Translations under genes and position numbers: made by a program
Notes under the pieces: model-generated
Databases searched by the model: none
What the model saw: the letters and a program-made list of their open reading frames with translations, nothing else
Told to the model about the DNA's origin: nothing
In this document: positions 1 through 64,000 of the stretch, in pieces
Layout of the letters: each line of letters begins with the position of its first letter
Numbering within the stretch: the stretch's first letter is position 1
DNA from: Bradyrhizobium sp. 1(2017)
GTDB lineage: Bacteria; Pseudomonadota; Alphaproteobacteria; Rhizobiales; Xanthobacteraceae
Direction: 5' to 3'
DNA length: 64,000 nucleotides
Assembly: GCF_011602485.2 (NCBI RefSeq)
Contig: NZ_CP050022.2
Coordinates: 806,001-870,000, forward strand

Positions 1-155
1 ATGACCAGGTCGTCCCCATCCATGATTCCGCCCTGTTGACCGTCAAGCTGCTCAAGCAGGGCGAACTCAAAGTCTACAAGGGCTATCCGCACGGCATGCT
101 GGCGACGAACGCCGATGAACTCAATGCAGATATCCTCGCTTTCATCCGCAAATAG
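1..155 (+). CDS. alpha/beta hydrolase, C-terminal fragment (cut by window edge)
   Basis: An open frame enters from the left edge and ends at TAG 153-155. The visible 50 or so residues begin with D-Q-V-V-P and contain a G-Y-P-H-G motif near the end, matching the Asp-containing loop and catalytic-His segment of the alpha/beta hydrolase fold (chloroperoxidase/arylesterase type). The nucleophile Ser would lie outside the window. The next gene starts 37 bases downstream on the same strand, so it may be co-transcribed with the nitrile hydratase-like genes. The substrate cannot be told. Confidence 0.6.
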   Translation, partial: DQVVPIHDSALLTVKLLKQGELKVYKGYPHGMLATNADELNADILAFIRK

Positions 156-191
156 GGCCCGCACGCATCGAACAGCGTCAGGAGCGATCGC

Positions 192-539
192 ATGAACGCC
201 AACGCGCGCCCCATCACCGGCCCCGGGCCGCACGTTGTGCGGGCGCTCGGGGAGACGCCGATTTTCTCGCCCGGCGACACCGTCAGGGTGCTCAACCGTT
301 CGCCGATCGGGCACTATCGCGTTCCGATCTATCTGCGCGGACGCGTAGGCGTCGTGGAGCGGGTGCTCGAACCCTCTCAGCTCGACAACGAACGCGAGGG
401 CTTCGGGCTGAACGCCGGCGACAAGCGCCACTATTACCGGGTGGCCTTCGCGCTCGGGGAGCTGTGGCCCGGCTATGTGGGTCCGTCACATGACAATTTG
501 CGCATTGAAGTCTTCGAGACATGGCTGGAGAGGATCTGA
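192..539 (+). CDS. Nitrile hydratase/thiocyanate hydrolase-like subunit (beta C-terminal domain)
   Basis: The 115-residue protein corresponds to the C-terminal SH3-like domain of nitrile hydratase beta, or to the separate ScnA-type subunit of thiocyanate hydrolase. The motif H-Y-R-V-P-x-Y-x-R-G-R-x-G (residues about 40-53) matches the family; one of its arginines is expected to contact the oxidised cysteine ligands of the metal site. The tail Y-Y-R-V-A-F ... L-W-P-G-Y ... H-D-N-L-R-I-E-V-F-E-x-W-L is also typical. It lacks the helical N-terminal half of an ordinary beta subunit, which is encoded separately at 1230-1586. The stop at 537-539 is one base before the alpha-subunit ATG, so the genes are co-translated. 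Family is clear; nitrile versus thiocyanate substrate is not. Confidence 0.85.
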   Translation: MNANARPITGPGPHVVRALGETPIFSPGDTVRVLNRSPIGHYRVPIYLRGRVGVVERVLEPSQLDNEREGFGLNAGDKRHYYRVAFALGELWPGYVGPSHDNLRIEVFETWLERI

Positions 540-540
540 C

Positions 541-1233
541 ATGGCAACGCAACCCGGCAATGCGGGTGATGAAGGGGATCACGCCCACCACCATGATCAC
601 GACCACGATCATGATCATCCGCACGCGCCGATCGCGCAAGAAGTCGAACCGGGCTATTTCGAATTGATGGAGACCGCGATGCGGGAACTCCTGGTGGAGT
701 GCAAGCTTATCGGCCCGGACGAAATCAGGCGACAAATCGAAGTGCTCGATTCCAGAACGCCGGCGCTCGGCGCCAAGGTCGTCGCCCGCGCATGGGTCGA
801 TCCCACGTTTCGCGAAAAGCTCCTCGAAAACGGCCGAAAGACGTGCGAAGAATTCGGGATCAGCTTCTACGATGATACACAGCTCATTGTGCTTGAGAAC
901 ACCGACACGGTGCACAATCTCATCGTTTGCACCCTGTGCTCATGTTATCCGCGACCTGTGCTCGGCCTCCCGCCGGATTGGTACAAGGCTCGGAATTATC
1001 GAGCGCGAGCGGTGATCGAGCCGCGCAAGGTGCTGGCGGAATTTGGTACCACCATCCCCGATGGTGTCGAGGTCCGCGTCAGCGATTCGACTGCAACGGT
1101 ACGCTTTCTGGTGCTTCCGATGCGCCCTGCCGGTACGGATGACTATGATGAAGAAGAGCTTGCGAGCTTGGTGACCCGGGATGCCATGATCGGCGTTATT
1201 CCGGTTCGCGTCAGTCAGGAGGCCGCGGCATGA
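541..1233 (+). CDS. Cobalt-type nitrile hydratase alpha subunit-like protein (ScnC/NHase alpha) with His-rich N-terminus
   Basis: This 230-residue protein carries the metal-site motif C-T-L-C-S-C at residues 130-135; Thr in the second position is characteristic of cobalt rather than iron enzymes. Cys133 and Cys135 would be oxidised to sulfinic and sulfenic acids and bind metal with Cys130 and two backbone amides. The W-Y-K-x-R-x-Y-R-A-R-A-V-I-E-P-R stretch after it is conserved in the family. Residues 13-28 hold nine histidines alternating with Asp, which is unusual and could store or load metal. ATG 541 is preferred over the in-frame GTG at 475 because GGAGAGG lies just upstream and 475 would run deep into the previous gene. 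It overlaps the next gene by ATGA. Substrate (nitrile, cyanohydrin, thiocyanate) is undetermined. Confidence 0.88.
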   Translation: MATQPGNAGDEGDHAHHHDHDHDHDHPHAPIAQEVEPGYFELMETAMRELLVECKLIGPDEIRRQIEVLDSRTPALGAKVVARAWVDPTFREKLLENGRKTCEEFGISFYDDTQLIVLENTDTVHNLIVCTLCSCYPRPVLGLPPDWYKARNYRARAVIEPRKVLAEFGTTIPDGVEVRVSDSTATVRFLVLPMRPAGTDDYDEEELASLVTRDAMIGVIPVRVSQEAAA

Positions 1234-1586
1234 GTCAGGCTGAAAACCTCGTCAATCGACTGCCCAACGACATTGGCGGTCTCACCGCCGGTCACATCGA
1301 GATGACCGATCACGAGCTGTTGCCGTGGGAGAAGCGCTGTCACGCGCTCGCGGACGTGCTGGACTTCCACAAGATCATCAACACCGAAGAGAAGAGGCGC
1401 GGGGTCGAGGCGCTCGGCACCGAGATGGTCGGCAAGCTAAGCTATTATGAGCGCTGGATTGTCGCTTTCGCCAATATTCTCTTTCAGAAGGGAATCCTGG
1501 CGCCCGAGCACCTCGCCGTAAAAATGGATGAGGTGCAAAAGCGCTGGCGGGACGAAGCGGCGAGAGCCTCGCGCGCGGGGTTGTAG
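1230..1586 (+). CDS. Nitrile hydratase/thiocyanate hydrolase-like subunit (beta N-terminal domain)
   Basis: The 118-residue protein has the hallmarks of the helical N-terminal half of nitrile hydratase beta or ScnB: N-D-I-G-G-L near residue 13, P-W-E-K-R-C-H-A-L around 33, S-Y-Y-E-R-W near 72, and K-G-I-L before a helical tail. It overlaps the alpha gene in ATGA (1230-1233), implying translational coupling. Nitrile hydratase activator proteins (P14K type) are distantly related to this same domain, so an accessory role is possible. No other activator or CobW-type chaperone gene is visible nearby. Confidence 0.78.
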   Translation: MSQAENLVNRLPNDIGGLTAGHIEMTDHELLPWEKRCHALADVLDFHKIINTEEKRRGVEALGTEMVGKLSYYERWIVAFANILFQKGILAPEHLAVKMDEVQKRWRDEAARASRAGL

Positions 1587-1610
1587 CAGCGATCACTTGG
1601 AGGAGGTCTC

Positions 1611-2003
1611 ATGAGCACTGACAAAAACGAAGCCACCGAAGCGGATTACGACACGATCTTGCGTGCCAACGCGGAGCGGGTCTTCAGCGAACGCGACCCC
1701 GCGGCAAGGCGCCGCGCGCTCGATCAACTGTGGTTGCCGGATGGCATCCTTTATGAAGACGGCCATGCCGTGACCGGCCTTGATGCGATCTCGGACACGG
1801 TCGGTGCCCTGCTGGATACACTTCCACCAGGAATGACCTTTGCGGCCGTCGGTCCTGCCGTTGGCCATCACGGCCTGGGACGGCTGCGCTGGCAGGCTAA
1901 GGACGGCAGTGGCAATCCTACACCGATCTGGGGAACGGACGTTGGCATCTTCCGGGATGGCAAGATTGCGCAGCTCTATGTCTTGCTGGATCCGGCTCAA
2001 TGA
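1611..2003 (+). CDS. SnoaL/NTF2-like small protein
   Basis: A 130-residue protein begins 24 bases after the hydratase operon, with GGAGGAG just upstream of the ATG. The pattern of an N-terminal helix pair followed by W-L-P-D-G-I-L-Y-E-D-G and a C-terminal strand pair (D-V-G-I-F-R-D-G-K-I-A-Q-L-Y) fits the cone-shaped NTF2/SnoaL fold, which includes isomerases, dehydratases and binding proteins. No catalytic residue can be assigned with confidence. Its place right behind the hydratase subunits suggests a shared pathway. Confidence 0.6.
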   Translation: MSTDKNEATEADYDTILRANAERVFSERDPAARRRALDQLWLPDGILYEDGHAVTGLDAISDTVGALLDTLPPGMTFAAVGPAVGHHGLGRLRWQAKDGSGNPTPIWGTDVGIFRDGKIAQLYVLLDPAQ

Positions 2004-2004
2004 C

Positions 2005-2469
2005 ATGACAAGCGACATCGAGAGACGTCTTCGCGCCTTGGAAGACGAGGCGGAGATCCACCGGATGGCCGCCCGTTTCAGCGACGCCGTCAATGCCCGC
2101 GACCTCGCCGCGTTCGCGGGCCTTTGGGCAAGTGCGGGAGCGATCTGGACGATCGGACCGCCTCTTGCGTCGCAGGCCGAGGGACGCGAAGCGATCGTTG
2201 CGATGCTCGGTCGTCTCAACCAGATCGAACGCTATTTCATGCAGATGACACATTCGGGGGTCGTCACTCTCGCCGGAGATCGTGCAACCGCGCGATTTAT
2301 CATCCGCGAACACGGCCGCGGCGACGGCACCTATTACGACAATCTCGGCATCTATAATGATGAGTTGATCCGGGAGGCGGACGGCTGGCGCTTCGCCAAA
2401 CGTAGCTACGCATACCGATTTCTCAACCAAAAGCCTTTCGACGACGATGCGTTCGACGCGTCCAAATAG
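2005..2469 (+). CDS. SnoaL/NTF2-like protein
   Basis: This 154-residue protein starts one base after the stop of its neighbour. The internal ATG at 2005 is chosen because an upstream in-frame start would lie wholly inside the preceding gene. It begins with a charged helix (D-I-E-R-R-L-R-A-L-E-D-E), then R-F-S-D-A-V-N-A-R-D, typical of SnoaL-like proteins related to ring-hydroxylating dioxygenase beta subunits and ketosteroid isomerases. Two adjacent NTF2-fold genes may form a hetero-oligomer. Function unknown. Confidence 0.62.
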   Translation: MTSDIERRLRALEDEAEIHRMAARFSDAVNARDLAAFAGLWASAGAIWTIGPPLASQAEGREAIVAMLGRLNQIERYFMQMTHSGVVTLAGDRATARFIIREHGRGDGTYYDNLGIYNDELIREADGWRFAKRSYAYRFLNQKPFDDDAFDASK

Positions 2470-2745
2470 GTGACGCCTCCCGCATCACTGCCTGACTAAC
2501 GGCCAATCCCCGTGGCGGCGTTTACCCAACCAAGCCACAACGAATGAAGGATCACGCTTTAGCAGCGCGGCCGGCGGGGGCGTTATGGCTTGGCCGGCAG
2601 CTTTAACGCGCTTTAACGCCGTTTAGCTTGGCTAAGGCTGGGGATTGCGAGCACTCTTTGCGCGCGGACAGGTATCGACCGCGGGTGGATCGCCCCTTTC
2701 CCAAATAGTCGCGCTCACGCGCTGCTTCGTTATAGCCAGCATGAC

Positions 2746-3516
2746 ATGCCAACGAGCTTGGACCACCCAGAGACGATCGTCGCCATTCCTATTGGACGAC
2801 GACCGTGCGCGCTCAGCGGGCCGTCCTTGCGGCGTGAGCGGGCGCAGAGGGACGGCCCGACCGGCCGAAATTCGACACTCAGCCACGCAACGAGCCAATC
2901 GTCCATGAGCGTCTCTCGCGCGGGCGCGGCCGTGCTTACGCTTGCGCGTGAAACGGACCATGGCGTGGCCCCGCCGCCCAAGCCCTGCAACGCGAACCAG
3001 AGCCCCGGCGACTTGGTTTCTCCGTTGTCGACCCTGGCGCACCAAGAGCTGATCAATGCCCTCCTCGGCGAGGCGTTGGCACTTCTCGATCAAGACCGGG
3101 CATCCGCACGTCGTTGCATCGAAGGCGCGCGATCGCTCATCCGCGCACCCGATCACGAGGACCGTCCGAGGAACTGCCTCTTGGCTGAGTGGCAGGTTCG
3201 GCGCGCCAAGGAGTTCATCCGCAACAATCTCGCAACCTGTTTGCGCATGGAGCTGGTCGCCAGGCATGTCCAATTGAGCGCCAGCTACTTCTCGCGTGCC
3301 TTCAAAGCGACAGCGGGCGTTTCCTATTCGGACTTTCTTGTCAACGCCCGAATCGATCTTGCCAAACAGCTGCTCCTTACGACGGACATCCCGATTTCCG
3401 AGGTGGCGCTTGCCTGCGGGCTCGCTGATCAATCGCACTTGACGAGATTGTTCGGGCGGATCGTCGGTCTGCCGCCGAACACGTGGCGGCGACAGGTCCT
3501 GGGAGCGGGATCGTAG
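2746..3516 (+). CDS. AraC family transcriptional regulator
   Basis: The C-terminal 100 residues form a double helix-turn-helix AraC domain: R-R-A-K-E-F-I-R-N-N-L, then S-A-S-Y-F-S-R-A-F-K, I-S-E-V-A-L-A-C-G-L-A-D-Q-S-H-L-T-R-L-F and G-x-x-P-x-x-W-R-R. The N-terminal part holds a helical stretch with D-Q-D-R-A-S-A-R-R-C-I-E-G-A but no cupin-like sensor domain that I can recognise. The start is uncertain: ATG 2746 gives 256 residues, ATG 2905 gives 203, and neither has a convincing ribosome site. Sitting between the hydratase genes and the 3753-5265 group, it may regulate either. Confidence 0.75.
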   Translation: MPTSLDHPETIVAIPIGRRPCALSGPSLRRERAQRDGPTGRNSTLSHATSQSSMSVSRAGAAVLTLARETDHGVAPPPKPCNANQSPGDLVSPLSTLAHQELINALLGEALALLDQDRASARRCIEGARSLIRAPDHEDRPRNCLLAEWQVRRAKEFIRNNLATCLRMELVARHVQLSASYFSRAFKATAGVSYSDFLVNARIDLAKQLLLTTDIPISEVALACGLADQSHLTRLFGRIVGLPPNTWRRQVLGAGS

Positions 3517-3752
3517 ATGTATCAACCAAACAGTCGATCAGAATCGAAGGGAGGATGCGATCGCCCAAGATCGCGAACGATCGAGCGGCTTTTAGATTGA
3601 GGATCGCCTAACGCGCCACGGAGGTCAGGGATTGAGCAGACGTGCCCGGCTTACCCCATCGGCGTAGAAGGCGTGCCCTCAGCGGACGTAACCAAGACGA
3701 CAGACCAAAATCCACACAGACCAAAATCCACCTCGAAGAAAGGACCTGAAAT

Positions 3753-4328
3753 ATGCATAAGAAAGTCTTCACGCCTGCCAACGCGGCCATGCTGCTGATC
3801 GATCATCAGATCGGCACGATGTCGTGGACCCACTCGCACGATATCAACCTCGTCAAGGCAAATGCGATCAAGCTCGCCAAGATCGCGGTCGGATCGAATA
3901 TTCCGGTGCTGCTCACCGTCAGCATGGAAGATCACGTTCAAGGGCCGCTGATCCCTGAGCTGAAGGAGATCTTGCCCGAAGCCTATGAGAAGCGGGTCAA
4001 GCGGCCGGGAATCGTCAATGCGATGCACCACCAGGGCTTCAATGACGCCGTGAAGGCGCTCGGTCGCAAGAAGCTCATCGTCGCCGGTATCACCACCGAG
4101 ATCTGCGTCCTGTTTCCGGTCCTGCAGATGCTCGACGAAGGCTACGAGGTGCAAGTCTCGGCGGATGCGTCGGCCTCGTACACCAAGTATGGCGACGACA
4201 TCGCGTTGCGCCGCATGGAACAGGCCGGCGCCATCATCAGCACGCACGACCAGCTGATTTCGGAGCTGGCGGTTGATTGGACCACTCCGATTGGCCAGAA
4301 ACTCTCCGGTATCCTCAACTACCATTAA
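3753..4328 (+). CDS. Isochorismatase-like cysteine hydrolase
   Basis: The 191-residue protein has the layout of the isochorismatase/nicotinamidase superfamily: L-L-I-D-H-Q with the catalytic Asp at residue 17, a Lys in the K-R-V-K-R-P segment near 80-84, and the nucleophile Cys118 in G-I-T-T-E-I-C-V after a cis-peptide-type V-A-G. Family members hydrolyse amides, carbamates or enol ethers. GAAAGGA precedes the ATG. Downstream of a hydratase that would make amides, an amidohydrolase role is plausible, but this is inference from context only. Confidence 0.8.
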   Translation: MHKKVFTPANAAMLLIDHQIGTMSWTHSHDINLVKANAIKLAKIAVGSNIPVLLTVSMEDHVQGPLIPELKEILPEAYEKRVKRPGIVNAMHHQGFNDAVKALGRKKLIVAGITTEICVLFPVLQMLDEGYEVQVSADASASYTKYGDDIALRRMEQAGAIISTHDQLISELAVDWTTPIGQKLSGILNYH

Positions 4329-4501
4329 TCGGCATTGCCGCTCTGTTGAAAGAGTTCGCGGTCGCGCGCCGCCTGTTCGCAGCGCGCTACTGCCGAAACC
4401 TCCGCGGGCCGGCTCGCTGCGTCAGCGACGAATTGCATGACATCACGACCGGAATTGAACCCAACGATGCCGTCAATCTGTCTTCACGGGGGACGAATGA
4501 T

Positions 4502-4921
4502 ATGAACCAGACTTTTGCTAGGGGGCAGCCCATCGTATTGAGCCTGCTTCGCTTCACCACGGGCCTGCTGCTGCTGCAGTATGGCATCGCCAAGATCTTC
4601 AAATTTCCCGTTGTGCCTTACTTTGCCAATATCCCGCCCCTCATCACCGTAGCGGGCGCGATCGAGCTGATTGGCGGCACGCTGCTGCTGCTTGGCCTTT
4701 TTTCGCGCCCGGTCGCGTTCATCCTGTCAGGCCAGATGGCGTTCGCTTACTTTCTGGGTCACATGTTCAAGGGCGCGGATCCGGTTTTCCTGCCGCTGCT
4801 GAATGGCGGCACGCCCGCGATCCTGTTTTGCTTCACCTGTCTCTACCTGGCGACCTCGGGCGGGGGCCCGATCAGCCTCGATGCAATGCTGAACAAGAAC
4901 ATCCATGGGAGGGCCGTATGA
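4502..4921 (+). CDS. DoxX family membrane protein
   Basis: A 139-residue protein with four hydrophobic segments and the DoxX signature region L-R-F-T-T-G-L-L-L-L-Q-Y-G-I-A-K at the start, then G-A-I-E-L-I-G-G-T-L-L-L-L-G-L-F-S-R. DoxX proteins are integral membrane proteins, some acting with quinone-linked dehydrogenases or redox stress systems. The internal ATG 4502 is preferred over an upstream in-frame one because the extra N-terminus would overlap the preceding gene and carry no conserved sequence. It overlaps the next gene by ATGA. Confidence 0.8.
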   Translation: MNQTFARGQPIVLSLLRFTTGLLLLQYGIAKIFKFPVVPYFANIPPLITVAGAIELIGGTLLLLGLFSRPVAFILSGQMAFAYFLGHMFKGADPVFLPLLNGGTPAILFCFTCLYLATSGGGPISLDAMLNKNIHGRAV

Positions 4922-5265
4922 AAATGCTCGATTGGAACGCTTACCGCGTTCAACTCCTTGCCGGCGTCGGCGAAATGGGCAAGCTCAGCCCGGACACGGT
5001 CAAGGGGTATGTCACCCTCAGCGGGGCCGGCACGAAGACGGGTCACCTGGATGCCAAGACCCGAGAGTTGATTGCGCTCGCCGTGTCGATTACGTTGCGA
5101 TGCGATGGCTGCATTACCGTTCACTCTGCCCAGGCAAAAAAACTGGGTGCGACAACGGAAGAGATCGCCGAGGCACTCGGCGTTGCTGTCGCGATCAATG
5201 CGGGCGCAGCCTTGGTCTATTCAACGCGCGCGCTCGACGCTCTTTCGGCGCTCGAAGCGACCTGA
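4918..5265 (+). CDS. Carboxymuconolactone decarboxylase/AhpD family protein
   Basis: This 115-residue protein contains C-D-G-C-I-T-V-H at residues 62-69, the CxxCxxxH motif of AhpD-like alkylhydroperoxidases, inside a helical core (L-D-A-K-T-R-E-L-I-A-L-A-V ... H-S-A-Q-A-K-K-L-G-A-T-x-E-E-I). The redox Cys pair suggests thiol peroxidase-type activity rather than lactone decarboxylation. It is translationally coupled to the DoxX gene upstream (ATGA overlap), a pairing that supports a membrane redox or peroxide function. Confidence 0.82.
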   Translation: MKMLDWNAYRVQLLAGVGEMGKLSPDTVKGYVTLSGAGTKTGHLDAKTRELIALAVSITLRCDGCITVHSAQAKKLGATTEEIAEALGVAVAINAGAALVYSTRALDALSALEAT

Positions 5266-5425
5266 CGTCGTTCGGGCCGACAGGTGCCTTGCGACGGTAG
5301 CCCAACGGCATGGCGGCTGTCGACGCAAGCCAGCTTCATCCGCGGCGGCCGAGCCGTTAGCTGCCCATCGCGAATGATGGTTTCGAAGCGCGTAGCCCTG
5401 AGAGGCTAGAGGAAAGTACCAAGTC

Positions 5426-6859
5426 ATGTTCGGATTGACGGCGCTCGAGCTGGCGCGAATCCAGTTCGGGTTCACCATCTCCTTCCACATCATCTTTCCG
5501 GCCATCACGATCGGCCTGGCGAGCTATCTCGCCGTGCTGGAGGGCCTCTGGTTATGGAAGAAAAACCCGGTCTATCGGGACCTCTATCACTTCTGGTCGG
5601 GTATCTTCGCCGTCAATTTCGCGATGGGTGTCGTCTCCGGGCTGGTCATGGCCTATCAGTTCGGGACCAACTGGAGTTATTTCTCCGCGTTCGCGGGAAG
5701 CATCACGGGTCCTCTCCTGACCTATGAGGTGCTCACCGCTTTCTTCCTCGAGGCTGGCTTCCTTGGCGTGATGCTGTTCGGCTGGAACAAAGTGGGGCCG
5801 GGCTTGCATCTCTTCGCCACGATCATGGTTGCGATCGGCACGTTGATCTCGGCTACCTGGATTCTTGCCTCCAACAGTTGGATGCAAACGCCGCAAGGGT
5901 TCGAAATCATCGACGGGCGCGTCGTGCCGACGGATTGGTTGAAGGTTATCTTCAATCCCTCGTTTCCCTACCGGCTCGCGCACATGACGCTTGCCGCCTA
6001 TCTGTCGACCGCCCTGTTCGTTGGGGCGGGCGGCGCATGGCACCTCCTCAAGGGACGCAACACGCCTGCGGTTCGCACAATGTTTTCCATGGCGCTGTGG
6101 ATGGTGCTGCTGGCGGCGCCGCTCCAGATCGAGCTCGGCGATTTGCACGGCCTCAACACACTGAAGCACCAGCCGGCGAAGATTGCCGCGATCGAAGGCC
6201 ATTGGGAGAACGTGCCGGGCGAGAGTGTGCCGCTGATCGTGTTCGGCTTGCCCGACATGAAGGCGGAAGTCACGCGCTACGCTATCGAGGTGCCGTATCT
6301 CGGCAGCTTGATTCTCACGCACGACATCAACGGGCAAATCCCGGGGCTCAAGGAATTCCCGCCGCAGGATCGACCGAACTCCGCCGTCGTGTTCTGGAGC
6401 TTCAGGGTCATGGTTGGACTCGGCCTTCTCATGCTCGTCCTGGGTTTCTGCGGGCTTTTGGCACGGCGCGGGCAGCGATTGTACCAATCAAAGGCCCTGC
6501 AACGGTTCGCCGTGATCATGGGTCCCTCCGGACTGATAGCAATCCTCGCCGGATGGTTCACCACGGAGATCGGCCGTCAGCCCTGGGTGGTCTATGGTGT
6601 GATGCGGACCGAGCATGCCGTGTCGAACCATAGTGCGCTGGCGCTTTCGACGACGCTGATCATCTTCATCGTGATGTATGTCGCGGTGTTCGGCATCGGT
6701 GTCTCCTATATGCTGAAGTTGGTGAGTCGGGGGCCGCAGGCCTACGATCATGCCGCAGGTGAGAACCTCAAGGACCCCGGGCAGAGCCAACGCCCTGCAC
6801 GGCCATTATCCGCGCCGCCCGACAACATCGATCCAACACCAAATCTGGGAGGGCGTTGA
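5426..6859 (+). CDS. cioA: Cytochrome bd-type (cyanide-insensitive type) quinol oxidase subunit I
   Basis: A 477-residue polytopic membrane protein of the CydA family. By position, His21 and His186 would ligand the haems, Met329 in F-W-S-F-R-V-M-V-G ligands b558, and Glu101 and Glu109 lie in the proton-path helix. G-R-Q-P-W sits at 383-387. The region between the conserved quinol-loop sequences is short, so it lacks the long Q-loop insertion of E. coli CydA and belongs with the short-loop CioA type, some of which are cyanide-insensitive. The enzyme oxidises ubiquinol and reduces O2 without pumping protons. GAGGAAAG precedes the ATG and cioB starts three bases after the stop. No FNR-type box was seen upstream. 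Confidence 0.93.
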   Translation: MFGLTALELARIQFGFTISFHIIFPAITIGLASYLAVLEGLWLWKKNPVYRDLYHFWSGIFAVNFAMGVVSGLVMAYQFGTNWSYFSAFAGSITGPLLTYEVLTAFFLEAGFLGVMLFGWNKVGPGLHLFATIMVAIGTLISATWILASNSWMQTPQGFEIIDGRVVPTDWLKVIFNPSFPYRLAHMTLAAYLSTALFVGAGGAWHLLKGRNTPAVRTMFSMALWMVLLAAPLQIELGDLHGLNTLKHQPAKIAAIEGHWENVPGESVPLIVFGLPDMKAEVTRYAIEVPYLGSLILTHDINGQIPGLKEFPPQDRPNSAVVFWSFRVMVGLGLLMLVLGFCGLLARRGQRLYQSKALQRFAVIMGPSGLIAILAGWFTTEIGRQPWVVYGVMRTEHAVSNHSALALSTTLIIFIVMYVAVFGIGVSYMLKLVSRGPQAYDHAAGENLKDPGQSQRPARPLSAPPDNIDPTPNLGGR

Positions 6860-6862
6860 GCC

Positions 6863-7870
6863 ATGGGTATCGACCTTCCACTTATTTGGGCTGTGATCAT
6901 CGGCTTCGCGCTGATGATGTATGTGATCATGGACGGATTCGATCTTGGTATCGGCGTCCTGTTTCCATTCGTGCGCGACCGGGGCGACCGCGACACCATG
7001 GTCAACACCGTAGCGCCGGTTTGGGACGGCAACGAGACGTGGCTGGTGCTTGGGGGCGCTGCGCTGCTGGCCGCGTTTCCGCTTGCCTATTCGGTCGTAT
7101 TGAGCGCGCTCTATCTGCCCTTGGTGTTGATGCTCGCGGGCCTGATCTGGCGCGGCGTTGCCTTCGAGTTCCGCTTCAAGGCCGACGAGGCACATCGACC
7201 CTTTTGGGACAAGGCGTTCGCCTGGGGATCGTACATAGCGACCTTTTTCCAAGGCGTGGCTCTGGGAGCCTTCATCAATGGTTTCGCCGTTGTCGGCGGC
7301 GCTTATGGTGGCGGTAGCTTGGACTGGTTGCACCCGTTCAGCGTATTCACCGGCCTCGGTCTCCTGGTCGCGTATGCCTTGCTTGGCAGCACATGGCTCA
7401 TCATGAAAACAGATGGAAACCTGCAACGGCGCATGATCCAAATCGCTCGGCTTGTGACCCTTGCGCTGTTCGGTGTGATCGGCATCGTTAGCTTGTGGAC
7501 GCCATTGAAGCATCCCGCGATCGCGGCGCGATGGTTCAGCTTGCCCAACATCCTGTTCTTCGCTCCGGTGCCACTGTTGGTGCTGGCGGTCACGGTACTG
7601 TTGCTCAAGGTGTTGCGTCCCGGCGGTCATGCGGCACCGTTCCTGCTGGCGCTCTTCCTGCTGTTCCTGGGTTATAGTGGCCTGGCAATCAGCCTGTGGC
7701 CGCATTTGATTCCTCCGTCGATCACCATCTGGGACGCAGCCGGCCCGCCGCAAGCATTGGGCTTCACACTCGTAGGCGCGCTGTTCATCATTCCTTTCAT
7801 CCTCGCCTACACGGCGTGGGCCTATTATGTGTTCCGAGGCAAGGTGAATGCGGGCGAAGGCTATCATTGA
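6863..7870 (+). CDS. cioB: Cytochrome bd-type quinol oxidase subunit II
   Basis: A 335-residue CydB-family membrane protein. The start (L-P-L-I-W-A-V-I-I-G-F-A-L-M-M-Y-V-I-M-D-G-F-D-L-G), then P-V-W-D-G-N-E-T-W-L-V and the later W-P-H-L-I-P-P-S are classical family sequences. It pairs with CioA to form the oxidase core. Its stop overlaps the start of the small third gene (TGATG at 7868-7872), so the three are one translational unit. Confidence 0.93.
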   Translation: MGIDLPLIWAVIIGFALMMYVIMDGFDLGIGVLFPFVRDRGDRDTMVNTVAPVWDGNETWLVLGGAALLAAFPLAYSVVLSALYLPLVLMLAGLIWRGVAFEFRFKADEAHRPFWDKAFAWGSYIATFFQGVALGAFINGFAVVGGAYGGGSLDWLHPFSVFTGLGLLVAYALLGSTWLIMKTDGNLQRRMIQIARLVTLALFGVIGIVSLWTPLKHPAIAARWFSLPNILFFAPVPLLVLAVTVLLLKVLRPGGHAAPFLLALFLLFLGYSGLAISLWPHLIPPSITIWDAAGPPQALGFTLVGALFIIPFILAYTAWAYYVFRGKVNAGEGYH

Positions 7871-8010
7871 TGTCGTCCTCCCGCAGCCAGCAGAGCTGGA
7901 AGAGTCGGCTTGGCTGGCTGGTGTTGATCTGGACCGCGAGCGTCCTGACGCTTGGTGCCGTCGCACTGATGTTCAGGGGCCTGATGAATGCTGCAGGACT
8001 GACGTCCTGA
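7870..8010 (+). CDS. DUF2474-type small membrane subunit of the bd oxidase
   Basis: A 46-residue single-pass membrane protein: a basic, Ser-rich N-terminus, W-K-S-R-L-G-W-L, then a hydrophobic helix to about residue 38. It matches the small DUF2474 proteins found behind cioAB in many proteobacteria, the counterpart of CydX, which stabilises the haem site in E. coli bd oxidase. The ATG overlaps the cioB stop, supporting it as a real gene despite its size. Confidence 0.8.
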   Translation: MSSSRSQQSWKSRLGWLVLIWTASVLTLGAVALMFRGLMNAAGLTS

Positions 8011-8204
8011 TCGGCGCATGGTCATTAGGCCGCTATTTGAAGCGCTTTTACGACAGCTGGATTGGCCTCCAGTTGCGCGATGCGTTGAATGCCAAGACAG
8101 GGCCGCGTGCACTCCGCGTGGAGTTATACGGCTCAGGCGCGAAACACAGACCGATTACAAGTCAATGCAGCAGGGCCAACGTAGGATGATCAAGAGGGAA
8201 GATC

Positions 8205-9185
8205 ATGATATCCGTTTTAAACAACCGCAATAACGGGCTCGCTGACGATGCTGCGACGAAGCTGTTGCGCGGCTCATCCGCCAATGCCAACGGAGAGCCC
8301 GCGAGTGCAAATGCGGCTGCCGACGAAGCTGGCAAAACAGCCGCAAGTTCCGGACAAGGCTCGGCCGTACAGGTGACCATTTCCGCGGACGCAGCGACGC
8401 GTTTGCAAGCCCTCAACGCGCAACCGGACAATGTGGCCACGGCGCTGGCGAACCAGCTTCAGCAAAACAGCGACGCGCTCAGTACCTTGGACGCAGCGCG
8501 CAAGAACACGGCCGCGGACCGCAAGAAGGAGGCCGAACACAAGCTGCAACAGGCCATCAAGGCTCTTCAACTATTGCAGATCCTCGGCGGCGATCCCGCA
8601 TCCCAGGCCAGGCAAGCCAAGAATATCGGCAAAAAGATCACGGATGCTGCGGGTGAATACAACACTGCCCTGAAGGACGAGGCAGGCGGCAGCGCCCCCA
8701 GTCCTTCCCGCGCAAACGACCCCGCTGCCAAGGCCGCAGATGCGGCCACCGCGACATCCGTCGCGGCAACGGAGGCACGGCCGATCGCCGAGGATCCAGT
8801 TGCAGCCGCGGCGACAACCGACAGCAGGCAAGCTTCGATCGGTTCGGACACCACCCGGCAGCAGGCCATCGACGCCTACCAAAGTCCCGCCGACCGCGCC
8901 ATGGCCAAGGCAACCGCCTACAAACTTGGTCAGCACGATCGGGATGTGCTGGCCTTGTTCAAGGGCGCCGCCAACCAAGTCAAGCACGTGCTGGATGACG
9001 CTGCGCAACGGGCGAAAGCCAAGAACGCGGCCGACCCTCGCGACCGGCAAATTGGAAGCGAACTGGACAAGGCGGTCGGCGATCTCGCCGAGACGATCGA
9101 GATCAAGCAGTCGGGCGGCGACGTCTCCGCACTGCTCGGGCAGGACAGTCATTCAGCACCGGCTCCCGTGGACATTCTGGCCTGA
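8205..9185 (+). CDS. Ala-rich hypothetical protein
   Basis: A 326-residue hydrophilic protein rich in Ala, Asp, Gln and Lys, with no signal peptide or membrane segment. Residues about 70-155 are predicted helical or coiled-coil-like (heptad-like Leu/Ala in L-Q-Q-A-I-K-A-L-Q-L-L-Q-I-L-G). A low-complexity Ala/Thr linker follows (about 165-225), then a second helical block (Y-K-L-G-Q-H-D-R-D-V-L-A-L-F-K-G-A). GAGGGAAG precedes the ATG. I recognise no family. Its place between the oxidase and the cupin/mqo genes gives no clear clue. Confidence 0.6.
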   Translation: MISVLNNRNNGLADDAATKLLRGSSANANGEPASANAAADEAGKTAASSGQGSAVQVTISADAATRLQALNAQPDNVATALANQLQQNSDALSTLDAARKNTAADRKKEAEHKLQQAIKALQLLQILGGDPASQARQAKNIGKKITDAAGEYNTALKDEAGGSAPSPSRANDPAAKAADAATATSVAATEARPIAEDPVAAAATTDSRQASIGSDTTRQQAIDAYQSPADRAMAKATAYKLGQHDRDVLALFKGAANQVKHVLDDAAQRAKAKNAADPRDRQIGSELDKAVGDLAETIEIKQSGGDVSALLGQDSHSAPAPVDILA

Positions 9186-9365
9186 TGCGGTGGCGAGCCA
9201 AGTGGGGTTTTTGCGTGTGGCGCCTCAGCTCAAACAGGATGCGGCGCCTTCGTGTGCGGGAGTTCGGGCCCCAAGGCGCGAGCGTCGGTCGGGATTGTGC
9301 CGGGTGAAGCGCTTTTGTTTCGTCATCCGGTCGCGGATGTCAACCAAGGCAAGCAGGAGCAGACA

Positions 9366-9752
9366 ATGATCAGATGTGTTCGGATATGGACTGGCGATGA
9401 CGGCAACTCTCTGTTCGAAGAGGGCGTGATCGACCTTCCCAACGGTGAGCGCGGGGATATCCTGAGCAGGACGGTCCCAGCGTCCAGCATTTCGTTTCGC
9501 GAGACCAGGTCAGGCGGCGCGTTCGCTCCGCACGATGCCCCGACGAGGCAGCTCGTCATCACCCTTGGCGGCACACTCCGGTTCGAGACCGCCAGTGCGG
9601 CCTCCTTCATCATCCGGCCGGGGGATATCTTGCTCGCCGAGGACACGACAGGAACGGGCCATAGCTGGAAGCTCATGGATGATCAGCCATGGCGCCGCTG
9701 CTACGTCATTGTCGGGCCGGACACTGCAATCCCATTCGTCAAGTCTTCGTAA
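9366..9752 (+). CDS. Small cupin-domain protein
   Basis: A 128-residue protein with a beta-sandwich pattern: H-D-A-P-T-R-Q-L-V-I-T-L-G-G-T-L-R-F-E (cupin motif 1 region), then F-I-I-R-P-G-D-I-L-L-A-E-D and G-T-G-H-S-W-K (motif 2 region). Only some usual metal ligands are present, so enzymatic activity is unsure. ATG 9366 has AGGAG upstream and is preferred over an earlier in-frame start at 9252. It lies 52 bases before mqo and may share its transcript. Confidence 0.68.
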   Translation: MIRCVRIWTGDDGNSLFEEGVIDLPNGERGDILSRTVPASSISFRETRSGGAFAPHDAPTRQLVITLGGTLRFETASAASFIIRPGDILLAEDTTGTGHSWKLMDDQPWRRCYVIVGPDTAIPFVKSS

Positions 9753-9804
9753 TCGTGATCGGAGACGCCCGCCAGCGGCAGCGTCTTGACTGGAGGAGAG
9801 TTAA

Positions 9805-11322
9805 ATGACCAAGACCCCAGATACAGACCGTCCCGACGTGGTGCTGATCGGCGCCGGCATCATGAGCGCCACGCTGGGGACTGTTCTGAAAGAACTCGAG
9901 CCCTCACTCGTGATCCGCATGTTCGAGACATTGCATGATTGCGGCCTGGAAAGCTCCGATGGCTGGAACAATGCTGGCACAGGCCACGCCGCGAACTGCG
10001 AGCTGAACTACACTCCGCAGCGCGCCGACGGCAGCATCGACATCAGCAAGGCTCTCGAGGTCAACACCGAGTTCGATATCTCGCGCCAGCTCTGGTCATT
10101 TCTCGTGGAGAAGGGCGCGATCCCCGATCCGAGGGCGTTCATTCACCCGTGCCCACACATGAGCTTCGTCTGGGGTGACGCCAATGTCGCGTTTCTCCGC
10201 GCGCGCTTCAAGGAGATGTCCGCGCATCACTGCTATCACGGAATGGAGTATTCCGAGGATCACGCCCAGATTGCCGCGTGGGCTCCTCTCATCATGGAAG
10301 GCCGTGACCCGAGCCAGCAGGTTGCGGCGACCCGTATCGTCACCGGCACGGATGTCGACTACGGCGCGCTGACGCGTCTGCTCGTCAAGCATCTCGCAAG
10401 CCAGCCTGACTTTACGACCCGCTACAATCGCAAAGTGGTCGCGCTGGATCGCTCGGAGGACGGCCGCTGGCTCGTTTCAGCCCAGGACACATATGACGGC
10501 GGAATCGAGACGGTGTCGGCGAAATTCGTTTTCATCGGGGCCGGCGGCGGCTCGCTGCCGCTGCTGCAGAAATCCGGGATACCGGAAGGAAAGGGCTATG
10601 GCGGTTTTCCCGTCAGTGGGATCTGGCTCCGCTGCGATGTCGATGCGATCAGCCAGAGGCATGGCGCCAAGGTGTACGGCAAGGCCGCCACGGGCTCGCC
10701 ACCGATGTCGGTACCTCACCTCGATACGCGCATCATCGGCGAGAAGCAGTCGCTCCTGTTCGGACCTTATGCCGGATTCTCGAGCAAATTTCTGAAATAT
10801 GGATCGCTCACGGATCTGTTCACGTCACTGAGCGGCGACAACATCATTCCACTGCTCGATGTGGCGCGCGACAATGTGCAATTGTCCGAATATCTCATCG
10901 GCCAAGTGATGCAGAGCGCGGACCATCAATTTGCGACGCTGCAGCAATTCTTCCCGAAGGCCGTCAAGCAGGACTGGACGAAAGCCGTCGCCGGCCAGCG
11001 TGTGCAGACCATCAAGCCGCATATGAGCGGCGGCTGGTTCAAGCATGAGGAAGGCTTGCTCGAGTTCGGAACCGAGGTTGTCGCTGCTGCGGACAAGTCG
11101 CTCGTCGCCTTGCTCGGCGCATCGCCGGGCGCCTCCACCGCAGCATTCATCGCCCTGGAAGTCTTGCAGCGCTGCTTCGATGGCGAACTGACCGAAAGCG
11201 GCTGGCTGCCTCGCTTGCGAAACATCATCCCAACCTTCGGCATCGATCTCACCCGCGACGCCGAGGCCTGCCGGAAGACTCGGGCAGCGACGGCAGGATC
11301 GCTGAAAATCGAAAACGTCTGA
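9805..11322 (+). CDS. mqo: Malate:quinone oxidoreductase
   Basis: A 505-residue FAD enzyme, normal length for the family, with the dinucleotide fold G-A-G-I-M-S-A-T-L-G at the N-terminus and the Mqo-typical S-S-D-G-W-N-N-A-G-T-G-H-A segment near residue 50. It oxidises malate to oxaloacetate at the inner membrane face and passes electrons to quinone, feeding a quinol oxidase such as CioAB directly. A strong GGAGGAGAG site precedes the ATG. fumC lies 55 bases downstream, so the pair can convert fumarate to oxaloacetate. Confidence 0.95.
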   Translation: MTKTPDTDRPDVVLIGAGIMSATLGTVLKELEPSLVIRMFETLHDCGLESSDGWNNAGTGHAANCELNYTPQRADGSIDISKALEVNTEFDISRQLWSFLVEKGAIPDPRAFIHPCPHMSFVWGDANVAFLRARFKEMSAHHCYHGMEYSEDHAQIAAWAPLIMEGRDPSQQVAATRIVTGTDVDYGALTRLLVKHLASQPDFTTRYNRKVVALDRSEDGRWLVSAQDTYDGGIETVSAKFVFIGAGGGSLPLLQKSGIPEGKGYGGFPVSGIWLRCDVDAISQRHGAKVYGKAATGSPPMSVPHLDTRIIGEKQSLLFGPYAGFSSKFLKYGSLTDLFTSLSGDNIIPLLDVARDNVQLSEYLIGQVMQSADHQFATLQQFFPKAVKQDWTKAVAGQRVQTIKPHMSGGWFKHEEGLLEFGTEVVAAADKSLVALLGASPGASTAAFIALEVLQRCFDGELTESGWLPRLRNIIPTFGIDLTRDAEACRKTRAATAGSLKIENV

Positions 11323-11377
11323 AACGCCGCGTCGCCCGCTCCCGATACCAACCGGTCCCATGAAGGAAAATCCGCTC

Positions 11378-12841
11378 ATGACCGAATCCGCAAACCAGGC
11401 CCCGCCAAAAATGACCGACATCCCGATCGGATTACCGGCAGCCGGCACCCGCCAGGAATTCGACTCGATGGGCCACCTGGATGTGCCGGCCTCGGTCTAC
11501 TACGGTGCGCAGACGGCGCGGTCGCTGATTCATTTCTCGATCGGCGATGACCGCATGCCGAAGGCTGTCTATCATGCCTACGGCATCGTCAAGAAGGCTT
11601 GCGCGCTGGTCAACGAAGCTGCCGGGCGCCTGCCGTCCTGGAAGGCGGTAGCGATCGTTCACGCCGCGGACGAGGCGATTGCGGGCAAGCTCGATGCGCA
11701 TTTTCCACTCTACGTCTGGCAGACCGGATCGGGCACCCAGTCGAACATGAACGTCAATGAAGTGATTTCGAATCGCGCCATCCAGCTTCTGGGTGGCACG
11801 CTCGGAACGCAGCAGCCGGTCGGCCCGAACGACGACGTCAATATGGGCCAAAGCTCGAACGATACGTTTCCGACTGCGATGCATGTCGCCGCCATCGACG
11901 TGATCGGGAAGCGGTTGCTGCCCGAGCTCGATGCGCTCGCCACCGTTATCGAGATCAAGGCAAAGGGATGGATGGAGGTCGTCAAGGCCGGACGTACCCA
12001 TCTGGAGGATGCGACGCCGCTGACGGTCGGCCAGGAATGGTCGGGATATGCAGCTCAGATTCGTGCCTGCATGGCGGCCATCGCGGCGTCTCGCGCAGGC
12101 CTCTACGAGCTCGCCGTGGGCGGTACCGCCGTCGGTACCGGCCTGAACGCACCGAAGGGCTTCAGTGTCGCGGTGGCGGCGAAGATCGCCGAGCTCACCG
12201 GCGAACCCTTCGTCACCGCGCCCAACAAGTTCATGGCGCAGGGCTCGCTCGATGCGATGGTCCGCGCTCATGCCGCGTTACGCGGGCTGGCGGTGGCGTT
12301 GATGAAGATCGCCAACGACATGCGCTGGCTGGCGTCGGGGCCACGCTGCGGGCTCGGTGAACTGAAACTCCCGCAGAACGAGCCGGGCTCGTCCATCATG
12401 CCGGGCAAGGTCAACCCAACCCAGTGCGAAGCCATCGTCATGATAGCCATCCAGGTCCTGGGCAACGATGCGGGCGTGGCGTTTGCCGGATCCCAGGGGA
12501 ATTTCGAGCTGAACGCGATGCGACCCATCATCATCAACTCATTCCTGCACTCGGCGACGATCCTGGCGGATGGCTGCGCCAAGTTTCGCAGCTTCTCGGT
12601 CGAAGGTACCGAATTGAATGAGGAGAAGATCGCAAGCTACGTGGCCAACAGCCTGATGCTGGTGACGGCACTGTCGCCCGTGATCGGGTACCAAAAAGCC
12701 GCTCGCATCGCCGAAAAAGCCGATGCGGACGGACTGACCTTGCGTGCAGCCGCGCTCGCGTCGGGAGACGTGGACGAAAAGACCTTCGACGATGTCGTAA
12801 ATCCGCGCGCGATGGTCGGCGAAGGCGTCGGCGGCGCTTAG
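11378..12841 (+). CDS. fumC: Class II fumarate hydratase
   Basis: A 487-residue member of the fumarase/aspartase superfamily with the signature G-S-S-I-M-P-G-K-V-N-P at about 337-347, plus T-G-S-G-T-Q-S-N-M-N-x-N-E and G-R-T-H-x-x-D-A-T-type segments (here H-L-E-D-A-T-P). It converts fumarate and malate and has no iron-sulfur cluster, unlike class I fumarases, so it should resist oxidants and cyanide. ATG 11378 is preferred over ATG 11360 because AAGGAAA stands at the right distance before it. Directly follows mqo. Confidence 0.93.
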   Translation: MTESANQAPPKMTDIPIGLPAAGTRQEFDSMGHLDVPASVYYGAQTARSLIHFSIGDDRMPKAVYHAYGIVKKACALVNEAAGRLPSWKAVAIVHAADEAIAGKLDAHFPLYVWQTGSGTQSNMNVNEVISNRAIQLLGGTLGTQQPVGPNDDVNMGQSSNDTFPTAMHVAAIDVIGKRLLPELDALATVIEIKAKGWMEVVKAGRTHLEDATPLTVGQEWSGYAAQIRACMAAIAASRAGLYELAVGGTAVGTGLNAPKGFSVAVAAKIAELTGEPFVTAPNKFMAQGSLDAMVRAHAALRGLAVALMKIANDMRWLASGPRCGLGELKLPQNEPGSSIMPGKVNPTQCEAIVMIAIQVLGNDAGVAFAGSQGNFELNAMRPIIINSFLHSATILADGCAKFRSFSVEGTELNEEKIASYVANSLMLVTALSPVIGYQKAARIAEKADADGLTLRAAALASGDVDEKTFDDVVNPRAMVGEGVGGA

Positions 12842-12946
12842 GGCAGCCCCCATGCACGTTTGGCGCTTAGATCGCGGTGGATCCCGTCGCGGTCGACACA
12901 AATCGTAGCGGAACTTGCAAGTGAGCCGCCGAGCGGAGCGCCGAAA

Positions 12947-12962
12947 TTGGATGGACATCCAA
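12947..12962. promoter_or_regulatory. Inverted repeat upstream of the TetR gene (candidate operator)
   Basis: TTGGATGGACATCCAA is a palindrome with 7-base arms and a 2-base centre, ending 15 bases before ATG 12978. TetR regulators often bind such a site to control their own gene. It does not resemble the palindrome at 15379-15396, so the two may not bind the same protein. Confidence 0.4.
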
Positions 12963-12977
12963 CAAAATCAATGAATA

Positions 12978-13646
12978 GTGCTGGCATCGCCTTTGACAGA
13001 GGACAGTTGCTTGCAGAAATTGGAGAAACGGGCGCGGGGCCGTCCGGTTGGCTCGTCCGATCAGGAGGTCAAGAGGCAAGAGTTCGTGGTCGCGGTTATG
13101 AAGGCGATCGCCGAGCACGGTTACAAGGACGTCACAGTTGCCACGATCTGCGAGGCCGCCGGATTTTCGCGCGGGCTGATTGGCCACTACTTTTCCAGCA
13201 AGGACGCGCTGCTGCTGCATGCGGTCGGCGAAGTCGCCAAGGATTTCGAGCAGGCGACCCGGGCTGCGGCGGAAGCAGCCGGCGCGGATCCGCTCGATCG
13301 CCTGCACGCCATTGTCAGCGCCAGCTTTCGCGTCCCCGTGTTCACCCCCGAACGGGTTCTCGTCTGGGTCGCGCTCGCCAGCACGTCGCACTGGTCGCCC
13401 GATCTGGCCGATATCTACCGCAAGCTCAATCGTCCCTATCGTCGCGGCCTGGCGCATCTGATGCAGCGCGCCGCGGACGCGCGGGGTGTGAACATCAACT
13501 CGGATCGCCTTGCCATCACGCTGATGCAGCTCACCGAAGGACTCTGGTCCGGCTGGGCCGCCGACCCGAAAACCATCTCGGCCGCGGAGGGCGAGGCGGC
13601 TTGTCACGAACTGCTCGACGCGTTCTTTCTGCCGCGAAAGCCCTAG
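12978..13646 (+). CDS. TetR/BetI-like transcriptional regulator
   Basis: A 222-residue protein with an N-terminal TetR helix-turn-helix (V-T-V-A-T-I-C-E-A-A-G-F-S-R-G-L-I-G-H-Y-F, about residues 51-71) and a C-terminal ligand domain resembling BetI (W-V-A-L-A-S-T-S-H-W-S-P-D-L ... Y-R-K-L-N-R-P-Y-R). Its 3' end overlaps the convergent CoA-ligase gene by four bases. The start is uncertain because the first 15 residues are poorly conserved in character. It probably represses the adjacent CoA-pathway genes. Confidence 0.82.
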   Translation: MLASPLTEDSCLQKLEKRARGRPVGSSDQEVKRQEFVVAVMKAIAEHGYKDVTVATICEAAGFSRGLIGHYFSSKDALLLHAVGEVAKDFEQATRAAAEAAGADPLDRLHAIVSASFRVPVFTPERVLVWVALASTSHWSPDLADIYRKLNRPYRRGLAHLMQRAADARGVNINSDRLAITLMQLTEGLWSGWAADPKTISAAEGEAACHELLDAFFLPRKP

Positions 13647-15274
13647 CCGGCCTCGGCGACGGATCGCCGTTTCTTCATTCCGCGCAAATCGATCACGCCG
13701 GCCAGGCTTCTCGGATCGATTCCGGTCGCAAAAATCCGGGCCTTGTTGATCTTCTGTGTCGCAGTGACGGGCATGCGATCCATGAACAACATCCACCCCG
13801 GAGCCTTGTAGTAGGCCAGCTGCTCCTTGCAGTAGGTGACGATGTCCTTTGCGAGCCGCAGGTCGGCGGTGGGGCCCGGGCGTGGAACGACGCAGGCAAA
13901 GATTTCCTCGCCCGACCTATCGTCGGGAACGGCCAGGATCGCGATCTGGGACACTGCTGGATGCCGGCACAGCACGGTTTCCACCTCGGTGGCGGCTATG
14001 TTCTCGCCCGACCTCCGGATCATGTTCTTGCGGCGGTCGATGAAATAGATCACGCCGCTTTCGTCCCGACGGACGATATCGCCGGAATGCCACCAGCCGC
14101 CGCGCCAGCCTTCTTCAGTCGCGGCGTCGTCGCCCAGATAGCCGGCGAAGAAGCCTCGCCGCGGATCGTCGCCGGCCAGCCGGACGACGAGTTCACCCTC
14201 CGCCCCAGAGGGCACATCGCGCTGCTGCTCGTCGACAACTCTGGCCTCCAGCGGCGGAACCGCGCGTCCGATCGCGCGCATGCCGATCGCGCGCGGCTCA
14301 TGGTCGTTAGCCGTCCAACGCCCGACCTCGGTCATGCCCCAGACCTCGAGATGCGGGATGCCGAAGCGTTCTTCGAACGCGCGGTGGATAGCCGGCTCCA
14401 GTCCGGCGCCGAAACCAAAGCGAACGCGATGCGCGCGTTCTTCATCCGATTTGTCAAGCGCGACGAGGGCCTGCGGCACTGCGCCGATGTAATGCACGAT
14501 GGTTGCTCTGCTGCTCGACACCTCGCTCCACCAGCGCTTTGCCGAAAAATGCTCGGGGCGGATGAGGCAGCCTTGCGACAGCAGCATCGGCATCAGCGCG
14601 ACGACACCGGCATGGACGTGAAAAACCGGCATCGGGTTGAGCAGGCGATCCTTCCCCGGCTCGATCGAGAAGCGGCCGCCGCTAAGTGCCAGCGTGAAGA
14701 ACCATTCGCCGGCGGAAAGCCAGTAGTCATTCGTCACCAGGCAGCCCTTCGGGCGGCCGGTGGTGCCGGAGGTATAAAACAGACCGGCTTCGGTGCCGCG
14801 GTCGGGCGATCCGGATGATGCCGGGCACGGCGGCGCCGGCAGGAACTCCGGCGAGTCGTCCGCCGCGAAAACGACGAACTGGCCTGCGAGCTCATCTGCC
14901 ACCGCCTTCAGCCGCGCGACGTGATGGCGCAGCGCGATGGCGAGGACGACGCCACTATGCTGCATTTGGTATAGCAACTCGGCGTGCCGATGATCGGGAT
15001 TGACCGGCACAATGCTGGCGCCGACCGCATTAAGCGCGAGCAGGTGTACAAAGTAGTCGGGTCGGTTCTCGACCAGCAGGGCGACGCGATGTCCGCGGCC
15101 ATAGCCGGCCTGCGCGTACCGCGCTGCGAACGTTGCGACCCGCCCTTGGACTTCACGATAGGTCCATTCGATTCCCTCGGGCGCATAGGACGTGCCCGCG
15201 GGAACGCAGATGAAAGCGTTTTGCGGTGCGCCGGCCGCGCTCTCCTGAAACGCCTCGAAAACCGTTTCTGCCAC
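13643..15274 (-). CDS. AMP-forming acyl-CoA synthetase (class I adenylate-forming ligase)
   Basis: A 543-residue ligase with the P-loop-like motif Y-T-S-G-T-T-G-R-P-K-G at about 166-176, W-G-M-T-E-V-G-R-W in the adenine-binding region, the Y-F-I-D-R-R-K-N-M-I-R-R-S-G-E-N hinge, and the catalytic Lys near the end in T-A-T-Q-K-I-N-K. It activates a carboxylic acid as its CoA thioester using ATP. The overall look is CaiC/long-chain ligase-like, but the acid is unknown. It is transcribed away from the binding-protein gene, sharing the 15275-15450 promoter region that holds a near-perfect palindrome. Confidence 0.88.
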   Translation of the reverse strand: MAETVFEAFQESAAGAPQNAFICVPAGTSYAPEGIEWTYREVQGRVATFAARYAQAGYGRGHRVALLVENRPDYFVHLLALNAVGASIVPVNPDHRHAELLYQMQHSGVVLAIALRHHVARLKAVADELAGQFVVFAADDSPEFLPAPPCPASSGSPDRGTEAGLFYTSGTTGRPKGCLVTNDYWLSAGEWFFTLALSGGRFSIEPGKDRLLNPMPVFHVHAGVVALMPMLLSQGCLIRPEHFSAKRWWSEVSSSRATIVHYIGAVPQALVALDKSDEERAHRVRFGFGAGLEPAIHRAFEERFGIPHLEVWGMTEVGRWTANDHEPRAIGMRAIGRAVPPLEARVVDEQQRDVPSGAEGELVVRLAGDDPRRGFFAGYLGDDAATEEGWRGGWWHSGDIVRRDESGVIYFIDRRKNMIRRSGENIAATEVETVLCRHPAVSQIAILAVPDDRSGEEIFACVVPRPGPTADLRLAKDIVTYCKEQLAYYKAPGWMLFMDRMPVTATQKINKARIFATGIDPRSLAGVIDLRGMKKRRSVAEAG

Positions 15275-15378
15275 CTGTCGCCTCTCCCGCGTTGATTGCT
15301 CGCCGGTCCTGTTCCGCCTGCGTCGTGCATCAGCCGCTGACGACCCTAAAGCCCCGCCTCAAGAAGGCAAATATATTT

Positions 15379-15396
15379 TTGTTGAACGTTCGACAA
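15379..15396. promoter_or_regulatory. Near-perfect 18-bp palindrome in a divergent promoter region (candidate TetR operator)
   Basis: TTGTTGAACGTTCGACAA is palindromic apart from one base pair in each half. It lies between the CoA-ligase gene (leftward) and the binding-protein gene (rightward). The size and symmetry fit a TetR-family site, and the TetR gene at 12978 is the obvious candidate. One site could control both transcripts. Confidence 0.55.
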
Positions 15397-15450
15397 ATTA
15401 TGCGAAGATGCGTTCGGAAGGTCAAAAACAATAAGAGCAGGGAGATGCAG

Positions 15451-16656
15451 ATGTCTTGGGGAGGGACGGGGGCGGCGATCGTAGCCCTCCTAATCGTTGG
15501 ATCGAGCACGGCTCGAGCCAGTGAAAACACGCCGGTCAAGATCGGCGTTCTCGGCGACCAGTCGTCAGTCTATTCCGCCGCCGGCGGACGCGGCAGCGTC
15601 GAGGCGGCCAGGCTTGCGGCCGAGGATGCCGGACTGGTGCTTGGCAAGGACGTCGAGATCGTCTCCGCGGATTTCCAGCTCAAGGTCGACGTTGGCGTAG
15701 CGATTGCCAGGAAATGGTATGATGAGGAGAATGTCGACGCGATCATCGATGTGCCGTTCTCGGGTCTCGCACTCGCGATCGCCGACATGACCAGGACCAA
15801 GAAGAAGCTGGCGTTGTTCAATGCTGCCGCCAGCTCCGAATTGACCGGCGCAAAGTGTTCGACCTACGTCGCGCAATGGACCTACGACACTTACTCGCTC
15901 GGACACGGACCGACCAGCGGGCTCGTGAGCCGCGGTGACAGTTCCTGGTTCTTCCTGACCAACGACACCGTGTTCGGCGCGAGCCTCGAAGGTGACGCGG
16001 CGGCGGCGGTCAAGGCCGGCGGCGGCACTGTGATCGGCTCCGTGCGCACGCCCACCGGCGCGACCGACTTCTCGTCATTCCTGCTGCAGGCGCAGAGCTC
16101 CAAGGCCAAGGTGATCGGCGTCGTCGAGGCTGGTGCGGATCTCGCGACTGTTCTCAAGCAGGGCGAGGAGTTCGGCATCAAGGCGCAGGGCCAGAAGTTT
16201 GCGGCGTTGATGGCTACGATCGACGCCATTCACGGCGTCGGCTTGAAGGATTCGCAAGGAATTATTGTCGCCGAGGCCTTCTATTGGGACCAGAACGACG
16301 AGACGCGCGCCTTTGCCAAACGTTTCTACGAGCGGATGAAGGCCATGCCGACGCAGGTGCAGGCCGGCGCCTACAGCGTCGTCAATCACTACCTGAAAGC
16401 GATCAAAGCGGTCGGCTCGAAAGATCCCGACAAGGTGATGGCCAAGATGCGAGAGATGCCGATCAACGATTTCATGTCGCATGACGCAAAACTTCGCGCC
16501 GACGGCCGCGTGCTGCGCGAGCTCTATCTGTTCGAGGTCAAGTCGCCGAAGGAGTCCAAGGCGCCGTGGGACTATTACAAGCAAATCGCGGTGATCCCGG
16601 CGGACAAGGCGGTGCGTCCGCTGGACCAGGGTGGTTGCCCCCTGGTCAATCAATGA
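15451..16656 (+). CDS. Periplasmic amino-acid/amide-type ABC substrate-binding protein
   Basis: A 401-residue protein with a signal peptide ending near A-R-A at residue 23 and a type I periplasmic-binding fold of the Leu/Ile/Val-binding family (V-K-I-G-V-L-G-D-Q-S-S-V-Y, then G-R-G-S-V-E-A-A-R-L-A-A-E-D). No permease or ATPase genes accompany it, so it must use a transporter encoded elsewhere or act as a sensor. ATG 15451 is chosen because GCAGGGAG precedes it; ATG 15445 is an alternative. It probably binds the acid that the divergent CoA ligase activates. Confidence 0.85.
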   Translation: MSWGGTGAAIVALLIVGSSTARASENTPVKIGVLGDQSSVYSAAGGRGSVEAARLAAEDAGLVLGKDVEIVSADFQLKVDVGVAIARKWYDEENVDAIIDVPFSGLALAIADMTRTKKKLALFNAAASSELTGAKCSTYVAQWTYDTYSLGHGPTSGLVSRGDSSWFFLTNDTVFGASLEGDAAAAVKAGGGTVIGSVRTPTGATDFSSFLLQAQSSKAKVIGVVEAGADLATVLKQGEEFGIKAQGQKFAALMATIDAIHGVGLKDSQGIIVAEAFYWDQNDETRAFAKRFYERMKAMPTQVQAGAYSVVNHYLKAIKAVGSKDPDKVMAKMREMPINDFMSHDAKLRADGRVLRELYLFEVKSPKESKAPWDYYKQIAVIPADKAVRPLDQGGCPLVNQ

Positions 16657-16669
16657 TGGCGGGGCGCGC

Positions 16670-17815
16670 GTGAGGGTACTGAAAGACGATAGCGAGCTCG
16701 ATCTCTTCCGCAGGAGCGTTCGTCGTTTCCTGGTGGAAGAAGTCGTGCCGCATGTCGACGCGTGGCGGACGCGGGGCCGCATCGATCGCGATCTCTGGCG
16801 CAAGGCCGGCGCGTTCGGGTTGCTCTGCGTCAGCGCGCCGGAGGAATACGGCGGCGGCGGCGGCAATTTCTGGCACGAGGCCGTCCTGATCGAGGAACTG
16901 GCTCGGATCGCCTTTCCTGACTTCAGCATTCCCTTGCAGAACGTGATCCTGGCGCCGTATTTCGTCCGCTATGCCACGGAGGAGCAGAAGCAGCGCTGGC
17001 TGCCACGGATGGCGACCGGCGATCTGGTTGCGGCGCTGGCCATGAGCGAGCCCGGTGCGGGTTCCGACGTCCGGGCGATCCGGACCCATGCGCGCCGCGA
17101 CGGCAACGACTATGTCGTCAACGGCCAGAAGACCTTTATCACGCACGGACACACCGCCGACCTGATCTGCCTGGCCGTCAAGACCGACACCAGCAAAGGT
17201 AACGGCGTGCGCGGCTTCAGCCTTCTGGTGATCGAGACCGAAAAGACCGGGGGATTCCGCCGCGGCCGCCGGCTCGACAAGGTCGGCCTCAAGGCCCAGG
17301 ACACGTCAGAGCTGTTCTTCGAAGATGCCCGTGTGCCAGTCGAGAACCTACTCGGCGGCGTAGAGGGCCGCGGCTTCTATCAGTTGATGGAGCAATTGGC
17401 GAAGGAACGGATCAACATTGCCATGCAGGCATTGGCGCTGAGCGAGGCGGCGCTAACGGAAACGGTCGCCTACGTCAAAGGGCGCGAGGTTTTCGGCAAG
17501 CGCCTGATCGAGTTCCAGAACACGCGGATGGTGCTGGCCGAAGCCAAGACCGCCGTGTCGGTCACCCGCATCTTCGTTGAAACCTGCATCGAGCGCCTGA
17601 TTGCCGGCACGCTGGATCCGGAGACCGCCGCGATGGCGAAATGGTGGGCGACCGACAAGCAGTGCGAGATCATCGACGATTGCATGCAGTTGCACGGCGG
17701 CTACGGCTACATGCTCGATTATCCGATCTCGCGGATGTGGAGCGACGGCCGCATCCAGAAGATCTGGGGCGGCTCGAACGAGGTCATGAAAGAACTCATT
17801 GCTCGCGCGCTCTGA
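16670..17815 (+). CDS. Acyl-CoA dehydrogenase
   Basis: A flavoenzyme of about 381 residues that introduces a double bond into an acyl-CoA. Clear family sequences are A-M-S-E-P-G-A-G-S-D-V, the K-T-F-I-T-H-G segment, and the C-terminal Q-L-H-G-G-Y-G-Y-M ... I-W-G-G-S-N-E-V-M-K. The position that holds the catalytic Glu in medium-chain enzymes (EGT) is Gly here, as in long-chain and isovaleryl-type enzymes, where the base sits elsewhere. GTG 16670 avoids overlap with the binding-protein gene; GTG 16631 is another possible start. Confidence 0.88.
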   Translation: MRVLKDDSELDLFRRSVRRFLVEEVVPHVDAWRTRGRIDRDLWRKAGAFGLLCVSAPEEYGGGGGNFWHEAVLIEELARIAFPDFSIPLQNVILAPYFVRYATEEQKQRWLPRMATGDLVAALAMSEPGAGSDVRAIRTHARRDGNDYVVNGQKTFITHGHTADLICLAVKTDTSKGNGVRGFSLLVIETEKTGGFRRGRRLDKVGLKAQDTSELFFEDARVPVENLLGGVEGRGFYQLMEQLAKERINIAMQALALSEAALTETVAYVKGREVFGKRLIEFQNTRMVLAEAKTAVSVTRIFVETCIERLIAGTLDPETAAMAKWWATDKQCEIIDDCMQLHGGYGYMLDYPISRMWSDGRIQKIWGGSNEVMKELIARAL

Positions 17816-17883
17816 CGATGGGCGCCGACGACAGATAACCTCAGCCCTGCCAATCAACGAACAGCCATTTTGTGGAGATGACG

Positions 17884-18693
17884 ATGAATCCTTATGCCAG
17901 ATATGATTGCCTGAAAGTCGAGGTGGTCGATAAGATTGCGACCGTAACGTTGAACCGGCCGCAGGCGCGCAACGCCATCAATCAGAAGCTGATTCGCGAA
18001 CTGCGGACTATATGGGACGATCTGGCCGACGATCACGCCGTCAGTGTCGTCGTGCTGACCGGTGCAGGCGAGTTCTTCAGCGTCGGCGGCGACGTCAAGG
18101 CGATGTCGGAGCGTCCGGGCGGCGACGTGCTCGAAGAGGGCGAGGTCCACGACCCCATGATCAGCCGGCGCGGCGTGACCCGGCAGTTGGAGCTCGACAA
18201 GCCGATCATCGCCGCCATCAATGGCGACGCGATCGGTCTAGCGGCGACACATGCGCTGCTTTGCGACATCACGGTGATGGCCGAGGATGCCCGCATCGGC
18301 GACACCCATGTCTCCCGTGTCGGCCTCGTTGCAGGCGATGGTGGCACCGTGATCTGGCCGCTGCTGGTCGGGATCAACAAGGCCAAAGAATTCCTGATCC
18401 GTGGCACTCTGCTGAAAGGCCATGAAGCCGAGCGGATCGGCCTCATCAATCACGTCGTCCCGCGTGGGGAGGTGTTGACCAAGGCGCGCGAGATTGCGGT
18501 CGAGCTCGCCAACGGTCCGACTTGGGCGATCCGGTGGACCAAACTGTCGATCAACCAGATCGTCAAGGACCGCGTCAACATGCTGTTGGAAGCTTCGATG
18601 GCGCTGGAGCAGGTGACTTTTGAAACAGCGGACCATAAGGAAGCAACCACGTCCTTCAAGGAAAAGCGCAAGCCGAAGTTCGGGCGGGGCTGA
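17884..18693 (+). CDS. Enoyl-CoA hydratase/isomerase (crotonase) family protein
   Basis: A 269-residue crotonase-fold protein (V-T-L-N-R-P-Q-A-R-N-A-I-N at the start, G-G-D-V-K-A-M near 76). By my alignment the two catalytic Glu positions of rat enoyl-CoA hydratase hold Thr (A-A-T-H-A-L-L-C-D) and His (G-D-T-H-V), so simple hydratase chemistry is doubtful. ATG 17884 has GGAG six bases upstream; the earlier GTG 17872 and ATG 17878 overlap that site. It acts after the acyl-CoA dehydrogenase in the same operon. Confidence 0.85.
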   Translation: MNPYARYDCLKVEVVDKIATVTLNRPQARNAINQKLIRELRTIWDDLADDHAVSVVVLTGAGEFFSVGGDVKAMSERPGGDVLEEGEVHDPMISRRGVTRQLELDKPIIAAINGDAIGLAATHALLCDITVMAEDARIGDTHVSRVGLVAGDGGTVIWPLLVGINKAKEFLIRGTLLKGHEAERIGLINHVVPRGEVLTKAREIAVELANGPTWAIRWTKLSINQIVKDRVNMLLEASMALEQVTFETADHKEATTSFKEKRKPKFGRG

Positions 18694-18724
18694 CCCGGCC
18701 TGCGACTTATAGTTCGAGGATTCC

Positions 18725-19831
18725 ATGCACAATCGCGTAACTGAAATGTTCGGGATCGAAGTCGCCATTTTCGGCTTCACGCATAAGCCGGAAGTCGCGA
18801 TCGAGGTGACCAATGCGGGCGGCATGGGCGCGCTCGCGGCGAGCTATTATCAGCCGGACGAGCTCGAGCGGATTCTCACCGACATGGATGAGAAGACAAG
18901 CGGGCGCCCGTACTGCATCGACGTGCTCTTTGCCAACAAGGTTGGACAGGTCGTGCCGATGTCGGAGCGTCTCTCGGCGCTGCCGAAAGAGCACCTCGAT
19001 TTCGTCGAGAATGTCATGGACGAGGCGGGTATTCCACCGTTGCCGCCCGAGGTCGAGGCCGAGATGCTTCGCGAGAAGCCGCCAGGGCACGGCCACACCG
19101 AGGAGGGCGTTCTCGAAGTCCTCGAAGTCGTCGTCAGGCATCCGCAGGCGAAATTTGTCCTGAGCGCGATGGGCGCTCCGCCGCCTTACGTGGTCGAGAG
19201 GCTGCACCGCAAAGGGATCATGGTTGGAGCGATGGCGGGGAGTGCCGAGCATGCGATTAAGCACGTCCAATCCGGCGTCGACCTCATCGTGGCTCAGGGA
19301 AGTGAGGCTGGCGGACATACCGGCACCATCTCCTCCATGGTGTTGTGGCCGGAAGTCGTGGACTCCGTTGCGCCTATCCCTGTGCTGGCCGCCGGCGGCG
19401 TGGGGAGCGGTCGTCATGTTGCGGCCGCGTTTGCCCTCGGGGCCGAGGGCGTCTGGTGCGGGACGATCTGGTTGGGATCTTCCGAGAGCGAACTCTCTCC
19501 GGAAATGCGCAAAAGGTTCATCTCAGCGCGGTCGCAGGACGCGATCCAGCGCAAATACGATACCGGAAAGCCCCTGCGCGGCTTGCGGAGCAAATGGACG
19601 GATGCATGGGATGCTCCTGGCGCGCCGCAACCGCTGCCGCTCGCCGCTCAAAAGCTTCTTGTCGCGCCCGCCCTCAAACGGCTCGAGCTTGCCAACGCGG
19701 TCGATTACCTCGGTTACATGTCGGGACAAATCGTCGGAAGGATCAAGGAAGAGAGGCCGACCCGGCGAATCATGGAAGAGATGAAGTCAGAATATCTCGC
19801 GGTCCTGAAGTCGTTGGCATCGAGAGCGTAG
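18725..19831 (+). CDS. Nitronate monooxygenase (2-nitropropane dioxygenase family)
   Basis: A 368-residue FMN-dependent TIM-barrel protein with G-S-E-A-G-G-H-T-G at about 194-202, carrying the conserved catalytic-type His, and the phosphate-binding A-A-G-G-V-G-S-G-R-H. Family members oxidise alkyl nitronates to carbonyl compounds and nitrite, though many relatives in acyl-CoA operons may act as flavin oxidases or enoyl reductases. It is the last gene of the 15451-19831 run, with short gaps throughout. Confidence 0.85.
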   Translation: MHNRVTEMFGIEVAIFGFTHKPEVAIEVTNAGGMGALAASYYQPDELERILTDMDEKTSGRPYCIDVLFANKVGQVVPMSERLSALPKEHLDFVENVMDEAGIPPLPPEVEAEMLREKPPGHGHTEEGVLEVLEVVVRHPQAKFVLSAMGAPPPYVVERLHRKGIMVGAMAGSAEHAIKHVQSGVDLIVAQGSEAGGHTGTISSMVLWPEVVDSVAPIPVLAAGGVGSGRHVAAAFALGAEGVWCGTIWLGSSESELSPEMRKRFISARSQDAIQRKYDTGKPLRGLRSKWTDAWDAPGAPQPLPLAAQKLLVAPALKRLELANAVDYLGYMSGQIVGRIKEERPTRRIMEEMKSEYLAVLKSLASRA

Positions 19832-20154
19832 CTGTAAGCCTTTCAGATGATGCCAAAAGGCGCCCCACCTCAAGCCTATCAGAGCCTCGCGCAATCGTAT
19901 CGCACTCCACCGCAGGATTGACCGCCGTCAACCCGGCGATCAATCCTGGCCAAGTAGCCTACGGACGCGGGCAACTTTTCGACCGTCTGATGCTCGCGTT
20001 CGCGGCGGTGTTTTCGCCTCTTCCATCGCCCGCATCTTGATCGCGTTGGTCGACTTTCATCGGTTGTTTCGACGGCAATACGTTTGCGGATTCCATTGCG
20101 AGTTGCGCCGCCTCCCGAGCTCGCCATGGACGCGATCCCTCCTCGTTTCGATCG
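19832..20154. other. Intergenic stretch, no gene recognised
   Basis: These 323 bases lie between the nitronate monooxygenase and the truncated dehydrogenase. The short frames on both strands (for example 19879-20127 leftward) have no recognisable family or ribosome site. The 3' part of the neighbouring dehydrogenase, which should extend here, could not be found. Confidence 0.5.
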
Positions 20155-20877
20155 CTACCCGCCTGCAGTCAAATTCCGCGCGCTATCCGCGACGCCGCGC
20201 CCGCCGGTCCAGTCAACTATTGCGCGTCCCCAGTCCTTTACCTCGCGGTAGTTTACGACGTGATCGGCGCCCAGTTCGCGTGCGCGCTCCAGCTTTTCGC
20301 CGGAGGAGGAGGTAACGATCGCCATTGCACCCATCGCCTTGGCAATCTGCCACCCCCAAATCGATACGCCGCCGGTGCCGAGCAGCAGCACTGTGTCACC
20401 CGCCTTTAGGCCGCCATCCGCGACTAGCGCTCGCCATGCTGTCAAACCGGCGGTGGTGATTGTCGCTGCCTCGACGGCGTCGTAACCGCGAGGAGCGTGA
20501 GTGAAGGCGGTAGCGGGAGCGACGGCGAACTCGGTGGCGTAGCCATCAATGCCGTCGCCTGGCGGACGTGCGAAGTTTCCGATGGTCGGAGCGCCGTCCT
20601 GCCAGTCGGGGAAGAAACAGGAGACGACTTCGTCCCCAACCGAGAACTGCGTCACATCATCGCCGACCGCCTCCACAGTCCCGCCCGCGTCCGCCAGCGC
20701 AATCCGCCCAGCGTCCGCCGTTAGCCGGCCGGTCACCACGCCGAGGTCGTGGAAATTCAGCGAGCTGCCATGGAGGGCGACGCGGATCATGCCGGAGCCA
20801 GGTTGGCCCGGGTCCGCACGCTGGGTCCACGCCAGGGTCTCCAGGGTCGCCGGGGAACCGACGGTCATTGCCTTCAT
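20155..20877 (-). CDS. Zinc-independent alcohol dehydrogenase/quinone oxidoreductase, C-terminally truncated
   Basis: The 240 residues match the medium-chain dehydrogenase superfamily from the N-terminus (M-K-A-M-T-V-G-S-P-A-T) through the nucleotide-binding loop G-T-G-G-V-S-I-W-G to D-W-T-G-G-R-G-V. There the family sequence stops, replaced by about a dozen unrelated residues and a stop. Relatives run to roughly 330-340 residues, so about 95 residues, including the end of the Rossmann fold and the closing part of the catalytic domain, are missing. Probably a non-functional remnant at a breakpoint. Confidence 0.72.
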   Translation of the reverse strand: MKAMTVGSPATLETLAWTQRADPGQPGSGMIRVALHGSSLNFHDLGVVTGRLTADAGRIALADAGGTVEAVGDDVTQFSVGDEVVSCFFPDWQDGAPTIGNFARPPGDGIDGYATEFAVAPATAFTHAPRGYDAVEAATITTAGLTAWRALVADGGLKAGDTVLLLGTGGVSIWGWQIAKAMGAMAIVTSSSGEKLERARELGADHVVNYREVKDWGRAIVDWTGGRGVADSARNLTAGG

Positions 20878-20979
20878 TTTGTGCTCCTTCGTTCAAATCG
20901 CAGCGTCGAACCGCGAGGAGTGGCCTGTCGAGTGCTTCGCCTGGAGTTCGACCGCGCAGGTTCGCTAGTGGTGCGCCTC

Positions 20980-21810
20980 TCAGCTGAAGTCGGTGGACTC
21001 GCTCAGCGTTCGCCATCGCGCAAGTTCGTCCAGTCGTGCACGGTCAAACGCCTCGATGGCGGCGATGGCGTCCCTGCCGAGCGGCAGGCGGAGCGGCGGC
21101 CTCTCAATTCCGGCGATCTGCAGGATGGCAGCGGCACCCCTGCGCGGGTCGCCAGGCTGCTTGCCGTGGTAGGTGCGTTGCATGCGGGCTGCGGCGCCCA
21201 CCACGGCGTCGTATTCGGAGCGTCCCTCCTCGATCGTCGTCGAAGCGCCGGCGAAGTCGGTGCGAAACCCGCCTGGCTCGACGATCGTCACGCGCACACC
21301 GATAAGCGCCATCTCCTTGGCGAGCACCTCGGAGAAACCCTCCACCGCCCACTTGGCGGCAGAATAGGGCGCGCGGCCCGGCGCGCCCAGACGGCCGCCG
21401 ACAGACGAGAACTGGATGATGTGGCCGCTGCCCTGTCGCCGCATGATCGGGATGGCGGCTTTAGTCACGATGATCGTGCCGAAGAGGTTGGTCTCGATCT
21501 GTCGGCGGAAAGATGTGATGGTGGTGTCCTCGATCGAGCCGATATCGCCGTAGCCCGCGTTGTTGACGAGGACGTCTAGCCGGCCAAACCGCTGCACCGC
21601 AGCGGTGACCGCCGCCTGCGCCTCCCCCTCATTGGTGACGTCGAGCGGAAGCGTGAGGAGTTCGCCGCTACGCCCGTCGCCGATCCCTTCGAGAGCCGCA
21701 GCGTCGCGCGCCGTGGCAGCGAGGTTGTCACCTACATCGAGGATCGCCTCGGACAGAGCTCGTCCAAAGCCGCGCGACGTTCCTGTCACAAGCCAGGTCT
21801 TCTTGGTCAT
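20980..21810 (-). CDS. Short-chain dehydrogenase/reductase
   Basis: A 276-residue classical SDR with T-G-T-S-R-G-F-G near the N-terminus (NAD(P) binding), N-N-A-G-Y-G near 85, the catalytic Ser in F-S-S-V-G-G and Y-S-A-A-K carrying catalytic Tyr and Lys near 154-158. The start at 21810 (M-T-K-K-T-W-L-V-T-G) is chosen because the 116 extra residues of the longer frame upstream are not SDR-like. Substrate unknown. It is oriented like the truncated dehydrogenase. Confidence 0.85.
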   Translation of the reverse strand: MTKKTWLVTGTSRGFGRALSEAILDVGDNLAATARDAAALEGIGDGRSGELLTLPLDVTNEGEAQAAVTAAVQRFGRLDVLVNNAGYGDIGSIEDTTITSFRRQIETNLFGTIIVTKAAIPIMRRQGSGHIIQFSSVGGRLGAPGRAPYSAAKWAVEGFSEVLAKEMALIGVRVTIVEPGGFRTDFAGASTTIEEGRSEYDAVVGAAARMQRTYHGKQPGDPRRGAAAILQIAGIERPPLRLPLGRDAIAAIEAFDRARLDELARWRTLSESTDFS

Positions 21811-22697
21811 TCCAGTCTCCATGGCGGCCCGCCCGCATTGAGGTAGTCTGACGATGAGGCCGTGTCCTAACTCCGCCCATAAGAGTTGATGCCGAACCAT
21901 ATACGGTGGAAGGCACGAGGAAGAAGCCGCCGAAGCTGAGACGCACTGTTCCAGGAGGTGGAACGGAAGAGAGCGAGCTGAACTTTTTGCTCTCCGTACG
22001 CTCGACTGTGACGCTCGCTGCCAGACAAGTTGCGGTGCGCCAACGTCTGTGACCAGCGGGGCGAACTGGTGCAGATGTATGGCGAGGCAGAGGAATAAAC
22101 CGAGGGCTGCGAGGCGCTTCTTCTTGCCGTTCTGGCTTTCTTCGGTGCGCTCGGCCAAGCCGGCGCCATGATCCGTTCGGCATGTCAGAACTTCGCGCTT
22201 TGTTCGCCCCCGAAGCCGCTAAGATGCACCGAAGCTTTAGAACTTCACGTGGTCGAGGGTGGATGGCGGTCATAGTTACCGGGAGTTTCGCGAGCCGTCA
22301 GCTCAGCCCTATCGGGAGCAGTATCCCGATTTCACGATCACCTGGCATGAAGCCGGCGACGGACGCGACATGGACTGGAAGCGGCATGCCTCCTACCAGT
22401 ACAACTGCATGTTCAGCGCTGCCGAAAAAGTAGCAGCGGCTCGGATCACGGCCACGCTACTCGTTGGAGCTGCTACTCCTCAACCGCCTCGAGATCGGCC
22501 GAGATCGCGTGTTCGTGGCTAGGGGGAGAGAGGCGCACTCTCTCCGCAACGTCGACCGGTCGCAGGCAGGTAACAAGGATGCTCGTAAGCGTTGCCGGCT
22601 CAGACTACAAATTTGATGATCGCTCCGTCCTCTCGCTGCTACAAGCAACACATCTGCAACACGGCACGACTAACCTATTGATATAATTACCTATGAA
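21811..22697. other. Degraded non-coding stretch next to the tRNA fragment
   Basis: About 890 bases without a convincing gene. Short frames occur on both strands, the most protein-like being rightward 22259-22522 (contains Y-P-D-F-T-I-T-W-H-E-A-G-D-G), but none has a recognised family or ribosome site. The composition and lack of intact genes resemble eroded sequence at an element boundary. I could not identify a transposase or integrase remnant. Confidence 0.45.
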
Positions 22698-22747
22698 ACG
22701 GTTTCCTAAACCGTAGGTCGGATGTTCGAGTCATCCCGGGATCGCCA
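22698..22747 (+). tRNA. 3' half of a tRNA-Arg (anticodon CCU): partial, attachment-site remnant
   Basis: The bases fold as the 3' part of a tRNA: anticodon stem ACGGT/ACCGT around loop TTCCTAA (anticodon CCT), a 5-base variable loop (22715-22719), a T-arm GGATG/CATCC with loop TTCGAGT, the acceptor 3' strand CGGGATC, discriminator G and an encoded CCA. Nothing upstream supplies the 5' acceptor strand (it should read GATCCCG) or a D-arm, so it is not a working tRNA. Elements that integrate into tRNA 3' ends leave exactly such a fragment at the far end. With this orientation the element would lie to the left. Confidence 0.85.
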
Positions 22748-23060
22748 TTTTGAATTTGCCGCATGCTACCGCCCAAGCTCCGAAGCGCTCATCGCGGTGC
22801 GATCAAGGCGGATGCTGCAAGTATCACGGTTGACCGGCCGATCAGAGCGGTGATAGCGTGACAGCACGTGATGCTCGTCACGGATGCCATTCCGAGCCAA
22901 AAAAACTTGGTAATGGTATTGCCGGGCCAAAAAATCCCGGTGTTGTGAGACATGTCGATGTCTGCATTGCACCGAGATTCTCGTTTGAACGGCCCGATGA
23001 ACTCCCTGCTTTCAGATTCTGGCTTTGTCTCGTCACCTGTCAACCTTGTTGCGAGGAACG
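22748..23060. other. Intergenic stretch, no gene recognised
   Basis: These 313 bases between the tRNA fragment and the FMN-reductase remnant hold only short frames on both strands with no family resemblance. The promoter of the 23061-24153 pair should lie here, but no strong consensus was found. GAGGAA just before 23061 is the ribosome site of the next gene. Confidence 0.45.
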
Positions 23061-23602
23061 ATGACGCTCAAGCTGTCGATTGTCGTAGGCAATCCCAAAC
23101 CGAAGTCGCGAACGCTTAAAGTCGCCGAGACATTGGCCGAGAAGCTGCTCGGCCCTGCATTGCAAGATCCGGCGGTGATCGATCTTGCGGATTATCGCGA
23201 CGAGATCCTGGCCTGGCCCAGCGAAAAGATGGACGCATTGAATGCGCGTGTCGCTGCCAGCGACATCGTCATTTCGCCTCCCCGACCTACAAGGCGACCT
23301 ATTCAGGTCTCCTGAAGGTGTTTCTCGACCGTTATCCCGCAAATGGCCTGTCCGGGGTGACAGCCATACCGCTTCTGACCGGCGCGGATCAAACCCATGC
23401 GCTGGGACCGACGGTGAATCTTGCCCCGCTCCTGGTCGAGCTTGGTGCGGTCGTGCCGGGACGAGGCTTTTACTTCGTCATCAGCCAGATGGATCGTCTC
23501 GATGAGATCGTCCAGGCCGAGGCCGATCGCTACATTTCCGCCTTTCAGCGTATGGGACGGATTGCCGCTGCTTTGCCCGCTGGGGCGGGAGGCTTGGCAT
23601 GA
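23061..23602 (+). pseudogene. NADPH-dependent FMN reductase (SsuE/MsuE-like), single-base frameshift
   Basis: The first frame (from ATG 23061, GAGGAA upstream) reads as a flavodoxin-fold FMN reductase: L-S-I-V-V-G-N-P-K-P-K-S-R-T. At about 23270-23275 the frame shifts; reading on in the next frame gives the expected S-P-T-Y-K-A-T-Y-S-G-L-L-K then F-L-D-R-Y-P to the stop at 23602. The span is 542 bases, one short of 181 codons, so restoring a single T near 23273 would rebuild a protein of about 180 residues. Either a recent mutation or a sequencing error. It overlaps the next gene by ATGA. Confidence 0.82.
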
Positions 23603-24153
23603 CCGACAACAACAATACGCGCTCGCTGCAACGACGGGATTTAACGGAACACGCTGTGCTGAATTCCCGGGCATTTCGCGACGCGCTCGGGCTCTACGCA
23701 TCGGGCATCACGGTCATTGCTGGCCATGATGGCGACGAGCCGCTGGGCTTCACATGCCAGTCGTTCTACAGCGTCTCCATGGATCCTCCGCTGATCTCCT
23801 TCAGCGTCATGGCGACATCGTCGACCTATCCGCGCATCCGCTCGACCGGGAAGTTCTCGGTCAATGTCCTGTCGCGTGCGCAGCAGTCGGTCTCGAACCA
23901 GTTTGCGCAGAAGGGCACGGACAAATGGTCCGGCATCGCCTGGAGCATGTCGGGCGGCCGAAATCCCGTCATCGAGGGAACGCTGACCTGGCTGGATTGC
24001 GACATCGCTGCCGAGCATCGGGCGGGAGACCACATCATCGTCATCGGGCAGGTCCTGGCCATTGGTGCGTGTGACGATCACGCCGACGAGCCGCTGGTCT
24101 ATTTCAGGGGCGGCTACAGACATCTGAACACCCCGCTGGGATCGACGGGATGA
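23599..24153 (+). CDS. Flavin reductase-like (FMN-binding split-barrel) protein
   Basis: A 184-residue member of the flavin reductase family of two-component monooxygenases: F-R-D-A-L-G-L-Y-A-S-G-I-T-V-I near residue 24, G-F-T-C-Q-S-F-Y-S-V-S-M-D-P-P-L-I-S-F, and the C-terminal F-R-G-G-Y-R. Such proteins reduce FMN or FAD with NAD(P)H and hand it to a separate oxygenase. It overlaps the FMN reductase remnant by ATGA and can supply reduced flavin to the LLM oxygenase at 27347-28462. Confidence 0.87.
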   Translation: MTDNNNTRSLQRRDLTEHAVLNSRAFRDALGLYASGITVIAGHDGDEPLGFTCQSFYSVSMDPPLISFSVMATSSTYPRIRSTGKFSVNVLSRAQQSVSNQFAQKGTDKWSGIAWSMSGGRNPVIEGTLTWLDCDIAAEHRAGDHIIVIGQVLAIGACDDHADEPLVYFRGGYRHLNTPLGSTG

Positions 24154-24167
24154 GAGTGATCTGACCG

Positions 24168-24659
24168 TCAGGCCTTCGGCTTGGCTCCGACCTGGACATC
24201 GAGGTCGCGTGCAAAATCCCCGTACACCCAGTCCGTCAGGAGCTCGACGGATTCGAGGAGCGCGGCGCGCTGCGCCTCGCTCAGCGGCTTGAGTAGATGC
24301 GCTTCGAGCTTCTGTCCGATCCGCGTTGCAAGACGCCGCCGCTCGCGGCCGGTCGCCGTGGTCCGCAAGTGAAACACGCGCGCGTCGGTGGCGCTGTTTT
24401 CGCGGTCGACGAGGCCTTCCCGCAGCAATCCGTTCAGCAGCCGCGAGGCCAGGCTGCGCTCGAACCGCGTCTCCTCGGTCAGGTCGCTGAAGGTGATGCC
24501 GGGATTGTCGTCGATGAGGCGGAGGATGCGCAGCTCGCGCACCTCGAGCCCGCAGCTCGCCGTGTAGACCTCGTTCGCCATCCTGATCGCCCCGGTGCTG
24601 AGCACGTCGAGGCGGTAGGTGAGATAGCGCTCGGCGCCGGCCTTGGGTTTGGACAACAC
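24168..24659 (-). CDS. MarR family transcriptional regulator
   Basis: A 163-residue protein with the MarR winged helix: R-E-L-R-I-L-R-L-I-D-D-N-P-G-I-T-F-S-D-L, then F-E-R-S-L-A-S-R-L-L-N-G-L (recognition helix) and the wing D-A-R-V-F-H-L-R-T-T-A-T-G. It is divergent from the M20 amidohydrolase gene with 126 bases between them, which hold an inverted repeat at 24698-24713, so it probably controls the 24786-29774 cluster. Confidence 0.87.
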   Translation of the reverse strand: MLSKPKAGAERYLTYRLDVLSTGAIRMANEVYTASCGLEVRELRILRLIDDNPGITFSDLTEETRFERSLASRLLNGLLREGLVDRENSATDARVFHLRTTATGRERRRLATRIGQKLEAHLLKPLSEAQRAALLESVELLTDWVYGDFARDLDVQVGAKPKA

Positions 24660-24697
24660 ACGTCTCCCTTGGAGAATGTTTTAGATTGAGATGGTTG

Positions 24698-24713
24698 CAA
24701 TATGAGAATATTG
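24698..24713. promoter_or_regulatory. Inverted repeat in the MarR/amidohydrolase intergenic region (candidate operator)
   Basis: CAATATGAGAATATTG has 6-base arms separated by four bases, in an AT-rich patch of an otherwise GC-rich region between the divergent genes. MarR proteins bind short inverted repeats of this kind. It is 72 bases before the amidohydrolase ATG and 39 bases before the MarR start. Confidence 0.45.
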
Positions 24714-24785
24714 GTGGTTAGCTATTTATAGGCGGGGGCCCGGGTGCGGCAATCCCCCGCGCTTCTATCGACACGCGGGGTAACA

Positions 24786-25952
24786 ATGGCGGTCCTCGAC
24801 GATTTCCGGCAAGACGCCGCTTCCATGATCGAGTGGCGGCGCGACTTCCACCGTCATCCGGAAATCGCCTTCGAAGAGCACCGTACCTCCGCGCGTATCG
24901 CCGAGCTCCTGTCCGGATGGGGCTTGTCGGTCCGGTCCGGGGTGGGCGGCACGGGCGTGGTTGCGACACTCGAGGGTTCGCAGAGCGGGGCGCGCGCGAT
25001 CGGCTTCCGGGCCGAGATGGACGCGTTGCCGATGGCGGAGAAGACCAATCTGCCGCACCGCTCGCTTCGCGACGGCATCTTCCATGGCTGCGGGCACGAC
25101 GGCCACGCCGCGACCTTGCTTGGCGCGGCGAGCTACCTGGCGAGACGCCGCGATCTCGCCGGCACAGTGCACTTCATCTTCCAGCCGGCCGAGGAAACCC
25201 TGAAGGGAAGCCTCGCCATGCTCGGCGACGGTCTGCTGTCGGCGGCGCCGATGGACGAGGTCTATGCCCTGCACAACATGCCTCAGCGCAGGCCCGGCTC
25301 GGTCGGCGTGCGGTCGGGCTCCATCCTGTCGGGCGCCGATGGCCTGAGGATCGTGGTTCGCGGGGTTGGCGCGCATGGCGCCCAGCCGCACAACGGAATC
25401 GATCCGATCATGATCGCGGCGGAGATGATCGGCCTGTTGCAGACGACGATCAGCCGCTCGCTCGATCCGCTCGAAGCGGGCGTCGTCACCATCGGCACGA
25501 TCCAGGGCGGCACCGCGGCCAACATCATTCCCGACGAGGTCGTGCTGACCGGCACGATCCGCTCGATGAGCACGACCGGCCGCGCGCTGCTCAAGCGGCG
25601 CGTCTCCGAGCTTTGCACCGGTCTTGCGGCCGCGTTCGGCGCCAGCATCGCGTGCGAGATCTCCGACGGCTGTCCGCCGACGGTCAACCACCCGGATCAG
25701 GTTGCCGTGGTCGAGGCCGCGGCGCGGCGCGTGGTCGGCGATGGTTTGCTGGATCGGAATTGCGCACCGCTGATGTCGTCGGAGGATTTCTCGTTCCTGC
25801 TCGAGCAACGGCCGGGCGCGTTCTTCTTCGTCGGGCAGGACGGTCAAGGCTGCCACCACCCCTCCTATGACTTCGACGAGGACGTCATGGCGATCGGTGC
25901 CGCCATGTTCGTCGAGATCGCGCGAGAGCGGGGCGGCTGGCGCCCATTCTAG
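24786..25952 (+). CDS. M20 family amidohydrolase (hippurate hydrolase/N-acyl-amino-acid hydrolase type)
   Basis: A 388-residue metallohydrolase with R-R-D-F-H-R-H-P-E at the N-terminus, the metal-binding G-C-G-H-D-G-H near 97-103, P-A-E-E for the catalytic Glu near 131-134, the dimerisation domain G-A-H-G-A-Q-P-H, and S-S-E-D-F-S near the end. It cleaves an amide bond in N-acyl amino acids or similar compounds. ATG 24786 is preferred to the earlier in-frame GTG at 24744, whose added residues are not conserved. First gene of a run with transporter and oxygenase. Confidence 0.9.
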   Translation: MAVLDDFRQDAASMIEWRRDFHRHPEIAFEEHRTSARIAELLSGWGLSVRSGVGGTGVVATLEGSQSGARAIGFRAEMDALPMAEKTNLPHRSLRDGIFHGCGHDGHAATLLGAASYLARRRDLAGTVHFIFQPAEETLKGSLAMLGDGLLSAAPMDEVYALHNMPQRRPGSVGVRSGSILSGADGLRIVVRGVGAHGAQPHNGIDPIMIAAEMIGLLQTTISRSLDPLEAGVVTIGTIQGGTAANIIPDEVVLTGTIRSMSTTGRALLKRRVSELCTGLAAAFGASIACEISDGCPPTVNHPDQVAVVEAAARRVVGDGLLDRNCAPLMSSEDFSFLLEQRPGAFFFVGQDGQGCHHPSYDFDEDVMAIGAAMFVEIARERGGWRPF

Positions 25953-25998
25953 ATCAGATCAACCAAGCGGCTTTGCAATCCTGCAGGAGGACCGAACG

Positions 25999-27309
25999 AT
26001 GTCAGACCAGCCTCTCACCGCCGACCAGATCGTATCCGCTCCTCTACTGGGCTCGAGCATGAGCCGGCGTCATGGCATTGTCGCCGTCACGATCGGGAAT
26101 ACGATCGAATATTACGACTTCACGGTCTACACCTTCTTCGCAGTCATGATCGGCCGCCAGTTCTTCCCGGTCGACAATCCCTGGGGCAACCTTCTCCTCT
26201 CCGTGGCGACGTTCGGCGTCGGCTTCCTCACCCGGCCGCTGGGAGCGATCTTCATCGGTGCGCTCGCGGATCGCGCGGGCCGCCGGGCCGCGCTGAACCT
26301 GAGCATCGTGCTGATGGCGCTCGGCACCGCCTTGATCGCGCTGACGCCGGGCTACGCCACGCTTGGTCTTGCCGCGCCGATTCTGCTCGTGGTCGGTCGC
26401 CTGCTGCAGGGCTTCGCCGCGGGCGGCGAGATCGGATCGGCAGCAAGCTACATGATCGAGGTCGCGCCGCCGGCCGAGCGCGGCTATTTCGGCAGCTGGA
26501 CCAATGCGGGCCAGGGCCTCGCGCTCATTCTGGCCGGCGTGGTTGCCATGATTCTCACGACCGTGCTGCCGCAGGCAGCTCTCGAGAGCTGGGGGTGGCG
26601 CGTTGCATTCCTGGTCGGCCTCGTGATCGTTCCGGTCGGCGTCTACGTGCGCCGCCACATCCCGGAAACGATCGACGGTGCGTCAGTCCACGGCAGTGCC
26701 GGTGCCGTTCTGAAGGAGCTGTTCGGCTCCCACCTCCGCACGGTGACGCTTGGTGTCTTGACCATCGTGGGCGGGACCGTCTCCTATTTCGTGTCGACTT
26801 ACATGACCAGCTACGCGATCGCGACGCTGCATCTGCCGGCGAGCGCCGCCCTGGTGGTGCCCTTCGTCGCCGGTGTCAGCGTCGTCATCCCGACCCTGTT
26901 CGGCGGCTGGCTCTCGGACCGGATCGGCCGCAAGCCCGTGCTGATCTGGCCGCGGGTCGTGCTGATCCTCGCAGCCTATCCGGCCTTCATGTATCTGACC
27001 GCGCAGCCGAGCGCGCTCTCGCTTGCCCTGATGACCGCCGTGATCATGGGTCTGCACTCGCTCAGCGGCGGATTGATGCTGGTGCTGGTGCCGGAGCTTC
27101 TGCCGCGGGCCGTGCGCACGACGGGTTTTGCCATGATCTACGCGGTTGGCGTCTGCGTGTTCGGCGGGTCGACCCAGGTGGTCCTGACCTGGCTGATCCA
27201 GGCGACGGGAAATCCGCTCTCGCCCGCATACTACCTCATGCTTGCCAATGCGATCTCGGTGGTCGCCATGCTCATGCTCGAGGAGAGCAAGGGACGCGCG
27301 CTCGACTAA
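25999..27309 (+). CDS. MFS transporter, metabolite:H+ symporter family
   Basis: A 436-residue protein with twelve hydrophobic segments and the MHS-subfamily features G-N-x-I-E-Y-Y-D-F at the start of helix 1 and G-A-L-A-D-R-A-G-R-R in loop 2-3, plus Q-G-F-A-A-G-G-E-I-G. Relatives carry shikimate, proline/betaine, citrate or aromatic acids with protons. GCAGGAGG precedes ATG 25999; earlier in-frame starts overlap the preceding gene. Position between hydrolase and oxygenase suggests it imports their substrate. Confidence 0.9.
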   Translation: MSDQPLTADQIVSAPLLGSSMSRRHGIVAVTIGNTIEYYDFTVYTFFAVMIGRQFFPVDNPWGNLLLSVATFGVGFLTRPLGAIFIGALADRAGRRAALNLSIVLMALGTALIALTPGYATLGLAAPILLVVGRLLQGFAAGGEIGSAASYMIEVAPPAERGYFGSWTNAGQGLALILAGVVAMILTTVLPQAALESWGWRVAFLVGLVIVPVGVYVRRHIPETIDGASVHGSAGAVLKELFGSHLRTVTLGVLTIVGGTVSYFVSTYMTSYAIATLHLPASAALVVPFVAGVSVVIPTLFGGWLSDRIGRKPVLIWPRVVLILAAYPAFMYLTAQPSALSLALMTAVIMGLHSLSGGLMLVLVPELLPRAVRTTGFAMIYAVGVCVFGGSTQVVLTWLIQATGNPLSPAYYLMLANAISVVAMLMLEESKGRALD

Positions 27310-27346
27310 GACCGATCGGCACTCGCACGCACCAGGAGTTTTCGTC

Positions 27347-28462
27347 ATGACAAAAGCAAGAAACGCAATGCGTGAAGACAACGGCTTCAAGCTCGGCGTG
27401 TTCGCCTATAGTTACGAGGGCGGTAACGCGATCACGACAGTGCCCGAGCGCTGGTCCTGCCGCTGGCCGGAGATCCGCGATGTGATTCAGCTCGCCGATC
27501 GCAGCGGCCTCGATTTCCTGTTGCCGCCGGCCCGGTGGCGCGGCATTCCGGGCGCCATCAACAACCGCCTGTGGTCGTTCGAGACCCTCACCCTCGCAGC
27601 CGCCACGGCCGCAATCACCGACCGGATCGGCGTGTTCTCGACGGTGCATACCCCGATCATTCACCCGATCGTCGCGGCCAAGGCGATGGCGACCATCGAT
27701 CACGTCAGCGGCGGGCGTGCCGGCATCAACATCGTGTGCGGCTGGAATAAGGCCGACTTCCTGATGTTCGGCATCCCGGAACTGCCGCATGATGAGCGCT
27801 ACGTGCAGGGCCAGGAATGGTTCGACATCTGGTCGCGCTTGCTCGCCGGAGCGCCCGAGCCGTTCGACTATGACGGCAAGCATTTCCCCGAACTCGAGGG
27901 CATCACCGGGATGCCGGGCTCGCTGCAATCGCCGGGCCCGATCGTGTTCTCGGCTGCCTATTCGCCGGCGGGACGGGATTTCGCGATCAGGACGTCGGAC
28001 TATCTTCTGACCGTCGCCGAAAGCGCGGAGACCGGCCGCGCCGAAATTGCCGATCTCACCAAGCGCTCAGCCAAGGCCGGGCGCGAGACGCCTCCCGGCT
28101 GTATCGCGGTTGCCTATGTGGTGTGCCGTGAAACGCGCGAGGAAGCCGAAGCCTTCCACCAATATTACGCCGTCGACAACGCCGACCATGCGGGTGTCGA
28201 CTACTACATCGCGACCCGGAAAGGGCAGGCTGCACTTCCCGAGGCGTTGTACAACGAATTGCGGGCAAGGATGGCGGCCGGCAATGGCGGCTACCCGCTG
28301 ATCGGAAGCCCCGAGGACGTGGCCAACGGGATCAAGGACCTCGATCGAGCCGGCTTCGCCGGCGTTGCGCTGATCTTTCTTAATTTCGGCGATGAGCTCG
28401 GCTTTTTCGTCGAAAGGGTGCTCCCTCTGCTGGAAAGAGCCGGGGTGCGATCGGCCGCATGA
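27347..28462 (+). CDS. LLM class flavin-dependent monooxygenase (RutA/SsuD-like)
   Basis: A 371-residue luciferase-like TIM-barrel oxygenase. The N-terminus (L-G-V-F-A-Y-S-Y-E-G-G), T-V-H-T-P-I-I-H-P-I-V-A-A-K and G-R-A-G-I-N-I-V-C-G-W-N are typical of the RutA/alkanesulfonate monooxygenase branch, and length fits RutA. It needs reduced flavin from a partner; the flavin reductase at 23599 is the nearest candidate. CAGGAG stands before ATG 27347. It is not part of a complete rut operon here, so pyrimidine degradation is not implied. Confidence 0.87.
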   Translation: MTKARNAMREDNGFKLGVFAYSYEGGNAITTVPERWSCRWPEIRDVIQLADRSGLDFLLPPARWRGIPGAINNRLWSFETLTLAAATAAITDRIGVFSTVHTPIIHPIVAAKAMATIDHVSGGRAGINIVCGWNKADFLMFGIPELPHDERYVQGQEWFDIWSRLLAGAPEPFDYDGKHFPELEGITGMPGSLQSPGPIVFSAAYSPAGRDFAIRTSDYLLTVAESAETGRAEIADLTKRSAKAGRETPPGCIAVAYVVCRETREEAEAFHQYYAVDNADHAGVDYYIATRKGQAALPEALYNELRARMAAGNGGYPLIGSPEDVANGIKDLDRAGFAGVALIFLNFGDELGFFVERVLPLLERAGVRSAA

Positions 28463-28634
28463 TATCCGATGCTCTAGGAGTGGCTGAAATACCAAGCGTC
28501 ACAGGCAAATCGCAGACCAGGGAGCCTCATCGCGACCGATTTGCTTGAACTCCGGCAAAATTGCTAGCAAAAGCGACCGGGCTGGACGCGCACCTTCGAG
28601 CCCGGTTCTTGTTTGCCCAAATCCGGAGACCATG

Positions 28635-29774
28635 ATGCCTTTCGACCTGATCCTGCGCGGCGGCCGTGTGGTCGACCCGTCCCAGAAGCTCGACGCCGTG
28701 ACCGACGTCGCCTTTGCGGGCGGCAAGGTCGCCGCGATCGGCAGCGGGCTCAAGGCGGATCCGGGCACGGATGTGCGCGACGTGTCGCGTTACATCGTGA
28801 CGCCGGGGCTGATCGATCTCCACACCCATGTCTATTGGGGCGGCACCTCGCTCGGCATCGATGCCGAGGAATTCTGCCGCCTCTCCGGCGTCACCACGGC
28901 GGTCGACACCGGTAGCGCCGGTCCCGGCAATTTCGCGGGCTTCCGCAAGCACGTGATCGAGCCGAGCCAGGTTCGCATTCTCGCCTATCTGCACGTCTCG
29001 CATGCCGGCATCTTCGGTTTCTCGCACCGGATCATGGTTGGCGAGAGTGAAGAGCTGCGGCTGATGAATCCGGTCGACGCGGCCAAGGTGGCCGATGCCA
29101 ACCGCGATCTCATCGTCGGCATCAAGGTGCGCGTCGGCCTGCATTCCTCGGGCACGTCGGGGACGGTACCGCTCGACATCGCGCTCGAGGTCGCGAACGA
29201 GGTCGGCATGCCCCTGATGGCGCATATCGATCATCCGCCGCCGAGCTACGAGGACGTGCTGGCCCGCCTGCGTCCGGGCGACGTGCTGACCCACGCGTTC
29301 CGCCCCTTCCCGAACACGCCGGCGACCGCGCAGGGCACAGTGAAAAAGGCGGTGCTGGACGCGCGAGAGCGCGGCGTGCTGTTCGATATCGGCCACGGCA
29401 AAGGCTCGTTCGCGTTCAAGACCGCGCGCGCGATGCTCGCCAACGGCTTCTATCCGGACACCATCTCGTCCGACATCCATCAGCTCTGCATCGACGGCCC
29501 CGCCTTCGACCAGGTGACGACCATGTCGAAGTTCCTGTGCATGGGCATGGAGCTGTCGGACGTGATCGCGGCTTCGACCGTGAACGCGGCGATGGCGCTG
29601 CGGCGTCCTGAGCTCGGCAGCCTCAAGCCCGGCAGCGCCGGCGACGCCACGCTGATCTCGGTGAAGCGAGGCCAATTCGACTACGAGGACGTCGTCGGCG
29701 AGCACCTGATCGGCGACCGCAAGATCGTCTCCGAAGGTGTCGTCCTCGGCGGCCGCTGGTGGCATCCGAACTGA
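28635..29774 (+). CDS. Amidohydrolase/deacetylase family metallohydrolase
   Basis: A 379-residue dihydroorotase-like enzyme: I-D-L-H-T-H near 59-64 for the metal pair, a candidate carbamylated Lys in G-I-K-V-R-V, A-H-I-D-H, L-T-H-A-F and the late Asp in S-S-D-I-H. It hydrolyses amide or cyclic amide bonds, substrate unknown. ATGs at 28632 and 28635 are adjacent; GGAGA spacing slightly favours 28635. It lies 172 bases beyond the oxygenase gene, so it could have its own promoter. Confidence 0.87.
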   Translation: MPFDLILRGGRVVDPSQKLDAVTDVAFAGGKVAAIGSGLKADPGTDVRDVSRYIVTPGLIDLHTHVYWGGTSLGIDAEEFCRLSGVTTAVDTGSAGPGNFAGFRKHVIEPSQVRILAYLHVSHAGIFGFSHRIMVGESEELRLMNPVDAAKVADANRDLIVGIKVRVGLHSSGTSGTVPLDIALEVANEVGMPLMAHIDHPPPSYEDVLARLRPGDVLTHAFRPFPNTPATAQGTVKKAVLDARERGVLFDIGHGKGSFAFKTARAMLANGFYPDTISSDIHQLCIDGPAFDQVTTMSKFLCMGMELSDVIAASTVNAAMALRRPELGSLKPGSAGDATLISVKRGQFDYEDVVGEHLIGDRKIVSEGVVLGGRWWHPN

Positions 29775-29815
29775 GCGGCGCCCACGGATGGTGAGCGCCG
29801 CCATGGGGCCACCCG

Positions 29816-30541
29816 TCAGTCGCGTCCCGCTTCCATGATCGCCCTGGCGAGCCGCGCCGGATCGGAGAAGCACAGCTCATGGCTTCCCGCCACCTGCACT
29901 AGGCGGAACAGGCCGAGCTTCTCCGACAGACGCGGATGCCAGCCATAGCTGTGCGGCAGCGCGATGTCTTCGGTGCAGTTGACGTAGGATTTCGCCAGCG
30001 GCATCTCGGCCGGGTTGGCCTTGAGCGTGATCTTGTCGGTGAAGGTCGCCAGCGGATGCGGATTGAGGACGTCGTAGGCCTTCTGCGCCGTCTCCAGATC
30101 CGCGTCGTTGATGAAGGCCTCGCGCCAGACCGGGAAGGGCAAGACCACCGAGCCGTCGCCGCGCTCGGCCGCGATCGCGTCGAACAGCCCGACATAGTGC
30201 GGCGGCACCATGTCGTTGAGGCATTCGCCGTTGTTGGGCACGAAGGCATTCCAGTAGACCAGGCGGCGGATGCGCTCCGGGGCGATGTCGGCAACGCCCG
30301 TGATGATCATGCCACCATAGGAATGGCCGAGCAGGATGACGTCCTTCAGATTGTTCTCGGAGAGGTAGTCGGCGATCGACTGGATCGCCTCCTTCAATCC
30401 GGTCGTCTTGGCATCGCCCGGACGGTTGCCCTTGATGGTGGGGGTATGGACCTGATGGCCGGCCGCGCGGATGGGGGCGGCGACAGGCTCGAACTCTGTG
30501 CCGGTGTGCCAGGCGCCGTGGACGAGAACGTAGGTCGACAT
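29816..30541 (-). CDS. Alpha/beta hydrolase (esterase/salicylate-binding-protein-like)
   Basis: A 241-residue hydrolase with V-L-V-H-G-A-W-H at the N-terminus (oxyanion loop), the nucleophile Ser in G-H-S-Y-G-G near 80 and the catalytic His in G-S-H-E near the C-terminus. The short helical cap is like plant methyl-salicylate esterase relatives. GGGAGGAG precedes the start at 30541. Divergent from the AraC gene, which may regulate it. Confidence 0.87.
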   Translation of the reverse strand: MSTYVLVHGAWHTGTEFEPVAAPIRAAGHQVHTPTIKGNRPGDAKTTGLKEAIQSIADYLSENNLKDVILLGHSYGGMIITGVADIAPERIRRLVYWNAFVPNNGECLNDMVPPHYVGLFDAIAAERGDGSVVLPFPVWREAFINDADLETAQKAYDVLNPHPLATFTDKITLKANPAEMPLAKSYVNCTEDIALPHSYGWHPRLSEKLGLFRLVQVAGSHELCFSDPARLARAIMEAGRD

Positions 30542-30680
30542 GTTGTGGCTCCTCCCGAGGGTGTGGTTAGATCGGCACATGATGGCCTTGGCTGGGCAGC
30601 GTGGCCGCGCGGCAAATCTGGACCGGTCACGAATTCGTTGCTTGGCTGTGAGCGAACCGGATTGGTCTCGGAGTGAACCG

Positions 30681-31661
30681 ATGCAGCAGATCGAGCGCGC
30701 CGTTCCGTCACGGCAATCGGCCTGGAATACGGTGGGCGTCCGGCCGGCGGAGCAATTCGCCTATTATCGCGAGGCGATCTGCCAGGCCTTCATGAATCTG
30801 ACGCCGGAGCCGGCGGTCGCAGCCGGCTTTCCTGCCAGCGTTGAGCACGTCCGTCTCGGCGATGCCGCGATCAACCGCGTCAGCTTCCCCGAACACGTCG
30901 TGCGCCGCTCCGCGGCCGACATCGCGGCATCCGACCGCAGCTGCTTCTACCTCAATTTGAAGCTGGCCGGCCGCTGTCGCATCCTGCAGGGACATCGCGA
31001 GATCAGCCTTGCGCCCGGACAGGTCGGCATCTTCGACAGTGACCGGCAGTTCGCGCTTCTTCACGACCGGGGTCCGCAATTGCGGGTCGCCTCGTTCTGG
31101 GTGCCGGCAGAGGCCCTGCGCGAACGACTGCCGACGTCATTCGACGTCGCGGCGGCGCGCGTCTCCGACGATCCCTTCGTCGGCCATCTCGTCGTCGAGA
31201 CGGCGCGCACGCTCAGCGACGGCGCGCTGCGCATGACCGAGGATGAGGGCGTGCTGCTGTTCCGGGCCTTGATCGAACTGGTCGCGGTGAGCCTGTCGCG
31301 GCGTAGCCGGACAGGCGCTGCGGAGTCGGAGAGCCTTGCCGATGCCACCATGGCGGCGTTGAAGCGGGCCATTCACCGGCGGCTCCGCGAGCCCGGCCTT
31401 GCCGTTGCCGATGTCGCCAACGCCGTCGGCATCAGCGAGCGTTACGTGCATAAGCTGCTCGCGCGATCGGGCTCCAGCTTTACCGATTACGTCATCGACC
31501 ATCGGCTCGACGGCGCGGCCAGAGATCTCGGAGATCCCGTGATGGCGGATCGTGCGATCGGCGCCATCGCGTTCGACTGGGGCTTCTCGGACCTTTCCCA
31601 CTTCTCGCGGCGGTTCAAGCAGCGCTTCGGCTGTCGGCCGCGCGACTGGCGCGGGCGGTAA
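30681..31661 (+). CDS. AraC family regulator with AraC-binding-like N-terminal domain
   Basis: A 326-residue protein. The N-terminal 200 residues match the AraC-binding-like domain seen in FeaR-type regulators (R-P-A-E-Q-F-A-Y-Y-R-E-A-I-C near 21, then Q-G-H-R-E-I-S-L-A-P-G). The C-terminus is an AraC double helix-turn-helix ending G-x-x-P-R-D-W-R. ATG 30681 has GGAGTG at proper distance and is preferred to in-frame codons further upstream. It points away from the hydrolase gene at 29816, with a 139-base shared promoter region. Confidence 0.85.
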   Translation: MQQIERAVPSRQSAWNTVGVRPAEQFAYYREAICQAFMNLTPEPAVAAGFPASVEHVRLGDAAINRVSFPEHVVRRSAADIAASDRSCFYLNLKLAGRCRILQGHREISLAPGQVGIFDSDRQFALLHDRGPQLRVASFWVPAEALRERLPTSFDVAAARVSDDPFVGHLVVETARTLSDGALRMTEDEGVLLFRALIELVAVSLSRRSRTGAAESESLADATMAALKRAIHRRLREPGLAVADVANAVGISERYVHKLLARSGSSFTDYVIDHRLDGAARDLGDPVMADRAIGAIAFDWGFSDLSHFSRRFKQRFGCRPRDWRGR

Positions 31662-31671
31662 GAGGGTCACC

Positions 31672-31799
31672 GTCGTCCCGGCGAAGGCCGGGACCCATAC
31701 CGCGTGATCTATCAATTGCGAAAGGCAGAAGTACCGAACCGCGCTAGTCCTCGCCAAACGTCTCCGGTGGTTATGGGTCCCGGCCTTCGCCGGGACGAC
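31672..31799. repeat. Bradyrhizobium-type palindromic repeat, paired-arm copy 1
   Basis: The left arm GTCGTCCCGGCGAAGGCCGG (continuing GACCCATAC) is matched near the right end by its reverse complement, with about 70 bases of less conserved spacer. Each arm is itself a short hairpin. Copies with the same arms lie at 39646, 41382 and 43954. Here it lies between two convergent genes and could act as a transcription stop. Confidence 0.8.
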
Positions 31800-31821
31800 A
31801 GCGAAGCTAAAGCGACCTCGT

Positions 31822-32967
31822 TCATAAAGATCTGGCGATCAGCAGCTTCATGATCTCGTTGGTCCCGCCATAGATCTTCTGGATGCGGGAATCGATGAAA
31901 ATGCGCGAGATCGGATATTCCTGCATATAGCCGTAGCCGCCGAACAGCTGGAGGCATTCGTCGGCGGTCTCGACCTGCTTCTCCGAGCACCAGTATTTCG
32001 CCATCGACGCCGTGACGGTGTCGAGATCCCCGGCGATCAGCCGCTCGATGCACCAGTCGACGAAGACCCGCGCGATCATGGCCTCGGTCTTGCGCTCGGC
32101 GAGGGTGAAGGCAGTGTTCTGGAAATCCATCAGCGGCTTGCCGAAGGCTTTGCGCTCCTTGGTGTAGTCGGTGGTGAGCTTCACCGCGCGCTCCATCGAG
32201 GCGACGGCGCCGACCGCGAGCGCGAGGCGCTCCTGTGGCAATTGCTGCATCAGCTGGACAAAGCCCTGGCCTTCCTCCTTGCCGAGCAGGTTCTCCGGGG
32301 GCACCGCGACATTGTCGAAGAACAATTCGGACGTGTCGGAGGCATGCAGGCCGATCTTGTCGAGGTTGCGCCCGCGTCGATAGCCGTCGGCGCCCGCGGT
32401 CTCGACCGCGATGAGCGAGATGCCCTTGGCACCGGCATCGCCGGTGCGCGCGACCACGATGACGAGGTCGGCGGCCTGGCCGTTGGTGATGAACGTCTTC
32501 TGGCCGTTGATGACGTAGGAATTGCCCTGCTTCTTCGCGGTGGTCTTCACGGCCTGCAAATCCGAGCCGGTGCCGGGCTCGGTCATGGCGATGGCGCCGA
32601 CCATCTCGCCCGAGGCCATCTTCGGCAGCCAGCGCTTCTTCTGCTCCTCCGAGCCGTAGTTGAGGATGTAGTGGGCAACGATGGCGCTGTGCACGGAGAC
32701 GCCCGTCGTCAGTTCCGGCACCGTGCTTTCGAGATCGTCCAGCACGGCGGCGTCATAGGCGAAGGTCGCGCCCAGCCCGCCATACTCCTCCGGCACGCTC
32801 GCCAGCAGTGCGCCCATCTCGCCGAGCCCGCGCCAGGCGAAGCGGTCGACCATTTTCTGCTCGCGCCATTTTTCGGCATGCGGCGCCAGGTCCTTGGCAA
32901 GATACTTGCGGAACTGGTCGCGGAAGATTTCGAGCTCTTCGGTCATCCAGGAGGAGCGGTAGGACAT
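31822..32967 (-). CDS. Acyl-CoA dehydrogenase
   Basis: A 381-residue flavoenzyme with A-M-T-E-P-G-T-G-S-D-L (flavin/substrate region, about 125-135), N-G-Q-K-T-F-I-T-N-G, and the C-terminal L-F-G-G-Y-G-Y-M ... I-Y-G-G-T-N-E-I-M-K. As at 16670, the medium-chain catalytic Glu position is Gly. GAGGTAACG precedes the start at 32967. It stands alone, facing away from the hydrolase gene at 33093. Confidence 0.92.
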   Translation of the reverse strand: MSYRSSWMTEELEIFRDQFRKYLAKDLAPHAEKWREQKMVDRFAWRGLGEMGALLASVPEEYGGLGATFAYDAAVLDDLESTVPELTTGVSVHSAIVAHYILNYGSEEQKKRWLPKMASGEMVGAIAMTEPGTGSDLQAVKTTAKKQGNSYVINGQKTFITNGQAADLVIVVARTGDAGAKGISLIAVETAGADGYRRGRNLDKIGLHASDTSELFFDNVAVPPENLLGKEEGQGFVQLMQQLPQERLALAVGAVASMERAVKLTTDYTKERKAFGKPLMDFQNTAFTLAERKTEAMIARVFVDWCIERLIAGDLDTVTASMAKYWCSEKQVETADECLQLFGGYGYMQEYPISRIFIDSRIQKIYGGTNEIMKLLIARSL

Positions 32968-33092
32968 CGTTACCTCGGTTGGGGCGGCGTTCCGGCTTGG
33001 TAGGCCAGTCGGGCGCGGCAATTATTGTGTTTTCAGGCTGCGCCCGTGACGCTACCAAGGCGGCCGGAACGCGTCTGCCAGGGTGTCTGATT

Positions 33093-33770
33093 TTGGCTGC
33101 CAAAACTCAAGAGCTCAAGCTCGACATCGCGCGCATCGGCATCGTCTCGGCCATCCTGACGCAGCCGGACCATGCGCGCGCCTGCTACGTGCTGGCGCAT
33201 GGCGCCGGGGCCGATATGCGACATTCCTTCATGGAGAAGACCGCAGAAGGCCTCGCGAGCCGCGGCATCGCGACGTTCCGCTTCAATTTCCCGTACATGG
33301 AGAAGAAGCTGGGGCGTCCCGACCAGCCGGCGGTGGCTCATGCCGCCATCCGCGCGGCGGTCGAGGAGGCGGCGCGGCTGTGCCCGGGCTTAAAGCTCGT
33401 CGCCGGCGGAAAGTCGTTTGGCGGACGCATGACCTCGCAGGCGCAGTCGAAGGCTCCACTGCCCGGTGTCAAAGGGCTCGCCTTTCTCGGCTTTCCCCTC
33501 CATGCCGACAAGAAGCCGTCGGCCGAGCGGGCCGAGCATCTCGCCGGCATCGCGATCCCCATGCTGTTCCTGCAAGGCACGCGCGACGGGCTGGCCGATC
33601 TCGGCCATCTCAGGCCCGTGATCGAAACGCTCGGCGCGAAGGCGACGCTGCATGAAGTCGCAGGCGGCGACCACTCCTTCGCGGTGCTGAAGAAGTCCGG
33701 CCGCAGCAATGACGAGGCGCTCACAGAGGTGCTCGACGCCCTGGCGGCGTGGATCGACGCGCTCACCTGA
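33093..33770 (+). CDS. Alpha/beta hydrolase (KANL3/Tex30-like), probable TTG start
   Basis: A hydrolase of about 225 residues: V-L-A-H-G-A-G-A-D-M-R-H near 30, nucleophile Ser in G-G-K-S-F-G-G-R near 107 and G-G-D-H-S-F with the catalytic His near the end. No ATG lies before conserved sequence; TTG 33093 (A-A-K-T-Q-E-L-K following) is the best start. Longer in-frame extensions upstream run across the divergent acyl-CoA dehydrogenase start. Its stop is three bases before the end of the convergent reductase gene. Confidence 0.8.
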   Translation: MAAKTQELKLDIARIGIVSAILTQPDHARACYVLAHGAGADMRHSFMEKTAEGLASRGIATFRFNFPYMEKKLGRPDQPAVAHAAIRAAVEEAARLCPGLKLVAGGKSFGGRMTSQAQSKAPLPGVKGLAFLGFPLHADKKPSAERAEHLAGIAIPMLFLQGTRDGLADLGHLRPVIETLGAKATLHEVAGGDHSFAVLKKSGRSNDEALTEVLDALAAWIDALT

Positions 33771-33773
33771 AGG

Positions 33774-34748
33774 TCAGGCCGAATAGAGCCCCTTGTCGCG
33801 CGCCTTCTGAATTGCCAGCGCGGCGATCAGGTCGAGCGTCGGCGTCGCCAGGCCGGCCGTGCGCGCGAAGGCGGCGGGCGCCTTCACCAGCACGTCGATC
33901 TCCATGGCACGTCCGAGCTCGTAGTCCTGGAGCAGCGACGGCTTGTGGTTGGGGGCAGGACCGCTCCGCGTCACGCGCTTGACCTCGGGGATGAAGTGCT
34001 GCGCGATGTCGTTGGCCTCGTTCAGCATGCGCGGAATGACGTCGGCGAAGGCCGGGTCGTCGCGCACGCCGCGCGCGGTCTGGCCGGTGAGCAGGCACAG
34101 CACCGACAGCGACATGTTGGTCAGCAGCTTTGACCAGATCGCCTCGCGGATCTCGGCCACCGGTGGCGATTCCAGCCGGGCATCGTTGAAGACGCCGCGG
34201 AGTTTCGTGATACGGTCGCAATTGCGGTCGTCGCATTCGCCGATCAGAAGCCGGTTGCGATCAGGCGTCAGGTTCTGCACCACGCCGGGCGCGATGACCT
34301 CGTTGGAGGAGAAGACGACGCCGCCGATGATGCGCTCCTTCGGGATGCAGGCGCGCAGCCGTCCGCCGGGGTCGAGGAAGGAAATGTCCGGCGGCGTCGG
34401 GTGCCGCGGCGGCAGGCCGATCCCGTACCACCAGGGAATGCCGTTCTGTGCGAACACGATCGCGGTGTCGTCCTGGAGCAGGGGCTTGATGCTGGAGACC
34501 AGTCCGGTCAGCGCGGTCGCCTTCAGCGTCGAGATCACCACGTCCTGCGGGCCGAGCTGGGCCGGATCGCCCGACGCGTTCACCTTGACGCTGACCTCGG
34601 AATCGCTGACGCGCAGCTTGAGGCCATTGGCCCGGACGGCCTCGAGATGGGCCCCCCGCATCACGCAACTGACCTCGTGGCCGGCGCGTGCCAGCCGTAC
34701 CGCAATGTGGCTGCCGACGGCGCCCGCGCCGAAAATGCAGATGCGCAT
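33774..34748 (-). CDS. Ketopantoate reductase (2-dehydropantoate 2-reductase) family protein
   Basis: A 324-residue NADPH-dependent reductase with G-A-G-A-V-G-S-H-I-A at residues 7-16 (nucleotide binding), a Lys in S-T-L-K-A near 80, and the helical C-terminal domain with W-S-K-L-L-T-N-M-S. Family members reduce ketopantoate for pantothenate synthesis; many paralogues reduce other 2-keto acids. With no pantothenate genes nearby I do not assign panE. The start at 34748 begins at the dinucleotide fold. Confidence 0.87.
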   Translation of the reverse strand: MRICIFGAGAVGSHIAVRLARAGHEVSCVMRGAHLEAVRANGLKLRVSDSEVSVKVNASGDPAQLGPQDVVISTLKATALTGLVSSIKPLLQDDTAIVFAQNGIPWWYGIGLPPRHPTPPDISFLDPGGRLRACIPKERIIGGVVFSSNEVIAPGVVQNLTPDRNRLLIGECDDRNCDRITKLRGVFNDARLESPPVAEIREAIWSKLLTNMSLSVLCLLTGQTARGVRDDPAFADVIPRMLNEANDIAQHFIPEVKRVTRSGPAPNHKPSLLQDYELGRAMEIDVLVKAPAAFARTAGLATPTLDLIAALAIQKARDKGLYSA

Positions 34749-34899
34749 GTAATGTCCCGTCCTGATCCCTTGCCGCCCGCTACCAGCATGACACAAGCCG
34801 CCATGCGATGGGCGCGGCCGCCCCACGCCGGAAAGATATGGATCAGCATGCGCGGGCTCGGCCATAGTGCGCAGCAAACAACCGACCGGAGGATCGCCG

Positions 34900-35703
34900 A
34901 TGACCGCCACCCCCGTCCTTTGGACCCTCGATCCGCGCGGCGTTGCGACCGTCACCCTGAACCGGCCCGAGGTCAACAACGCCTATGACGGCGACCTGAT
35001 TGCGGGCGTGCTCGCCGCCATGGACGATCTGGCCAAGAAGCCTAACTTGCGTGTCGTCGTGCTCAGGGGCAACGGCAAGCATTTCCAGGCCGGCGCCGAC
35101 CTGAAATGGATCAACGGCGTGCGCCCGCAATCGGCTGAGGCGAACGAAGCGGCCTCGCGGGCGACCTTTGAGGCCGTGCAGCGGCTCAACACGTTGCCGA
35201 TCCCGACCGTCGCGCTGGTGCAGGGTGGCTGCTTCGGTGGCGGTACCGGGGTGATTGCGGCCTGCGATGTCGTGATTGCCGCCGACAATGCGCTGTTCTC
35301 GATCACCGAGGTGCGCTGGGGCCTGACCGCGGCCATCATCATCCCGCAGCTCTGCGACGCCATCGGTGTACGGCAAGTCCGCCGCTACGCGCTCACCGGC
35401 GAGCGCTTCGGCGCCGAGGATGCCCGCCGCATCGGCCTCGTCCACGAGGTGGTGCCGCTCGCCGAACTGGAGGCGGCAGGCAGCAAGGTGGTCGAGCAGC
35501 TGCTCGCCAACGGGCCGGAGGCGATGGCCGAGACCAAGCGGCTCGCGCTGGAAAGCTCGTTCGGCGGCATGGCGGTGGACGATGCCGCCTACAAGCGGCT
35601 CGTGCAGCTGCATTCGCTCAAGCGCCAGAGCGCGGAAGCGGCGGAGGGACTGGCCTCGTTCGCCGAGAAGCGGGCGGCGAATTGGGGTGGCGGCAAGGGC
35701 TGA
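34900..35703 (+). CDS. Enoyl-CoA hydratase, methylglutaconyl-CoA hydratase (LiuC)-like
   Basis: A 267-residue crotonase. It has R-G-N-G-K-H-F-Q-A-G-A-D-L-K (CoA/oxyanion loop near 62-75), G-G-C-F-G-G-G-T-G-V-I-A-A-C-D and I-T-E-V-R-W-G-L, where the second catalytic Glu is kept but the first is Gly. This pattern with T-E-V-R-x-G-L is common in the LiuC/AtuE group of leucine and terpenoid breakdown. CGGAGGA precedes the ATG. No other liu genes are adjacent, so the pathway is not certain. Confidence 0.87.
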   Translation: MTATPVLWTLDPRGVATVTLNRPEVNNAYDGDLIAGVLAAMDDLAKKPNLRVVVLRGNGKHFQAGADLKWINGVRPQSAEANEAASRATFEAVQRLNTLPIPTVALVQGGCFGGGTGVIAACDVVIAADNALFSITEVRWGLTAAIIIPQLCDAIGVRQVRRYALTGERFGAEDARRIGLVHEVVPLAELEAAGSKVVEQLLANGPEAMAETKRLALESSFGGMAVDDAAYKRLVQLHSLKRQSAEAAEGLASFAEKRAANWGGGKG

Positions 35704-35713
35704 GCGTCAGCGT

Positions 35714-35986
35714 TCAGCAGCCGCGGCAGATGTTGCTGATGCTGCGATAGACCGCGTCGTCGTCCTGCCGCATCTGCCGCAGCGTTTCGAGCGTGTTGCT
35801 CTCGGCGGTCGCCGGTGCAGGCTTGCGCTTGGCCGCGAGTTCGTCCTCCTGGCGCTTGTAGCAGGCTTCCCGCTCAGGCTTGGCCTGGATGAAGCGGCAG
35901 TTCTGCTCGACCGCTGCGGCGGGAGTGACGGAGACCGCGAGGGCGATGAGGGCGGGCAAGGCGAATTTCAAGAACGTCGAATCCAT
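35714..35986 (-). CDS. Small secreted Cys-containing protein
   Basis: A 90-residue protein with a signal peptide (F-L-K-F-A-L-P-A-L-I-A-L-A-V-S-V-T-P-A-A-A), then C-R-F-I-Q-A-K-P-E-R-E-A-C-Y-K-R-Q, an Ala/Pro linker and C-R-G-C at the end. Four Cys in the mature part may form two disulfides in the periplasm. The longer frame upstream reads through a palindromic repeat and is not used. Function unknown. Confidence 0.68.
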   Translation of the reverse strand: MDSTFLKFALPALIALAVSVTPAAAVEQNCRFIQAKPEREACYKRQEDELAAKRKPAPATAESNTLETLRQMRQDDDAVYRSISNICRGC

Positions 35987-36039
35987 GCCGGCACTTCTGT
36001 CAGGTCCGTGGTTCCCCGGCAACCGTCTTTGGCGAACGT

Positions 36040-36114
36040 GTAGCCCGGATGAGCGAAGCGACATCCGGGACTTCCGCAAAAGGTCCCGCATATCGCTTCG
36101 CTCATGCGGGCTAC
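36040..36114. repeat. Palindromic intergenic repeat (second family)
   Basis: GTAGCCCGGATGAGCGAAGC opens the repeat and a reverse-complement-like arm (GCTTCGCTCATGCGGGCTAC) closes it, so the 75 bases can fold into a long imperfect hairpin. Arms of this type are widespread in Bradyrhizobium intergenic regions as far as I recall. It lies between the small secreted gene and the LysR gene, both leftward. Confidence 0.75.
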
Positions 36115-36135
36115 GGCCCCGCACGGGGGCGCTGC

Positions 36136-37020
36136 TTACAGCGACGACGCGAGTGACGCTTTCAGCAAAGTGAGGAGCGCCTGCACCGCGGCCGCATTGC
36201 GGCGCCGTTCGGGGATTGCGGCCTTCACCCACAATTCCGGAATCGGAAACTCGCGCAGCACCGGCTTCAGCGTGCCGTCACGCAACCCATCGGCCACGAG
36301 ATAGTGCGAGATCAGCGCGATGCCGTTACCGGCCACGGCGCTGCGCGCCAGCACGTGGCCCTCGTTGGAGGAGAGCAGGGGGCTGACCTGGATGCTGATG
36401 CGGCCGCGGGGGCCGTCGAAGATCCATTCGGGGCCGGTCGGCATGAAGCTGAGGCAGCGATGCTCGACGAGGTCGCGCGGATGTCTTGGCGCGCCGTGCT
36501 TCTTCAAATAGGCAGGCGAAGCGCAGAGCAGCCGCTTGAGCGGACAGAGCGGCTCGTCGACGACACCGCCGAACGAATGCGGGAAGGCGCCGATGGCGAT
36601 GTCGAAGCCTTCGGCAACAGGATCGACCGGGCGGTCGATCAACACGATCTCGAGCTTCAGCCGCGGGTTCTGGGTCTGGAAGGCGCTGAACGCGTCAGCG
36701 AGCCGCGCCACGGTCAGCGAGGTCGGCGCCTTGATGCGCAGATGATCGACGAGATCGTGGCCCTTCTCGCCCATCCGCGAGAGCAGATCGGTGGCGTCGG
36801 CCACGACGCCGCGAGCACGATGGACGTAGCGCTGGCCAGCTTCAGTCAAGCGCAATTGCCGGGTCGAGCGGTGAAACAGCGGCGTGCCGATCCGCGCCTC
36901 CAGTTGCGTGACCCGCTTGGCGACCACCGAGGTCGAAACATCGAGTTTTCGCGCGGCGGCGGAAAATCCGGCCGCATCGGCGGTGGCGAGGAAGGCCTGC
37001 AGGTTCACCAGAATGTCCAT
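36136..37020 (-). CDS. LysR family transcriptional regulator
   Basis: A 294-residue protein with the LysR N-terminal helix-turn-helix (F-L-A-T-A-D-A-A-G-F-S-A-A-A-R-K-L, then Q-L-E-A-R-I-G-T-P-L-F-H-R) and a periplasmic-binding-like effector domain. It is divergent from the FAD-oxidoreductase gene at 37132, separated by 111 bases, and probably controls that gene and the ABC transporter genes behind it. Confidence 0.9.
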   Translation of the reverse strand: MDILVNLQAFLATADAAGFSAAARKLDVSTSVVAKRVTQLEARIGTPLFHRSTRQLRLTEAGQRYVHRARGVVADATDLLSRMGEKGHDLVDHLRIKAPTSLTVARLADAFSAFQTQNPRLKLEIVLIDRPVDPVAEGFDIAIGAFPHSFGGVVDEPLCPLKRLLCASPAYLKKHGAPRHPRDLVEHRCLSFMPTGPEWIFDGPRGRISIQVSPLLSSNEGHVLARSAVAGNGIALISHYLVADGLRDGTLKPVLREFPIPELWVKAAIPERRRNAAAVQALLTLLKASLASSL

Positions 37021-37131
37021 GTCGACCTTTCTCGATTCGCGAAAGCTGATCGCGTATTTTGGTAGATTGTAGCCCCGCGTGCGCTAATTCATAGTCGGCA
37101 CCAAGCAAGAGATTTCGGGAGCGGACGCGCC

Positions 37132-38499
37132 ATGCGGGCCACAATGATCGAAGAACCGGCACGCCAGGTGCCGCTCTACGGCGAGTATGAAGTCGTCGTG
37201 CTTGGCGGTGGACCTGCCGGCATTGTCGCTGCGGCTTCCGCCGCGCGCGCGGGGCGGAAGACGCTCCTGATCGAACGCTACGGCTTTCTCGGCGGCATGG
37301 GCACCGCGGCTGGCGTCACCAATTTCTGCGGCCTGCACGGCAATGTCCATGGTGAGCACCGGCGGCTGGTGCGGGGCATGGCGTCGGACCTGCTGGCCCG
37401 GATCGATCATCTGAACGGCCTCAACACGCCGCATCTGATTCTCGGGAAGGTCTTCGCCCAGGCCTATGACACTGCGGCCTACAAAATCGCGGCGGATGAG
37501 CTGCTTGCGCGCCACAAGGTGCACATCCTCTTCCACGCGCTCGGCGCCGGCGTGGTGATGGGCGACAACAGGCGCATCGACGCGCTGATGGTCGAGACCA
37601 AGGCTGGCCGGCAGGCGGTGCGATCCGAGATCTTCATCGACTGCTCGGGCGACGGCGATCTCGCCGTGTGGGCCGGCGCGCCGTTCGAAATCGGTGACGC
37701 GCACGGCCATCCGCTGTACCCCTCGATGATGCTCCGTCTCAACGGCATCGATCCCGTGAAGGCCGGCGAGGCCTGGCGGACCATTCCGCAATTGATGGAA
37801 AAGGCCATCGCCGCCGGCACGCACGCATTCCCGCGCAAGAGCGCGATCGTGCGGCCGCAAAAGTCCGGAATCGAATGGCGGGTGAACTTCACGCAGGTCG
37901 CGCGCGAGGACGGCCATGCCATCAACGGTGTCGAGCCCGACGATCTCACCCGCGGCGAGATCGAGGGCCGCAGGCAGGCGCTCGCCGCATACGAGTTCCT
38001 GCGCAGCACCGTGCCGGGCTTCGAAAAGTCCTACATCGTCGATTTGCCGCCGCAGCTCGGCATCCGCGAGACCCGGCGCATCAAGGGCGGCTATCAGCTC
38101 AGCGGCGAGGACGTGCTCGGCTGCGCCTCGTTCGAGGACTCCATCGGTGTCAATGGCTGGCCGATCGAGGCCCATGTACCCGGCGATGTCGTGTTCACCT
38201 TCCCGCCGATCCCGGAATCGCGCGGCTATAACGAGCTGCCCTACCGGATGCTGGTACCCGAAAACGTCGACAATCTCCTGGTCGCCGGCCGCTGCGCCTC
38301 GATGACCCATGAAGGCCAGTCGGCAGCAAGGGTGTCCGGTGCCTGTTTCGTGATGGGCGAGGCCGCCGGTTCCGCCGCCGCGCTGGCGCTGTCCGGAAAC
38401 CGGATCCCGCGTGACATCCCCGTTGAAAAATTGCAGGAAACGTTGAAACAACAGGGCGCCTTCATCGGGCGGGACCAACCCGTCCCCGAGGGCCTGTAA
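37132..38499 (+). CDS. FAD-dependent oxidoreductase (FAD_oxidored family)
   Basis: A 455-residue flavoprotein with V-V-V-L-G-G-G-P-A-G-I-V-A-A (FAD-binding, about 21-34), then E-R-Y-G-F-L-G-G-M-G-T-A-A-G-V-T-N, and C-terminal R-C-A-S-M-T-H-E-G-Q-S-A-A-R-V. The family includes tricarballylate-type and other dehydrogenases plus many uncharacterised members. It is followed 30 bases later by an ABC binding protein, which suggests it acts on the imported compound. Confidence 0.85.
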   Translation: MRATMIEEPARQVPLYGEYEVVVLGGGPAGIVAAASAARAGRKTLLIERYGFLGGMGTAAGVTNFCGLHGNVHGEHRRLVRGMASDLLARIDHLNGLNTPHLILGKVFAQAYDTAAYKIAADELLARHKVHILFHALGAGVVMGDNRRIDALMVETKAGRQAVRSEIFIDCSGDGDLAVWAGAPFEIGDAHGHPLYPSMMLRLNGIDPVKAGEAWRTIPQLMEKAIAAGTHAFPRKSAIVRPQKSGIEWRVNFTQVAREDGHAINGVEPDDLTRGEIEGRRQALAAYEFLRSTVPGFEKSYIVDLPPQLGIRETRRIKGGYQLSGEDVLGCASFEDSIGVNGWPIEAHVPGDVVFTFPPIPESRGYNELPYRMLVPENVDNLLVAGRCASMTHEGQSAARVSGACFVMGEAAGSAAALALSGNRIPRDIPVEKLQETLKQQGAFIGRDQPVPEGL

Positions 38500-38529
38500 C
38501 GGACTGCTGAGCGAACGGAAGGAAACGGG

Positions 38530-39534
38530 ATGATCGGAATTGCGCGGCTCGCAGCCGCCGGCCTTTTGGCGATCATGGCGATGGGCACAGCCCGGGCCGA
38601 GGACGCGCTCAAGGCCAAGATCGGTGTGCTCCGCCTGTCATCCTCCGCGCCCGTCTTCATCGCGCAGGACAAGGGCTATTTTCGCGAAGCCGGCCTCGAG
38701 GTCGAGCTGAAATTCTTCGATGCGGCGCAGCCGATCGCGGTCGCCACAACCTCGGGCGACGTCGATTTCGGCATCACCGCCTTCACTGCCGGTCTGTACA
38801 ATCTTGCCGGCAAGGGCGTGCTGAAGGTGATCGGCGGCATGAGCCGCGAGAAGGCCGGCTATCCCCTGATCGGCTATTTCGCCAGCAACAATGCCTATGC
38901 GGCCGGCCTGAAGACGCCGAAGGATCTCGCGGGCAAGCGCGTGGCGATGACGCAGGTCGGATCGAGCTTTCATTACTCGCTCGGCCTGCTCGCCGACAAA
39001 TACGGCTTCAAGCTCTCCGAGGTGAAGATCGTGCCGCTGCAATCGCTGTCGAACGCGGCGGCCGCGCTGAAGGGCGAGACCGTCGATGCCGCTTTGCTGC
39101 CGATCTCCACCGCGCGCAAGCTGATGGATGATGGTGGCGCCAAGTTCCTGGGATGGGTCGGCGGCGAGACCCCCTGGCAGCTGGGTGCGGTGTTTGCCTC
39201 GCCGAAGACACTGACCAACAAGGTGCTGGTCACGAAACTGCTCGGCGCCTTGGCCAGGGCAGATCGCGAATATCACGACGTCATCCTCGCAGCGATGAAG
39301 GACGGCGTCGCCCCGATCAACGACAAGACCAAGCCGCTGCTGGAGATCATCGCGAAGTACACCAATTTGCCGGTCGAGCAGGTTGTCGGCAACTGCGCCT
39401 ATATCGATCCCGACGGCAAGCTCGACGTCAAGAATGTCGACAACCAGATCAAATGGCTTCAGGAGCAGGGTTTTGCCGACAAGGGTTTCGATGCCGACGC
39501 GATCATCGCGAAGGAATTTGTGAAGCCAGATTGA
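38530..39534 (+). CDS. SsuA/NMT1-type ABC transporter substrate-binding protein
   Basis: A 334-residue protein with a signal peptide ending near A-R-A-E-D at about residue 23 and the NMT1/SsuA fold (K-I-G-V-L-R-L-S-S-S-A-P-V-F-I-A-Q-D-K-G-Y-F-R-E-A-G-L-E-V, then G-D-V-D-F-G-I-T). Family ligands include sulfonates, aromatic acids, thiamine precursors and nitrate. GGAAGGAAA precedes the ATG. The ATPase and permease follow after a repeat-filled gap of 253 bases. Confidence 0.87.
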   Translation: MIGIARLAAAGLLAIMAMGTARAEDALKAKIGVLRLSSSAPVFIAQDKGYFREAGLEVELKFFDAAQPIAVATTSGDVDFGITAFTAGLYNLAGKGVLKVIGGMSREKAGYPLIGYFASNNAYAAGLKTPKDLAGKRVAMTQVGSSFHYSLGLLADKYGFKLSEVKIVPLQSLSNAAAALKGETVDAALLPISTARKLMDDGGAKFLGWVGGETPWQLGAVFASPKTLTNKVLVTKLLGALARADREYHDVILAAMKDGVAPINDKTKPLLEIIAKYTNLPVEQVVGNCAYIDPDGKLDVKNVDNQIKWLQEQGFADKGFDADAIIAKEFVKPD

Positions 39535-39549
39535 TGCTGCGCTCACCCC

Positions 39550-39600
39550 TCTCATCCCGTCATCGTGAGTTGCTCGCGAAGCGAGCCTCGAAGGATGTAT
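39550..39600. repeat. Fragment of a third intergenic repeat type
   Basis: The sequence around CATCGTGAG ... GCTCGCGAAGCGAGCCTCGAAGG has a small hairpin (GCTCGC/GCGAGC) and resembles a common Bradyrhizobium intergenic sequence. It is directly followed by the copy at 39646, so the gap between the binding-protein and ATPase genes is built largely of repeats. Confidence 0.45.
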
Positions 39601-39645
39601 GGCCCGGACGCGGCGGGGCTCTCACGCGGCTGCCACAATCTCAGT

Positions 39646-39765
39646 GTCGTCCCGGCGCAGGCCGGGACCCATACGCCGAGTGGGAGTTGAGGCGTAAAGT
39701 GCACATTGCCGGTCATAGCCAGATTCAATTCGGTGGTTATGGGTCCCGGTCTGCGCCGGGACGAC
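39646..39765. repeat. Bradyrhizobium-type palindromic repeat, paired-arm copy 2
   Basis: The left arm GTCGTCCCGGCGCAGGCCGG plus GACCCATAC is matched by a reverse-complement right arm ending at GGGACGAC. The hairpin core is GCGCAG/CTGCGC instead of the GAAGGCC type. It lies within the probable ABC transporter operon, so it may reduce downstream expression of ATPase and permease or affect mRNA stability. Confidence 0.8.
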
Positions 39766-39787
39766 GGCGGTATGCAAGGCATCATCC

Positions 39788-40561
39788 ATGGACCTGATCG
39801 CCAACCACATCACCCATCGCTTCGGCGATCTCGCTGTGCTCGACGACGTCTCGTTCACGGTCGGCGCCGGCGAGGTGGTGGCGATCGTGGGGCCCTCGGG
39901 TTGCGGCAAGAGCACGCTGCTGTCGATCCTGGGCGGCCTGTTGCAACCGACCTCCGGCGCGCCTGAGCTGCGCGGAACGCCGCCGGTGGACAGTCTCAAT
40001 CCGCTGACCTTCGTGTTCCAGGATTTTGCACTCCTGCCGTGGGCCACCGTGGAAGAGAACGTCGAATTCCCGCTGCTGCACACCCGGCTTTCAGCCACGC
40101 AGCGGCGCGCGCTGGTGGACGATGCCCTGCGCCGCACCGGGCTGGTCGATTTTCGCAAGACCTATCCAAAGCAGCTTTCCGGCGGCATGCGCCAGCGCGT
40201 CGGCATTTCGCGCGCGCTGGCGGTCAAGCCCGCCATCCTCCTGATGGACGAGCCGCTCTCGGCGCTGGATTCGCAGACCCGCGAACTGCTGATGGAGGAT
40301 TTCGTCCGCCTGCTCGCCGATGGCGGCATGGGCGCTGTCTATGTCACGCACAATCTCGAGGAAGCGGCGCGGCTCGCTGACCGGATCGTGGTGCTGTCGC
40401 GACGGCCGGGCCGCATCCGCGAGGTCGTGAGCGTGCCGATGACGCGCACCGAGCGTGGCGATGCCGCGGCGCGCGAGAAGCTGCTGGCGCTCCAGAACCA
40501 GATCTGGTCGCTGATCCGCAACGAGGCGATCGATGCCGAACGCGAGGTCCAGCATGCTTGA
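39788..40561 (+). CDS. ABC transporter ATP-binding protein (SsuB/TauB-like)
   Basis: A 257-residue ATPase with Walker A G-P-S-G-C-G-K-S-T-L-L (about 36-46), Q-loop F-Q-D-F-A-L-L-P-W, signature L-S-G-G-M-R-Q-R-V and Walker B I-L-L-M-D-E-P-L-S-A-L-D. It energises the SsuC-type permease encoded next, whose start overlaps its end by eight bases. Confidence 0.93.
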   Translation: MDLIANHITHRFGDLAVLDDVSFTVGAGEVVAIVGPSGCGKSTLLSILGGLLQPTSGAPELRGTPPVDSLNPLTFVFQDFALLPWATVEENVEFPLLHTRLSATQRRALVDDALRRTGLVDFRKTYPKQLSGGMRQRVGISRALAVKPAILLMDEPLSALDSQTRELLMEDFVRLLADGGMGAVYVTHNLEEAARLADRIVVLSRRPGRIREVVSVPMTRTERGDAAAREKLLALQNQIWSLIRNEAIDAEREVQHA

Positions 40562-41378
40562 TCGCGCGGCGGCAGAGACGGCCGAGAAGGATGCCACGAC
40601 GCGCCGCGTCCGCTTTCGCGGCGCCGGCTTCGTGCCGGCGTCGAGCCGCTTCGGCGGCTGGATCGCGCTCGCCCTCGTCCTCGCGATCTGGCAGGCTGCG
40701 GGCAGCGCGGGCCTCGTCAATCCGTTGTTCCTGCCGGCACCGTCGGCGATCGCGCGCGCGATCTATCAGCTCGCGATCTCGGGCGCGCTCTGGCAGCATC
40801 TGTCGGCCTCGCTGCTGCGTATCGGCGTCGGCTGGGTGCTGGGGACCGCGGCCGGCGTCGCCGTTGGCTTTGCCATCGGCCTGTCCAGGCTCGCGCGCAG
40901 CGTCGGCATCACCTTTATCTCGGCGCTCTTCCCAATCCCGAAGATCGCGCTGCTGCCGCTTCTGATCCTCTGGCTCGGCATCGGCGAAGAGCCGAAGATT
41001 GCGACCATCGCGCTCGGCGTGTTCTTCTCGACCGCGATCTCGGTCTATAGCGGCGTCGATGCGGTACCGCGCAACCTGATCCGCATGGCGCAGAGCTTCA
41101 ACGTTCCCTTCGCCATCATCGTGCGCAAGGTGATCTGGCCGGGCGCGCTGCCAGCGATCCTCGCCGGCTTCCGCATCACGGCTTCCGTCGCGCTCTTGCT
41201 CGTCGTCAGCGCCGAGATGATCGGCGCCCAATACGGCATCGGCGCCTTCGTGCTCCAGGCCGGCAATCTGATGCAGACCGATCAGCTGCTCGCGGGCGTG
41301 GTGATCCTCTCGGTGTTCGGGCTGGCGGTGGGAAAGGTGATCGGCTGGCTGGAGACGCGGCTGTTGCACTGGCGGTGA
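40554..41378 (+). CDS. ABC transporter permease (SsuC/TauC-like)
   Basis: A 274-residue membrane protein with about six hydrophobic segments and the binding-protein-dependent permease motif around residues 160-200 (A-V-P-R-N-L-I-R-M-A-Q-S-F ... V-I-W-P-G-A-L-P-A-I-L-A-G). GCGAGGT precedes ATG 40554, which lies inside the end of the ATPase gene; ATG 40533 is possible but less likely. Completes the SsuABC-type importer. Confidence 0.92.
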   Translation: MLDRAAAETAEKDATTRRVRFRGAGFVPASSRFGGWIALALVLAIWQAAGSAGLVNPLFLPAPSAIARAIYQLAISGALWQHLSASLLRIGVGWVLGTAAGVAVGFAIGLSRLARSVGITFISALFPIPKIALLPLLILWLGIGEEPKIATIALGVFFSTAISVYSGVDAVPRNLIRMAQSFNVPFAIIVRKVIWPGALPAILAGFRITASVALLLVVSAEMIGAQYGIGAFVLQAGNLMQTDQLLAGVVILSVFGLAVGKVIGWLETRLLHWR

Positions 41379-41381
41379 GTT

Positions 41382-41518
41382 GTCGTCCCGGCGAAGGCCG
41401 GGACCCATACCGCGTGATCTATCGAGGAAAATCGCTGCTTCTACCGATGAAGAAATAACTCCGAATCTTCGTCAAACTACTCCCTGGGAGTATGGGTCCC
41501 GGCCTTCGCCGGGACGAC
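41382..41518. repeat. Bradyrhizobium-type palindromic repeat, paired-arm copy 3
   Basis: Arms identical in type to copy 1 (GTCGTCCCGGCGAAGGCCGG and its complement), and the spacer shares CCGCGTGATCTATC with copy 1 before diverging. It begins four bases after the permease stop and sits between convergent genes, where it may terminate both transcripts. Confidence 0.82.
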
Positions 41519-41544
41519 ACCGAATGTGGAGCGGGGAGTGCGGC

Positions 41545-42585
41545 TCACGCGTTGCCGCGATCCTCGCGAAACAGATCCAGCTTCTGCTGCACCGGCCGGT
41601 CCGAGAAGCTGAACAGCACCGCGTCGTCGTCCGCTTCGTGCGTCACCCAGTGCCAGCTCGGCACGACGAAGAGATCGCGCGGGCCCCATTCGAAGACGGT
41701 ATCGCCGATGCGGCTGCGGCCGCGGCCCTCGATCGGGCAGAACACGGTCGCATCGGTCGAGCGATAGCGCGCGGAGTTGAACCCCTTCGGCAGCAGCTGG
41801 ATGAAGGTGCCGATGGTCGGCATGGCGAAATCGCCGGTCTCGGGATTGCTGAACTTCAGCTTCAGGCCGTGGCACGCATCCCACTCCTGGCTCGCGCGCG
41901 CCTTCTCCAAGGCTTCGCGGGTGTAGGCATAGGGATAGCTGAAGATCGGCGAGGTCTTCGACGATCGCTTCACATCGACCGGCAGCAGATTATGACCGTA
42001 GCGGGCAAAGCTGTCGCCGGCGGGCCTCGTGATCTTCTGCTGGTCCTCCTTGGAGCCTTCCGCAAAGGAGCAGTCGAAGAACTGCACCAGCGGGATGTCG
42101 AGGCCGTCGAGCCAGAACATCGGCTCGCTGGTCTCGTTGGAATGATCGTGCCAGGTCATCGACGGCGTGATGATGAAATCGCCGGGCTCCATCGCGGTGC
42201 GCTCGCCGTCCACCGCGGTGTGGGCACCCCTGCCTTCGAGCACGAAGCGCAGTGCCGACTGGCTGTGCCGATGCGCAGGCGCGACGTCGCCGGGCACCAC
42301 CATCTGCACGCCGGCATAGAGCGAGGTCGTGATCTTGGACTGGCCGCGCAGGCCCGGGTTCTCCAGCACCAGCACGCGCCGCTCCGCTTCCTTCGCGGTG
42401 ATCAGCTTGCCGGCTTCCGTCATGTAGTCGCGGATCACGTCGAATTTCCAGAGATGCGGCCTACAGGCGCTTTTCGGCTCCGGCGTGATCAGGTCGCTCA
42501 TCACCGTCCACAGCGCGGTGAGGTTCTCGCCGTCGATCTTTTTGTAGAAGGCCTCGCGTTCCGGCGTCTTGGTCACGGCTTCCAT
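41545..42585 (-). CDS. Gentisate 1,2-dioxygenase
   Basis: A 346-residue bicupin dioxygenase that opens the gentisate ring between carboxyl and adjacent hydroxyl to give maleylpyruvate. The N-terminal cupin shows A-P-A-H-R-H-S-Q-S-A-L-R-F (metal-binding His pair, about 102-114) and G-D-F-I-I-T-P-S-M-T-W-H-D-H. The second cupin shows R-G-R-S-R-I and P-S-W-H-W-V-T-H. Length is normal for the family. GGGAG precedes the start at 42585, and upstream lies a promoter with the site shared with the hydroxylase gene. Confidence 0.92.
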   Translation of the reverse strand: MEAVTKTPEREAFYKKIDGENLTALWTVMSDLITPEPKSACRPHLWKFDVIRDYMTEAGKLITAKEAERRVLVLENPGLRGQSKITTSLYAGVQMVVPGDVAPAHRHSQSALRFVLEGRGAHTAVDGERTAMEPGDFIITPSMTWHDHSNETSEPMFWLDGLDIPLVQFFDCSFAEGSKEDQQKITRPAGDSFARYGHNLLPVDVKRSSKTSPIFSYPYAYTREALEKARASQEWDACHGLKLKFSNPETGDFAMPTIGTFIQLLPKGFNSARYRSTDATVFCPIEGRGRSRIGDTVFEWGPRDLFVVPSWHWVTHEADDDAVLFSFSDRPVQQKLDLFREDRGNA

Positions 42586-42611
42586 GGTTGCTGCTCCCGT
42601 TCGTTTTGTTG

Positions 42612-42645
42612 ATTGACAGTATACTGACGATCTAGGTAGCGTCAA
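42612..42645 (-). promoter_or_regulatory. Promoter of gentisate dioxygenase with a site shared with the 46877-46900 promoter
   Basis: On the minus strand TTGACG (42645-42640) and TATACT (42623-42618) are 16 bases apart, a good sigma-70 promoter leading to the dioxygenase. The 24 bases 42612-42635, beginning ATTGACAGTATACT and ending ATCTAG, recur upstream of the hydroxylase gene with two mismatches and overlap the -10 element. The core AGTATACT is a palindrome. It could also affect the divergent GST/MarR transcript. Confidence 0.65.
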
Positions 42646-42658
42646 CGTGACGGGAAAC

Positions 42659-42759
42659 GTCATTCCGGGACCGATGCGACAGCATCGACCTATGGTGCGC
42701 AATTGCGCACCTGAAAATTTCGAGGTTCCGGGTTCTCGCTTCGCGAGCCCCGGAACGAC
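42659..42759. repeat. Palindromic intergenic repeat (fourth family)
   Basis: GTCATTCCGGGACCGATGCG opens it and CCCCGGAACGAC closes it, with inner hairpins GGTGCGCAATTGCGCACC and TCTCGCTTCGCGAG. Elements of this layout are common between genes in Bradyrhizobium to my knowledge. It separates the dioxygenase promoter from the GST gene. Confidence 0.65.
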
Positions 42760-42784
42760 AAAGCAAAATCAGAGGGAGGTCTTC

Positions 42785-43417
42785 ATGAAGCTGCACGGCT
42801 ATTTCCGCTCCAGCGCCGCCTATCGCGTGCGGATCGCGCTAAACCTCAAGGGCCTCGGCGCCGAGCATCTGCCGCATCATCTGCGCAAGGGCGAGCAATG
42901 TGCGCCCGCCTATCTCGCCATCAACCCGCAAGGCCTGGTGCCGACGCTGGAGGACGATGCGGGCGCAGTGCTGACCCAATCGGTCGCTATCATCGAATGG
43001 CTCGACGAAACCCACCCCGATCAGCCGCTGCTGCCGAAGGATCCGCTGCGGCGTGCCAAGGTGCGCGCCTTTGCGCTGGCGATCGCCTGCGACACCCATC
43101 CGGTGCAGAACCTGAAGGTGCTGGCGCGGCTGCGCGAGCTCGGCCTTGCCGAAGAGAAGGTCCAGGACTGGGCGGCGTGGGTCAACCGCGAGGGGCTGTC
43201 GGCCTGCGAGGCCCTGATCAGGAACGAGGCAGGCCCGTTCTGCTTCGGCGCCGCGCCGACGCTGGCCGATCTCTGCCTGGTGCCGCAGCTCGCCAATGCG
43301 CGCCGCTTCGGCGTCGACGTCTCGGCCTATCCGCGCCTGCTGCAGGCAGAAGCCGCCGCCAAGGCGCTTGCAGCCTTTGCCGATGCCGCGCCGGAGAAGC
43401 AGCCCGATGCCGAGTAA
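42785..43417 (+). CDS. Maleylacetoacetate/maleylpyruvate isomerase (zeta-class glutathione S-transferase)
   Basis: A 210-residue zeta-class GST. The N-terminal S-S-A-A-Y-R-V-R-I-A-L (about 9-19) matches the zeta signature that binds glutathione, followed by N-P-Q-G-L-V-P-T-L and Q-S-V-A-I-I-E-W-L. In a gentisate cluster it most likely isomerises maleylpyruvate to fumarylpyruvate, but the homologous tyrosine-pathway role cannot be excluded. GGGAGG precedes the ATG. The MarR gene begins 11 bases inside its end. Confidence 0.9.
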   Translation: MKLHGYFRSSAAYRVRIALNLKGLGAEHLPHHLRKGEQCAPAYLAINPQGLVPTLEDDAGAVLTQSVAIIEWLDETHPDQPLLPKDPLRRAKVRAFALAIACDTHPVQNLKVLARLRELGLAEEKVQDWAAWVNREGLSACEALIRNEAGPFCFGAAPTLADLCLVPQLANARRFGVDVSAYPRLLQAEAAAKALAAFADAAPEKQPDAE

Positions 43418-43919
43418 GCCGCTGCCTCCGATCACGATGGACGCGGTCTATGCCGCGCCGGGCTATCTGTTCCGGCGCATGCAGCAGATCGCGGTCTCGA
43501 TCTTCATGGAGGAGTGCAAGTCGTTCGATCTGACGCCGGTGCAATATGCGGCGCTGATCGCGATCCACACCCATCCCGGCATCGACGCGACGCGGCTCTC
43601 GGCGGTGATCGCCTTCGACCGCTCCACGCTCGGCAGCGTGATCGAACGGCTCCAGGCCAAGGACTATATCGAGCGCAAGCCGGCGCGCGAGGACAAGCGG
43701 ATCAAGCTGCTCCATCTGACCAAATCCGGCGCCGCGATCCTGCGCGAGATCATCCCGGCCGTGGAGCGCGCCCAGGCGCGCATGCTGGAGCCACTCAAGC
43801 CGGCGGACCGCAAGGCGCTGCTGGGGCTTCTGGTGCAGCTCGTCGACCTCAACAACGAGGCCTCACGCGTGCCGCTGCGCGCCGAGGATGCGCTAGAGCA
43901 TCTGGGCAAGGGCGGGTGA
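43407..43919 (+). CDS. MarR family transcriptional regulator
   Basis: A 170-residue regulator with the MarR winged helix: L-T-P-V-Q-Y-A-A-L-I-A-I, then D-A-T-R-L-S-A-V-I-A-F-D-R-S-T-L-G-S-V-I-E-R-L and the wing R-E-D-K-R-I-K-L-L-H-L-T-K-S-G. ATG 43407 has GGAGAAG upstream and overlaps the GST gene. Being embedded in the aromatic-acid cluster, it is the prime candidate for binding the site repeated at 42612 and 46877; the ligand could be an aromatic acid or its CoA ester. Confidence 0.9.
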   Translation: MPSKPLPPITMDAVYAAPGYLFRRMQQIAVSIFMEECKSFDLTPVQYAALIAIHTHPGIDATRLSAVIAFDRSTLGSVIERLQAKDYIERKPAREDKRIKLLHLTKSGAAILREIIPAVERAQARMLEPLKPADRKALLGLLVQLVDLNNEASRVPLRAEDALEHLGKGG

Positions 43920-43953
43920 GGGGAGTCTCACGCCTCGCGCCTCATTCTCCGCC

Positions 43954-44085
43954 GTCGTCCCGGACAAGCGCAGCGCAGATCCGGGACCCATACGCCGCAG
44001 CTGTGGTTGTGGTGTGAGATGGTCATTGCCGATCTTCGCCAAACCTCTTCCTGTGGTTATGGGTCCCGGCCTTCGCCGCGACGAC
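43954..44085. repeat. Bradyrhizobium-type palindromic repeat, paired-arm copy 4 (diverged)
   Basis: The left arm is altered (GTCGTCCCGGACAAGCGCAG...) whereas the right arm keeps TATGGGTCCCGGCCTTCGCC before a GCGACGAC end. The spacer shares TGGTCATTGCCGATCTTCGCC-type sequence with other copies. It lies between convergent MarR and CoA-ligase genes. Confidence 0.75.
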
Positions 44086-44111
44086 AGCGAATGTGTGGCA
44101 GCGCTCTTCCC

Positions 44112-45725
44112 TCACATCCGCAGCAATGCCTGCCGGTCGATCTTCCCCGTGCCGGTCTTCGGCAGTTCGTCGATGAAGATCATCTCGCGGGGATATTTGT
44201 ACGGCAGCAGCTTGCCCTTGACGTAATCCTGCAGCCGCCGCGTCGCCTCATTCTGGTCGGCAGCGCGGTTGTTCATCACCACCACCGCCTTCAGCGTCAT
44301 CCGTCGGTCCGGCAGCTCCGCGGCGAACACGGCGCATTCGCGGATGTCGGGGTGATCGGCGAGGCACAACTCGACTTCGAGGGGGTAGACCCACTGGCCG
44401 GAAATCTTGATGAGATCATCGGCGCGGCCACGGAAGAAATGAAAACCGTCGGCATCGCGGACGAAGCGGTCGCCGGTGTAGATCCAGCCGCCGTCGCGGA
44501 TCGTCTCGGCGGATTTGTCCGGCCGGTTCCAGTACAGCGGCGTGTTGGAATCGCCGCGCACCCACAAGATGCCTTCCTCGCCGTCGGCGACGTCGCGGCC
44601 GTCCTTGTCGCGCAACGCGACCTCATAGCCGGGTACGCGCAGGCCGGCGGCGCCGAGCTTCTTCTGCTTCGGGCGGTTGGAGAGGTAGATGTGCAGCACC
44701 TCGGTCGAGCCGAGGCCCTCGACGATTTCGAGGCCGGTGAGCGCCTTCCAGCCGTTGAAGACGTCGGCCGAGAGCACCTCGGCTGCGGAGAGCGACATGC
44801 GCAGTGACGAGAAATTCGTTCTCTCCGCGCCCTCGGCCTTCGTCAGCGCGGTGTAGAGCGTCGGCAGGCCGAAGAAGACCGTCGGCTTGTACTGCTCGAT
44901 CGTCGCGAAGATCGATGCGGGCTTCGGCTGGCCCGGCAGCAGCAATGTTGCGGCGCCTGCCGAGAACGGGAAGGTGACGGAGTTGCCGAAACCGTAGGCG
45001 AAGAAGATCTTCGGCACCGAGAAACAGATGTCGTCAGGCGTCAGCTTCAATACGCTTTGTGCGAAGGCAGCCTCGCTATAGGCCATGTCGTGCTGCAGGT
45101 GCACGATGCCCTTGGGCCGGCCGGTGGAGCCGGAGGAGTACATCCAGAACGCCATCTCGTCGCGATGCGTCGGGGCTGCCGCCAGCTCCGTCGAAAACTG
45201 CGCAAGCCAGCCGTCCGCCGCGACCGCGTTCGGCGCGGCGTGGTCGCGCACCTCGCCGTTGACGACGATCAGCGTGCGCAGACCGGTCGCCTCGCAGGCC
45301 TCCGCATTGAAGCGCGCGCAGAATTCGGACTCGGCCACCGCAACGGCAGCGCCGGAATCGGCGAGATAGAATTGCAGGAGGTCCGGCGGCGTCAGCGTGT
45401 TGATCAGGAGCGGCACGAAGCCGGCGCGCACGGCGCCGAAGAACGCGGCCGGATAGGCCGGCGTGTCGTCGAGGAACAACAGCACGCGGTCGCCGCGCTC
45501 GAGGCCAAGCGAGGCGAAGCCATTGCCCCAGCGGCAAGCCTCCGCGCAGAGCTCGGCATAGGTCCGCGTGCCCGCCGGACCGATCAGCGCGAGCGTGCCG
45601 CCGCGGCCCTTGCCGAGATTGTCGAACAGCACGCGGCTGGCGTTATAGGTTTGCGGAACGGCAAAGCCGATCTCGCGCGCGCCCGGGCTGTCCGCGGGCA
45701 CCTGGTCGCGAATGGCGTTGTTCAT
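44112..45725 (-). CDS. Benzoate-CoA ligase family aryl-CoA synthetase
   Basis: A 537-residue AMP-forming ligase: Y-S-S-G-S-T-G-R-P-K-G near 173-183, the family-typical F-S-V-P-K-I-F-F-A-Y-G-F-G-N-S, G-L-G-S-T-E-V-L-H, R-A-D-D-L-I-K-I-S-G-Q-W-V and the catalytic Lys in K-T-G-T-G-K-I-D-R. The aryl-binding region fits benzoate-type acids. Its ATG overlaps the stop of the hydroxylase gene (ATGA), so the two are coupled and the hydroxylase probably works on the CoA thioester. Salicylate or another hydroxybenzoate is the likely acid. Confidence 0.9.
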   Translation of the reverse strand: MNNAIRDQVPADSPGAREIGFAVPQTYNASRVLFDNLGKGRGGTLALIGPAGTRTYAELCAEACRWGNGFASLGLERGDRVLLFLDDTPAYPAAFFGAVRAGFVPLLINTLTPPDLLQFYLADSGAAVAVAESEFCARFNAEACEATGLRTLIVVNGEVRDHAAPNAVAADGWLAQFSTELAAAPTHRDEMAFWMYSSGSTGRPKGIVHLQHDMAYSEAAFAQSVLKLTPDDICFSVPKIFFAYGFGNSVTFPFSAGAATLLLPGQPKPASIFATIEQYKPTVFFGLPTLYTALTKAEGAERTNFSSLRMSLSAAEVLSADVFNGWKALTGLEIVEGLGSTEVLHIYLSNRPKQKKLGAAGLRVPGYEVALRDKDGRDVADGEEGILWVRGDSNTPLYWNRPDKSAETIRDGGWIYTGDRFVRDADGFHFFRGRADDLIKISGQWVYPLEVELCLADHPDIRECAVFAAELPDRRMTLKAVVVMNNRAADQNEATRRLQDYVKGKLLPYKYPREMIFIDELPKTGTGKIDRQALLRM

Positions 45726-46861
45726 GCCGCGTCTCCACCGTTCTTGGCGGTCTCGTAGCGCGCCATGAAGGCCGGGGACATCGCCCGCAGCCGGGAATCG
45801 TCGATGCGGCCGGACCGGGTGATGTAGCTATAGGCGAAATCCAGCACCGGAAGCTGCATGTGCTCGGCGAAGTGCTCGTACCAGAACGCACTGGTGCGTG
45901 CCGCGTTGACGAGCTTCTGCACCACCGGCTTTCGCGCGGCCTGATAGCGATGCAGCGCGGTCGTCAGATGCGCGTCGGATTCCAGCGCCTTGACCAGCGC
46001 GATGGCGTCCTCGATCGCAAGGCGCGTGCCAGAGCCGATCGAGAAATGCGCCGAGTGCAGGGCATCGCCCAGCAGCACCATGTTCTTGAACGACCAGTGC
46101 TCGTTCCAGACCCAGGGGAAGTTGCGCCAGACCGACTTGTTGGAGACCAGGCAATGTCCGCCGAGGGTGTCCGCAAAGACCTCCTCGCAGACGCCCTTGG
46201 ACTGCTCGACGTCCTTGTAGGCGAAGCCGTAGGCCTGCCATGTCGCGTGGTCGCATTCGACCAGGAACGTGCTCATGGCCGGCGAGTAGCGGTAGTGATG
46301 GGCGTTGAAGGCGCCGCGATCGGTCTTCACGAAGGTCTGCGATAGCGTGTCGAAGCGCTTGGACGTGCCGTACCAGACGAACTTGTTGGAGGAGTAGGAC
46401 AGCGAGGTGCCGAAATCACCTTCATAAGCCCGCCGCACCAGCGAATTCAGCCCGTCGGCGGCGACGATCAGATCGTGGCCGTTGAGCTGGTCGATTGCGT
46501 GGACCGGGGTATCGAAGCGCGGGGTGACGCCGGCCTCGAACGCACGCTGCTGCAGGAACTTGAGGAGCTCGAGCCGTCCGATCGAGGAGAAGCCGACCCC
46601 ATCGATCGCGACGCTGTCGCCGCCGAGGTTCAGCGTGATGTTCTCCCAGCTCTCCATATGCGGCGCGATCGCGTCGACCGTTTCGGGGTCGTCGGCACGC
46701 AGGAACTCCAGGGCCTGGTCTGAGAACACGACGCCAAAGCCCCAAGTCGCGTCGGCCGGGTTCTGTTCGAACAGGTCGACCTGATCCTCGGGGTGACGCT
46801 TCTTCCAGAGATAGGCAAAGTAGAGCCCACCGGGCCCCCCGCCAATCACGGCGATCCGCAA
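45722..46861 (-). CDS. FAD-dependent aryl-CoA hydroxylase, salicylyl-CoA 5-hydroxylase-like
   Basis: A 379-residue flavoprotein hydroxylase with G-G-G-P-G-G-L-Y-F-A at the N-terminus, W-G-F-G-V-V-F-S-D near 40 and G-D-A-L-H-S-A-H-F-S-I-G-S-G-T-R-L-A-I-E-D-A near 270, all typical of the salicylyl-CoA 5-hydroxylase and 2-aminobenzoyl-CoA monooxygenase group. The start is TTG at 46861, preceded by GGGAGG; no ATG is available. Predicted role: hydroxylation of salicylyl-CoA to gentisyl-CoA in the cytosol. Unlike the fused long forms it lacks an oxidoreductase tail. Confidence 0.85.
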   Translation of the reverse strand: MRIAVIGGGPGGLYFAYLWKKRHPEDQVDLFEQNPADATWGFGVVFSDQALEFLRADDPETVDAIAPHMESWENITLNLGGDSVAIDGVGFSSIGRLELLKFLQQRAFEAGVTPRFDTPVHAIDQLNGHDLIVAADGLNSLVRRAYEGDFGTSLSYSSNKFVWYGTSKRFDTLSQTFVKTDRGAFNAHHYRYSPAMSTFLVECDHATWQAYGFAYKDVEQSKGVCEEVFADTLGGHCLVSNKSVWRNFPWVWNEHWSFKNMVLLGDALHSAHFSIGSGTRLAIEDAIALVKALESDAHLTTALHRYQAARKPVVQKLVNAARTSAFWYEHFAEHMQLPVLDFAYSYITRSGRIDDSRLRAMSPAFMARYETAKNGGDAA

Positions 46862-46876
46862 CGTCTGCCTCCCTAA

Positions 46877-46900
46877 TTGACAGTATACTTACTATCTAGG
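46877..46900 (-). promoter_or_regulatory. Candidate operator/-10 region of the hydroxylase-ligase operon
   Basis: These 24 bases match 42612-42635 at 22 positions, including ATTGACAGTATACT and ATCTAG. On the minus strand the TATACT can act as the -10 element, 22 bases before the TTG start codon. The -35 is weak, so the operon may need activation, or its repression may be set by this site. It would put both halves of the pathway under one regulator. Confidence 0.65.
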
Positions 46901-47063
46901 GGTAGACTAGTGTGCTCCGGCGTCCGGCGCCAGCAGAATTATCGGCAAGGCGCGGACACGCCAAAGCTCACCTTCGGACACACGTTTTGCGCGTCCAAAA
47001 CGTCAGGTCCGAATCATAGCCAAACCGTGCCGGCTTGGCTATCCGCGCGTCAGACGCAGCGCT

Positions 47064-47264
47064 TCACGTAGACCCGTTCACCAGGACCCTGGTGCAGCGC
47101 ACGGCTGGAACCGGCTTGCGGACCACGACGGCCGCGTTCGGCCCGGCACAGCCGGCGCGATAGACGCCGCGCGCGCATACCACCGCATTGGCGTCGGTGG
47201 CCTCGAAGGTCATGGTGGCAGCGAAGGCAAGCAGCGCAGAAGCGACGAGCAGCAATGAACGCAT
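47064..47264 (-). CDS. Small secreted protein, probable frameshift near the C-terminus
   Basis: A 66-residue frame with a signal peptide (L-L-L-V-A-S-A-L-L-A-F-A-A-T, cleavage near D-A-N-A) and V-V-C-A-R-G-V-Y-R-A-G-C-A-G-P-N, a pattern seen in small Bradyrhizobium exported proteins. The frame ends at V-N-G-S-T-stop, but the adjacent frame continues V-Y-V-K-R-C-V to a stop at 47050, the expected tail of such proteins. One base appears lost near 47075. Function unknown. Confidence 0.6.
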   Translation of the reverse strand: MRSLLLVASALLAFAATMTFEATDANAVVCARGVYRAGCAGPNAAVVVRKPVPAVRCTRVLVNGST

Positions 47265-47395
47265 GTGGTCTTCCAGGGCTTGTCGTGATCAAAAAGAGAT
47301 TCTTGCAAAAGGTTTGCCGTCGCGGACGTGCGGGAATTCATTCCGGCACGCCGTCAATCATTGTTGCGCATTTGGGCGCGTGATCGCGTGCCGCC

Positions 47396-48229
47396 TCATC
47401 GCGCCGCGAACGGGGCCAGCACTTCCTTGCACGCCGGCGACAGCGAGGCGGCATTGCTGGAGATACATTGAACGATGCGGCCGCCGCCCGGCGCGACGCC
47501 GGCGCAGAGCGAGCGGACGTCAGCGCCGCAGGCCGATCTCACGATGAACAGCTCTTCGCGCGGACGCAGCGGGCGTAGCACGATCACGGCTGGCGCAGCC
47601 GCCGCGGAAGCTGCTGTCGCCGGAGCCGCACCCGCGGGTGCCGCCGTTGCGGCAGCGCCGCCGCCGGCCGCGGCGCTCACGGCCTTCTCGCACGCGGGCG
47701 AGACCTTGGCCTTGTTCTTCTCCAGGCATTCGAGCGCGGGAGCGCCGCCCGGCGGCACGCTGGCGCACACCTTGGGATAGTCGGCGCGGCACGCGCTCTT
47801 GACCGCCGCGACCTGCGCGCTACTCGGCTGCTTGGCGGCCGCAGCGGCCTTCGGCGCCGCTGCGGCAGCGGGCTTGGCAGCGGGAGCGGCATCAGCCTTC
47901 GGTGCGGCTGGCGCCGTCTCCGCCTTGGGCGCGGCGTCGCTCTTCGGCGCGGCGGGCGCAGCTTCGGTCTTCGCCGGTTCGACGGCGCGGACCGCGGTCT
48001 GGCATCCCGCCGACAGGCTGGACATGTTCTTCGCCAGGCATTGAACCGCTTCCACGCCGCCGGGCGTCACGCTCGAGCAATGCGCCATGAAATCCGAGCG
48101 GCATGCGGAACGGATGGCGCTCTTCTGGGCCTCGGTCGGCGCTTGCGCGACCGCCCCTGTTGCAGCTGCGAAGAGCGCGGCCGCCAGCAACGCCGCGCGC
48201 GTTGACGCATATTTCAACGTGTTGAACAT
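47396..48229 (-). CDS. Secreted cysteine-rich repeat protein (Cys-rich GLG1-like repeats)
   Basis: A 277-residue exported protein with a signal peptide ending near A-V-A-Q-A. It has three repeats of about 45 residues, each with the pattern S-A-C-R-x-D-x-x-x-x-C-x-x-V-x-P-G-G-x-x-x-x-x-C-L-x-x-N, starting near residues 40, 140 and 230 and separated by Ala/Pro/Lys-rich linkers. The pattern recalls the Cys-rich repeat of eukaryotic GLG1. Likely periplasmic, stabilised by disulfides; role unknown. The internal ATG at 48229 has AGGAAA upstream. Confidence 0.75.
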   Translation of the reverse strand: MFNTLKYASTRAALLAAALFAAATGAVAQAPTEAQKSAIRSACRSDFMAHCSSVTPGGVEAVQCLAKNMSSLSAGCQTAVRAVEPAKTEAAPAAPKSDAAPKAETAPAAPKADAAPAAKPAAAAAPKAAAAAKQPSSAQVAAVKSACRADYPKVCASVPPGGAPALECLEKNKAKVSPACEKAVSAAAGGGAAATAAPAGAAPATAASAAAAPAVIVLRPLRPREELFIVRSACGADVRSLCAGVAPGGGRIVQCISSNAASLSPACKEVLAPFAAR

Positions 48230-48386
48230 CTGAGTGATTTCCTGCCCTGTCGGCATCGCCGACGATTCCTAAAATATGATGCAATCGCAATGGTGGCGAG
48301 TGAGGCCTCGCAAGCAGCATCATTCGCCGCTTTGACCTCACCCGCAAGTCAATTGTGTCGGCGCAATTGCGACGTAATTGACGTCG

Positions 48387-49388
48387 TCAGAGCTTGACCA
48401 TGCGCTTGCCGCGGTTCTCGCCCGCGAGCAATCCGATCAGCGCCTTCGGTGTATTCTCGAGGCCATGGATGATGTCCTCCTGCACCTTCAGTCTGCCGGA
48501 TGCGACCCAGCCCTGGAGGTCGGCGAGCGCGCGCTGGCTCTCCTTCATGTAGTCCATCACGATGAAGCCCTGCATGACGAGTCGTTTCACCACGATCAGG
48601 CCTGGCACGCCGCGCGGACCATGCGCCGAGGGCGCGCCGTCATATTGCGAGATCGCGCCGCAGCAGGCGATGCGGCCGTAATTGTTCATTTGCGGCAGGC
48701 AGGCTTCCAGAATGTCGCCGCCGACATTGTCGAAATAGACGTCGATGCCTTTCGGGGCCGCTGCCCGCAATGCCTTGAACACCGCGCCATCCTTGTAGTC
48801 GACCGCGGCATCGAAGCCGAGCTCGGAGGTCAACCAGTTGCACTTGTCGCTGCCGCCGGCGATGCCGACCACACGGCATCCCCTAATCTTGGCGATCTGG
48901 CCGACGATCGAGCCGACCGAGCCCGCGGCTGCGGAGACCACGACCGTCTCGCCCTCCTTGGGCTTGCCGATCTCGAGGAGGCCGAAATAGGCGGTGAGGC
49001 CGGCGATGCCGAACACGCTGAGCAGATGCGTCATCGGCTCGAGCTTCGGCATCTTGGTGAGATGCTTTGCCGGTACGGCGGCGAATTCCTGCCAGCCGGT
49101 GTCGCCGAACACGATGTCGCCAGGCGCGAGGCCCGGCGCCCTCGAGCTGACGACCTCGGCGATGGCGCCGCCGGCCATCACGCTGTTGGCTTCGACGGCG
49201 GAGCGATAGGTCGCGCCGTGCATCCAGGCGCGGTTGGCGGCGTCGAGCGAGATGTATCGCACGCGCAGCAAGGCCTCGCCGTCCTTCGGCTCCGGCGGTG
49301 CGCTCTCCACCATCTTGAAATGCTCGGGGCCGAGCTTGCCGCTGGGCTTCTCCACCAGAAGAATCTGGCGATTGATGTTGCCGCTCAT
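48387..49388 (-). CDS. NADP-dependent oxidoreductase (zinc-independent MDR, CurA-like)
   Basis: A 333-residue medium-chain reductase with Q-I-L-L-V-E-K-P-S-G near the start, V-V-V-S-A-A-A-G-S-V-G-S-I-V-G-Q for cofactor binding near 150-165, and the family-typical Y-F-D-N-V-G-G-D-I-L-E. No zinc ligands are evident. Members reduce activated double bonds of enones. Monocistronic as far as the sequence shows. Confidence 0.9.
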   Translation of the reverse strand: MSGNINRQILLVEKPSGKLGPEHFKMVESAPPEPKDGEALLRVRYISLDAANRAWMHGATYRSAVEANSVMAGGAIAEVVSSRAPGLAPGDIVFGDTGWQEFAAVPAKHLTKMPKLEPMTHLLSVFGIAGLTAYFGLLEIGKPKEGETVVVSAAAGSVGSIVGQIAKIRGCRVVGIAGGSDKCNWLTSELGFDAAVDYKDGAVFKALRAAAPKGIDVYFDNVGGDILEACLPQMNNYGRIACCGAISQYDGAPSAHGPRGVPGLIVVKRLVMQGFIVMDYMKESQRALADLQGWVASGRLKVQEDIIHGLENTPKALIGLLAGENRGKRMVKL

Positions 49389-49599
49389 GGCGTTCCCCTC
49401 TTGGCTGTTTGACGATTATTGATGCAGCTGCCGCAAAGAAGGCATGCAAGCCGCATGTGTTGTGCGCTGCGTGAAGGCTAGATCGCCACGTTGCAATTCA
49501 CAACGGGAACATCCGGCCAACGCCAACACACGCAAAGCGTGTTGCGTCGCTGTGATATCTGCGACATCATGAAGCGCCGGTGTGCGTTGGGGGTTAGCG

Positions 49600-50898
49600 A
49601 TGTCCAACAGGTTCACGCAATACATTCTGGCCGCGATGGTGCTGGGCATCGTCATGGGCTCGGCGATCTACAACTTCCTGCCCGACACGCGCGCCGAATG
49701 GGCCTCCTCCATCAACCTGATCGCCATGATGTTCCTGCGCCTGATCAAGATGATCATCGCGCCGCTGGTGTTCGCGACCCTGGTCGGCGGCATCGCGCAT
49801 ATGGGCTCGGGCTCGCGGCTCGGCCGCATCTTCGCCAAGACCATGGGCTGGTTCGTCAGCGCCTCCTTCGTCTCGTTGCTGCTCGGCCTCGTGATGGTCA
49901 ACCTGCTCCAGCCCGGTGCGAATTTCCCCGGTACGTTGCCTGAACAGGGCCAGTCCACGGGGTTGCCGGTCTCGGCGTTCTCGATCGAGAAATTCCTCAC
50001 CCATCTGATTCCGACCTCGATTGCGGACGCGATGGCGCAGAATGAGATCCTGCAGATCGTGATCTTCGCGGTGTTTTTCTCCGTGGCGATGGGCTCAATG
50101 CCTGAACGCTCGAAGCCGATCCTGGCGATGATCGACGACGTCGCCCATATCATGCTCAAGGTGACGAGTTACGTGATGCTGTTCGCGCCGCTCGCGGTGT
50201 GGGCTGCCATCACGGCCACCGTCGCCAAGAACGGCCTCGGCGTGCTGTGGAAGCTCGTCGTCTTCATGGGCGGCTTCTATCTCGCGCTCGCCATCCTGTG
50301 GGTCATCCTGATCGTCGTGGGCTTCATCGTGATTGGCCCGCGTTACAGCCATCTGCTGCGGCTGATCCGCGAACCCCTGATGATCGCGTTCTCCACCGCG
50401 AGTTCGGAGGCGGCCTACCCGAAGACGCTGGAGGGGCTGACCAAGTTCGGCGCCTCGTCGCGAATCTCGAGCTTCGTGCTGCCGCTCGGCTACTCCTTCA
50501 ACCTCGACGGCACGATGATGTACTGCACGTTCGCCAGCATCTTCATCGCACAGACCTATCACATCGAGATGTCGCTCGCGACGCAGCTCGCGATGCTCGC
50601 GACCTTGATGATCACCTCGAAGGGCGTTGCCGGCGTGCCGCGCGCGTCGCTCGTGGTGATCGCCTCGACGCTGTCGCAGTTCGGCATCCCCGAGGCGGGC
50701 CTCTTGATGATCATGGGCATCGACACCTTCCTCGACATGGGACGCAGCGCCACCAACGTGATCGGCAACTCGCTCGCGACCGCCGTTGTCGCGAAGTGGG
50801 AGGGCGAGCTCGGACCTGAGCACGAACTCGGACCCGGCGATGCCGTGCCTGACGACATGGTGCCGGGCGAAGTGCCGGCGATGGCCGGCCATGGCTAG
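49600..50898 (+). CDS. Dicarboxylate/amino acid:cation symporter (DctA/GltP family)
   Basis: A 432-residue membrane protein of the DAACS family. It contains the Ser-rich reentrant loop (F-S-T-A-S-S-E-A-A-Y-P near 265-275), G-Y-S-F-N-L-D-G-T-M-M-Y and G-V-A-G-V-P-R-A-S, followed by a helix with D-T-F-L-D-M-G-R-S-A-T-N-V-I-G. It carries glutamate, aspartate or C4-dicarboxylates with cations. ATG 49600 lies behind GGGGGT; an in-frame GTG 49582 is possible. The gene for a Glu/Asp-type binding protein follows after nine bases. Confidence 0.92.
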   Translation: MSNRFTQYILAAMVLGIVMGSAIYNFLPDTRAEWASSINLIAMMFLRLIKMIIAPLVFATLVGGIAHMGSGSRLGRIFAKTMGWFVSASFVSLLLGLVMVNLLQPGANFPGTLPEQGQSTGLPVSAFSIEKFLTHLIPTSIADAMAQNEILQIVIFAVFFSVAMGSMPERSKPILAMIDDVAHIMLKVTSYVMLFAPLAVWAAITATVAKNGLGVLWKLVVFMGGFYLALAILWVILIVVGFIVIGPRYSHLLRLIREPLMIAFSTASSEAAYPKTLEGLTKFGASSRISSFVLPLGYSFNLDGTMMYCTFASIFIAQTYHIEMSLATQLAMLATLMITSKGVAGVPRASLVVIASTLSQFGIPEAGLLMIMGIDTFLDMGRSATNVIGNSLATAVVAKWEGELGPEHELGPGDAVPDDMVPGEVPAMAGHG

Positions 50899-50907
50899 GA
50901 GCAAACC

Positions 50908-51849
50908 ATGGGCCAGATCCCGGCGAGGCCACTGAGCTCATTCTGCCTTTGGCTCGCGGCATGCTTGCTGGCGCCCTCATTGTTCGTGAGCGCGGGGTTC
51001 GCCCAGACCGCCAGCGAGGGGCTCAGTCCGACGCTGTCGGCCATCAAGAGGACGCATACCGTGCGGCTCGGCTATCGCGAGAGCTCACCGCCATTCTCGT
51101 TCCTCGACCAGTCGGGCCGCCCGATCGGCTACAGCCTCGAACTGTGCGCGGCGATCGTCGAGGAGATCGGCGTCGAGGTCGACGATGCCAATCTGAGGAT
51201 CGACTACGTCAAGGTGACGTCCGACGACCGCATCGAGGCCGTGCTCCAGAACAAGATCGATCTCGAATGCGGCTCGACAACGGCCAACGCCGAGCGCGGC
51301 AAGCGTGTCGCGTTCTCGCCGCTGATGTTCGTCGCCGGGACCAAGCTGATGGTACCGAAGGCCTCGAACGTCAGGGCGGTCACCGATCTCAAGGGCAAGA
51401 CCGTGGTGGTGACCAAGGGCACCACCAACGAGCAAGCGATGCATACGGCCGACAAAAAGTTCTCGCTCGGCCTCAACATCGTCACCTCGCCCGACCACGA
51501 GCAGTCTTACCAGATGCTCGCCGACGGCAAGGCCGATGCGTTCGCGACCGACGACATCCTGCTCTCCGGCCTGATCGCGCGCCACAAGGCGCAGGACAAG
51601 TTCCGCGTCACCGGCGACTATCTGTCCTACGATCCCTACGGCATCATGTTCCGGAAGGGCGAGCCGCAGCTCTCGGCCGTGGTCGAGCGTGCCTTCCGCA
51701 AGCTCGGCTCCAACCGCGACCTTGTCCCCCTCTACAACAAATGGTTCACCGCAAGGCTCCCCACCGGCGAGCGGCTCAACGTGCCGATCTCGCTGCAGCT
51801 GGAGGAAGCCTTCAAGGCGATGGACGATTCCGCCAGCGCGAACAATTAG
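50908..51849 (+). CDS. Amino acid ABC transporter substrate-binding protein (GltI-like)
   Basis: A 313-residue type II periplasmic-binding protein with a signal peptide ending near G-F-A-Q-T. Family sequences include L-G-Y-R-E-S-S-P-P-F-S-F-L-D, D-L-E-C-G-S-T-T-A-N-A-E-R and V-V-V-T-K-G-T-T-N-E, close to glutamate/aspartate-binding proteins. No ABC permease or ATPase is adjacent; instead it follows the symporter by nine bases, an unusual pairing of a binding protein with a secondary transporter. Confidence 0.87.
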   Translation: MGQIPARPLSSFCLWLAACLLAPSLFVSAGFAQTASEGLSPTLSAIKRTHTVRLGYRESSPPFSFLDQSGRPIGYSLELCAAIVEEIGVEVDDANLRIDYVKVTSDDRIEAVLQNKIDLECGSTTANAERGKRVAFSPLMFVAGTKLMVPKASNVRAVTDLKGKTVVVTKGTTNEQAMHTADKKFSLGLNIVTSPDHEQSYQMLADGKADAFATDDILLSGLIARHKAQDKFRVTGDYLSYDPYGIMFRKGEPQLSAVVERAFRKLGSNRDLVPLYNKWFTARLPTGERLNVPISLQLEEAFKAMDDSASANN

Positions 51850-51930
51850 GCCTTGTGTTGTGGTGATCGCGCCGCCATCGCGGTGAGCCACCCTCTCCCG
51901 CAGGGGAGAGCGTACAGCGAGTCTGCGGCG

Positions 51931-52731
51931 CTAGTTTTTCCCAAACACCCGGTCCAGCGCGGCGTCATATGTCGCCTGCACCAGCTCCGGATGCTGCTTC
52001 GCCAGCGCTTCCATCATCACGCCGGAATTGATCTCCAGCACGCGCCAGGCGCCGTCCACACGGACCACGTCGATCGACGCAAAGGCGATGCCGATGGCGT
52101 TCGCGGCGTCGCTGGCGAGCTTCACGCAAGCCCCGCGAACCTCGCCCCCCTCCAGCAGCACCGGCTTGGCGCCGGCATCGAGATTGTGCCGCCAATCCGT
52201 GCCGCGCTGCTTGCTGTAGGCGACGAGGGGCACATCATCGAGCAACACCACGCGAACCTCATCCTCGATCGCGACATAGGGCGAGATCACGAGCCCGGCG
52301 CTCATCGAGAACACCTCGGCGGCCGCATGATCGAGTTCCTCGCCACTCGTCACCTTGAAGACGGCGCGGCCCGACGTCCCCTCGTTCGGCTTCACGACCA
52401 CGCCCTGCGGGGTCTGCGCGAGTAGCGCCAGCATCCTCTGGTGCCAGTCGGCGCCGGCGACGTGCATGCCCAGCTTCGGATTGAGGAAGAGGTGATGGGC
52501 AATGCAGGGCACGCCTTCGAGCGTCAGGGCCTCAGCCGTGGCCGATTTATCGCTGGCGAGGCGGTGCGCGATGGCGCTGTTGAGGCCGATGTCGTAGCCG
52601 AAGGCGAAGCGACGCATCTCGCCCCGGCGCATCGAGATCAGCCAGCCGCCGGCGCGGACATCGACCGAGATGCCGTGCTCCGCGCAATAGCGCCTGATCG
52701 CCTGGACGAAGATCCGCTCGCCGCCTGCCAT
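51931..52731 (-). CDS. ATP-grasp domain protein (RimK-like)
   Basis: A 266-residue protein with an ATP-grasp pattern: V-V-V-K-P-N-E-G-T-S-G-R-A-V-F (nucleotide-binding Lys and glycine loop, about 111-125), a later E-D-E-V-R-V-V-L-L-D and the metal-binding R-V-L-E-I-N-S-G-V near the C-terminus. ATP-grasp enzymes ligate a carboxylate to an amine or thiol through an acyl phosphate. Substrate unknown; no partner genes adjacent. Confidence 0.78.
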   Translation of the reverse strand: MAGGERIFVQAIRRYCAEHGISVDVRAGGWLISMRRGEMRRFAFGYDIGLNSAIAHRLASDKSATAEALTLEGVPCIAHHLFLNPKLGMHVAGADWHQRMLALLAQTPQGVVVKPNEGTSGRAVFKVTSGEELDHAAAEVFSMSAGLVISPYVAIEDEVRVVLLDDVPLVAYSKQRGTDWRHNLDAGAKPVLLEGGEVRGACVKLASDAANAIGIAFASIDVVRVDGAWRVLEINSGVMMEALAKQHPELVQATYDAALDRVFGKN

Positions 52732-53108
52732 GTGGTTCAGTTGTTTCCTGTCGCCAAAAGCCGCAAAAATGCGGGAAATGGCGCCAAACCGGGGTGAAGA
52801 TCAGAACTATTCTTAATGAAATTCTCGCGAGCGCGACGGAAATTAAGTGCTGCCATCGAGGCCTCCGGGGAAAAGAAATTGCCCGCCGCGCGCGCTGGAC
52901 AGCAAATTCGTTAATGACGCGGCTGATTTCAGCCCAAATGCAGGTTTGATCAGCATCAATTGCATCCGAAACGAGGTTGATTATTGGTCTCAATGGCGTA
53001 GATCACACACGCGAAATCCTCCGCCATGGCAAATGGTGCCCGCCCCGCTGTCAGGGGCCGGGCAACGCTTTTGCCCGAAAACCGCAAATATTCGGAATAT
53101 CGAAAATC
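52732..53108. other. Intergenic region, likely promoter/leader of fpr
   Basis: These 377 bases hold no convincing gene. They are more AT-rich than their surroundings, especially around 52795-52850 and 53085-53108, and must carry the divergent promoters of the ATP-grasp and ferredoxin reductase genes. No clear SoxR-type or other known operator was recognised. Confidence 0.5.
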
Positions 53109-53882
53109 ATGAGCGCGTTTTATCGAGAGAAGGTTCTTTCCGTCCACCACTGGACCGACACGCTGTTCAGCTTCCGCGCCACGCGCGACACCGGCTTCCG
53201 GTTCCAGAACGGCCAGTTCGCCATGATCGGCCTTGAGATCGACGGCCGCCCGCTGCTCCGCGCCTACAGCATGGCGAGCGCCAATCACGAGGAACAGCTC
53301 GAGTTCTTCTCGATCAAGGTGCAGGATGGTCCGCTGACCTCGCGCCTGCAGAAGATCAAGGAAGGCGACATCATCCTGGTCGGCCGCAAGGCGACCGGCA
53401 CGCTGATCACCGACAACCTCATCCCCGGCAAGCGGCTGATGCTGCTCTCGACCGGCACCGGCCTTGCGCCGTTCGCGAGCCTGATCAAGGACCCCGAGGT
53501 CTACGACCAGTTCGAGTCGATCGTGCTGGTGCATGGCTGCCGCCAGGTCTCCGAGCTCGCCTATGGCGAGAAGCTGGTCGCTTCCTTGCGTGAGGACGAG
53601 CTGTTCGGAGAGCTGCTCGCGGACAAGCTCATCTACTATCCGACCGTGACCCGCGAGCCGTTCAAGAACCGCGGCCGCATCACCGACCTCATCAACTCCG
53701 AGCAGATCTTCAACGACATCGGCCAGGGCCCGCTCGACATCGCGACCGACCGCATCATGATGTGCGGCAGCCCGGCGATGCTCGAAGAGCTGAAGCAGAT
53801 GTTCGAAGGCCGCGACTTCGTCGAGGGAAGCGGCAACAAGCCCGGTCATTTCGTGATCGAGAAGGCGTTCGTCGAGCGCTAA
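53109..53882 (+). CDS. fpr: Ferredoxin-NADP reductase
   Basis: A 257-residue FNR of the bacterial Fpr type: R-A-Y-S-M-A-S (FAD binding, about 57-63), L-S-T-G-T-G-L-A-P-F-A-S (NADP binding, about 115-126), M-M-C-G-S-P-A-M and the C-terminal F-V-I-E-K-A-F-V-E-R. It exchanges electrons between NADPH and ferredoxin or flavodoxin. Earlier in-frame starts are not family-like. The last 84 bases recur, altered, at 54877-54960. Confidence 0.94.
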   Translation: MSAFYREKVLSVHHWTDTLFSFRATRDTGFRFQNGQFAMIGLEIDGRPLLRAYSMASANHEEQLEFFSIKVQDGPLTSRLQKIKEGDIILVGRKATGTLITDNLIPGKRLMLLSTGTGLAPFASLIKDPEVYDQFESIVLVHGCRQVSELAYGEKLVASLREDELFGELLADKLIYYPTVTREPFKNRGRITDLINSEQIFNDIGQGPLDIATDRIMMCGSPAMLEELKQMFEGRDFVEGSGNKPGHFVIEKAFVER

Positions 53883-53910
53883 GCGCCGCTCGTCAGCCCT
53901 CCGGGATGTG

Positions 53911-53930
53911 GTCCTGGCGAAAGCCGGGAC
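53911..53930. repeat. Half-arm of the paired-arm palindromic repeat
   Basis: GTCCTGGCGAAAGCCGGGAC is a single degenerate arm of the repeat found at 31672 and elsewhere, just after the fpr stop. As a hairpin it may help end fpr transcription. Confidence 0.5.
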
Positions 53931-54003
53931 TTAATGTTCATCGAAACAAGTTTGGTGAAGGCAGTCGCGGGGGCTGACCGCGCAACTTTGGTTTCCGGCG
54001 AGC

Positions 54004-54387
54004 TCAGAACATACCGTTTGGATGGGCTGAATGCTCGGGGATGATCTGCAGCACATCCCAATGCTCAACGATCCGCCCCTGATCGTCGAGCCGGAAAATA
54101 TCGATTCCCGCGTAATCGTGGTCTCCGGGCCAGTGCTGGGAGCAATGAAGAACGACATACTCGTTCTCTGCCACGACCCGCTTTATCTCGACTCGTTTGC
54201 CCGGCCATTCGCGAGCCATGCGCTCGAAATAGTCAATGAAGCCCTTCTTTCCGGTTTCCACATGCGGATTGTGCTGGATGTACTCGTCCCCAGCGAAGCG
54301 CGCGATGGCCTCGGCGGGCCGGCATGCGTTGAACATCAATTCGTAGAAGGCGATCACATTCGCCTTGTTGCGTTCCAGATCATGCAC
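54004..54387 (-). CDS. SnoaL/NTF2-like protein
   Basis: A protein of about 127 residues with [11 protein letters not shown] near residue 10, Y-I-Q-H-N-P-H-V near 39, G-K-K-G-F-I-D-Y-F and [19 protein letters not shown]. This is the SnoaL-like polyketide-cyclase group often found as 'predicted ester cyclase' or nuclear transport factor 2 proteins. GTG 54387 is chosen because GGGAG precedes it; the longer frame would overlap the RidA gene. Follows RidA on the same strand. Confidence 0.72.
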
Positions 54388-54428
54388 GACACGCTCCCTT
54401 GCGAGGTTACGGGCAACAGGCGCTGAAT

Positions 54429-54821
54429 TCAGCCAGGGATGCGAGCAATCACCTTGATCTCGAAGCCGAACCCCGCGAGCCAATTCACGCCGATCGCCGT
54501 CCAGTTCGGATAAGGCTCTTCTGGAAAGACCTCGTTCTTGACGGTCATGATCGTAGCGAACTGATTTTCGGGATCGGTGTGAAAGCTCGTCACGTCGACG
54601 ATATCGTCAAACTCGCATCCACCTGCTTTCAGGGTCGCCTTGAGATTCGCAAATGCCAGACGGACCTGAGCCTCAAAATCCGGCTCGGGCGAGCCATCGC
54701 TGCGACTGCCGACCTGGCCGGAGACGAACAGGAGATCACCCGATCTGATCGCTGCGGAATAGGCGTGCGACTTGTAGAGGTCGTGCCGGCCGGCCGGGAA
54801 AACAGCATCACGCTGGGTCAT
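54429..54821 (-). CDS. RidA family protein
   Basis: A 130-residue protein of the RidA/YjgF/YER057c family: [18 protein letters not shown] near 21, [10 protein letters not shown] near 60-70 and [11 protein letters not shown] near the C-terminus. The Arg conserved in imine-hydrolysing RidA is not evident at its usual place, so a different activity is possible. AGGAGAG precedes the start at 54821. With the downstream NTF2-like gene it forms a two-gene unit between two fpr 3' ends. Confidence 0.82.
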
Positions 54822-54876
54822 TAGAACTCTCTCCTGTTGTGGCTGCCTTGAAGCGGCGCCGACGCGTTGAAGGCTG

Positions 54877-54960
54877 ATGTTCGAAGGCCGCGAGTTCGTC
54901 GTGGGAAGCGGCAACAAGCCCACTTATTTGGTGATCGAGATGGCGCTCGTCGAGCGCTGA
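54877..54960 (+). pseudogene. Diverged duplicate of the fpr 3' end
   Basis: These 84 bases align without gaps to the last 84 bases of fpr (53799-53882). They still read in frame as M-F-E-G-R-E-F-V-V-G-S-G-N-K-P-T-Y-L-V-I-E to V-E-R and a stop, with scattered substitutions. Similarity extends a few bases upstream and then stops, so no gene is attached. It marks one edge of the RidA/NTF2 insertion or rearrangement. Confidence 0.8.
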
Positions 54961-54982
54961 TTTGGCGCTGGTTTGTTCTCTC

Positions 54983-55014
54983 GCCGTCGTCCTGGCTTTC
55001 GCCGGGACGACGGC
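54983..55014. repeat. Single hairpin copy of the palindromic repeat
   Basis: GCCGTCGTCC ... GGGACGACGGC forms a near-perfect hairpin with GGCTTTCGCC at its tip, the same arm type as the other copies. It stands 214 bases before the next gene and may serve as a terminator. Confidence 0.6.
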
Positions 55015-55228
55015 GGTGGGGTCAAGCGCCTCGCCCGGGACACCGCTCTTCATCCGGATCCTTCTCGATCCCGATCCTCCTCGACGTTTTATTGCACCGC
55101 AAAATCCCACTATCAGGCTGATTGATTTCTCTCGGCCGAATTCGCTAGCCTGAAACAAGGGCCGCGTCATATCCGTATGACGGGCACGGGCGTATCGTGC
55201 GCCTGATGCTGGCGAGAGGATCAGAATC

Positions 55229-56917
55229 GTGGCCGAGGACAGTAAAACGCGGGAAGTTCCGAAACGCCTGCCGCTGGCGGAAGAAGGGATCATGGAAACC
55301 CTGCTGCTTCCGTTCTCGCCGCGCTTCATCGTGCTGACGATCTGCGCGGTCGTCACCGCGCTCCTCATCGGCATTGGCCTTGCGGATCGCAAGATCTTCG
55401 ACATCATGCTGATCCCGATCCTGATCTTCGGCGCGCTGACGCTGCTCGGCGTCCGCGATCTCCTGCAGAAGAGCCATGCGGTCCTGCGCAACTATCCGAT
55501 CTCGGCGCATATCCGCTTCTTGCTCGAGGAGATACGGCCGGAGATGCGGCAGTATTTCTTCGAGAGCGAGAAGGACGGCATGCCGTTCTCGCGCGACACC
55601 CGCTCGTTGGTCTATCAGCGCGCCAAGATGGAGCTCGACAAGCGGCCGTTCGGCACCCAGGAGGACGTCTATCGCGAGGGCTACGAGTGGATGCATCACT
55701 CGGTCTCGCCGACGGCGCATGCCAAGGAAAAATTCCGCGTCCTCATCGGCGGGCCGGATTGCGCAAAACCCTATTCGGCCTCCGTGTTCAATGTCTCCGC
55801 GATGAGCTTTGGCGCGCTCAGCCCCAACGCTGTGCGGGCGCTCAATGCCGGCGCGAAGAAGGGCGGCTTCGCCCACGACACCGGCGAGGGCGGCGTCAGC
55901 CCCTATCACCGCGAGATGGGCGGCGACATCATCTGGGAGATCGGCTCCGGCTATTTCGGCTGCCGCCATCTCGATGGCACTTTCGATCCGGAGGCGTTTG
56001 CGCGCGTCGCCGGCGAAGAGCAGATCAAGATGGTCGAGCTCAAGGTCAGCCAGGGCGCCAAGCCCGGCCATGGCGGCGTGCTGCCAGCCGCGAAGGTCTC
56101 CGAGGAGATCTCCAAGATCCGCGGCGTGGCGATAGGCGAGGATTGCATCTCGCCGGCATCGCACCGCGCCTTCTCCACGCCAACAGGCATGATGCAGTTC
56201 ATCGCTGAGATGCGCCGCCTGTCCGGCGGCAAGCCGGCCGGCTTCAAGCTGTGCATCGGTCATCCCTGGGAATTCCTCGCGATCTGCAAGGCGATGATGG
56301 AGACCGGCATCTATCCCGACTTCATCGTCGTCGACGGCAATGAGGGCGGCACCGGCGCGGCGCCGCTGGAATTCATGGACCATCTCGGCATGCCAATGCG
56401 CGAGGGCGTCAATTTCGTCCACAACGCCCTGGTCGGCATCAACGCGCGCGACCGCATCAAGATCGGCGCATCCGGCAAGATCGCAACCGCCTTCGACATG
56501 GCGCGCGCGATGGCGATCGGCGCCGATTGGTGCAATTCGGCGCGCGGCTTCATGTTCTCGCTCGGCTGCATCCAGTCGCTGAGTTGTCACACCGACCGCT
56601 GCCCCACCGGGGTTGCGACGCAGGACCCGACGCGTGCGCGCGCGCTCTACGTGCCGCTCAAGATCGATCGCGTGCACAATTATCACCATGCGACGCTGCA
56701 TTCGCTGACCGAGCTGATCGCCGCCGCCGGCCTCGAACATCCGCAGCAGCTGCGCCCGATCCATTTCACCCAGCGCACCTCGACCACGGACGTGAGGTCC
56801 TTCGCGCAGCTCTATCCGGCCCTGCGCCCGGGCGAGCTGCTCGAAGGCACCGAGGATCCGCGGTTTCGCGACGCCTGGCGCATGGCGCGCCCCGAGACGT
56901 TCCAGCCCGTGCTGTAA
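55229..56917 (+). CDS. FMN-binding glutamate synthase family protein
   Basis: A 562-residue protein. Two N-terminal hydrophobic segments (about 27-80) are followed by the glutamate synthase central TIM barrel: F-N-V-S-A-M-S-F-G-A-L-S, N-A-G-A-K-K-G-G-F-A-H-D-T-G-E-G-G, Q-G-A-K-P-G-H-G-G and G-N-E-G-G-T-G-A-A-P. Cys447, Cys453 and Cys458 in C-x5-C-x4-C match the [3Fe-4S] ligands of GltB. It lacks the amidotransferase domain, so it is not a complete GOGAT and its reaction is unknown. The GTG start has GAGAGGA upstream; ATG 55291 is an alternative. Confidence 0.88.
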   Translation: MAEDSKTREVPKRLPLAEEGIMETLLLPFSPRFIVLTICAVVTALLIGIGLADRKIFDIMLIPILIFGALTLLGVRDLLQKSHAVLRNYPISAHIRFLLEEIRPEMRQYFFESEKDGMPFSRDTRSLVYQRAKMELDKRPFGTQEDVYREGYEWMHHSVSPTAHAKEKFRVLIGGPDCAKPYSASVFNVSAMSFGALSPNAVRALNAGAKKGGFAHDTGEGGVSPYHREMGGDIIWEIGSGYFGCRHLDGTFDPEAFARVAGEEQIKMVELKVSQGAKPGHGGVLPAAKVSEEISKIRGVAIGEDCISPASHRAFSTPTGMMQFIAEMRRLSGGKPAGFKLCIGHPWEFLAICKAMMETGIYPDFIVVDGNEGGTGAAPLEFMDHLGMPMREGVNFVHNALVGINARDRIKIGASGKIATAFDMARAMAIGADWCNSARGFMFSLGCIQSLSCHTDRCPTGVATQDPTRARALYVPLKIDRVHNYHHATLHSLTELIAAAGLEHPQQLRPIHFTQRTSTTDVRSFAQLYPALRPGELLEGTEDPRFRDAWRMARPETFQPVL

Positions 56918-57020
56918 GCGCGTTCACGCCGGGCCGTGGCGACGGCGGCGGCAAAGTGGCTTCACCGCGAGCGGAGTTGGTACTAAAGGTTTGGTTCAAC
57001 TTTGGGTGTATGCTGTGCCC

Positions 57021-57278
57021 ATGGACGAACGGCGCGAAAAGGCCAGACATCGCGTGCTGAAGGGCGGAACGATCGAGTTCGGCGGCGGCGCGATCGACTG
57101 CACCATCCGCAACTTGTCCGACACCGGCGCCGCCCTCGACGTCACCAGCCCCGTCGGCATCCCCGATCGTTTCACCCTGCTCGTCCAGGCCGACGGAAAA
57201 CATCTCGCCTGCACCGTGGTCTGGCGCAAGGAAAAGCGGATCGGCGTGAAGTTCGGGCGAGGCTTTCAACGAGTCTGA
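57021..57278 (+). CDS. PilZ domain protein
   Basis: An 85-residue single-domain PilZ protein. The N-terminal R-R-E-K-A-R gives the RxxxR motif and N-L-S-D-T-G-A near 33-39 the D/NxSxxG motif, the two elements that bind cyclic di-GMP in PilZ proteins. It probably senses this messenger and passes the signal on to a partner. No adjacent motility or cyclase gene, though a chemoreceptor lies about 1.6 kb away. Confidence 0.85.
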   Translation: MDERREKARHRVLKGGTIEFGGGAIDCTIRNLSDTGAALDVTSPVGIPDRFTLLVQADGKHLACTVVWRKEKRIGVKFGRGFQRV

Positions 57279-57294
57279 GCGCGCGCGCCAAGGG

Positions 57295-58590
57295 TCACGC
57301 TGCCGCCTGCTCGCCCCGCCGGCTCGCCAGGATCTTGTCGATCCGCCGTCCGTCGAGATCGACCACCTCGATGTGCCAGCCGGCGAAATCGAAGGCGTCG
57401 CCGACATTGGGCAGCACGGTGAACTGTTGCAGCACGAGGCCCGCCACCGTGTTGTAGCGGTGCGGCGGCAGCTCGATGCCCAGCAACTCGCCGAACTCGT
57501 CGACCGGCATCCAGCCGGAGATCAGGAGCGAGTCGTCATCGCGCCTGATATAGGCCGGCTCGGGCGGGCCTTCCTCGGAATGAAAGGCGCCGACGATCGA
57601 TTCGAGAATGTCGGTGGCGGTTACCATGCCTTCGAAGGCGCCGTATTCGTCGTAGACCAGGCCGACGTGAACCGGCGCAGCCTTCAGGATCGCCAGCACG
57701 TCGCGGGCGTCTGCCGACGCCGGAATGCCGGGGGCCTCGCGCACCAGCGCGCGCAGATCCGGCGTGCGCTCGTGCATATGGGCGACCAGCAGGTCCTTGG
57801 CCTGGAGCACGCCGATCGGCTTGTCGCGGTCGCCGTCCGAGGCGGGGAAGCGCGAATGCGGGCTCTTCGCGATGATCTCGCGAATGGTCTGTGCATCGTC
57901 GTTCAGGTCGATCTCGTCGACCTCGGTGCGCGGCGTCATGACCGCGCCGACCGGCCGGTCGCCGAGCCGCATCACGCCGGCGATCATCTCCTTCTCGCCG
58001 GGCTCGAGCACGCCTGCGCTCTCGGCCTCTCTGACGAGGTGATGGATCTCGTCCTCCGACACTTTTTCCTCGGTACTCCCGCCGCGGCCGAGCAGCGTGA
58101 GGATCAGCCTGCCGGAGAGGTCGAGCAGGAAGACGAGCGGCAGCGAGATCCGCGCCAGCAGGTGCATGGCGGGTGCGACCCTGACCGCGATGCTCTCGGG
58201 GTCGCGCAGCGCCACCTGTTTCGGCACCAGTTCGCCGACGATCAGGGTGGCGTAGGTGATGAGCGTGACGACGAGGCCGACGCCGACGATGTCGGCAATG
58301 CCGTTGGACAGTCCGAGTTCGAGCAGCCATTGCGTCAGCCGCTGCCCGAGCGTCGCGCCCGAGAATGCGCCGGAAAGCACGCCGACCAGCGTGATGCCGA
58401 TCTGCACCGTCGACAGGAACTTGCCGGGATCGGCCGCCAGCGTCAGTGCCCGCTCGGCGCCGCGGACGCCCTTGGCCGCGAGCAGGGACAGCCGCGCCGG
58501 GCGGGACGACACCACGGCCAGCTCCGACATGGACAAGAGGCCATTGATGACGATCAGGACGACGACGATGACGAGTTCGACCGAGAGCAT
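57295..58590 (-). CDS. DUF21/CBS-domain transporter-like protein (hemolysin C/CorC family)
   Basis: A 431-residue membrane protein: a DUF21 (CNNM) domain with three or four hydrophobic segments in the first 180 residues (I-N-G-L-L-S-M-S-E-L-A-V-V-S-S near 16), two CBS domains (about 205-325, with V-M-T-P-R-T-E-V) and a C-terminal CorC/HlyC domain (I-S-G-W-M-P-V-D-E-F). Relatives take part in Mg or Co efflux; 'hemolysin' is a historical name. The start at 58590 begins directly before the first membrane segment. Confidence 0.87.
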   Translation of the reverse strand: MLSVELVIVVVLIVINGLLSMSELAVVSSRPARLSLLAAKGVRGAERALTLAADPGKFLSTVQIGITLVGVLSGAFSGATLGQRLTQWLLELGLSNGIADIVGVGLVVTLITYATLIVGELVPKQVALRDPESIAVRVAPAMHLLARISLPLVFLLDLSGRLILTLLGRGGSTEEKVSEDEIHHLVREAESAGVLEPGEKEMIAGVMRLGDRPVGAVMTPRTEVDEIDLNDDAQTIREIIAKSPHSRFPASDGDRDKPIGVLQAKDLLVAHMHERTPDLRALVREAPGIPASADARDVLAILKAAPVHVGLVYDEYGAFEGMVTATDILESIVGAFHSEEGPPEPAYIRRDDDSLLISGWMPVDEFGELLGIELPPHRYNTVAGLVLQQFTVLPNVGDAFDFAGWHIEVVDLDGRRIDKILASRRGEQAAA

Positions 58591-58832
58591 TGATGTTCCG
58601 GGGGTAAGCGCGTGTGCCGGACGGCGGCACCAGTCTCGATATAGGTATTCCAGTGAGAAAATGCCGGTCATTGTGTCGCGTTCCGCGCCGTGAAGGAAGC
58701 TGACGGCGGGTGAGGTCCGGCGAAACCCGCGACGAGATGGCACGCCCGCGGAACTACGGGCTGTTGCTTAACGGGCTCTTAGTGGCCGCCAATTAGGTTT
58801 CCGACATTTGGAGAGTCTATTCGGGGGCCAGG

Positions 58833-60908
58833 ATGCGGATCGGAAAGCTTTTCACGCTGTCGATGCTGACGGTGACGGTATTTGCAGTCATCCTCGGCGC
58901 CGAGGTGCTGATACCCCAGACGCGCATCTTCACGAACCGTTCCGACGCCATCAAGACGGTCGCGGCCTTCGGCGCCACGCTGATGGCGAGCCAGCACGTC
59001 GCCAGCCTGCGCGCCCCCTATATCGGGCCGATCTTTCAGGAAGGCGCAGCGACGCAGGCGCAGCTTGAAGCTGCCGCGAAGGCGACGAAAGCTGCCGAGG
59101 CCGGCTTTGACGCTGCACGGCGTGCCATCATGGTGCTGGATGACGGCGCAGCGATCAGCGAAAATCTCGAGCGCGCCGCACGGCGGCTGAAGGAGATCAC
59201 CACGGCGGCCGATCGCGCAATGGGCCTCGCTCAGGCCGCGCGCGACAGCGCCGCGACCAAGGGCTTCCTGCCCGGTATTGCCGAGGTTCTCGCCAATATC
59301 GAGCCTGTCATGAACCGGCTCGAGGCGAAGGTGATCAATGCCGATTCCTCGCTTGCGGCGCTGCTGAGCCTGGCGCGGACGGCGCAGGATCTGCGCGTTT
59401 CGGCCGGCAGCCGGGCCGCCACGCTGTCCCCGGCGCTGTCCACACGCCGCCCGCTCTCGGCGGCCGAATTGTCGTTGATGGACCGCATGCAGGGCCGCGT
59501 GGAGGCTGACCGCGAGCGGATCGAGGCTGGCATCGACCAGCTCGGAAATCCCTCCCGCATCGCGACCGCGCTGAAGGCGGCAAATGAATCCTATTTCGGA
59601 GCAGCGGCTGTTGCCGTGGAAAGGGAAATTCCCGCAGCCCGGAGTGACGGCAAGTACAGCACCACTGCCGACGACCTCGCGAAGGTCATCGTGCCGGCGA
59701 TCCAGATGTTCTACGGCGTGCGCGATGCCGCGCTGGCGGAGGCGGCCGAGCGCGCCTCGGCTGCGCGCGATGGCGCCCTGGCGATGCTTGCGCTCGCGGC
59801 CGTGGCGGTGCTGGCACTGCTCGGCACGCTCGCCGGGGTCACCATGATGCTGCGCAACCGCGTGGTGACGCCGCTCGGCCGGATCGCCGATGTGATCGGA
59901 ACGCTCGCCGCCGGACAGCACGAGGTCGAGATTCCGGCGACGGGCCGCAACGACGAGATCGGCCAGGTCGCGGGCTCGCTCCGGCACTTCAAGGATTCAC
60001 TCGTCGCCAAGAAGGCCGCCGACGAGTCCGCCGCGGTCGAAGCCGACGCCAAGCTCCGTCGCAGCCAGCGCATGGACCAGATCGCGCGCGAGTTCGAGGC
60101 CATGATCGGCGATGTGATCAACACCGTGTCGTCGGCTTCGTCGGAGCTGGAAGCATCGGCGGGAACGCTGACGAGCACGGCCGACCAATCGGAAAAGGTC
60201 ACGGCGACCGTTGCGGCCGCCTCCGAACAGGCCTCGACCAACGTGCAGACCGTTGCCGCCGCGGCGGAGGAGATGGCCTCGTCGGTCGACGAGATCAGCC
60301 GGCAGGTCCAGGATTCCGCGCGCATCGCCGGTGAGGCGGTGCAGCAGGCAAGCCGCACCAACGACCATGTCGGCGAGCTTGCCAAGGCGGCGGGCCGAAT
60401 TGGCGACGTCGTCGAGCTCATCAGCCAGATCGCGGGCCAGACCAATCTTCTGGCGCTCAATGCCACCATCGAGGCGGCGCGCGCCGGCGAGGCGGGTCGC
60501 GGCTTCGCCGTCGTCGCCTCCGAGGTCAAGGCGCTCGCCGAGCAGACCGCCAAGGCCACCGGCGAGATCAGCCAGCAGATATCGGGAATCCAGACCGCGA
60601 CCGAGGACTCCGTCGGCGCCATCAAGTCGATCAGCGACACCATCTCCCGCATGTCGGAGATTGCTTCCGCGATCGCCGCGGCGGTCGAGGAGCAGGGCGC
60701 GGCGACGCGCGAGATCTCCCGCAACGTGCAGCAGGCGGCCCGCGGCACCCAGCAGGTCTCCGCCAGCATCGTCGACGTGCAGCGCGGCGCCAGCCAGACC
60801 GGATCGGCCTCCGCCAACGTGTTGACGTCGGCGAGGTCGCTGTCCGGCGAAAGCAGCCGGCTCAAGGTCGAGGTCGGAAAATTCCTCGACGCGATCCGCG
60901 CGGCGTAG
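58833..60908 (+). CDS. Methyl-accepting chemotaxis protein
   Basis: A 691-residue chemoreceptor. It has a membrane helix at about 5-27, a periplasmic sensor of about 280 residues with helical, Ala-rich character and no recognised ligand-binding fold, a second helix at about 313-338 and a HAMP domain to about 390. The signalling domain has its conserved hairpin tip near 530-575 ([20 protein letters not shown]). It controls CheA and so the flagellar motor. The ligand is unknown; no che genes are adjacent. Confidence 0.93.
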
Positions 60909-60911
60909 GCA

Positions 60912-62225
60912 TCAGGCGCTTTCGCCCGGGTTTTCCAGGCTGAACGTTTCGGACTGTTCGTCATAGGCGAACAGCTCGGCGTAGCGTCCCCATGACACCA
61001 CCGTCTTCAGCGTCTCGTCCGCATAGTCTTCGGACATGTAGTCCTCGAGCTCGTTGCGGAAACGTGCGGCCGGCGCCGTGTGCGAGGGACGTTCGTCGAG
61101 CACACGGCGGATCAGGCCCATCACGGGCACGAAGGTGAGGAGATGCTCGGCGAATAGTCGTTTGCGTGCGTCGGTCTCCAGGTGGGCGAAACGCTTTCCG
61201 GCCTCGGTGAGCATCAGGTCGCCTTCGCTGAGATGAGCGAAGCGCAAGAGCTGGAGCGACTCGCCGAGGTGCAGGATCTCGTCGGCCTCGAGCTGGAGCT
61301 GGCTTGCGAGCACTGGCAGGTCGGCATGTCCGTGATAGGGCCCACCCGCCAGCGTCTCGATCAGGCCGGACAATACGTTGGACGAGACGTGATGCAGTGC
61401 CAGGCCGACGCCGGAGCCCGGGATCCCCTCGACAGCGGGTGTCTTCGGCTCGGCGCGTTGGGTCATGCGGGCGTAAAGGCTGTCCACGAGCTGGCGAAAA
61501 TGCGGATCGAGCCGGTTGCGCGGATGCGCCATCTCGACCTTGATCTCGGCGGCGACCCGGCCTGGATTGGATGAGAACACCAGAATGCGGTCGCACATCA
61601 GGACCGCTTCCTCGATATTGTGGGTCACCATCAGGACCGACTTGATCGGTAGCCGGCCCTCGATCCAGAGGTCGATGAGATCGGTACGCAACGTCTCGGC
61701 GGTGAGCACGTCCAGTGCCGAGAATGGCTCGTCCATCAGCAGCAGATCCGGATGCACGACAAGCGCGCGGGCAAAGCCGACCCGCTGGCGCATGCCGCCC
61801 GACAGCTCCTTCGGGAAGGCCGACTCGAATCCGTCGAGGCCGATCAGGTCGATCGCAGCCAGCGCGCGCTTGCGGCGCTCGGCGGCTTCCACGCCCAATG
61901 CCTCGAGGCCGAGCTCGACGTTTTGCAGCACCGTCAGCCAGGGAAACAACGCAAACGACTGGAACACCATCGCCACGCCGTTCGGCGGTCCGGTGATGGC
62001 TTCGCCCCGGCAGGTTGCCTGCCCAGCGGAAGGGCTGACCAGGCCGGCGATGATCCGCAGCAGCGTGGATTTGCCCGACCCGGAGCGGCCGAGCAGGCCA
62101 ACGATCTCGCCGGAGCGGATCGCGAGGTCGACCTTGTCGAGCACGAGGAGCTCCTCGCCCGAGCCCTTCGGAAACGACCGGCAGACACCGCGGATATCAA
62201 TGAGCCGGGATGGTTGGTCGATCAT
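60912..62225 (-). CDS. ABC transporter ATP-binding protein with C-terminal AAA-associated domain
   Basis: A 437-residue protein. The N-terminal 250 residues are a nitrate/sulfonate-type ATPase: Walker A G-R-S-G-S-G-K-S-T-L-L (about 46-56), signature L-S-G-G-M-R-Q-R-V, Walker B L-L-L-M-D-E-P-F-S-A-L-D. The remaining part (about 285-437) is an AAA-associated winged-helix-like extension often found on this subgroup (L-P-V-L-A-S-Q-L-Q-L-E-A-D-E-I-L-H). It is 12 bases downstream of the permease gene stop and forms one operon with it. Confidence 0.9.
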   Translation of the reverse strand: MIDQPSRLIDIRGVCRSFPKGSGEELLVLDKVDLAIRSGEIVGLLGRSGSGKSTLLRIIAGLVSPSAGQATCRGEAITGPPNGVAMVFQSFALFPWLTVLQNVELGLEALGVEAAERRKRALAAIDLIGLDGFESAFPKELSGGMRQRVGFARALVVHPDLLLMDEPFSALDVLTAETLRTDLIDLWIEGRLPIKSVLMVTHNIEEAVLMCDRILVFSSNPGRVAAEIKVEMAHPRNRLDPHFRQLVDSLYARMTQRAEPKTPAVEGIPGSGVGLALHHVSSNVLSGLIETLAGGPYHGHADLPVLASQLQLEADEILHLGESLQLLRFAHLSEGDLMLTEAGKRFAHLETDARKRLFAEHLLTFVPVMGLIRRVLDERPSHTAPAARFRNELEDYMSEDYADETLKTVVSWGRYAELFAYDEQSETFSLENPGESA

Positions 62226-62237
62226 GCTCGCCCCCTT

Positions 62238-63971
62238 TTAGCCAAGCCGCAAGCGGCGTTCGCCGAAGGCGTAGAGCGGCCGCCATACCAAGCGATTGAA
62301 CAACGTCACCAGAATGCACATCGTGGCGATTCCGAGAACGACGCGCGGGAAGTCGCCGGCCTCCGTCGCGCCGGCGATATAGGCGCCAAGCCCGGTGGCC
62401 TTCAGATGCGTGTCACCCCAGCTCGCGACCTCTGCGACGATCGACGCATTCCAGGACCCCCCGGAAGCGGTGATCGCGCCCGTGACGTAATACGGGAAGA
62501 TGCCGGGCAACATCACCTTGAACCACCATCGCCATCCGCCGAGATGGAAGCTGCTCGCGGCCTCGCGCAGGTCTGTCGGAAACGCGCTGGCACCAGCGAT
62601 GACATTGAACAGGATGTACCATTGCGTGCCCAGGATCATCAGCGGACTGAGCCAGATGTCCGCGACGAGCTTGAAGTGCACGATGGCGACGACGAAGACG
62701 GGAAAGGCGAGATTGGCGGGGAAAGCCGCGAGGAATTGCGCCAGCGGTTGAATCCGCTCGGCCAGCTTCGGCCGCAGTCCGATCCAGACGCCGACCGGCA
62801 CCCAGATCAGCGTGGCGAGGGCGATCAGCACGACGACGCGGAGCAGCGTCACTAGGCCGTCGCCGACGACGGCCAGGACATCGGACAGGCCGAGACTTGC
62901 CGAGAGATAGCGGTAGGTCAGCCAGGCGGCGTAGGCGGTACCGGCGATGATCAAGCCGATCCAGATCGCGTCGACGAGGCGCGACGGGCGGCCCTTGCTG
63001 CCTCTCGCGGGCAACAGCCGCGGCAGCGGCACCCTCAGGTTCGAGATCATGCGGCTCGTCGCCGCGAAGGGCCGGGTCAGAGCGCGCAGCGCCCGGGTCC
63101 GGCGGAACAGGTCCAGCATCCAGGACGCCGGCGCCTCGCCCGATGCGGTCTGCTCGAAACGGAATTTGTCCGCCCACGCGACGATCGGACGAAACAGCAA
63201 CTGGTCGTAGACGATGATGACGCAAAGCATCGTCAGGATCGCATAGAAGATTGCGGGCATATCCTGTTGCTGGATGGCCATGGCGACGTAAGAGCCGACA
63301 CCCGGCAGCGTCACGGTGGTGTTGCCGACGGTGATTGCTTCCGATGCCACCACGAAGAACCAGCCGCCCGACATCGATATCATCGCATTCCAGATCAGTC
63401 CGGGCATCGCGAAGGGAACGTCGAGCCGCCAGAACCGCTGCCATCCGGATAGATGAAAGCTCAGCGTGGCTTCCTCCAGATCCTTCGGCACGTTGCGGAT
63501 CGACTGATACATGCTGAACGTCATGTTCCAGGCCTGGCTGGTGAAGATCGCGAACACCGAAGCGAGCTCGGCGCCGAGAACCTGGCCCGGGAAGAGGTTC
63601 ATGAAGAAGACGATCGTGAAGGTGAGAAAGCCCAGGATTGGGACCGACTGCAGGATGTCCAGCAGCGGGACCATGACCATCTCGGCGCGCCGGCTCTTGG
63701 CGGCAATCGCGGCGTAGATGAAAGTGAAGACCGTAGAGCACACGATCGCAAGCAGCATGCGCAACGTGGTGCGCAATGCATAGAGCGGCAGGTTCGAAGG
63801 GTCGAGCGAGACCGGCATGCGTTCGAGCTCGGACAGCGACATCGCAGTCTGCTCGCCGCCATAGACGATCAGCACCATGGCTCCGATCACCAGGATCAGG
63901 ACCGCGGCATCCCAAACATTGGGGAGCAGCGTCCGGCCGATTGCGGCCGTGCGCATATGCATTGGCTTCAT
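62238..63971 (-). CDS. ABC transporter permease with two fused permease domains
   Basis: A 577-residue membrane protein made of two binding-protein-dependent permease domains in tandem: residues about 60-280 and 340-565. Each has an EAA-like loop (L-E-E-A-T-L-S-F-H-L-S-G-W-Q-R-F-W-R-L and L-R-E-A-A-S-S-F-H-L-G-G-W-R-W-W-F-K-V), showing the halves are duplicates. One polypeptide can thus form the whole membrane channel. A binding-protein gene was not seen and may lie beyond the right edge. GAGG precedes the start at 63971. Confidence 0.9.
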   Translation of the reverse strand: MKPMHMRTAAIGRTLLPNVWDAAVLILVIGAMVLIVYGGEQTAMSLSELERMPVSLDPSNLPLYALRTTLRMLLAIVCSTVFTFIYAAIAAKSRRAEMVMVPLLDILQSVPILGFLTFTIVFFMNLFPGQVLGAELASVFAIFTSQAWNMTFSMYQSIRNVPKDLEEATLSFHLSGWQRFWRLDVPFAMPGLIWNAMISMSGGWFFVVASEAITVGNTTVTLPGVGSYVAMAIQQQDMPAIFYAILTMLCVIIVYDQLLFRPIVAWADKFRFEQTASGEAPASWMLDLFRRTRALRALTRPFAATSRMISNLRVPLPRLLPARGSKGRPSRLVDAIWIGLIIAGTAYAAWLTYRYLSASLGLSDVLAVVGDGLVTLLRVVVLIALATLIWVPVGVWIGLRPKLAERIQPLAQFLAAFPANLAFPVFVVAIVHFKLVADIWLSPLMILGTQWYILFNVIAGASAFPTDLREAASSFHLGGWRWWFKVMLPGIFPYYVTGAITASGGSWNASIVAEVASWGDTHLKATGLGAYIAGATEAGDFPRVVLGIATMCILVTLFNRLVWRPLYAFGERRLRLG

Positions 63972-64000
63972 GCAGCCGACCTCGGGCTAGAACTCTGCGT

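Follow-up and report, generated by a model that had tools for sequence, protein, structure and literature searches.

Probable juxtaposition of separately evolving units, among them a split-beta cobalt hydratase and a cupin-mqo-fumC cluster, in Bradyrhizobium sp. 1(2017)

The window, a stretch of 64,000 nucleotides from Bradyrhizobium sp. 1(2017), opens with a run of genes that raises the question of whether they form one module for cyanide or nitrile assimilation. According to the initial annotation, FumC and malate:quinone oxidoreductase (Mqo) would provide oxaloacetate for cyanohydrin formation, a hydratase standing in for the nitrilase NitC would convert the cyanohydrin to an amide, an isochorismatase-fold protein would free the ammonia, and the oxidase CioAB would sustain respiration. 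Profile searches recovered all of these genes (Table 1). Every gene from 192 to 12841 is on a single strand, and co-transcription is possible for this reason. Genes that had been passed over are an alpha/beta-hydrolase (mostly outside the window), two SnoaL genes, an AraC regulator, DoxX, a carboxymuconolactone decarboxylase (CMD), a DUF2474 protein, a 326-aa ORF and a cupin. No tRNA was found in the window, and promoter and terminator scans gave chance-level results only. In the other genomes examined, these genes do not stay together as a single unit, and the stretch is probably a juxtaposition of separately evolving units rather than one cyanide-assimilation module.

Table 1. Predicted features at the start of the window.
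Feature	Position	Strand	Evidence or remark
Alpha/beta-hydrolase, 3' end (chloroperoxidase-like, by eye)	1..155	+	PF00561; hydratase operon directly downstream
Inserted block, exactly the three hydratase genes	156..1605	+	Comparison with G056 and G039
Nitrile hydratase (NHase) beta, C-terminal half (own gene)	192..539	+	PF02211, 7.3e-19; HYRxP..RG Arg kept
NHase alpha, counterpart of thiocyanate hydrolase (SCNase) gamma	541..1233	+	PF02979, 7.1e-79; His/Asp-rich N-terminus, CTLCSC claw then YPR
NHase beta, N-terminal half (own gene, overlaps alpha stop)	1230..1586	+	PF21006, 6.7e-15
SnoaL-like protein 1	1611..2003	+	PF12680
SnoaL-like protein 2	2005..2469	+	PF13577
AraC-type regulator	2746..3516	+	PF12833
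Isochorismatase-fold hydrolase, YcaC-like	3753..4328	+	PF00857, 3.1e-24; PDB 4wgf, 1yac
DoxX family membrane protein	4502..4921	+	PF07681
CMD/AhpD-like protein	4918..5265	+	PF02627, 3.7e-23
bd-type quinol oxidase subunit I (cydA/cioA), short Q-loop	5426..6859	+	PF01654, 8.1e-169; PDB alignments
bd-type quinol oxidase subunit II (cydB/cioB)	6863..7870	+	PF02322, 4.4e-100; TIGR00203 above cut-off
DUF2474 small protein, 46 aa, behind cioB	7870..8010	+	PF10617, 1e-17
326-aa ORF between cioAB and cupin	8205..9185	+	No significant family match
Cupin-like protein directly before mqo	9366..9752	+	Weak PF02311, 18.1 bits (cut-off 21.1)
Mqo	9805..11322	+	TIGR01320, 654.5 bits (cut-off 549.95); PF06039
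FumC, class II (Fe-S-free) fumarase	11360..12841	+	TIGR00979, 674.6 bits (cut-off 664.75)

The hydratase genes form a block whose boundaries show in comparison with other genomes. The two genes that flank the 1.45 kb operon are also found in genome G056, but with only 42 bp and no operon between them, and the window DNA is collinear with G056 up to base 155. Genome G039 has the same gene order with no hydratase matches. We infer that the event was an insertion. A compositional signature of foreign DNA was considered for the insert and rejected, the GC content being 58-66% per kb over the first 20 kb with no step. The alpha/beta-hydrolase upstream is present as a complete gene in L003 (12169-13155). 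The YcaC-like gene accompanies SnoaL and the alpha/beta-hydrolase, not mqo, in both G056 and G039. Unit A would comprise the alpha/beta-hydrolase and the two SnoaL genes with the adjoining AraC and YcaC-like genes (convergent in G056), and the split-beta cobalt hydratase would have been inserted into it.

A window-type alpha gene was detected in 1 of 117 genomes of the genus and in 8 of 397 in the order sample. Neither cioAB, mqo, fumC nor a YcaC/isochorismatase gene was found within approximately 10 kb (less at contig ends) of L006 or of any of 16 related hydratase loci, which comprise 8 chromosomal or contig loci of the order sample and 8 plasmid loci drawn from 15 plasmid records with at least 60% identity. 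Across the order sample, the window-type hydratase occurs in 8 of 397 genomes and mqo (E up to 1e-100) in 10 of 397, and the one genome with both is that of the window. The expected co-occurrence of the hydratase with cioAB, mqo and fumC is thus not conserved in the loci examined, which, with the absence of the block from G056, speaks against the hydratase taking the nitrilase's place in a cyanide module.

The mqo gene has a different set of partners. Among 28 close mqo loci (the window's excluded), cupin is present in all 28, fumC in 27, cydAB in 23 and the hydratase in none. In the genus sample, window included, a cydA is located no more than 5 kb away from 24 of the 27 mqo genes, though the mqo-cydAB loci are mostly close orthologues of one genus and are therefore not independent. 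A rough mental estimate puts the proximity of mqo to cydA at 500-fold over chance. No hydratase or YcaC gene occurs within 7 kb of any of 34 mqo loci. The genome of the window contains a second cluster, fumC-cupin-mqo-cydAB, at 6.73 Mb, and cupin-mqo-fumC was also found in another order (L177), with cupin-mqo in L178. The DNA match to cupin-mqo-fumC in G056 begins 11 bp ahead of the cupin gene and ends with the stop of fumC. The search for mqo on plasmids gave 198 records, with a best identity of 65%. Among the papers listed by a search of the open-access literature (titles and abstract starts), none dealt with a fumC-mqo-cydAB cluster or with mqo in Bradyrhizobium. The genomic comparisons support the prediction that a bd/cio oxidase forms a group with mqo and fumC, and one guess is that the cupin regulates Mqo or assists in its assembly.

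The oxidase of the window is predicted to be of the cyanide-insensitive type. The short Q-loop noted in the initial annotation was confirmed by aligning the protein to AppC and CydA of E. coli (7ose, 6rko), where 64 residues of the structures are skipped at query positions 315-317. Segments with the His, Met and Glu residues that we take to be the haem ligands are present in CioA. The clade of this oxidase is not the one that usually accompanies mqo, a 1 kb ORF stands between the oxidase genes and the cupin, and no mqo match was found at the four examined loci with an oxidase of the same clade as the window's. Together, cioAB-DUF2474 (unit B) and cupin-mqo-fumC (unit C) would represent a variant of the recurring fumC-cupin-mqo-cydAB cluster.

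On the best reading, cupin-mqo-fumC would be a shunt from fumarate through malate to oxaloacetate that feeds a bd oxidase with a short Q-loop. We tentatively propose, further, that these proteins make up a dedicated, inhibitor-proof system that arose on several occasions by combination with oxidases of different clades, the cupin being the constant and functionally necessary partner of this Mqo branch across alpha- and gamma-proteobacteria. FumC would convert fumarate to malate, Mqo would convert malate to oxaloacetate with reduction of quinone, and the bd oxidase would pass the electrons to oxygen. Such a route would involve neither NADH, bc1/cytochrome c oxidase nor an Fe-S fumarase, and should therefore continue to operate when iron is scarce or when cyanide, NO, sulfide or peroxide is present. 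The same linkage may instead serve fast oxidation of malate, from root exudates or in bacteroids, with no role in stress. A C4-dicarboxylate symporter-like ORF at 49582 in the window (by eye) would fit the latter explanation, as would the lack of an FNR/FixK-like box (up to 1 mismatch) near the cluster; the 64 kb contain 4 matches, against 3.55 expected, and the nearest is at 19918. Against this explanation, a fumarase free of Fe-S paired with an oxidase that does not depend on cytochrome c, in a genome that includes a PF05681 (class I-type) fumarase as well, would be better suited to inhibitor or iron stress.

The single cyanide module is tempting but unsupported, and two testable units can replace it. 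The recurrent fumC-mqo-bd oxidase part of the proposal holds, whereas related loci give no place in it to the hydratase and the isochorismatase-fold protein. The missing co-occurrence, the empty site in the otherwise collinear G056 locus and the pairing of the YcaC-like gene with SnoaL and the alpha/beta-hydrolase make the joint module very unlikely, even though its genes share a strand and fit into 12.7 kb, may be a recent assembly in this strain, and include a hydratase whose presumably basic pocket could take an anionic cyanohydrin. In addition, no NitC-type nitrilase is above cut-off in the genome, the best match to TIGR04048, which we take to be the nit1C-type NitC model, being 224 bits against a cut-off of 502.6. 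In the cyanotroph Pseudomonas CECT 5344, cyanide assimilation needs NitC (PMC11049912). The same source describes a functional link between Mqo and Cio, in agreement with the initial annotation and in favour of the joint module.

The hydratase operon is of the cobalt type with the gene order betaC-alpha-betaN, the beta subunit being split into separate ORFs (PF02211 and PF21006). Its Pfam families are those of nitrile hydratase, but alpha and both beta halves miss the NCBIfam nitrile hydratase cut-offs. Alpha scores 245.1 bits with the nitrile hydratase alpha model TIGR01323, just below the cut-off of 249.85, and the beta halves 57 and 44.5 bits with the single-chain beta model TIGR03888 (cut-off 152.2). 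The score of alpha with the SCNase gamma model TIGR03887 is also below cut-off (218.5 bits, cut-off 291.45). Both the CTLCSC claw and the catalytic beta Arg residues are present.

Related loci were scored as split-beta or fused-beta by searching every ORF of a locus with both beta halves by BLAST, a half being counted anywhere in the locus, adjoining alpha or not (in L011 the halves are 4 kb away). The residue after CTLCSCYP is Arg or Lys in 25 of 26 split-beta rows and Trp or His in all 50 fused-beta rows. It thereby tells split from fused in 75 of the 76 rows scored, which include many close kin and are not independent, about a quarter coming from the window's own genus. Ten of 86 rows were set aside, with Arg and the N-half only (6), Arg and neither half (2, contig cut), Gln and the N-half only (1) or His and the C-half only (1). 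In a tree built with this residue included, split-beta and fused-beta sequences part at one branch (92/84), and the SCNase of Thiobacillus thioparus is on the split side, far from the window clade (SCNase branch 3.2). A Lys precedes the catalytic betaN Arg in the window, throughout its clade and in L006, and SCNase has Arg there; no other aligned row has either residue at this position.

Genes adjacent to related operons differ from those of the window. Beside the operon, all 7 annotated plasmid loci carry a cobalt transporter (CbtAB or HoxN type), and 5 of 8 loci of the order sample carry one of the CbiM type (3 of these 5 Pfam-tested). An aquaporin is found by the operon in 4 of the 7 annotated plasmid loci, and MIP-type genes occur in L005 and L118. 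Neither an aquaporin nor a cobalt transporter was seen by eye in the gene lists around the window copy. The aquaporin/MIP neighbours suggest an uncharged small substrate or product, which argues against a strictly anionic one.

The best reading of these sequence comparisons is that the hydratase resembles SCNase in build and was probably acquired independently. The Arg in alpha and the basic residue in betaN may act as anion binders. Because the surroundings of the claw are basic in this way, our first, tentative guess is that the enzyme adds water to a small compound that carries a negative charge or acquires one, thiocyanate for example. It seems somewhat doubtful that the enzyme instead hydrates neutral organic nitriles (or HCN), as a cobalt nitrile hydratase with beta split by happenstance. 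The higher score of alpha with the nitrile hydratase model, the conserved catalytic Cys and Arg residues and an amidase 6 kb from the hydratase in one locus are consistent with such an enzyme, which is strengthened further by the aquaporin beside the operons of relatives, fitting passage of a small uncharged compound. Against it, the split-beta/basic and fused-beta/Trp-His classes part almost completely and at one branch of the tree, and a hydratase with fused beta is already encoded at another site in the genome (C1:4.11 Mb), the alpha of which is approximately 52% identical to that of the window and carries Trp at the position of its Arg.

The resemblance to SCNase can be set out by comparison with the T. 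thioparus enzyme (PDB 2dd4). It has in common with the window three separate subunits with beta split in two, the CTLCSC claw followed by Tyr-Pro-Arg (Arg136, chain count), and a His/Asp-rich N-terminus of alpha/gamma. Among the papers listed by an open-access search (titles and abstract starts), none dealt with Arg136 of SCNase. A basic residue precedes the catalytic beta Arg in both, KR in the window and RR in SCNase. The gene order betaC-alpha-betaN differs from betaN-betaC-gamma in SCNase, an insertion before the claw in SCNase (L048/2dd4_C) is absent by eye from the window alpha, and the further ORF after the SCNase genes in L048 has no equivalent in the window. Two-subunit cobalt nitrile hydratases (e.g. 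1v29) share the Pfam families, claw and catalytic Arg residues with the window, but their beta subunit is one chain. The split beta and basic claw surroundings resemble SCNase although those alpha relatives with a name are mostly called nitrile hydratase. On rhizobial plasmids the operon is accompanied by a cobalt transporter and aquaporin. In an Afipia, a thiocyanate desulfurase and no scnABC are reported (PMC8061750).

For the respiratory genes, the closest comparison is with CECT 5344, which shares with the window an Mqo and a bd oxidase of the Cio type. Neither fumarase nor cupin is mentioned in the text of PMC11049912, which places mqoA, mqoB and cioAB at separate loci (BN5_0860, BN5_1358 and BN5_1902-1903), whereas the mqo and cio genes are neighbours in the window. 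The cupin-mqo-fumC and cydAB arrangement would add a partner protein and a physical cluster, in Bradyrhizobium, whose nodule forms live on dicarboxylates, to the Mqo-Cio link of cyanotrophic Pseudomonas.

Profile searches recovered, in the places assigned to them, all of the genes from which the initial annotation had assembled a single cyanide/nitrile module, namely a hydratase, a YcaC-like isochorismatase-fold protein, cioAB, mqo and fumC. The observation was partly confirmed and its interpretation partly supported, as mqo, fumC and the bd oxidase form a recurrent cluster and the hydratase is a separate enzyme. The genome is a single contig of 7.86 Mb. Between the hydratase operon, which consists of three tightly packed genes, and mqo are two SnoaL genes, an araC gene, genes for the YcaC-like hydrolase, a DoxX protein and a CMD/AhpD-like protein, cioA, cioB, a DUF2474 small protein gene, an ORF of no assigned family, and a cupin gene immediately 5' of mqo. 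Elsewhere in the window, a group resembling gentisate/aromatic degradation genes (dioxygenase-like, isomerase-like, CoA ligase and FAD monooxygenase) was seen by eye at ~41545-46861. An ORF at 49582-50898 resembles, also by eye, a C4-dicarboxylate symporter, of possible interest given the malate-oxidising genes.

Hydratase genes and their positions in the window
Gene	Position	Place in operon
betaC	192-539	first
alpha	541-1233	middle
betaN	1230-1586	last

Among 117 genomes of the genus, cydA was detected in 91 (E up to 1e-100) and mqo in 24, with 27 copies in all (E up to 1e-60). Gene coordinates place cydA within 5 kb of 24 of these 27 copies, counting the window's; a rough estimate from one to four cydA per ~8 Mb genome puts the chance of such proximity well under 1%. 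Besides the window, 34 mqo loci were examined: 28 are closely related (65-87% identity), including one from the window's own genome, and the other 6 are distant (48-51%). The close loci carry cupin in all 28 cases, fumC in 27 and cydAB in 23, so that the grouping of mqo, fumC and a bd oxidase holds and is a real recurrent cluster with the cupin as constant partner. The single close locus lacking fumC is at a contig end, and those lacking cydAB are L082, L130, L131, L138 and L139. Hydratase and YcaC, which the initial annotation placed in the same module, were found at none of the 28 close loci, and cupin, fumC, cydAB, hydratase and YcaC were all absent from the 6 distant ones. The commonest order is fumC-cupin-mqo-cydA-cydB, also that of a second, complete cluster in the window's genome (G000:C1:6728837-6734663, L088:6837-12663). 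The window's order, cydAB-cupin-mqo-fumC, recurs in L083 (genome G025), where fumC matches in two pieces. Many of the genus mqo loci are close orthologues, so independent evidence comes from loci with another gene order and from distant genera. No description of this cluster with its cupin was found in the literature searches made.

The cupin (9366-9752) has 1,776 relatives, mostly unnamed or called hypothetical or quercetin dioxygenase-like, and was matched (E 1e-12) in 14 of 398 phylum-sample genomes. The six cupins at ≥55% identity (window, L088, G021, G329, G810 and G821) all adjoin mqo, with fumC in G810 and without it in G821. No mqo match was found beside the 5 fetched of 9 more distant cupins (34-41%). 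The close cupin branch thus goes with mqo and the distant fetched ones do not.

The window differs in its oxidase: CioA shares 47% identity with the CydA usual in the mqo cluster and 78-80% with CioA of four genomes (G104, G047, G027 and G053), none of which has an mqo match near cioA. The window may thus represent the same functional pairing made with a different oxidase, or a chance juxtaposition of two blocks. Between cioAB and the cupin gene is a 1 kb ORF (8205-9185, 326 aa) with no significant Pfam match, and no counterpart of it turned up in the loci searched for one. FumC and Mqo would convert fumarate to oxaloacetate and pass electrons to quinone, from which the bd oxidase would deliver them to oxygen, a route bypassing NADH, bc1/cytochrome c oxidase and the Fe-S fumarase. 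As the genome also encodes a PF05681 fumarase, FumC could serve as a backup under iron or oxidative stress. Tolerance of cyanide is among the uses that the shunt might have.

The hydratase was very probably inserted, because DNA of genome G056 is collinear with the window region on either side of it, up to base 155 at the end of an alpha/beta-hydrolase gene (78% identity) and, past a gap of 42 bp without hydratase, from base 1606 onward at SnoaL (72%). The order YcaC, SnoaL, SnoaL, hydrolase is repeated by the matches in genome G039, which again include no hydratase and are in pieces; this locus (L160:11340-13192) looks broken, as if decaying or badly assembled. YcaC is oriented toward the SnoaL genes in both genomes, and in the window these genes all run in one direction.

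Neighbours of related hydratases do not support membership of a cio/mqo/fumC/YcaC module. At E 1e-6, none of cioA, cioB, mqo, fumC and YcaC was matched in the ~18-20 kb stretches of eight loci from seven genomes of the order (L113-L120) or in L006; judged by length, L114 and L005 seem to represent a single Acuticoccus contig. Clustering showed an MBL-fold hydrolase to recur with the hydratase in 8/8 order loci (three tested by Pfam), a CMD gene in 5/8, a CbiM-type cobalt permease in 5/8 (L116, L118, L119 and L120 tested) and an alpha/beta hydrolase in 4/8. Of these neighbours, the alpha/beta hydrolase and CMD are also present at the window copy. In a plasmid collection 140 records match the hydratase, 15 at ≥60% identity. 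Eight of these 15 were examined, 7 of them annotated (PLSDB gene tables are incomplete), and none of the eight gave a match to cio, mqo, fumC or YcaC. All eight carry the YPR claw and seven the window's gene order, the Streptomyces plasmid having betaN-betaC-alpha. A cobalt transporter is within ~3 kb in 7/7 annotated loci (CbtAB in 4, HoxN type in 3); in 4/7 an aquaporin lies 3' of the operon. The hydratase thus recurs with partners of its own, genes for cobalt uptake and for a water/small-solute channel, and is often plasmid-borne. By eye, neither a cobalt transporter nor an aquaporin is in the gene lists around the window copy. Window-type operons with an adjoining aquaporin and CbtAB/HoxN-type transporter were seen on Rhizobium, Microvirga, Polymorphobacter and Streptomyces plasmids (L184, L185, L189, L191 and others). 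A cytochrome P460 family gene follows the operon on two Rhizobium plasmids (L185, L190), one also near a sulfite oxidase gene.

Alpha-like matches occur in 112 of the 117 genus genomes, all except the window copy at ~44-53% identity or as fragments, and the window type is found only in the window's genome. The second hydratase of that genome, at 4.11 Mb, falls in the tree among genus-sample and named Bradyrhizobium rows, which makes Bradyrhizobium the probable genus. Window-type alpha is present in 8 of 397 order genomes including the window's own (71-77% identity). A protein search gave 7,998 matches among 8,000 candidates scored, the best 120 including Rhizobium leguminosarum (78%) and a MAG named Bradyrhizobium (75%). 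The type is widespread, and 1/117 therefore describes that genus sample only. Environmental MAG records with hydratase genes titled Bordetella parapertussis or Bifidobacterium breve (L013, L055, L027) have titles that look doubtful.

The 86 alpha rows from fetched loci comprise 50 with both beta halves in one ORF (fused), 26 with separate halves (split) and 10 unscorable. Directly after CTLCSCYP, fused rows have Trp (45) or His (5), and split rows have Arg (20), Lys (5) or Val (1). In an 87-row tree, one branch (92/84) separates off the window together with the split rows, the Arg rows that could not be scored, and the Thiobacillus thioparus thiocyanate hydrolase (SCNase), whose own branch is very long. 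Immediately before the invariant catalytic beta Arg, the window, its clade and L006 have Lys, and T. thioparus has Arg; no other row has either, and one fused row has His. With Arg at the first site and Lys at the second, the pocket is probably basic, which would favour an anion such as thiocyanate as substrate, with these two residues as its putative ligands. The adjoining aquaporin gene suggests instead that an uncharged compound passes in or out, the candidates being HCN, a small nitrile, an amide and ammonia.

Filing it as SCNase was set aside, as the window alpha lacks the insertion that SCNase has and falls below both curated model cut-offs. The window's genome has a cyanase gene elsewhere and 8 nitrilase-superfamily matches. 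In the cyanotroph Pseudomonas pseudoalcaligenes CECT 5344, on which the module had been modelled, cyanide is assimilated by way of a nitrilase, and no counterpart above cut-off was found here: the best match to the NitC-type nitrilase profile TIGR04048 scores 224 bits, well below the 502.6 required.
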